DNA of 22,567 nucleotides from a virus: positions 1 to 22,567 of IMG/VR virus record IMGVR_UViG_3300024261_000165. One strand, written 5' to 3'. Position numbers and translations under genes: made by a program. The notes beneath the pieces are model-generated. The model saw nothing but the letters and a program-made list of their open reading frames with translations, had not been told where the DNA came from and ran no database searches. Shown here in pieces: positions 1-22,567 of the stretch (position 1 is its first letter; every line of letters starts with the position of its first letter).

Positions 1-717
1 TCCCCCCACATGTATGTTCTCTTGTGTTGAGATGCCCCCAACGACAGTTAAAGCCCCGGTACTTGTAGAACTTGCGGAGGTGTCATTAGTTATAGCTGCT
101 CCCCCCGTACTTAATGTCCCAGTACTTAATGTCCCAGTACTGGGATTATAGGTAAATCCTGTGTCTGTCTCAACCCCCTGCCCTCCCGTAGTTCCATCAA
201 CAAATATCGGGTATACCGTTTCATCTGTAGAATTATTAGCTGTACATTTAACATTAGAAGCAACTCCTGTTATATCAGAAGAAATAGTATCTGGGAGCCG
301 GCTATCTGATATAGTACCAGTATTTAAGTTATCTGCATTACGGTAATAACCACCATGCTGCCCATCTAATTGATCTGCATTAAGATTTGCCTGTACGTTT
401 CCATTATTTCTAGCTAAACTATTGGACCCGGATAAATCACTTGGAGCACAACCCTCTACTGTATTAACATCTATAGAGTATCGGTTAACTAAGTCTTCCC
501 AAGTACCACTAGTATTTTTAATCAACCACTTAGTCCCTCCCCACCTAATGGTGCCATTAATGTGGTTAGTTCCGAGAGTGCTATCACTATCACTTATATC
601 ACAGAACTGTCTGGCTATATTTTCATCCCTATCTCTAAGTAGTTGTAGTACCTGAGTATACGTGGAAGTGTTTTTTGGGTGGGAATTACTATCCCAATTT
701 GCATCTGTGTACGCCAT
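1..717 (-). CDS. Tail fibre protein, N-terminal 239 residues (runs off the left edge)
   Basis: The frame is open from ATG at 717 to base 1 with no stop, so the C-terminus, probably the receptor-binding end, lies outside the window. The start is preceded by AGGAG inside the end of the upstream gene, with 6 bases between stop and ATG. Residues 20-37 look helical (YTQVLQLLRDRDENIARQ) and probably form the virion-attachment end. Residues 57-80 hold a Trp-rich segment (TIRW, KWLIKN, GTWEDL). Residues 113-125 (NADQLDGQHGGYY) and 132-141 match the LDGxHxxYY / GTIxxxRLP elements common in trimeric phage tail fibres. Residues 193-239 are Gly/Ser/Thr-rich and end in TGALTVVGGIS...IHVGG, a beta-helix-type shaft repeat. 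A five-residue unit (GTLST) is duplicated at 195-204. The family call comes from motif recognition; the receptor is unknown. Confidence 0.8.
   Translation of the reverse strand, partial: MAYTDANWDSNSHPKNTSTYTQVLQLLRDRDENIARQFCDISDSDSTLGTNHINGTIRWGGTKWLIKNTSGTWEDLVNRYSIDVNTVEGCAPSDLSGSNSLARNNGNVQANLNADQLDGQHGGYYRNADNLNTGTISDSRLPDTISSDITGVASNVKCTANNSTDETVYPIFVDGTTGGQGVETDTGFTYNPSTGTLSTGTLSTGGAAITNDTSASSTSTGALTVVGGISTQENIHVGG
107..136. repeat. 15-bp perfect tandem duplication inside the fibre gene
   Basis: The unit gtacttaatgtccca occurs twice head to tail at 107-121 and 122-136. On the minus strand it adds one extra GTLST pentapeptide to the fibre shaft. The two copies are identical, which suggests a recent slippage event. 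Confidence 0.9.
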
Positions 718-723
718 TTTTAA

Positions 724-3312
724 TTAAACTCCTGTTGCTTGCCATGTAAAAAATCCATCTGCAAAAGATCCATCAACTGCATCTAATAGATATACTGTAA
801 AAGATGTTGGGTTACTAGTATCTTCAAAATCATAAATTGCAGTATTTTGATTACCATTATTATTTCCCCCAGATAAGAACTGAGGTGTTACTGATATACT
901 ATTTATATCTTGAAATGTTTTATTGAAAGATATAACCTTGCCATTAGATCTAGCCCCCCAAGAAATGCTAGAGCTTGCCATAGACTGATCTCTAATAGTT
1001 CTGAGCTTTAAATCTATACTTTGTTCTAGAATTTCTCTAAAACTATTGTTAGTTGAGGTATATACAATTTTTACCTTTAAATACCTTATATTAGAGACTA
1101 GAAACGAGGTATCTCCTTCATTAACTGCGACCCATCCTGTAGTACTACTTAAACTCTCAGTATTATAAAGAGTATCTCCTAGAGATTCACTTAAGTAATA
1201 AAGGTATACACTTGCACCTACTGAACCACTATAATCCTTTATGTTCTCTATCAAAGATGTGGTAGATTGAGGCACCTCGGTCCCTAGATCCCACTTCTGC
1301 CAGTAGGTTGCGTTAGTGGTGGGGGTTAAATAGTACTCATGAGTACTATTAATTAAATCCTGTATAGTATTAGAACTTAAAATACCGTGTCTAGTGCCGT
1401 GCTCTAACCAAGTTTCTGTGGGTATAGGAACTAAAGCTGTTGTATCTTCTAGGGCTAATATATTATTCCAGGAAGCTTGGGACTCTTCTACCCAATTTCC
1501 ACCCGCATTTTCACAACTAACTTCGGTTATATAGCTTCCAGAACCTATATCACAATAAGCAGAATTTAGCGAGGAGCTTGTAAACTTAGAAGTTACTTGG
1601 TCTAATAACTCGAAGTCGCGAGGTTCATTAACATAAGTGCTTTTAGATAGGGGTTCTGAATAATTCCCTGCTGAGTCATATGCAGTTACAAAGTACTTAT
1701 ATTCTCCTGCAGACGTCTCGAAAAATGTATAAGTATTGGAAGTACCTACGTTTGCTATGTACTGTGCAGTACTTAAATAGTCTGTAGTATCACAGGTTCC
1801 AGAACTGGGGCATCTATAAATTGCATAACTAGATATTGGAAGAGATGAGCTAGTTGGCTGCTGCCAACTTAAAATAACATTATTATCAATTACTTGAGAG
1901 ACTAAATTCTCTACAGGATGGGGGTTATCTATTTGTATACTACTATACTGAGCAGGTATTGAAATATTTCCAGCTGTGTCTACACATATGAACCAAAACG
2001 ACCTAGTAGCACTTGAGTGGTCTGTTTGAGTAGGGCCCCAGTCTGCCGGAGTGGAGTACTTAGTAGTTTCTCCTGCTACAGACTTCTGTTCTACTAAATT
2101 GTAAATGCCTCCATTTAATACCGTTATACTACTAGTACTAGAATCCCAAATAGGCTCTTCCCAATAAATCTTTATAGACTTAAGAGGTAAAGAGGATATG
2201 CTGGGCAGTTCCCAGAATATATCTACCACTCCATTAGAGGAGGGAGTACTAAAGTCACTATGTGTGAAGTAATTCAGGCTATTAGGTCTATCTATAGTAA
2301 CATCTATATATACAGCAGCATTTGAAGCATCTAAGCCATACGCCCCAGATGCATCCTCCGGTATTACCCAGTACCTTCGTTTAGGTTTAGAAGACCCCGA
2401 ATTTAATTCTATAGAACCATTATTATTAAGTATTGAAGGCCCCCAAGTTACCTTCTCGGTATAGGAATTACCTTTAGTATTTAAGGTATTATTATTATCA
2501 AAAGAAGGGGGAATATTATCCCAATCTTTGTAGCTTACTTTATAATGCTCTATACCAGCCCTTACGCTACCTGAAGAACCTACCCCCGAGTACTCAGGTT
2601 CGTTCTCAATATTCCAAGAGACTATGCTATTTTCACCTACTAAAAGGGATGTGACTGTAGGAGCTAGTGGAGCTAATGCCTCTATAGAGATACTTAGTGT
2701 ATTTGAAGCAGTATTTCCCATAGTATCTACTGCTTCGATTGTAAAAGTTCTTATACTTTGGGAAGAACCTGTCTCCCCCACCCCCCAAGTTACTGGAAAA
2801 GTAATAGTACTATCTACCAGATATTTACCTTCTGTAGTACCCTGACCTACATTATACGAAATACCCTCAACCCCTTGCTGATAAGATACTTTGTAACCTA
2901 ATATATTAAATTGTTTGGTCTCGGGGATACTCCAGCTTAAAGTTAGCAAACCCTGATTACATTTATAGGATACTTTCTGACTATCAGACCAGTTAGCACT
3001 TACTACTTCTATAGTTTTATACCCTGGTAACTCTGAATACATATTTGAGTCATCTAGAGCCTTTACTAAGAAATAATGAGTGCCTGAGACTAAGGACTCA
3101 GGTATATAATTGAAACTAGTTGCTCGACCCCTGAATACCTCGGTTCCTGTAATATCCCATTGAGAACTCCAGTCTCCTCCAGCATTTATGCAGCTTACAG
3201 GGTCTGTATGTTGACTTATAGAGCAAGTTCCGTTAGTACTAGTATGTTGAACTATATACTCCTTTACATCTAAATCAGGTACCTCCTGCCAACTTATATT
3301 TAATGAACTCAT
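724..3312 (-). CDS. Fibronectin type III-rich tail tip protein, apparent detached C-terminal half of gpJ
   Basis: 862 residues, starting 11 bases after the gpJ stop with a strong AAGGAG ribosome site that overlaps that stop. About five FN3-like beta domains can be traced at roughly 1-100, 105-215, 216-355, 356-465 and 466-560, each with a core Trp and a tyrosine-corner-like end such as FTIEAVDTMGN, FWFICVDTAGN or YFVTAYDSAGN. Three carry an extra loop with a (T/D)WG(P/V) motif. Residues about 690-862 end in a beta region (ISFNKTFQDINSISVTPQF ... GFFTWQATGV) like the C-terminus of many gpJ-type host-specificity proteins. Two Cys/AGG/Trp inserts lie at residues 30-48 and 587-607. The first residues (SLNISWQEVPDLDVKEY) read like the second half of an FN3 domain whose first strand is the end of the upstream gpJ. 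Inferred role: distal extension of the tail tip, near the receptor-binding apparatus. Confidence 0.75.
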   Translation of the reverse strand: MSSLNISWQEVPDLDVKEYIVQHTSTNGTCSISQHTDPVSCINAGGDWSSQWDITGTEVFRGRATSFNYIPESLVSGTHYFLVKALDDSNMYSELPGYKTIEVVSANWSDSQKVSYKCNQGLLTLSWSIPETKQFNILGYKVSYQQGVEGISYNVGQGTTEGKYLVDSTITFPVTWGVGETGSSQSIRTFTIEAVDTMGNTASNTLSISIEALAPLAPTVTSLLVGENSIVSWNIENEPEYSGVGSSGSVRAGIEHYKVSYKDWDNIPPSFDNNNTLNTKGNSYTEKVTWGPSILNNNGSIELNSGSSKPKRRYWVIPEDASGAYGLDASNAAVYIDVTIDRPNSLNYFTHSDFSTPSSNGVVDIFWELPSISSLPLKSIKIYWEEPIWDSSTSSITVLNGGIYNLVEQKSVAGETTKYSTPADWGPTQTDHSSATRSFWFICVDTAGNISIPAQYSSIQIDNPHPVENLVSQVIDNNVILSWQQPTSSSLPISSYAIYRCPSSGTCDTTDYLSTAQYIANVGTSNTYTFFETSAGEYKYFVTAYDSAGNYSEPLSKSTYVNEPRDFELLDQVTSKFTSSSLNSAYCDIGSGSYITEVSCENAGGNWVEESQASWNNILALEDTTALVPIPTETWLEHGTRHGILSSNTIQDLINSTHEYYLTPTTNATYWQKWDLGTEVPQSTTSLIENIKDYSGSVGASVYLYYLSESLGDTLYNTESLSSTTGWVAVNEGDTSFLVSNIRYLKVKIVYTSTNNSFREILEQSIDLKLRTIRDQSMASSSISWGARSNGKVISFNKTFQDINSISVTPQFLSGGNNNGNQNTAIYDFEDTSNPTSFTVYLLDAVDGSFADGFFTWQATGV
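1492..1554 (-). repeat. Cys/AGG/Trp microdomain copy in the FN3 protein, C-terminal part
   Basis: Encodes residues 587-607: a first Cys (CDIG), a Ser/Tyr-rich spacer, then CENAGGNW. It fits the pattern Cys, variable spacer, Cys-x-x-Ala-Gly-Gly-x-Trp shared with the connector, gpL and gpJ. It falls in a non-FN3 linker after the fifth FN3 domain. Confidence 0.8.
3169..3225 (-). repeat. Cys/AGG/Trp microdomain copy in the FN3 protein, N-terminal part
   Basis: Encodes residues 30-48: CSISQHTDPVS followed by CINAGGDW. It interrupts the first FN3-like domain between YIVQHTS and the segment leading to FNYIPESL. Confidence 0.8.
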
Positions 3313-3323
3313 TATACAACTCC

Positions 3324-5930
3324 TTAAGGTATTACTTGTATCTCTATGTTATTAGAAATAACGTTAGTAGGTGGGGCAGTTTTTCCTAGTAAAGAAGTAC
3401 TAAAAGAAGTATAGGAAGACTGTTTTCCTGTAATAGATATAGTCTTTACCATAACTTCATAGTCTCCTGCAGGAGCATCCTCAATAACTATCCCAGTACT
3501 GGAAGTTTCTCCTAAATTTACCCAGTTTCCTTGGTCCTTTCTATACTTAACAAAATAACTTTGTGTATAACTGTAGATAACGCCCACATCACAGGAACTC
3601 CCAGATACTCCGGAAGGGCACCAAGATATAAAACCTCTATTTCTAATGGAATTATTAGAAGTAAGGTACAGTTCTTCGGCTATATCAATATTTACAGGGG
3701 CGGGTACTAAACTACTAGGACTCGGTAGTATACTAACATTTTTTGTAGAGAAACTAGTGCCTCGTTCTATATAATTATACTTAGCACTGTGATGTTTTAA
3801 GGCTGATATTTCTACTACATTTTTAGCACTCTCCCGAATAGATAATACTCTAAAGGTTTGTGCAACCACTTCCGAATTACTAGTTGTATCCTCTAGAATC
3901 CAAGAGTATTCTCCAGAAGGGTTACTACTAAAGCTTTGATCTAACTCTATAATATTAGTGCTTAAAGAGTTACTAAGAGTGCTAAGAGGTTTTGTCTCTA
4001 CCCATATATAAGGCTTCCAATCGTTGTCCGAGGTAGTTAAACATAGCTCTTTAGGATCACTTAACCAAGTCCCTCCTGCAGCAGTGCAAGTGCTATAGTC
4101 CCCATATGGTTCCGTAATATTATTACCATTAGTATCAATACACTTTGGAGTGTTTATTACTTTAATTCCAGAACTATTAATACAAGCTTCTTCTGTATTA
4201 ATTAAGGATAGATTATAGGTATGGTTTACAACTAAATCTATATAACTATCTATACCCACCGACGTAGTAGTATTATCATAATTATTTGAAACTCTGCCAC
4301 CATATCTTACTCCAGACTTTGTTGAGTCTGCAACTTTTATAATATCCCCAGGACGTATACTTAACCCCTCTAAACCTGTCTTAAATGATACAATTTCCGT
4401 CTCATACTTTTCAGTATACAAAAGCCACTGACCAACCCTGCGAGCTTGTCCTTTAGACGTACAGCCTACTGCATTTATACTTTTTACTACTAACTGATTA
4501 TTAAAGGAAGCTATAGCCTCAGCATCTTCAACATACTCTACATTTTTATTATAGAAATCTTCTGGGTTATTCCAGGTTACATGGGCTACATTGTGTCTTT
4601 TCTTCTTTGAAACCCCTTCGTAGTTAAATTGACCATCAATTACGTTGGCTTTATTAAACAACATTACAGGATCTTTCTGTACATCTTGAACGGAGGTAAT
4701 TTGACCCTGTTGCCAGTATAACATACCTCTAAAGGTTGAGGCTATATCGTTTACTAATTTATATGCCTCAATGGATCCTTGAATATACATATTACAAGTA
4801 AATCGGGCTTCTTTACCTCCTTCGCCCCATCCGTCCTCTACCCCTATAAAATCACCACTTGAATCTACCGCATCACAATACTTTGCTACTTCGTATAAGG
4901 ACCACTTATCTATATTATGTGTCTCTAACCATCTCCCTAACCCATATCTTGTGTTAGTACATATATCATATAGAATCCATGCAGGATTGCAAGTCCACTG
5001 TTTTTGACTTTTAAAAGTACCATCCCAATAGCCCGAATACAGGTTACTACCAGGAACAGTTCCCTCCCAGGTTCCTCCTGCATCAATACAAGTACCTCTT
5101 CTTCTATACTCCGGAATACTACAGTGTCCCTGGTCATAAGGGGTATAGTTGCTAGGTACCTTTACTTTTATACCTTTTACCTCAAAACCTCTGGTAGGTA
5201 CATTATCGAACTGTTTTGAGTCTAGTTTCATAGCAACTATGGCACTATGCGGGTACCTAAATTTATTATCTATTATTCTTGTATAAGACCTCCAGTATAG
5301 GGAGTCACTAATATTAGCTGTCCCTGCAACTGCTGTAGTTCTTTTTACTCCCACATATATAGTAGGGCTGCCCTTTATATTCTCCGGTACATCTATTCTA
5401 TAAGACCTTTCGTACTTTTTGTTTGTCTTACCAGAAAAGGATTTAGTCCCTCCTACTTTAGTGCTAGAACTACTTGTTGGGATACTACTATTACTAATAT
5501 GTATCTCAAACTCAATTTTATAACCATTTAAGTCCCCACTATCCATTTCTTGTTTAGATAAACTATCTACAGATATAGTTATTCTAACTGCATCTAAGTT
5601 ACTAGCACTCGTAATACTTTTGTTATACATAGTATTCGCATCTAAATCACCAAAACTAGTAGTAACCTCCGAGGCAGAACCTTCAAATCCTTTTATATAA
5701 GACTGATCTAGTACACCTGTTCTATACTCTACAGATACTCCTTCGAAGTTAAAAGATTCATCTGCAGCTTGTAGAGGTACTTTGTCTATATATATAGATT
5801 TATTACCGTTTACTAAACCTTGAATTTCTCCCTCAGATACTAGATCTATTATTTTTGCTTTTGAAGCCGAGAATAGTGTATTATCTGCTTCTACTGCTGC
5901 TGAACCACCGCCGCCGCCGCCGCAACACAT
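3324..5930 (-). CDS. J: gpJ-like tail tip attachment / central hub protein
   Basis: 868 residues; lambda J is about 1130. ATG at 5930 overlaps the previous stop (TAATG) and follows GGGGAAG. The N-terminus is a Cys-Cys-poly-Gly stretch, then the family signature IIDLVSEGEIQGLVNG (about residues 27-42) with IYIDKVPLQ. The second signature VKVPSNYTPY ... YWDGTFK ... NPAWILYDICTNTRYGLG (about 257-335) marks the phage tail-tip J domain. A Cys/AGG/Trp insert at residues 270-288 lies exactly in the loop between PSNYTPY and YSGYWDG, and a longer Cys-rich insert lies at 583-630. An FN3-like domain occupies about 750-850. The protein stops at GKTAPPTNVISNNIEIQVIP, where a full-length gpJ would continue into more FN3 repeats; those are in the next gene. 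Role in lambda: closes the tail tip and contacts the receptor. Here it may only be the hub, with recognition passed to the next two genes. Confidence 0.93.
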   Translation of the reverse strand: MCCGGGGGGSAAVEADNTLFSASKAKIIDLVSEGEIQGLVNGNKSIYIDKVPLQAADESFNFEGVSVEYRTGVLDQSYIKGFEGSASEVTTSFGDLDANTMYNKSITSASNLDAVRITISVDSLSKQEMDSGDLNGYKIEFEIHISNSSIPTSSSSTKVGGTKSFSGKTNKKYERSYRIDVPENIKGSPTIYVGVKRTTAVAGTANISDSLYWRSYTRIIDNKFRYPHSAIVAMKLDSKQFDNVPTRGFEVKGIKVKVPSNYTPYDQGHCSIPEYRRRGTCIDAGGTWEGTVPGSNLYSGYWDGTFKSQKQWTCNPAWILYDICTNTRYGLGRWLETHNIDKWSLYEVAKYCDAVDSSGDFIGVEDGWGEGGKEARFTCNMYIQGSIEAYKLVNDIASTFRGMLYWQQGQITSVQDVQKDPVMLFNKANVIDGQFNYEGVSKKKRHNVAHVTWNNPEDFYNKNVEYVEDAEAIASFNNQLVVKSINAVGCTSKGQARRVGQWLLYTEKYETEIVSFKTGLEGLSIRPGDIIKVADSTKSGVRYGGRVSNNYDNTTTSVGIDSYIDLVVNHTYNLSLINTEEACINSSGIKVINTPKCIDTNGNNITEPYGDYSTCTAAGGTWLSDPKELCLTTSDNDWKPYIWVETKPLSTLSNSLSTNIIELDQSFSSNPSGEYSWILEDTTSNSEVVAQTFRVLSIRESAKNVVEISALKHHSAKYNYIERGTSFSTKNVSILPSPSSLVPAPVNIDIAEELYLTSNNSIRNRGFISWCPSGVSGSSCDVGVIYSYTQSYFVKYRKDQGNWVNLGETSSTGIVIEDAPAGDYEVMVKTISITGKQSSYTSFSTSLLGKTAPPTNVISNNIEIQVIP
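4041..4184 (-). repeat. Compound Cys-rich insert in gpJ (second site)
   Basis: Encodes residues 583-630 with four cysteines: CINSSG, then CIDTNGNN, then CTAAGGTW, and a closing Cys in DPKELC. The Trp codon is at 4065-4067. It interrupts the beta region between a YIDLVVNHTYNLSL segment and DNDWKPYIWVE. It reads as two or more fused copies of the microdomain, one of which has lost its AGGxW end. Confidence 0.75.
5067..5123 (-). repeat. Cys/AGG/Trp microdomain copy in gpJ (first site)
   Basis: Encodes residues 270-288: CSIPEYRRRGT then CIDAGGTW. It sits in a loop of the J domain that in other gpJ proteins joins PxNYDP directly to YxGxWDG. Confidence 0.85.
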
Positions 5931-6415
5931 TATACTTCCCCTTTTTTTATCTCTTCAGAACTATGTTCTTTAGTGTATTTATTAAAATCTTCTATACCCG
6001 TTATAGTATTATATAATACTTGAACACCTAAAATGGCCCATTCAAAACCTCCTATTAAATAAACTGCTCTAGCTAATACTGGAGCGTAGGATAGCCTTAA
6101 GGAGTAAGAAGTTAACAATACTTTTTGTCTTTCTAACTCGTTAGCGGCTAACCAATCATATACCATCTGTTCCAGAAAAGGTTGTAAATCGTCTTTATGC
6201 TTAGTATAAAAAGGATTGTTAGGCAACTTAATTAGTAGTAATGAAAACGCGTTTGATATATCCATACCTGTGGGAGTATACTTATCTTTGTCGATTAAAT
6301 CATCCCAAGTACCTACTACCTCTAATATTAACTTACAGAACTCTATAGCAGGTTCATCTCCTTTTAACCACTCTTGTAATAGTTCACTAATTTCATCTCG
6401 TACTCTCATATACAT
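5930..6415 (-). CDS. Small helical protein of unknown function between I and J, with WDDLIDKDK motif
   Basis: 161 residues from ATG at 6415. The frame is open to an earlier ATG at 6466, but that start lies inside gpI by 35 bases and has no visible ribosome site, whereas 6415 follows GGGAG at a 6-base spacing. The product is predicted all-helical. It has a WDDLIDKDK motif at residues 37-45 (exact DDxxD), a NAFSLLLIKLPNNPFY segment, a DWLAANELERQ helix and a hydrophobic stretch LARAVYLIGGFEWAILGVQVL near the C-terminus. I recall similar unannotated proteins with WDD and LPxNPFY motifs in tail modules of other siphophages but know no function for them. Its place between I and J suggests a tip-assembly factor or chaperone; that is inference from position only. 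Its stop overlaps the gpJ start by one base, so the two are probably translationally coupled. Confidence 0.75.
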   Translation of the reverse strand: MYMRVRDEISELLQEWLKGDEPAIEFCKLILEVVGTWDDLIDKDKYTPTGMDISNAFSLLLIKLPNNPFYTKHKDDLQPFLEQMVYDWLAANELERQKVLLTSYSLRLSYAPVLARAVYLIGGFEWAILGVQVLYNTITGIEDFNKYTKEHSSEEIKKGEV

Positions 6416-6431
6416 AGTATGCTCCCAAGCA

Positions 6432-7055
6432 TTAAGGGTTATAATCTTCTGGTATGATACTGGCACTAACGACAGCGCTACCTACTATTAACTGACCGTA
6501 ACATAGAGGTATTGGAACCCCTTGTTTAGTGGTATTTAGAGGCCCTCTAAATGCATATTCGGTTTGTTCCTCTTTTGGAGGTTCTGGAGCAGGTGCTAGA
6601 AGCTCTGCTACTCCGGATAATACAAGGGCGGCCCCCAACTTCATACCTGTGAGGGCCATACTAGAAAACACCTTACCTCCTAGTACTACAGAGCCTTCAG
6701 CTAACGTCATCCCTTCTGTAAGGGGTACTCCAAACTGAAAAGCAAAATATAGTAAAAACGCCCCTATTATAATCTTCATTAAACCCCCTTTTTTGGAGCC
6801 AATAACTACAGGGATAATTTGTATATCGGCAACTCCTGAAGGAACTAGAGTGTCTCTTCCATCTAGTAAATAGCTTTTACCTATTTTAATATGGAAGCCC
6901 ATCCCGTTACTCTCGGCATCCTCTAAGTATTTTCTAAAGTCTTTTTTATTTATTGTTAAGGCTCTTATAGCTTCCGCAGGGGTATTTACGTCTAAGTTCC
7001 ATTCCTTACCAAAACGCTCTCCTAATTCTCCATATAATTTAACTTTTTTTAACAT
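6432..7055 (-). CDS. I: gpI-like tail assembly protein
   Basis: 207 residues, close to lambda gpI (about 220). The N-terminal 75 residues have the ubiquitin-like pattern of the family: VKLYGELGERFGKEWNLDV, then PAEAIRAL, then LVPSGVADIQIIPVVIGSKKGG. A long hydrophobic Gly/Ala-rich centre follows (about 92-152). The C-terminus, with EYAFRGPLNTTKQGVPIPLCYG and VGSAVVSASI, is the conserved gpI ending. The ATG overlaps the end of gpK by 7 bases and has no ribosome site of its own, so coupling to gpK is likely. In lambda, gpI is needed for tip assembly but its exact action is unclear. The hydrophobic centre might be mistaken for membrane segments but is typical of this family. Confidence 0.92.
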   Translation of the reverse strand: MLKKVKLYGELGERFGKEWNLDVNTPAEAIRALTINKKDFRKYLEDAESNGMGFHIKIGKSYLLDGRDTLVPSGVADIQIIPVVIGSKKGGLMKIIIGAFLLYFAFQFGVPLTEGMTLAEGSVVLGGKVFSSMALTGMKLGAALVLSGVAELLAPAPEPPKEEQTEYAFRGPLNTTKQGVPIPLCYGQLIVGSAVVSASIIPEDYNP

Positions 7056-7738
7056 AATGATTTGTGCCTCAAATGATGTGTAGTAAAATTACTCCAGTAA
7101 CCAGAATAATTCTCTCGGTTGGATAGTCTTCCATGTATGTGATGAAGGATATTATTATCCCCTATATAAATAGCTGCATGATTAGGAACGGGGGATAATA
7201 ATTTAATTAAAAAAACATCTCCTTCAATAGGTTGGGTATCTTCAAGACTTACAAAACCTTGCTTAGAGTAATTATCTAAATACCTATTTTCTCCTCTTAA
7301 CCACCACTCATCTTCTCCAGCAGTACACTCAAAAAATAATCTGTAATTTTTAGCATAATAGTCCTTAATTAAGGAACAACAGTCTATTACTCCATACTCA
7401 AAGGTTCTACCTAATAAATCTTTCTCAGGGTTAATACTCTTTAAATCCCTGCCTGGAAGACTCAATATATACCAAACTTTATTTGTACTATTACATAAAG
7501 AGATATCAGCCTCGGAGGGATTACTTAGGCTATTGGGGTGGGAATGACAGATCCCTTCTATCACACCTTTATCCTCTGCAAGGGCGTAGTCCTCAGGATC
7601 TAGTATGAAATTATCCTCCGGATTATCAGATATATTACGACAAGGTATATACCTTTTATTAACTATTAAACCACAAACCTCTTTTGGGTACCCTTCTTCC
7701 GCATGACTTGTAAAAGCTGTTAATATCTCTATATCCAT
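7049..7738 (-). CDS. K: gpK-like tail tip peptidase: JAMM and NlpC/P60 domains
   Basis: 229 residues, two domains as in lambda gpK. The N-terminal half is a JAMM/MPN metalloprotease: Glu20 in PKEVCGLI, then HSHPNSLSNPSEAD at 65-78, giving the zinc ligands His65, His67 and Asp78 with Ser75 in the full HxHP-x6-SxxD pattern. The C-terminal half is an NlpC/P60 cysteine peptidase: Cys120 in DCCSLIKDYY, His187 in NHAAIYIG, and His199 or His200 as the likely third residue. All catalytic positions look intact, so both activities are plausible: a processing protease during tip assembly and a peptidoglycan peptidase during DNA entry. The ATG overlaps the gpL stop (TAATG) after AAGG. A Cys at 121 next to the catalytic Cys is a small peculiarity. 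Confidence 0.95.
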   Translation of the reverse strand: MDIEILTAFTSHAEEGYPKEVCGLIVNKRYIPCRNISDNPEDNFILDPEDYALAEDKGVIEGICHSHPNSLSNPSEADISLCNSTNKVWYILSLPGRDLKSINPEKDLLGRTFEYGVIDCCSLIKDYYAKNYRLFFECTAGEDEWWLRGENRYLDNYSKQGFVSLEDTQPIEGDVFLIKLLSPVPNHAAIYIGDNNILHHIHGRLSNRENYSGYWSNFTTHHLRHKSLC

Positions 7739-8526
7739 TATTCCATACCTTTACCAGCACCGGGAAAACCCCCAAAAGGGTTCGAAGTGCTAGAGTTATC
7801 GGGGAATCTTAATTCGCAGGAACCAAACGTTTTACCACAGACATCCTCGGATACGTTAGTTACTGAGATGTTATTTATATCCCAGTAACTACTACCTGTG
7901 TAGTCACAGGCTCCCTCCTTATATACCCATAAACATGTATCGGATATCACATGCCTTGCCGGCAGCTTTACCCCCTGTACGTCATAAGCGGCAGTTAACT
8001 CAAATTCTACATGAGTACCTGTCTCTAAGGACTTCCTATCTATATACCATATCTCATCTGCGAAATGTGCTGTAGGGTCTGCTTCAGGGTTTTCATACCA
8101 AGTACCTCCAGCAGTACTACAAGTATTAGAGGTGTACACCCCGGAACTAGAGCCTTCTATTACACAATAAGAATCTAGAAACCTTTCAAAAGTCTTTTTT
8201 CTGGTTACTTTAGCCCCTACTAAATCCTCGTATGTATTAATTAAGGATGTAAGTATGGAGGTGATATTACTTACCAACAACTTAGGTCTGGGAATCTGAG
8301 CATTGCCAGACATCTCAAATCCTGAAGCCTCAACTGGGAAAGGTGAATAATTGTACCCTTGCCAAACTACCTCTTCCATACTATCATTAACTCCTGAGTG
8401 CCATCTAAATACTTCAGTATCAGTAGGCACTGAAGCAACACCCGTCCTTAAGTCTAGTTCAAACAGTGTAACTACTGCTCCTGATTCTAATATATTTGAG
8501 TCTTGTACTAAAGCGTTTGTGGACAT
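7738..8526 (-). CDS. L: gpL-like minor tail protein with four-cysteine Fe-S site
   Basis: 262 residues; lambda gpL is 232, and most of the difference is an insert. The N-terminal part matches gpL (TLFELDL, VVWQGYNYSPFPVEASGFE, RPKLLVSN). The C-terminal part keeps the cluster-binding pattern: Cys198 in CLWVYKEGAC, Cys207, Cys230 in DVCGKTFGSCELRF and Cys237, ending in NPFGGFPG. In lambda gpL the equivalent four cysteines bind a [4Fe-4S] cluster; that is family knowledge. A Cys/AGG/Trp insert at 121-143 breaks the loop between KKTFERFLD and DPTAHFADEIWYIDRK, adding two cysteines that are not cluster ligands. The start has a good AAGGAGAAG ribosome site in the 16-base gap after gpM. Likely role: contact layer between the tail tube end and the gpJ hub. 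Confidence 0.95.
   Translation of the reverse strand: MSTNALVQDSNILESGAVVTLFELDLRTGVASVPTDTEVFRWHSGVNDSMEEVVWQGYNYSPFPVEASGFEMSGNAQIPRPKLLVSNITSILTSLINTYEDLVGAKVTRKKTFERFLDSYCVIEGSSSGVYTSNTCSTAGGTWYENPEADPTAHFADEIWYIDRKSLETGTHVEFELTAAYDVQGVKLPARHVISDTCLWVYKEGACDYTGSSYWDINNISVTNVSEDVCGKTFGSCELRFPDNSSTSNPFGGFPGAGKGME
8098..8166 (-). repeat. Cys/AGG/Trp microdomain copy in gpL
   Basis: Encodes residues 121-143: CVIEGSSSGVYTSNT then CSTAGGTW. The flanking gpL sequence is intact on both sides, so this is a clean in-frame insertion into a loop. Confidence 0.87.
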
Positions 8527-8542
8527 ACTTACTTCTCCTTAC

Positions 8543-9097
8543 TTAGGGTTCATTTACTTGAGTGAATTTTGCTGTAATAGTATTATAACCTTGAAAAGTC
8601 TCTACGTTATCCCACTCTTTACAAATATACTTTTTATACGGGTTAATCGTGTAATTCTCTTCTAAAGCCATTATATCATTGGACAGCCTTAGAGAAGTAT
8701 TACTGACTACTTCTAAAACGGTGGCTTGTGTACTATCTGTGTTATTGGAGACGGTAGTATTTAAGTATCTACTAGTAAAACTTTGACTAGAATCTACTAA
8801 GTGGTTTGGAAGTATAGAGGTTGTAATCCCAGAAGTGCTTAAGCCTGTAGGATACCAATCAAAAGAAGTTAACCCTTTTAATACTTCAAAAAATAAAATA
8901 ATCTTACTAGTTTCTAATCTAGATCGATTCTTCCAAGTTAGACTCCACTCTTCGGTTAGAGTATTTATACCATCAGAGACCCTCTGTTCATATCCGTCCC
9001 CATACTTAGCGGATAGAACTCGGGGTTTGTAAGAGGTTTTTAGACCTCGGTCAGGGTTTATATTAACATCTGTAATAAAGTTTGTAAAGTTTGCCAT
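8543..9097 (-). CDS. M: gpM-like minor tail protein with internal insert
   Basis: 184 residues against about 110 for lambda gpM. Residues 20-85 carry the family core: YGDGYEQRVSDGINT, the Trp-rich WSLTWKNRSR, then LTSFDWYPTG. The family C-terminus resumes at about 154: YKKYICKEWDNVE ... TITAKFTQV. Between them, about 86-153 is a self-contained beta insert, listed separately. The start codon follows the tape-measure stop by two bases (TAATTATG) and shows no clear ribosome site, so re-initiation after the tape measure is likely. In lambda, gpM is added to the tip near gpL and gpH and stays in the virion. Confidence 0.9.
   Translation of the reverse strand: MANFTNFITDVNINPDRGLKTSYKPRVLSAKYGDGYEQRVSDGINTLTEEWSLTWKNRSRLETSKIILFFEVLKGLTSFDWYPTGLSTSGITTSILPNHLVDSSQSFTSRYLNTTVSNNTDSTQATVLEVVSNTSLRLSNDIMALEENYTINPYKKYICKEWDNVETFQGYNTITAKFTQVNEP
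8639..8842 (-). other. Inserted beta module in gpM (SSxxF...NNTDSTxATV type)
   Basis: Residues about 86-153 of the gpM homologue hold a DSSQSF, NNTDSTQATV, TSLRLSNDI, ENYTI series. This resembles a small module I recognise in many phage structural proteins (SSxxFxxxxV, NTTDGTxATV, LTLSxDI, GxxYTI). It replaces the short turn expected between FDWYP and the ICKEW strand. Boundaries are approximate. Confidence 0.65.
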
Positions 9098-9099
9098 AA

Positions 9100-12000
9100 T
9101 TAATAACTACTTAACAGTCCTCCAGGTCTTTGTTGTTCTACTATTTCAGTTTGTACTGCTTGAGATATTAGGTATCCTAGCTCCTCTCCGGTACTATCAT
9201 CAAGTCCTCCGGAATTTTCAGTCTGAGTAGATGCATTACCTTTGTCATCTACATTAACATTAATAACAATATTATTAATATTGCCCCCACCTGTGTTACC
9301 TATTACAGGAATAGATCTACCGTCTGGTAAAGGAACTACAGCTTCATTATATCTACCCTCACCTACCAGACCTAAAGTAGGTTTGGTTACGGTACCTCCA
9401 TTGGCGAAAGCTCTGAAACCCCCTTCTAGAACGCCACCATTCGCGGCGAATAACATTGTACTACCTATACTACTAGTAGCATTTGCTGCTGTGATAATAC
9501 CGGCAGCAGCTGTTGCTGCTGCTACCATACTACTAGCAAAGAAATTAGCGGCTGTTGTGATAATACCGGCAGAGGTTGTTGCTGCACCAACTTCTAAAGC
9601 TGTGTTTGTGGTTGTAGCTACTGTTTTGATACCTACTACAGTTGTTGCGGTTGCTATATCTGCGGCATTCTTTGCTTGGTCTACTATTAAACCCTCTGTA
9701 GCCTCCCCAAACATACTGGACATTAAAGAGTTAGCCGCTGATTGCGCTAGAGAATCTATTAAAGTATTAGCCATAGATAGAGTGAAATTAGCTAAGATTT
9801 GTTTAAAATCAAAAGTACCCGTTTTAAGTGCCATACCTATGCCTTGTGCTAACGAAGCAGCTCCAACATTAAATACTCCTTCAGCAGACATCCCCCAACT
9901 ATTAAGAGTACTACCTAATGTAGAATTATTTATTTTATAAACTTCTGCTAAGTTATCTTTAGAAACAACATCAGCTTTCTGACCTTCCTCTAACCCTGTA
10001 ACTACCGCTCCCCCTCTTTCACGGAAAGTGTTATCAAACTTATTATACCATATATCTAGCTCGTTTACGTGTTTGTTATTTAAGGTGTCTAATGATTTAA
10101 GATACGCAGCCGAAAGGTTACCTTTTTCTTCAAGCCACCCCTTCGCCGCCTCACTACCTTCCGGAGAGTTCTCTATTATGTCTCTAATATTTCTAAAAGT
10201 ATTATAGAGGTTACCTACCTGCTCTTCTATAACACCCTGTATATTCTCGTCATGAACGTATATAGAGCCTTTCTTAAGTCCCGCCTCTGCTAATTTATCT
10301 TGGCTAGATGCATCTGGAAGTAGTCCTCCCATATCTTTTGTAGTTATACCCATACTCGCATTAAACTTATCTTCATCGCAGGTCCAAATCTTATACTTCA
10401 CGTACTCATAAGCTTGAATTATAGTACTATATATATCTTCTGCTAAATTATTAGGATCGTAGCTAGAAGTATCAGTAGATATTCTATCCTCTATACTACT
10501 CTTAGCAGTTTGTGCTAATTCAAGCATTTTTAAACCTACAGCATCTCCTATATCGGAAGCACTATTTATAGTACTAGTAGCTACTTCAGAAATTAAATTC
10601 GTAGCTTTAGGTATCCACACCTCTGTAGCGCTTACACCCTCACTTATCATTTCTTTCCAAGAGGTATCTTCCTCCTTAACTACTTTAGTTTCTTCTAGTA
10701 ACTGGGAACTTGCTCTTGATATTCTAACTAGAGTTTCGGCTTTACTATCATCACCTTCGTTGAGTTTACCTAACTCCTCAAGTATTTTCTCTTGAAGAGA
10801 GGAATCATCCCGTTTTTTAGGTTTGTCAGAACTAAACCAATCAAATCCAAAGAATTCAGGTAAACCCGTGTTAGGGTTTATAGTGCCTGAACCTCCTAAA
10901 GATTTTAGTAATGCTTGTTCGTCTTTATTAATATGAGCTAACTCAGAATCTCCGTTACGTCCTAAGGAAGCTAAGCCCCCATTAGAGAAGCCTCCTGCGA
11001 AGTTTAATAGACTATCTAAGATACCCTGCTCCTTAGGCTTCTCCTTGAACATAGTAGGATTAAAGTTGTATAGTATCTTTTTCGTCTCTCCATTTAATAT
11101 ACTACCGTGTTTATCAAATAGTTCCTGGGCATCTGTTCTGTTACCTAAAGTCTTAAGCAGATGAGCCATATAAGCCTTCTGTCCCAACTTGTCTGTACTT
11201 AATAAACTAAAGTCCTGGTTCGCCTCTTGGGCCTGACTAATATAGGCTACTTGCTTCGCCCCTATATAGTCTATAGTACTTTTTGGACCAAATTTAGTAC
11301 CTGCAAAGTTTCTTAGATTTTTAAAGATTCCAGCATTAGCTAGAGCTTCATCCAAGTCTCTGGAGTGCTTAATTATAGAATCTAGTTGATAAAATATTTT
11401 AGCAGTACTTGTATTAGCTAGTTCTGCCCCCGTATCATAATCCCTATGAGAGCCGCCATGTAACTTAAGTTTTGGAGTTGGGTTTTTATTAAAGGTTCTA
11501 TTCTTTCCGGCTAACCACATCCAACCAGCTCCTGATGCGGCTAATCCATTTAAATGTGTATCCATAGCATGGGCTGCAATATCATTTATTATATTTGTGG
11601 CGTATATAATATTCCCACCCGTCGAATCAATATCTACCCTGTCTGTAGAGAAATTATCTAATCCATAATCCCAGGCCTCTTTCATATCCTTATTAATACT
11701 TCCATGTACTTTAAAGGTACTACTACCGTCTAAGTACTTAGCATACTTTGCAGGTATAGGAGTAGGTGTTTGAGCAGGTGTTTGAGCCCCTAAAGAACCC
11801 CCCTTTGCAAACCCAGGGAGCTTATCTTCATTAATAGCTTCAATTAGCGCTCGGTGCTTCCCAGTAGACGCTGCATTGATTACGTACTCACCATTAGAGA
11901 GCATTGCGGGGATTTTATCCTCTTTTGGACCACCAGGTCCTGTGATAGACCCGCCAGTTGCCCTATTAACTCCAGCCCAAGGGTTATAGGTAGGAGTATC

Positions 12001-15000
12001 TGGAGCTCCTGGAGTACGTGGATTATAATCCTGCCAAAAAGTTTGTAAAGCGCCAATTAAATCATCTAGTTTACCTACTAAAGTATCTGCTATAGTGGTT
12101 TTTAAATCTGTAATACTATTGGCTATAGCTAAAGAGTCTAGGTCTTTTAAAGAAGTGCCTAGTGTCTTCATGGCTTGTACACTTGCGGATAACTCTACAG
12201 TGTTATCAAGAACTGCATTTAAAGACTTCTCTGCTTGTGCTTTTGCAAGTTCTGCGCTGATTCGGGCTTCTTGTTCAGGGGTCTTACCTCCCTCATTAGC
12301 AAATCCTGCCATAATTTGGCTCTGTCCTAGTACCATTAGGTCTTGACCCTGCTGGATTAGTGAATCTCCTAAAGATCCCCACATAGTGTCTACTAAATCC
12401 GCAGCCCAGATAGTGCCGTGCTCTTCCCAGTTTTCCATAGCTTTTTGGTTAACAGTACGGAAAGAATCTACAGAAGCCTGTACCATAAATTCAGCAAAGG
12501 AAGACATGCTATCCTCCATTTCCTTAATAGTATAAAACCACTCATCTCTTACAGTTTTTGCCCATTCATTACCATTTTTCATGCGGCGTTTATGTGCAGC
12601 TTCCTGGTCCTCGTAGAAACTTTGCTGTAAGTCTCTTAGCTCTTCTTGCTTCTGATACTCTAAACCCATTAACTCTAGAGTTTTAATTCTATACTCCAAG
12701 TCATCTGAATTATACTGACCTCTCTCTTTTAGGAGTTTTGATCTATCTCTCTCACGACTCTGTTCTGCTGCTAAAAACTTAAGAGACCTGGCTTGTACCA
12801 AGTTTTCTTCTTTGAATAACTGGGACTTAGTGTCTCTTTGAGACTCTACTAAAGATAGGTATGCTTCAGTTGTACTTATCTGAGCATCGTACATTCTCTG
12901 TCTATTTTCCAGTACTTTATTTATACGATTCTCTTCCTGAAGGATCGCAACATCTAAGTTATAAATAGTACGCAGATGTACTGCCTCTTGTTGCCTTTCT
13001 TCAGCAGTTTTTTCAGATAAAGCTACACGTACCTTCTCAGCCTCATACACCTCGCGTAGGCGAGCAATTTGCTGTAGTTCTAATGTAGTATCTGCTTTAA
13101 TTCTATTGCCAGAAGCATTGGCTTCTAGCTCTATTAAAGACTCCGTTCTACTTCGAAGTTCTTCTTGCTTATTAAGTGCTGCATCTACATATTCTATCTT
13201 ACGAGTATTAATGGCCTGACGTCGTGCATCCTTAACTATTTCAGACTGGATATCTAAATACTTTTCTTGTAGGGTATTCTTGGCTGTTTGTAGCTCTACT
13301 TGGCGGTTATACTCTTCAGTAATATAACTAGTATCCCCTTTCTCTAGACTTAGATTAGTTTGATACTTAAGTTGTAAATTGTTTAGCTTCTCCTGGTGAG
13401 TCGCCTGCTGTACTAAGAGATTATTAGCTAGAACTTGCTCTATATTAATACTGGTTGCTAAACTCTCTATCTGAGTTCTTAAACCTAAAAGAGCTCGGTT
13501 TCCTTCTAACTCTTGATTTTTTAATTTTGTAAGAATCTTTAGGTTTTCTACATTTACATTCTGGTAACTTTCCCGTATCTTAAATATTTTTGTTTCTAAG
13601 CCCAGTATAGCAGCTTGTGTACTTCTTATCTTTTTAGCATCTTGCTTATCCTCATCTACAGAAGTTAAAGCTGCTAAAATAGCACGCCTATTTTCCAGCA
13701 TTTGGTTGTGGTGCTCTAATTCCTTAGATACAGCAGTATTATGAGATGCTGCTGCTCCATTCAACAAACCAATTTCTTTCTTATTCCTTGCTAATCTTTT
13801 AGCTAATCTGGTTTGATTCGCTAAACTTAGTTCTATAGCTCTGGCATCTAATAGAGCTTTTAGATTGTAACCTTTCTGCTTTGCTAATAACTTATTAACC
13901 TCTGTTAGTGGTCCTTCTTGCCACTCTTCTTTATCAAAAGTTCTAGCTTTAGTACGTGGGTCCACTAAAGGGGCATTAAGCTTCTTACCCATCTCTATTA
14001 AGGTTTTGTATTGTTGCTCAGCATTTTTAAAAGCAATGGTACGTCCCAACCAGTCATCTTCAGGTTTCACCTTTATAGCTTCTAAACTATTATTGAAGTT
14101 CTCCAGAGCTTCAATCATACCGTCAAATATAGAGACATTTTTAAAACCTTCTTCAAACGTTTTATACTCTTTATTAAACGCTTTTGAGGAATCTACAGCA
14201 CCTCGGGTATTACCCGCAAGTAGCTTCTGGCTCTTCGAAACCTTCATTAAACCTGCAGAAGCTATTTCTGTCACTTTTCTAAGCTCACGCAGAGTAGCAG
14301 TTTCAGATTCAGTGATCTGTTTAACTCGCTCTTCTGTTAACCCCAAACTCTCCCACTCTAATCCACTAGTATGTAGTGATTCGCCTAAACTAACAAAGGC
14401 TTCTTGAGAGTCTTCTAACACGGAGCTCCCCATATTACCCCACATTTCATTTATACTCTTATCTAATTCAGAACTATTATCAATAAAGATACCTTGTTTA
14501 GCTGTAAACTCCTCAAAAGAGGCAGCTAAATTAGAGGTTCTATTAGCAGTATGTTCTGCTGCAAGTGCTACGGAGTTTAGAGACCCGTCTGAGCTCTGTA
14601 AAGTTTGCATGTACGCCCGGTATTTTTGATTCGTATCTGTAAAAGTATTTTGTAGGGTTTTAAATGCCTCATCTACCTCTGAAGCGTTTTGGGTAGATAG
14701 CCCTGTAATTTTTAGAAAAACGTCCCCCACTATCTGAAGAGTACCCGCAACGGATATTACCTTCAAAGCTGTTGTTACTAAGGTGTTTAGTGCTGTGGTT
14801 AATGTACGAACTGCTAAAACTACAGAAGTAGATATTGTAGTGGCCCATCTCTTCCATATAGTTATTCCATGCATCTGCGTAGTGTGTAAAATATCCATCT
14901 GTTTATTTATATTTTTAACACCTCTAATAAAGGACTTGAATACTCCTGACCCTTTACTTATTTCACTATAGTAATCTTTTAATACAGAACCACTAGCTGA

Positions 15001-16722
15001 CTTAGCAACTGCGCTGCTATATAGTTTTCTAGCCTTCCCTTTACTTATGTACCCAGCCTTTCTAGACGCTATTACGGACTGCTCTACTTCATCCGTATTA
15101 ATAGACATTTGCTCTGCTTTACTCTTCCACTCCTTAGATAGGTTTCCTATACTAGGCACTACTTTATTACCTAAATAAGATATTAAAAGACCAAAAGAAG
15201 TCATCATAGCAATGGGGGATTTAGCCACTATATCTAATGCTGGAGATAGTATAGAATTAAAAGCTCCTCCCACATTTAAAGCCATATCTGTTACTTTAGA
15301 GGATAACACATCCCATTGGTTCGGGTCCATAGTATCATTTAAATGACCAAACTTATCTAAAGCCTGACCTGTAGCAAACTCCATAATAGCCATCTGCTTC
15401 TCAAATGTTGTCATAGAAGACACAGATTTATCATTAGACTCTGCCCAGGCTTCCTGCGCATCTTTAAGTCTTAGAATAATACCTAATTCATCCAGTAACT
15501 CTGGCTCAGCCTTTACTACACCACGTGTCATTCTATCTAAAGCGTCGGGCACATTACGTCCCAAAGCTAAAGCCGCTACTTTGGCGGCTTTACCCATTTT
15601 AATTATATCGTCGGAACCAAAACCTGCAGCAGAAGCTAAAGTAGCAGTATCTGCAGCTTCTTTATAAGTTACGGCCATATCTGTAGCCCTCTGGAGTTGT
15701 TTAGCTACAATACTTAAAGATAGTCCTGTAGTTTTTCCATACTCTGCCATACCTTTTTTCATCTGAACTAAGTTTGCTGCTTCTCTTAAGCCTCTAAAAG
15801 CTGCTCCAAGAGCAAATACTTTAGCGGCATAATCTGCGTACATAGCAACAAAGCCTCCCATACCCGAAGCCATTTTCCCAAAATCGCGACCAGCGGCTCC
15901 GGAAACGCCTGCTAAACCTTTCTCCCCTTTATTATACTTGCTGGTATTTCTAGAATTTCTATCCTGTTTAATCCCGGAGAGTGCGGCCTGACCTGCACTC
16001 CTTTTCTCCTCTACAGTTCTTCCAGAAGCTACCGCTGCCCTATATCTATTATGCTCTTTTTCGTTAAGACTTTCACCCCTAACTACTCTAAGTTCTCCAG
16101 CATGAATCTCCCCTCTAGAGGCTCTGGCTCTCTTCACTTCTTGCATAGTAGCTAGTCTAGCTTTAGAACCTTTTTTCATAGTACGACCAATAGTAGTAAT
16201 CAGTCTCTCCAAATTCTTATTTAGAAGATTCATTTGAGCATTAGATCGTACAGCTATATCTTTCTGACTTTTAAAAACTCTAGCCATATCTGTAAACTGA
16301 CTTTCAAACTTAGATTCGTGTGCACCGATGGCTTTAGTAGTACCTGCTTGCAACACACTACCTATTCCCGGAGACCTTGCAGAATCCTTATAGCTTCGGG
16401 AAGATTCTCTTGAGTCTCTACCTGTAAGTCTAGCATTTAAGCGTATTCCCTTTGCCTCAATCAGCTTAATCTGTTGCATAATTGAGTTTTTAAAATACTT
16501 CTTATCTATTACTGCTTTAATTTTAAGGGACTTAGATCCTCCAGCACCTAGACTAGCGAAAGCTCGTGATACACTTCTTTGGAATGAGGGTCTATCAACG
16601 GATAGCTTAACCTTACGGTTCTTCTTACCCGCTGCCTTATTTAATTCCTTTAAATCAGCTACAGTCTCTTTTAAACCTTTTGAGGTAACCTTAACTAATA
16701 CTGTTTTTTTATTATCAGCCAC
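9100..16722 (-). CDS. Very large tail tape measure protein, 2540 residues
   Basis: The start is GTG at 16722 after GGAG, one base past the chaperone stop. The N-terminal ~250 residues are basic and Ser-rich. About 280-330 is Gly/Ala-rich and hydrophobic, and about 365-430 carries a classic tape-measure core (GFGSDDIIKMGKAAKVAALA ... DALDRMTRGVVKAE). A long coiled-coil section runs about 940-1415, rich in Glu, Gln, Arg and Leu. About 1588-1613 is the lambda-H-type element GPGGPKEDKIPAMLSNGEYV. An unrecognised globular region follows at about 1660-1880, then further helical segments. The end holds an Ala/Thr-rich hydrophobic stretch (about 2360-2430) and a second H-type ending, LGLVGEGRYNEAVVPLPDG (from about 2449). 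Lambda H has 853 residues and sets a 135-nm tail. At the same rise per residue this protein could span roughly 380 nm, though the globular parts argue for less. It sits in the tube lumen and probably enters the cell envelope during DNA injection. Confidence 0.95.
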   Translation of the reverse strand: MADNKKTVLVKVTSKGLKETVADLKELNKAAGKKNRKVKLSVDRPSFQRSVSRAFASLGAGGSKSLKIKAVIDKKYFKNSIMQQIKLIEAKGIRLNARLTGRDSRESSRSYKDSARSPGIGSVLQAGTTKAIGAHESKFESQFTDMARVFKSQKDIAVRSNAQMNLLNKNLERLITTIGRTMKKGSKARLATMQEVKRARASRGEIHAGELRVVRGESLNEKEHNRYRAAVASGRTVEEKRSAGQAALSGIKQDRNSRNTSKYNKGEKGLAGVSGAAGRDFGKMASGMGGFVAMYADYAAKVFALGAAFRGLREAANLVQMKKGMAEYGKTTGLSLSIVAKQLQRATDMAVTYKEAADTATLASAAGFGSDDIIKMGKAAKVAALALGRNVPDALDRMTRGVVKAEPELLDELGIILRLKDAQEAWAESNDKSVSSMTTFEKQMAIMEFATGQALDKFGHLNDTMDPNQWDVLSSKVTDMALNVGGAFNSILSPALDIVAKSPIAMMTSFGLLISYLGNKVVPSIGNLSKEWKSKAEQMSINTDEVEQSVIASRKAGYISKGKARKLYSSAVAKSASGSVLKDYYSEISKGSGVFKSFIRGVKNINKQMDILHTTQMHGITIWKRWATTISTSVVLAVRTLTTALNTLVTTALKVISVAGTLQIVGDVFLKITGLSTQNASEVDEAFKTLQNTFTDTNQKYRAYMQTLQSSDGSLNSVALAAEHTANRTSNLAASFEEFTAKQGIFIDNSSELDKSINEMWGNMGSSVLEDSQEAFVSLGESLHTSGLEWESLGLTEERVKQITESETATLRELRKVTEIASAGLMKVSKSQKLLAGNTRGAVDSSKAFNKEYKTFEEGFKNVSIFDGMIEALENFNNSLEAIKVKPEDDWLGRTIAFKNAEQQYKTLIEMGKKLNAPLVDPRTKARTFDKEEWQEGPLTEVNKLLAKQKGYNLKALLDARAIELSLANQTRLAKRLARNKKEIGLLNGAAASHNTAVSKELEHHNQMLENRRAILAALTSVDEDKQDAKKIRSTQAAILGLETKIFKIRESYQNVNVENLKILTKLKNQELEGNRALLGLRTQIESLATSINIEQVLANNLLVQQATHQEKLNNLQLKYQTNLSLEKGDTSYITEEYNRQVELQTAKNTLQEKYLDIQSEIVKDARRQAINTRKIEYVDAALNKQEELRSRTESLIELEANASGNRIKADTTLELQQIARLREVYEAEKVRVALSEKTAEERQQEAVHLRTIYNLDVAILQEENRINKVLENRQRMYDAQISTTEAYLSLVESQRDTKSQLFKEENLVQARSLKFLAAEQSRERDRSKLLKERGQYNSDDLEYRIKTLELMGLEYQKQEELRDLQQSFYEDQEAAHKRRMKNGNEWAKTVRDEWFYTIKEMEDSMSSFAEFMVQASVDSFRTVNQKAMENWEEHGTIWAADLVDTMWGSLGDSLIQQGQDLMVLGQSQIMAGFANEGGKTPEQEARISAELAKAQAEKSLNAVLDNTVELSASVQAMKTLGTSLKDLDSLAIANSITDLKTTIADTLVGKLDDLIGALQTFWQDYNPRTPGAPDTPTYNPWAGVNRATGGSITGPGGPKEDKIPAMLSNGEYVINAASTGKHRALIEAINEDKLPGFAKGGSLGAQTPAQTPTPIPAKYAKYLDGSSTFKVHGSINKDMKEAWDYGLDNFSTDRVDIDSTGGNIIYATNIINDIAAHAMDTHLNGLAASGAGWMWLAGKNRTFNKNPTPKLKLHGGSHRDYDTGAELANTSTAKIFYQLDSIIKHSRDLDEALANAGIFKNLRNFAGTKFGPKSTIDYIGAKQVAYISQAQEANQDFSLLSTDKLGQKAYMAHLLKTLGNRTDAQELFDKHGSILNGETKKILYNFNPTMFKEKPKEQGILDSLLNFAGGFSNGGLASLGRNGDSELAHINKDEQALLKSLGGSGTINPNTGLPEFFGFDWFSSDKPKKRDDSSLQEKILEELGKLNEGDDSKAETLVRISRASSQLLEETKVVKEEDTSWKEMISEGVSATEVWIPKATNLISEVATSTINSASDIGDAVGLKMLELAQTAKSSIEDRISTDTSSYDPNNLAEDIYSTIIQAYEYVKYKIWTCDEDKFNASMGITTKDMGGLLPDASSQDKLAEAGLKKGSIYVHDENIQGVIEEQVGNLYNTFRNIRDIIENSPEGSEAAKGWLEEKGNLSAAYLKSLDTLNNKHVNELDIWYNKFDNTFRERGGAVVTGLEEGQKADVVSKDNLAEVYKINNSTLGSTLNSWGMSAEGVFNVGAASLAQGIGMALKTGTFDFKQILANFTLSMANTLIDSLAQSAANSLMSSMFGEATEGLIVDQAKNAADIATATTVVGIKTVATTTNTALEVGAATTSAGIITTAANFFASSMVAAATAAAGIITAANATSSIGSTMLFAANGGVLEGGFRAFANGGTVTKPTLGLVGEGRYNEAVVPLPDGRSIPVIGNTGGGNINNIVINVNVDDKGNASTQTENSGGLDDSTGEELGYLISQAVQTEIVEQQRPGGLLSSY
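9490..9572. repeat. Direct repeat in the hydrophobic C-terminal part of the tape measure gene
   Basis: The 17-mer tgtgataataccggcag occurs at 9490-9506 and again at 9556-9572, 66 bases apart, with imperfect similarity around it. It encodes two AGIIT-containing Ala/Thr-rich segments 22 residues apart, so the hydrophobic segment has probably grown by internal duplication. Confidence 0.8.
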
Positions 16723-16723
16723 T

Positions 16724-17559
16724 TTAAACTCCGGGAGGTACGCCTTTTTTCGCTTTCGCTTGGGCCTCGGCTACTTTCTTAGTAGCCTTCTGTTTTTTCT
16801 GCATTGCTTCAGATCTTCTTCCATCCATATAACGGATAAAGAATAATGCTAATGCTTTATCTTCTAATTTATATATATCGCACAGTTCAGAGAACCCTGC
16901 CCAATCCTTACCCATATATGTTCCAGACATCCCATCCCATTTATCTGCTAAAGTATTATAAAGGGTGAAGTACTCTTGGATTTCTAGGGGGAACTCCTCC
17001 ATCTCTGGAGGTATCTCTTCCTCACTAGGTTTAGTTCCTAGTTGCTCATGAATAGCAAGGATCTTCTCTCTATCAAAATCCTGAGTGATAAATTTAAAGT
17101 ATCTATCAATTAATTTAGTAACTTCAGCTACTTGGTCTTCGTAAAATTTTGTAGGTCACCTACAACATCTGCTACGAAGCTATCAAAATCTGGGGAATTT
17201 TTCATAAGGAGGTAAGCATTTTCAGTACTGTAGTCTAACTCCGCGTTAGTATCTACATCCTCTAGCTCTACTAACATGAAGTCCGCTAGATACTCATACT
17301 TAAAGCCAGACCAACCCTTTATGACTGCCTCTACATACAGTTGTAGAAATAAATCATCATCTACTTCTTCCATAGGTTGACGTGTTTTTCTGTCAAATTT
17401 AGTACTAGTAGATTTCTTACGAAGCTTCATTAGTTCATCTCGGCCTAAAAAGGTTAGTTTCAAAATGAAATCTTTATACCCCGGGTAGTCAATATCTACT
17501 GTTTTAGAGGGGGTCATTAAAGACTCAAGACTTGGTTTAACTGCTGCAACCGTATTCAT
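16724..17559 (-). CDS. Tail assembly chaperone GT, made by -1 programmed frameshift
   Basis: Predicted product of 278 residues: residues 1-139 of the chaperone G frame, then 139 more in the -1 frame starting YEDQVAEVTKLIDRY. The -1 frame has a TGA at 17156-17158 and the G frame a TAG at 17128-17130, so the shift must occur within 17131-17155. That stretch contains the heptamer A-AAT-TTT (17143-17149), which fits X-XXY-YYZ. The T part has an acidic linker (KPSEEEIPPEMEE), a helical EYFTLYNTLADKW segment, a Trp-containing middle, and a basic tail (MQKKQKATKKVAEAQAKAKK). An in-frame ATG at 17002 could in principle start a separate 92-residue protein, but no ribosome site is visible there. G/GT frameshifting between tube and tape-measure genes is a widespread siphophage arrangement in which GT brings tube subunits to the tape measure. 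Confidence 0.82.
17128..17559 (-). CDS. Tail assembly chaperone G (non-shifted product)
   Basis: 143 residues from ATG at 17559, preceded by AGGAA at 9 bases. The sequence is acidic and helical with a beta-like start (VDIDYPGYKDFILKLTFLGRDELMKLRKK) and a DDDLFLQLYVEAVIKGWSGF segment, a pattern common in chaperones encoded between tail tube and tape measure. It ends FTKTK-TAG just past the slippery site. By family knowledge it is the majority product, needed for assembly but absent from the virion. It is the first gene after the tube-gene terminator, and a 250-base non-coding stretch precedes it, so its expression probably depends on read-through. Confidence 0.82.
   Translation of the reverse strand: MNTVAAVKPSLESLMTPSKTVDIDYPGYKDFILKLTFLGRDELMKLRKKSTSTKFDRKTRQPMEEVDDDLFLQLYVEAVIKGWSGFKYEYLADFMLVELEDVDTNAELDYSTENAYLLMKNSPDFDSFVADVVGDLQNFTKTK
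17143..17149 (-). promoter_or_regulatory. Slippery heptamer for -1 ribosomal frameshift
   Basis: Read on the minus strand in the G frame as CTA CAA AAT TTT ACG, it gives A-AAT-TTT. After slipping, the Asn and Phe tRNAs sit on AAA and TTT and translation continues with TAC GAA GAC. The zero-frame stop comes five codons downstream of the TTT codon. No strong downstream stem-loop is obvious by eye. Confidence 0.75.
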
Positions 17560-17593
17560 ATTTATATTCCTATATTAAAAATTTTCTGTATTA

Positions 17594-17610
17594 CCTGATA
17601 ATAATTCAGG
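17594..17610 (-). repeat. Small stem-loop upstream of chaperone G
   Basis: cctga (17594-17598) pairs with tcagg (17606-17610) around a seven-base loop. It lies about 35 bases upstream of the chaperone start and might shield or present the leader. The stem is only five pairs, so significance is uncertain. Confidence 0.4.
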
Positions 17611-17730
17611 GGTGTTTTAAGATTTTCTAACCACTAGGTCTTAGGGTTAAGGCATCTTTGCCTTTATTAAACTTTTTGCTCTCCAATGAGCGAAATTTGG
17701 TGAGACTAGTTAAGTAATTGGTTACCTAAC

Positions 17731-17746
17731 AGGAGTTGCAACTCCT
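17731..17746. repeat. 16-bp perfect palindrome aggagttgcaactcct
   Basis: Fully symmetric, directly downstream (in transcription) of the tube terminator. The minus strand reads AAAGGAGTT followed by its complement, so an RNA stem would hide a ribosome-site-like AAAGGAG. It could be a protein-binding site, a stem-loop, or chance. Confidence 0.6.
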
Positions 17747-17759
17747 TTCATCTCTTAAT

Positions 17760-17792
17760 AAAAAGGCGGCAACCACCTAGGCAGCCGCCTTT
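17760..17792 (-). terminator. Intrinsic terminator after the tail tube gene
   Basis: A perfect nine-pair stem AAAGGCGGC / GCCGCCTTT (17762-17770 with 17784-17792) with a 13-base loop. On the minus strand it is followed by a T tract (TTTTTATT). It is one of the few GC-rich spots in an AT-rich region and lies 17 bases past the tandem TAA TAA stop codons of the tube gene. It probably stops most transcripts after the highly expressed tube gene and lets a minority continue to the tape measure and tip. Confidence 0.85.
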
Positions 17793-17809
17793 ATTTAACG
17801 TACTACTTA

Positions 17810-19228
17810 TTAAGCGTCTAGGTCTACACTAGTAGAACCTTTATACGTAATAGTAGCTTCATCTGCAGAAGAGAATGCGGTACTTTCAAGACCAGTAAAC
17901 TCAATAGTTACAGAGACTACATCCGCTACGTCTACAGTAGGGATAGTAAAGTGTGCATGAGGAACACTAACGGACATATTAGGAGCTACTGCGCCACCAA
18001 TATTCAAGGTCATTGTTCCATCAACAGTTGTATCTGGGTTGGCACTACTAACATCAGACATGAAGTCGTTTAGTAGTTCCTCTGAGTCTGATGCTCCTCC
18101 AGATGTTAGATAACAAGTTAATGAACCAGATACTGCACGAGTACCTGTGAAGTGTGATTGAGGTTGGTTAATTACTCCCAATTCTTCAGGGGTTAACCAG
18201 GTAATCCCATTATCAAAGGTAAGACTTCCACCTGTTACTGCTAAGCTATACTCTTTCGAACCATTAGCTGCAGTAGCAGTAGCTGTTGCACCACTACCTG
18301 CACCACCACTAATATTAATAGTTGGAGCGCTGGTATATCCAAAGCCTCCACTAGTTACAGTAATAGCAGTTACTACACCCCCAGCTACAGTAGCTGTAGC
18401 TTTAGCTCCAGAACCACTTCCACCAGTAAAGCTTACTGTAGGTGTACTAGTATATCCAGTACCTCCAGCAGTAACAGCGACAGAACTAATAGTTCCTGCA
18501 GCACTTCCATCTAAATCTAAGCCTAAAGTACAAGTACTTAGCTTATTAGTAATGAAGTCTGCTGTAGTAGGAGCTGCTAAATAATCAGTACCTGCAGTAG
18601 CTGGGCGGGTAGAACCTACCTCTACTAGAGACTCTCCTTGTCCATTCCAAGAGATTTGGGCGAGACCGTCAATACTAAAGTCTACTTCAGCAGAGTTTAG
18701 TACTCCATTCCCAATCTTGTAACAAAGACCTGAATCCGAGAAATAGAAGTAGTAGTTTAACAACTCAAGCTGATGAACATCAGAATCGTTAAAATCTACA
18801 ACTAAATTGGTAGCACTAGAAGTGACACCTTTAGCACCTGATTCAGCATCAGTAGTACTAGCTACCATAGCATTCCAGAGTAACTTCTCAGTTGCAGAAT
18901 GTACTGCACTACTTGCTCCACCACCATCTGTATCCTGATAAGGACGTACATAAGTTGTAAAACTAAAATCAACAGGATCTAATGCTGTATTGAAGATCTG
19001 CTGTCCACGTTTAGGGGCGTCGCCTGCTTCATTAACAGTAATATTCTGAGTTTGGTTTCCTTGAGAGAAACTAAACCCGTCTAATACAGGGATTTCGTAT
19101 GTATCGATTCCTGCAGTTCCTGCACTATTGCGTAAACGCCCACCTATAGTACCACTAGCAGCTCCAACCCAGCTGGATCCTACGGTTGATACTATGAGGG
19201 TACAATTTCTACTTAAACTAAATGCCAT
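17810..19228 (-). CDS. Major tail tube protein with two inserted GGxGYTSxPTxxxxGG repeats
   Basis: 472 residues; ATG at 19228 follows AAGGAAA. It is placed between the tail terminator and the chaperone frameshift pair, the standard position of the tube gene. The N-terminal part ([41 protein letters not shown]) and later segments ([52 protein letters not shown]) resemble tube proteins of environmental siphophages with a beta-sandwich subunit fold. A two-repeat beta insert at about 245-322 divides LGLDLDG from [11 protein letters not shown] and probably decorates the tube exterior. The gene is flanked by an 18-bp palindrome upstream and a strong terminator downstream, as expected for separately dosed, high-level expression. 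It stops with TAA TAA. Confidence 0.85.
18263..18496 (-). repeat. Two tandem Gly-rich beta repeats inserted in the tail tube protein
   Basis: Residues about 246-281 and 285-319 follow the same pattern: V.AI/V.VT.GG.GYTS.PT...GG.GSGA.ATAT. The unit is about 38 residues, repeated twice. I recognise the pattern as a repeat spread through many phage and bacterial surface proteins. It sits in frame between the LDLDG and SKEYSLAV segments, consistent with a surface loop of the tube subunit. Confidence 0.85.
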
Positions 19229-19249
19229 AATAATTTCCTTTATAACAAA

Positions 19250-19267
19250 CTTACCAATATTGGTAAG
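19250..19267. promoter_or_regulatory. 18-bp perfect palindrome upstream of the tail tube gene
   Basis: cttaccaatattggtaag lies in the 91-base gap before the tube gene, 22 bases upstream of its ATG. As RNA it can form a seven-pair hairpin with loop ATAT, followed on the minus strand by TTTGTT. It could be a 5' mRNA-stabilising hairpin, a weak terminator or an operator. The adjacent AT-rich sequence has TATAAG/GATAAT-like hexamers, but no clear promoter pair. Confidence 0.6.
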
Positions 19268-19319
19268 ACTCTTTGTCTATAGATTAGTATTGACTATTAT
19301 CTTATAATCTATTAGACAT

Positions 19320-19760
19320 TTACATCACTTGATATTTGACTTCAAGCGTTATCTCTCCCACTCCAAAAGGTGCTAATAGCCCCTCATCGGAAGTGATAGA
19401 TTGAATTCTGATTTCTTGTGTAGTTTTACCTACATCGTAGGTTAATTGATTATTATTATCAATAATTTCCTCTACATCAGTAAAAACTTTTTCTAATTCG
19501 TTTACGGGGTCTTCCCCTTGAACGTACATTCTTACTGTAATACCCAGTATACCCCATTTAAATGAGTTCCCGGGTAGGTACTCTCTTACCTCATTTCCCG
19601 CTGTTACGCTGAGATAAGGAAAGTCATTTACTTCATCCCAGAAAACTAATTTATTAGTAACATTAGATGCTAAATCTGAGTTATACGTACCAGACCCATC
19701 AATTAACTTTAGTTTTGTTACTAAAGCTTCTACGATGCCTCCTCGTGCCCTACCTGCCAT
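19320..19760 (-). CDS. Tail terminator protein (gpU / Tc type)
   Basis: 146 residues. ATG at 19760 overlaps the previous stop (TAATG) after AGGAGA. The start GIVEALVTKLKLIDGSGTYNSDL, a central DFPYLSVTAGNEVREYLPG, a strand pair WGILGITVRMYVQGEDP, then NELEKVFTDVEEIID and a closing FGVGEITLEVKYQV match the alpha/beta layout of tail terminator proteins. Position immediately upstream of the tube gene is the usual place for this gene. By family knowledge it forms a hexameric ring that stops tube growth and docks the tail to the neck. Confidence 0.82.
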   Translation of the reverse strand: MAGRARGGIVEALVTKLKLIDGSGTYNSDLASNVTNKLVFWDEVNDFPYLSVTAGNEVREYLPGNSFKWGILGITVRMYVQGEDPVNELEKVFTDVEEIIDNNNQLTYDVGKTTQEIRIQSITSDEGLLAPFGVGEITLEVKYQVM

Positions 19761-21196
19761 TATAATCTCCTAGTCTTTAAGTTGAACTTACTATGTATGT
19801 AAGTAGCTGCTACTTCTCTAATAGACTTATCTATTAGAAGTCTTGGGTCTCTATACTGGTTACCTTGTTTAAAACCTCTTTCGAAAGTTTGATAAGGAGA
19901 CTTCATATAAGTATAGAAAGCTGTTAAGTTACCTTCTCGTGTAAACTGTAAGTCTGTAACTCCTACAGAGTTTGCAAAACGCCCTGTTCTATAATTAAGA
20001 GCTGGAGATTTCATGTTGTGTTTTACTTGGGATCTAATTAAGCTATCTATAAGACTTCTTATAGTAACTAAACTAGTAAACTGCCCTCTAGGGTTTTGTA
20101 ACTTAGCAGTAATTGCGGCTCCCTTTATCTTAGCCTGTTGCTTTTTATAGTTGTTTCGTAGCTTTATAGAATTGTTTTTAACTTTAGAGGCTCGTAACTT
20201 AATATGTTTACTTTTTATTTTTCTATTTTTTGAAGTTACTTTAGTAAGTTTCTTACCTTTTATAACTAAGTCTAATATCTTTAAGATTTTATCTTCATAA
20301 CTAGGACTGGCTTTTAGCTTAGAAATATTGCCTTGAAGTCTTTTAGATAAATTCTCTGCTGCAAAATTATTCAAGTCTTTTAGTACTGTTCTTATAATAT
20401 CTTTAGTATCTACGTCTCTTTCACCCTTTGACTGATTAAGTTTACTTTCAATATAAACAACTCTTTCGTACTCAGAACCTAATAAGTCACTAAAGTTATC
20501 GTCTATTTGTAAATTCTGGTTTTTAAACCAGGTATCTATAGAATCTTCTATTAACCAAGTAACTTTCTCTATAGAAGTATTATTAAGACTACTTGGGGGT
20601 AACATGTTTAAAATAATTTTGGTTAATCTATTACCTACAGCTATTTGTTTAATAGGAAAATTGTGTCCAATATCAAAAAACTTTAAATCAATTCTATCAC
20701 TAGCAGGTAGCGTTTTATTATATTCGTAAAATAAACTAGTTATTTGATTAGCAGCACCTCTAGTACTAGCTAACCTTACGTATTTATTTCTAATATCTTC
20801 AGGTAATTCATCTTTATGTTCATATAACCATTCTTTGGCTAGTATAAAGCTGGACTTAGCTCCGATTTTGTTTGCAAAAATTCTTGCATTACCGAAGTTA
20901 GAGAAAGTTATCTCAAAACCTGAACCTATCTTGTCTACTCTAAGAATTGTTTTGGAGGGTTTAAAACCTAATATAAAATTAGATATGTTCTCCCACATTC
21001 TTACAGCGACTTTAGGCCCTAAGCCATTGTTTTGTACTTCATGGCTTATTTGAGCTTCACTAACTACCAGAACTTGCATGTTTTTAGCTTCTGATATTCT
21101 TAAAGCTTTTGTACCTAATGCGTATTCTTTACCGCTGGCAATATCAACCAGTAAATTATCATATACGTCACTAACTCTGCTAAATTTTTTTGGCAT
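19760..21196 (-). CDS. Large protein with HK97 gp10-like neck C-terminus
   Basis: 478 residues, starting in a TAATG overlap with the connector stop after AGGAA. The last ~90 residues (PALNYRTGRFANSVGV ... FYTYMKSPYQTFERGF ... RDPRLLIDKSIREVA) resemble neck/tail-completion proteins of the HK97 gp10 type, which are normally about 150 residues. The first ~310 residues are unrecognised mixed alpha/beta sequence. A strongly basic stretch at about 313-358 (many Lys and Arg) joins the halves. No separate head-closure (stopper) gene lies between the connector and the terminator, so the N-terminal part may do that job; this is inference. The basic linker could contact DNA in the portal channel or the capsid. 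Codon and base use look like the neighbours. Confidence 0.6.
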   Translation of the reverse strand: MPKKFSRVSDVYDNLLVDIASGKEYALGTKALRISEAKNMQVLVVSEAQISHEVQNNGLGPKVAVRMWENISNFILGFKPSKTILRVDKIGSGFEITFSNFGNARIFANKIGAKSSFILAKEWLYEHKDELPEDIRNKYVRLASTRGAANQITSLFYEYNKTLPASDRIDLKFFDIGHNFPIKQIAVGNRLTKIILNMLPPSSLNNTSIEKVTWLIEDSIDTWFKNQNLQIDDNFSDLLGSEYERVVYIESKLNQSKGERDVDTKDIIRTVLKDLNNFAAENLSKRLQGNISKLKASPSYEDKILKILDLVIKGKKLTKVTSKNRKIKSKHIKLRASKVKNNSIKLRNNYKKQQAKIKGAAITAKLQNPRGQFTSLVTIRSLIDSLIRSQVKHNMKSPALNYRTGRFANSVGVTDLQFTREGNLTAFYTYMKSPYQTFERGFKQGNQYRDPRLLIDKSIREVAATYIHSKFNLKTRRL

Positions 21197-22224
21197 TAGT
21201 CAATATTCCTATATAACTCCAGAATACGTTTTATATGGGGTGGGAAATCTGAAGGTGTGGAACCTGCAATATTATTAATGCTAGCAGATCCTGGTATAGC
21301 TTTATTGGGTGTTGATTCTTTTTTCATATAATATGTAATTAAATCAAAACAAGCTAGTTTCAAATCGGAAGGAGTAGAGGAGTAGCCACCTTTATAAATC
21401 AGTTTTACAGATTTAGTGCCTAATGGGAAGTTAGCTTTTAACTTAGTAACTGCTTGATCTGTAGAGGCTAACTCGTAGTCTCTATCTGCAGTCCAGTACT
21501 CAGAAGCTGCTTCGCAAGTCTCTTGAGTTGTATAAGTTGTATTGCTACAACTGCCAGTCCATCTTTCTGCTGTGAAAGACCAGCTCTCACCATCAGTATG
21601 TCCTGTAGTTGCCCCGAAGGTTATAGATATATTACCCTCTAATTGTTGAATAGAACCTGTAATAACTACATTATTCTCTTTCCAATTTGAACCCCCATCC
21701 CTTGACCACTTAAAAGTATCTGGAGTTCCCGCGTTGTCAATTTGTATAGTATAACTACGACCAATTTCACCTGACGACGTATTTGCGTTGTATCCAGTGA
21801 TAGTTAAATCGTTTAAGCCACTTCCATTGAAAGTGTCATTATTTATACAATTTGTTTCATTTGCTTTTGAAGAAAGAGTACATTGAGCAGTACCAGATTC
21901 TAAGAGATAGTAATTATTTGCGTCTGCAAAATTACTCTCAATGGTAGTTTTGTTTGTAGAGGCACTACCGCGCTCTAATAATTGCACAACTTCTGTAATA
22001 GGAAGTTCTGCCGGATATATTGTATTTTGGTATTCTTCTACATCAAAATACTCAGTTTTTTCACTTGAATAGTTATCTATAAAAGTGCGCCCACAATAGG
22101 TTTTTACAAGCGAACTAACGTGTGTACGCAGAGAGTTAATCTTTGAGTCATTAGTATTACTATTTATATTAGCGTAAGCTTTATATTCACTTACAGAAAC
22201 TAAATCAGCCATTCCTTTTCCCAT
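21196..22224 (-). CDS. Head-tail connector (gp6 / gp15 type) with large internal insert
   Basis: 342 residues. The N-terminal helices (LVSVSEYKAYANINSNTNDSKINSL ... VSSLVKTYCGRTF), the strand region PAELPITEVVQLLERG and the C-terminus (VKLIYKGGYSSTPSDLKLAC ... LITYYMKKES, PPHIKRILELYR) fit the adaptor family of HK97 gp6 and SPP1 gp15, usually 100-130 residues. About residues 110-250 are an insert: CTLSSKANETNC, then a beta module (139-222), then a Cys...CEAASEYW element (226-244). The first ATG at 22224 has no ribosome site. A second ATG at 22212 (MADL) sits immediately after AAGGA, too close for normal spacing, so the exact start is unsure. The start region overlaps the end of the endonuclease gene, implying coupled translation. 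Confidence 0.82.
   Translation of the reverse strand: MGKGMADLVSVSEYKAYANINSNTNDSKINSLRTHVSSLVKTYCGRTFIDNYSSEKTEYFDVEEYQNTIYPAELPITEVVQLLERGSASTNKTTIESNFADANNYYLLESGTAQCTLSSKANETNCINNDTFNGSGLNDLTITGYNANTSSGEIGRSYTIQIDNAGTPDTFKWSRDGGSNWKENNVVITGSIQQLEGNISITFGATTGHTDGESWSFTAERWTGSCSNTTYTTQETCEAASEYWTADRDYELASTDQAVTKLKANFPLGTKSVKLIYKGGYSSTPSDLKLACFDLITYYMKKESTPNKAIPGSASINNIAGSTPSDFPPHIKRILELYRNID
21493..21549 (-). repeat. Variant Cys/Trp microdomain copy in the connector
   Basis: Encodes residues 226-244: CSNTTYTTQET then CEAASEYW. The AGG of other copies is replaced by ASE, but spacing, both cysteines and the final Trp are kept. It directly follows the inserted beta module. Confidence 0.75.
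21559..21810 (-). other. Inserted beta module in the connector (IQIDxxGTPDTFKW type)
   Basis: Residues about 139-222 carry YTIQIDNAGTPDTFKW, RDGGSNWKEN, ITGSIQQLEGNISITFGATTGHT and ESWSFTAER. I recognise this pattern (I-D-x-x-G-x-P-D-x-F-x-W, then F-x-x-x-x-G-H-x-x-x-x-x-W-x-F) as a module spread in phage structural proteins. Adaptor proteins do not normally contain it. Cysteine pairs flank it on both sides (115/126 and 226/237). Confidence 0.7.
21847..21882 (-). repeat. Partial Cys microdomain in the connector
   Basis: Encodes residues 115-126, CTLSSKANETNC. It has the first Cys, spacer and second Cys (followed by IN, as in the CINAGG copy), but no AGGxW end; the beta module begins instead. 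It may be a copy split by insertion of that module. Confidence 0.5.
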
Positions 22225-22567
22225 TGTATAATTATATTATAACCTAAAGACTTGATATGTTCTAGTCTTTCTATTGTTTCGTTGTGTAACTGTCCAAACG
22301 TTTTACTACAGCTTTTATTATAGTCGTCTGGATCGTAAACTTCAGGATTACCGTGCCAGTAATCACCTAAGAACTCGTATACTGTATTAGTCTCAGGATC
22401 GTATCCATCGACTTTATAGTTCGCTATCGGATACTGCCGCTCTGTAATACCTAAAGAATCTAACCACTCTTTTTCTTTTAATGATTCTTTATGTAGTACG
22501 GGTTTAATATCTAGTTCCTTGAATCTATGAGATAATTTACCCTTCTGATAACCTAATTCTTTACTTA
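22200..22567 (-). CDS. Vsr-like WHG-motif endonuclease, C-terminal 121 residues (runs off the right edge)
   Basis: The frame is open from the right edge to TAG at 22200-22202 and is recognised by sequence. The first visible residues (KELGYQKGKLSHRFKELDI) look like the end of a helix-turn-helix. Then come KEKEWLDSLGITERQYPI, the nuclease core YKVDGYDPETNTVYEF followed by LGDYWHGNPEVY, then TIERLEHIKSLGYNIIIQW ending in EKEWLI. The D...E...WHG core with the closing IxxWExxW is typical of Vsr-like nucleases (EDxHD/PD-(D/E)xK group) found in phages as free-standing or intron homing enzymes. The gene overlaps the connector gene by 25 bases (13 if the later connector start is used). Specificity and the N-terminus cannot be seen. 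A plain repair or restriction nuclease is possible, but the location in a structural module favours a homing role. Confidence 0.75.
   Translation of the reverse strand, partial: SKELGYQKGKLSHRFKELDIKPVLHKESLKEKEWLDSLGITERQYPIANYKVDGYDPETNTVYEFLGDYWHGNPEVYDPDDYNKSCSKTFGQLHNETIERLEHIKSLGYNIIIQWEKEWLI

What the first reader, a model, noticed from the sequence alone, without database searches (positions are those of the whole stretch)
3270..3420. gpJ appears split into two genes inside an FN3 domain
gpJ ends with GKTAPPTNVISNNIEIQVIP, the normal opening of an FN3 domain. The next gene opens with SLNISWQEVPDLDVKEY, the normal continuation. The junction holds a stop, an AAGGAG site and a new ATG, 11 bases after the stop and in a different frame. 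The C-terminal gpJ-like ending is found only in the second protein. This looks like gene fission, with the halves perhaps completing one domain between chains.
Basis: partly seen in the sequence, partly recalled or inferred. Interest (0 to 1): 0.5.

Follow-up and report, generated by a model that had tools for sequence, protein, structure and literature searches.

The report
Phage tail-tip protein split mid-domain
In this phage the tail-tip protein that normally holds the receptor-binding fibre in one chain is made by two genes, cut inside a small building-block domain, and most of its closest relatives are cut inside the neighbouring domain, which suggests that the two chains clip together by sharing a strand.

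Summary
Confirmed: the gpJ-like gene (J1, 5930..3324, 868 aa) stops inside a fibronectin-III (FN3) domain. After TAA, an AAGGAG overlapping that stop and 11 bases, a second 862-aa gene (J2, 3312..724) starts in another frame and carries the rest. Aligned with relatives whose corresponding FN3 is in one chain, the halves abut with no residue missing; the break lies between strands A and B of the domain equivalent to lambda gpJ FNIII-2. Four other IMG/VR contigs have the identical junction, so it is not an assembly slip.

It is not a one-off. In the related group 49 of 130 distinct gpJ 3' ends (31 of the 130 run off their contigs) stop one domain earlier, between strands F and G of FNIII-1, mostly with a TAATG overlap; J2 then begins with the missing G strand. 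45 are single chains. None of 70 closed bacterial-genome relatives is split. An A/B-split locus is 99.5% identical to a single-chain one up to the FN3-FN3 linker, so the split can travel with a swapped fibre module.

Best reading: hub and fibre subunits that share an FN3 domain by strand completion in trans, at a module-exchange point. Trans completion is inferred. T5 pb3/pb4 is a known hub/fibre split, but between whole domains. New variant of a known kind.

The parts
3324..5930 (-). J1: gpJ-like baseplate hub gene, 868 aa, ending inside an FN3 domain
   Evidence: phrog_31 E 1e-214; PF24801 residues 100-221; PF13550 residues 388-542; PDB lambda J 8iyk_J E 5e-84, F2-pyocin tail fibre 25vf_A E 1e-115
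3387..3713 (-). J1 FNIII-1, complete in this phage (about residues 740-848, read from alignment)
   Evidence: alignment with L072, whose FNIII-1 is modelled with pLDDT mostly 80-92 with dips at loops; this is the domain cut between strands F and G in the commonest relatives
3327..3386 (-). J1 C-terminal 20 residues GKTAPPTNVISNNIEIQVIP: linker plus A strand of FNIII-2
   Evidence: aligned with contiguous FN3 in L048, L127, L068, L072
3324..3326 (-). J1 stop codon TAA
3320..3325 (-). AAGGAG Shine-Dalgarno-like site for J2, overlapping the J1 stop; 7 nt spacer to the ATG
   Evidence: identical in 4 further contigs
724..3312 (-). J2: fibre gene, 862 aa; FN3-like repeats and a gpJ-type C-terminus
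   Evidence: AF2 model with mean pLDDT 60; Foldseek matches are FN3 strings
3004..3312 (-). J2 residues 1-103: FNIII-2 strands B, C, C', E, F, G without strand A
   Evidence: AF2 strands 4-7, 16-24, 57-62, 66-69, 77-87, 97-103 (strand names assigned by me)

Best explanation
Shown: the lambda-gpJ equivalent of this phage is encoded as two chains, a conserved hub (J1) and a fibre (J2), with the gene boundary between strands A and B of FNIII-2; relatives are cut between strands F and G of FNIII-1. Inferred: both chains are made from one mRNA by stop, Shine-Dalgarno site and restart, co-fold at the tail tip, and the C-terminal strand of J1 completes the first FN3 of J2 (in the F/G type, the N-terminal peptide of J2 supplies strand G to the hub). 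The hub-fibre joint would then be a non-covalent, strand-shared domain instead of a peptide bond. Because the boundary lies near the FN3-FN3 linker where gpJ modules recombine, the arrangement keeps the hub constant while fibres are exchanged.
For: Halves abut exactly against FN3 domains that sit in one chain in relatives. Predicted strands of single-chain L072 place both kinds of boundary in loops next to one terminal strand; the J2 model shows six strands without strand A. Junction identical in the window plus 4 contigs with intact ORFs. 49 of 130 distinct 3' ends are F/G split, at least 45 of those 49 with TAATG, and 46 of 49 carry AGGAG inside the codons of the J1 C-terminus. Split architecture clusters on the hub tree: 2 changes for F/G against 20.2 in shuffles. 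L066 (A/B split) and L072 (single chain) are 99.5% identical over 3,556 bp and part at the linker. In 19 non-independent pairs with J1 3' DNA at least 93% and J2 5' DNA at most 75% identical, the change point is always +8 to +47 nt inside J2. 0 of 70 closed bacterial-genome relatives stop before J1 position 950.
Against: No complex was modelled or measured. Model confidence is middling (mean pLDDT 60 in both; 72, 70, 67 in the first three blocks of 10 residues of J2). FNIII-2 could fold without strand A. The A/B type is rare: 2 distinct sequences, and L066 ends 103 nt after the point where it leaves L072, so its J2 is seen for 13 residues only. In some contrasts (such as L023/L034) the swap lies near the J2 start and exchanges most of the presumed G strand too, so hub and strand are not strictly co-inherited.
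Confidence: 0.62

Rival explanations
1. Two real proteins, but no shared domain: the J1 tail is a flexible end, the first FN3 of J2 is a stable six-strand variant, and hub and fibre meet through loops as whole domains do in T5 pb3/pb4.
For: T5 hub and fibre touch through loops of complete FNIII domains (PMC10038345, passages read). Nothing here measures contact.
Against: The missing strand is present, in order and with no lost residue, on the partner gene at both kinds of boundary; six strands without A in J2.
Confidence: 0.25
2. A fused gpJ is also made at some level by readthrough or programmed frameshift across the junction.
For: Halves are collinear; in L010 and L066 stop and next ATG are in the same frame.
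Against: The frame relation differs between loci (window +2, F/G type -1, L010 and L066 0); most have an SD-like site and an ATG; no slippery heptamer was seen by eye at the junctions.
Confidence: 0.07
3. Sequencing or assembly error, or a decaying gpJ gene.
For: Metagenomic contigs; a few relatives have probable frame errors in J1 (L051, L074).
Against: Five contigs share the 17-nt junction; both ORFs stay open over 860 codons; the inserted bases are a complete stop-SD-ATG unit rather than one indel; a different junction of the same type occurs in L066.
Confidence: 0.04

Closest known systems
Phage lambda gpJ (tip attachment protein J; PHROG 31)
   Same: Hub domains, FNIII-A, FNIII-1 and the gene order M-L-K-I-J; J1 plus J2 align end to end with single-chain gpJ relatives.
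   Different: Lambda gpJ is one chain from hub to receptor-binding domain (PMC11101478, passages read); here it is two, cut inside FNIII-2.
Phage T5 pb3 (hub) and pb4 (central fibre)
   Same: Hub and central fibre are separate proteins that meet in an FNIII string (PMC10038345, passages); the C-terminal part of lambda gpJ is called the counterpart of pb4 and pb5 in PMC10721106 (passages).
   Different: In T5 the boundary falls between complete domains, two on pb3 and three on pb4; here it falls inside one domain.
Pelagibacter phage HTVC026P gp48/gp49 against HTVC202P gp46
   Same: A cultured phage with a split gpJ-like tail protein joined by TAATG, next to a single-chain relative.
   Different: Split after the second FN3, in a linker; hub only distantly related.
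Donor-strand complementation of pilins (recalled, no call)
   Same: A strand from one chain completes a beta-sandwich of another.
   Different: There it joins like subunits of a fibre with the help of chaperones; here it would join hub and fibre of a tail tip, and it is only inferred.

Membership tests
Lambda gpJ-type tail tip protein | Hub domains with Phage-tail_3 and gpJ-specific FNIII-A | tested here: met
   J1: PF13550 E 3e-27, PF24801 E 7e-24, phrog_31 E 1e-214
Lambda gpJ-type tail tip protein | Last of the tail-tip genes after M, L, K, I | tested here: met
   phrog_14, phrog_18, phrog_30, phrog_32 upstream of J1, with one extra gene (phrog_21390) between I and J
Lambda gpJ-type tail tip protein | Single chain from hub to C-terminal fibre | tested here: not met
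   two ORFs in different frames
T5 pb3/pb4-type hub and fibre | Hub and fibre on separate chains | tested here: met
T5 pb3/pb4-type hub and fibre | Chain boundary between complete FNIII domains | tested here: not met
   boundary between strands A and B of FNIII-2
T5 pb3/pb4-type hub and fibre | Separate terminal receptor-binding protein (pb5) at the fibre end | not tested
   the window ends shortly after J2; receptor unknown
Strand complementation in trans | Partner strand built into the sandwich in the assembled particle | not testable with these tools
   no complex prediction offered; inferred from collinearity

The most novel reading that the evidence does not exclude
A lineage of phages has replaced the peptide bond between tail-tip hub and receptor-binding fibre by a strand-shared FN3 domain, used as a snap-on joint; the break has settled at different strands of two successive FN3 domains and can move with the fibre module as a self-split cassette, so that recombination exchanges fibres without touching the hub.
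Probability: 0.4. Interest if true: 0.72.

Novelty: new variant of a known kind. Interest (0 to 1): 0.5.

Why it matters
gpJ-type proteins carry both the tube-closing hub and the receptor-binding fibre, and in lambda and T5 the FNIII strings between them rearrange when the receptor is bound. A natural, recurrent break inside just those domains would show that the link need not be covalent, gives a two-part system for testing how the signal passes from fibre to hub, and offers a mechanism for the exchange of host-recognition modules in environmental phages. Annotation of such phages will otherwise miss the fibre: J2 alone hits no PHROG.

Tried and rejected
Single-indel or frameshift reading: rejected, because the halves abut without loss and the inserted bases form a stop, SD-like site and ATG. 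RNA structure at the junction: nothing special (z -1.27). Slippery sequence: none seen by eye at the junctions. Bacterial genomes or prophages with the split: none in 80 loci, of which 10 were open. More A/B-type junctions: a scan with a back-translated L066 tail found only L066; one with the window tail found the four known contigs. Seven paper searches for earlier reports of such a split or of shared FN3 strands gave nothing on point; some searches looked for T5 pb3/pb4, HTVC026P and gpJ FNIII papers. The library is open-access only, so this is weak evidence that the split is unreported. The first J1/J2 alignment for the L072 fold (A4) misaligned long J2 rows and was replaced by A5. Rows set aside from counts: of 130 distinct 3' ends, 31 were open (one of them looked fused) and 3 'other' (L051, L074 with probable frame errors, L144 read in a wrong frame). 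The 195 viral loci scored include several cuts of the same contigs, hence the count by distinct last 600 nt.

Full report
WHAT IS THERE. The window is a 22,567-base IMG/VR virus record. On its minus strand lies a lambda-like tail block: a 2,540-aa ORF in the tape-measure position (9100-16722), M-, L-, K- and I-like genes (phrog_14, 18, 30, 32), one extra gene (phrog_21390), then J1 (5930..3324, 868 aa) and J2 (3312..724, 862 aa). J1 is the gpJ hub: phrog_31 E 1e-214 but only to profile position 972 of 1565, FNIII-A_GpJ at residues 100-221, Phage-tail_3 at 388-542, and PDB sequence matches to lambda J and to the F2-pyocin tail fibre. J2 has no PHROG and no Pfam family above its cut-off. Between them: TAA (3326-3324), AAGGAG (3325-3320, sharing two bases with the stop), 11 nt, ATG (3312), another frame.

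WHERE THE CUT FALLS. The window J1 tail GKTAPPTNVISNNIEIQVIP and the J2 head (M)SSLNISWQEVPDLDVKEY align with nothing missing to relatives in which the same FN3 lies in one chain: L048 J2 (GKTAKPANVVFNTPVVRPIMGGIFLSWDAIPDVDFKEY), L127, L123, L068, L072, L153; L116-L122 fit as well, apart from a long insert of their own. The C-terminal part of J2 matches the C-terminus of ~2,000-residue single-chain gpJ proteins (L118, L120). An AF2 model of a single-chain relative (L072, 25-row alignment, mean pLDDT 60, but mostly 80-92 over FNIII-1 and about 70-85 over FNIII-2) gives strands for both domains: the window boundary lies between strand A (382-386) and strand B (389-393) of FNIII-2. The AF2 model of window J2 alone (8 rows, mean pLDDT 60) shows six strands for that domain and no strand A. 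Strand names are my assignment.

NOT A ONE-OFF. Among 195 viral loci with a J1 match, counted by distinct last 600 nt (130), 49 stop at another place: after '...DAPAGTLEFRVKTRRIF' or close variants, the end of strand F of FNIII-1, with J2 starting 'MIYSPYASVEAEIYGK...' or 'MANIFSRFATKSATILGK...', the stretch that aligns with strand G. 45 are single chains, 2 are of the window's A/B type, 31 are open and 3 unclear. At least 45 of the 49 have the overlap TAATG, and 46 of the 49 carry AGGAG within the codons of the J1 C-terminus: the SD-like site of J2 sits in the J1 coding sequence. L010 departs: stop, 12 nt with its own AGGAG, ATG in the same frame, and its J1 tail reads 'KTIRIF'. The eight loci with a J2 at 42% identity to the window's (L088-L095), and L048 at 44%, are all F/G type, with J2 starting 34 or more residues earlier. 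In 80 relatives from bacterial genomes, 70 closed, none stops before J1 position 950, so the splits are typical of this environmental phage group and not of gpJ at large.

HISTORY. On a hub tree of 60 rows (J1 columns before FNIII-1, quick method) the F/G rows need 2 changes against 20.2 in shuffles; the window sits at the base of or inside that group (support 91 and 94, the latter drawn open; long branch 0.81), and L066 (A/B) sits with single-chain L072 inside an otherwise single-chain clade (support 100). L066 and L072 are 99.5% identical over 3,556 bp up to the linker 'LLGK'; beyond it L072 continues as one chain, and L066 carries an A/B-type end, TAAGGATAAAATATG, and a new start. So a boundary of the window's type exists on two hub backgrounds, and in L066 it came in with the exchanged stretch. 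Whether the two A/B modules are homologous cannot be told: only 13 residues of L066 J2 are seen. In F/G loci, 19 pairs (not independent) with J1 3' DNA at least 93% identical and J2 5' DNA at most 75% identical have their change point +8 to +47 nt into J2, nine of them at +44 to +47, the GK linker. Gene boundary and module-exchange zone thus coincide to within 16 codons.

HOW IT PROBABLY WORKS. Shown: two intact, collinear ORFs cut inside an FN3 domain, conserved in five contigs, and a sister arrangement in a large group. Inferred: restart at J2, co-assembly, completion of the domain in trans, and exchange of fibres at the joint. In lambda and T5 the FNIII strings between hub and fibre come apart and reposition on receptor binding (PMC11101478 and PMC10038345, passages read), so a shared-strand joint would lie in the path of the infection signal. 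I give this 0.62, a T5-like contact between an incomplete but stable FN3 and the hub 0.25, an additional fused product 0.07, artefact 0.04.

KNOWN OR NEW. A hub/fibre split as such is known: T5 pb3/pb4, cut between complete FNIII domains. A cultured pelagiphage, HTVC026P, has a split gpJ-like protein (gp48/gp49) where HTVC202P has one chain, again cut in a linker. I found no report of cuts inside an FN3 domain in the open-access library, which is weak evidence of absence. Hence: new variant of a known kind, interest 0.5.

LIMITS. Metagenomic contigs only, host unknown; middling model confidence; no complex; A/B type known from two sequences, one at a contig end; pairs in the change-point analysis overlap; the hub tree is a quick one.

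Noticed in passing
window 3324-5930, 724-3312, 7738-8526 and 21196-22224 (minus strand): A recurring peptide of about 20 residues, C...(S/T)...C..AGG.W-like, sits in several virion genes: J1 270 and 597, J2 30 and 587, the L-like protein 121, a weaker form at 226 of the 21196-22224 product. The J2 copy at residue 30 is an insertion absent from L048. Three copies compared at DNA level were not clearly alike. A strict form occurs 59 times in 2.01 Mb of the viral loci (31 loci, duplicates included) and 0 times in 1.03 Mb of the bacterial loci.
   Followed up: partly
window 5930-6466 (minus): An extra gene (phrog_21390, unknown function) sits between the I-like gene and J1, overlapping the I-like gene by 35 bases; the listed ORF starts with GTG.
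   Followed up: no
L024 4396-6541; L059 7398-9633: J2 itself is broken into two ORFs in these contigs (242 and 490 aa; 276 and 354 aa), either frame errors or further splits.
   Followed up: no
L198 (HTVC026P) 3219-6175 against L197 (HTVC202P) 3231-6110: Cultured pelagiphages with a split and a single-chain version of the same gpJ-like protein; the split follows the second FN3.
   Followed up: partly
L198 2818-3231; L204 2194-2601; L205 1801-2187: Genes just upstream of the gpJ-like gene in pelagiphages are annotated as toxin-activating lysine-acyltransferase or RTX acyltransferase; their place in the tail block suggests a tail-assembly protein with a doubtful name.
   Followed up: no
window 22200-22565 (minus, cut by the window end): The partial ORF at the window end reads like a small endonuclease (YDPETNTVYEFLGDYWHGNPEVYDP); judged by eye only.
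   Followed up: no
L051, L074: J1 frame breaks in otherwise normal F/G-type contigs, probably sequencing errors.
   Followed up: no
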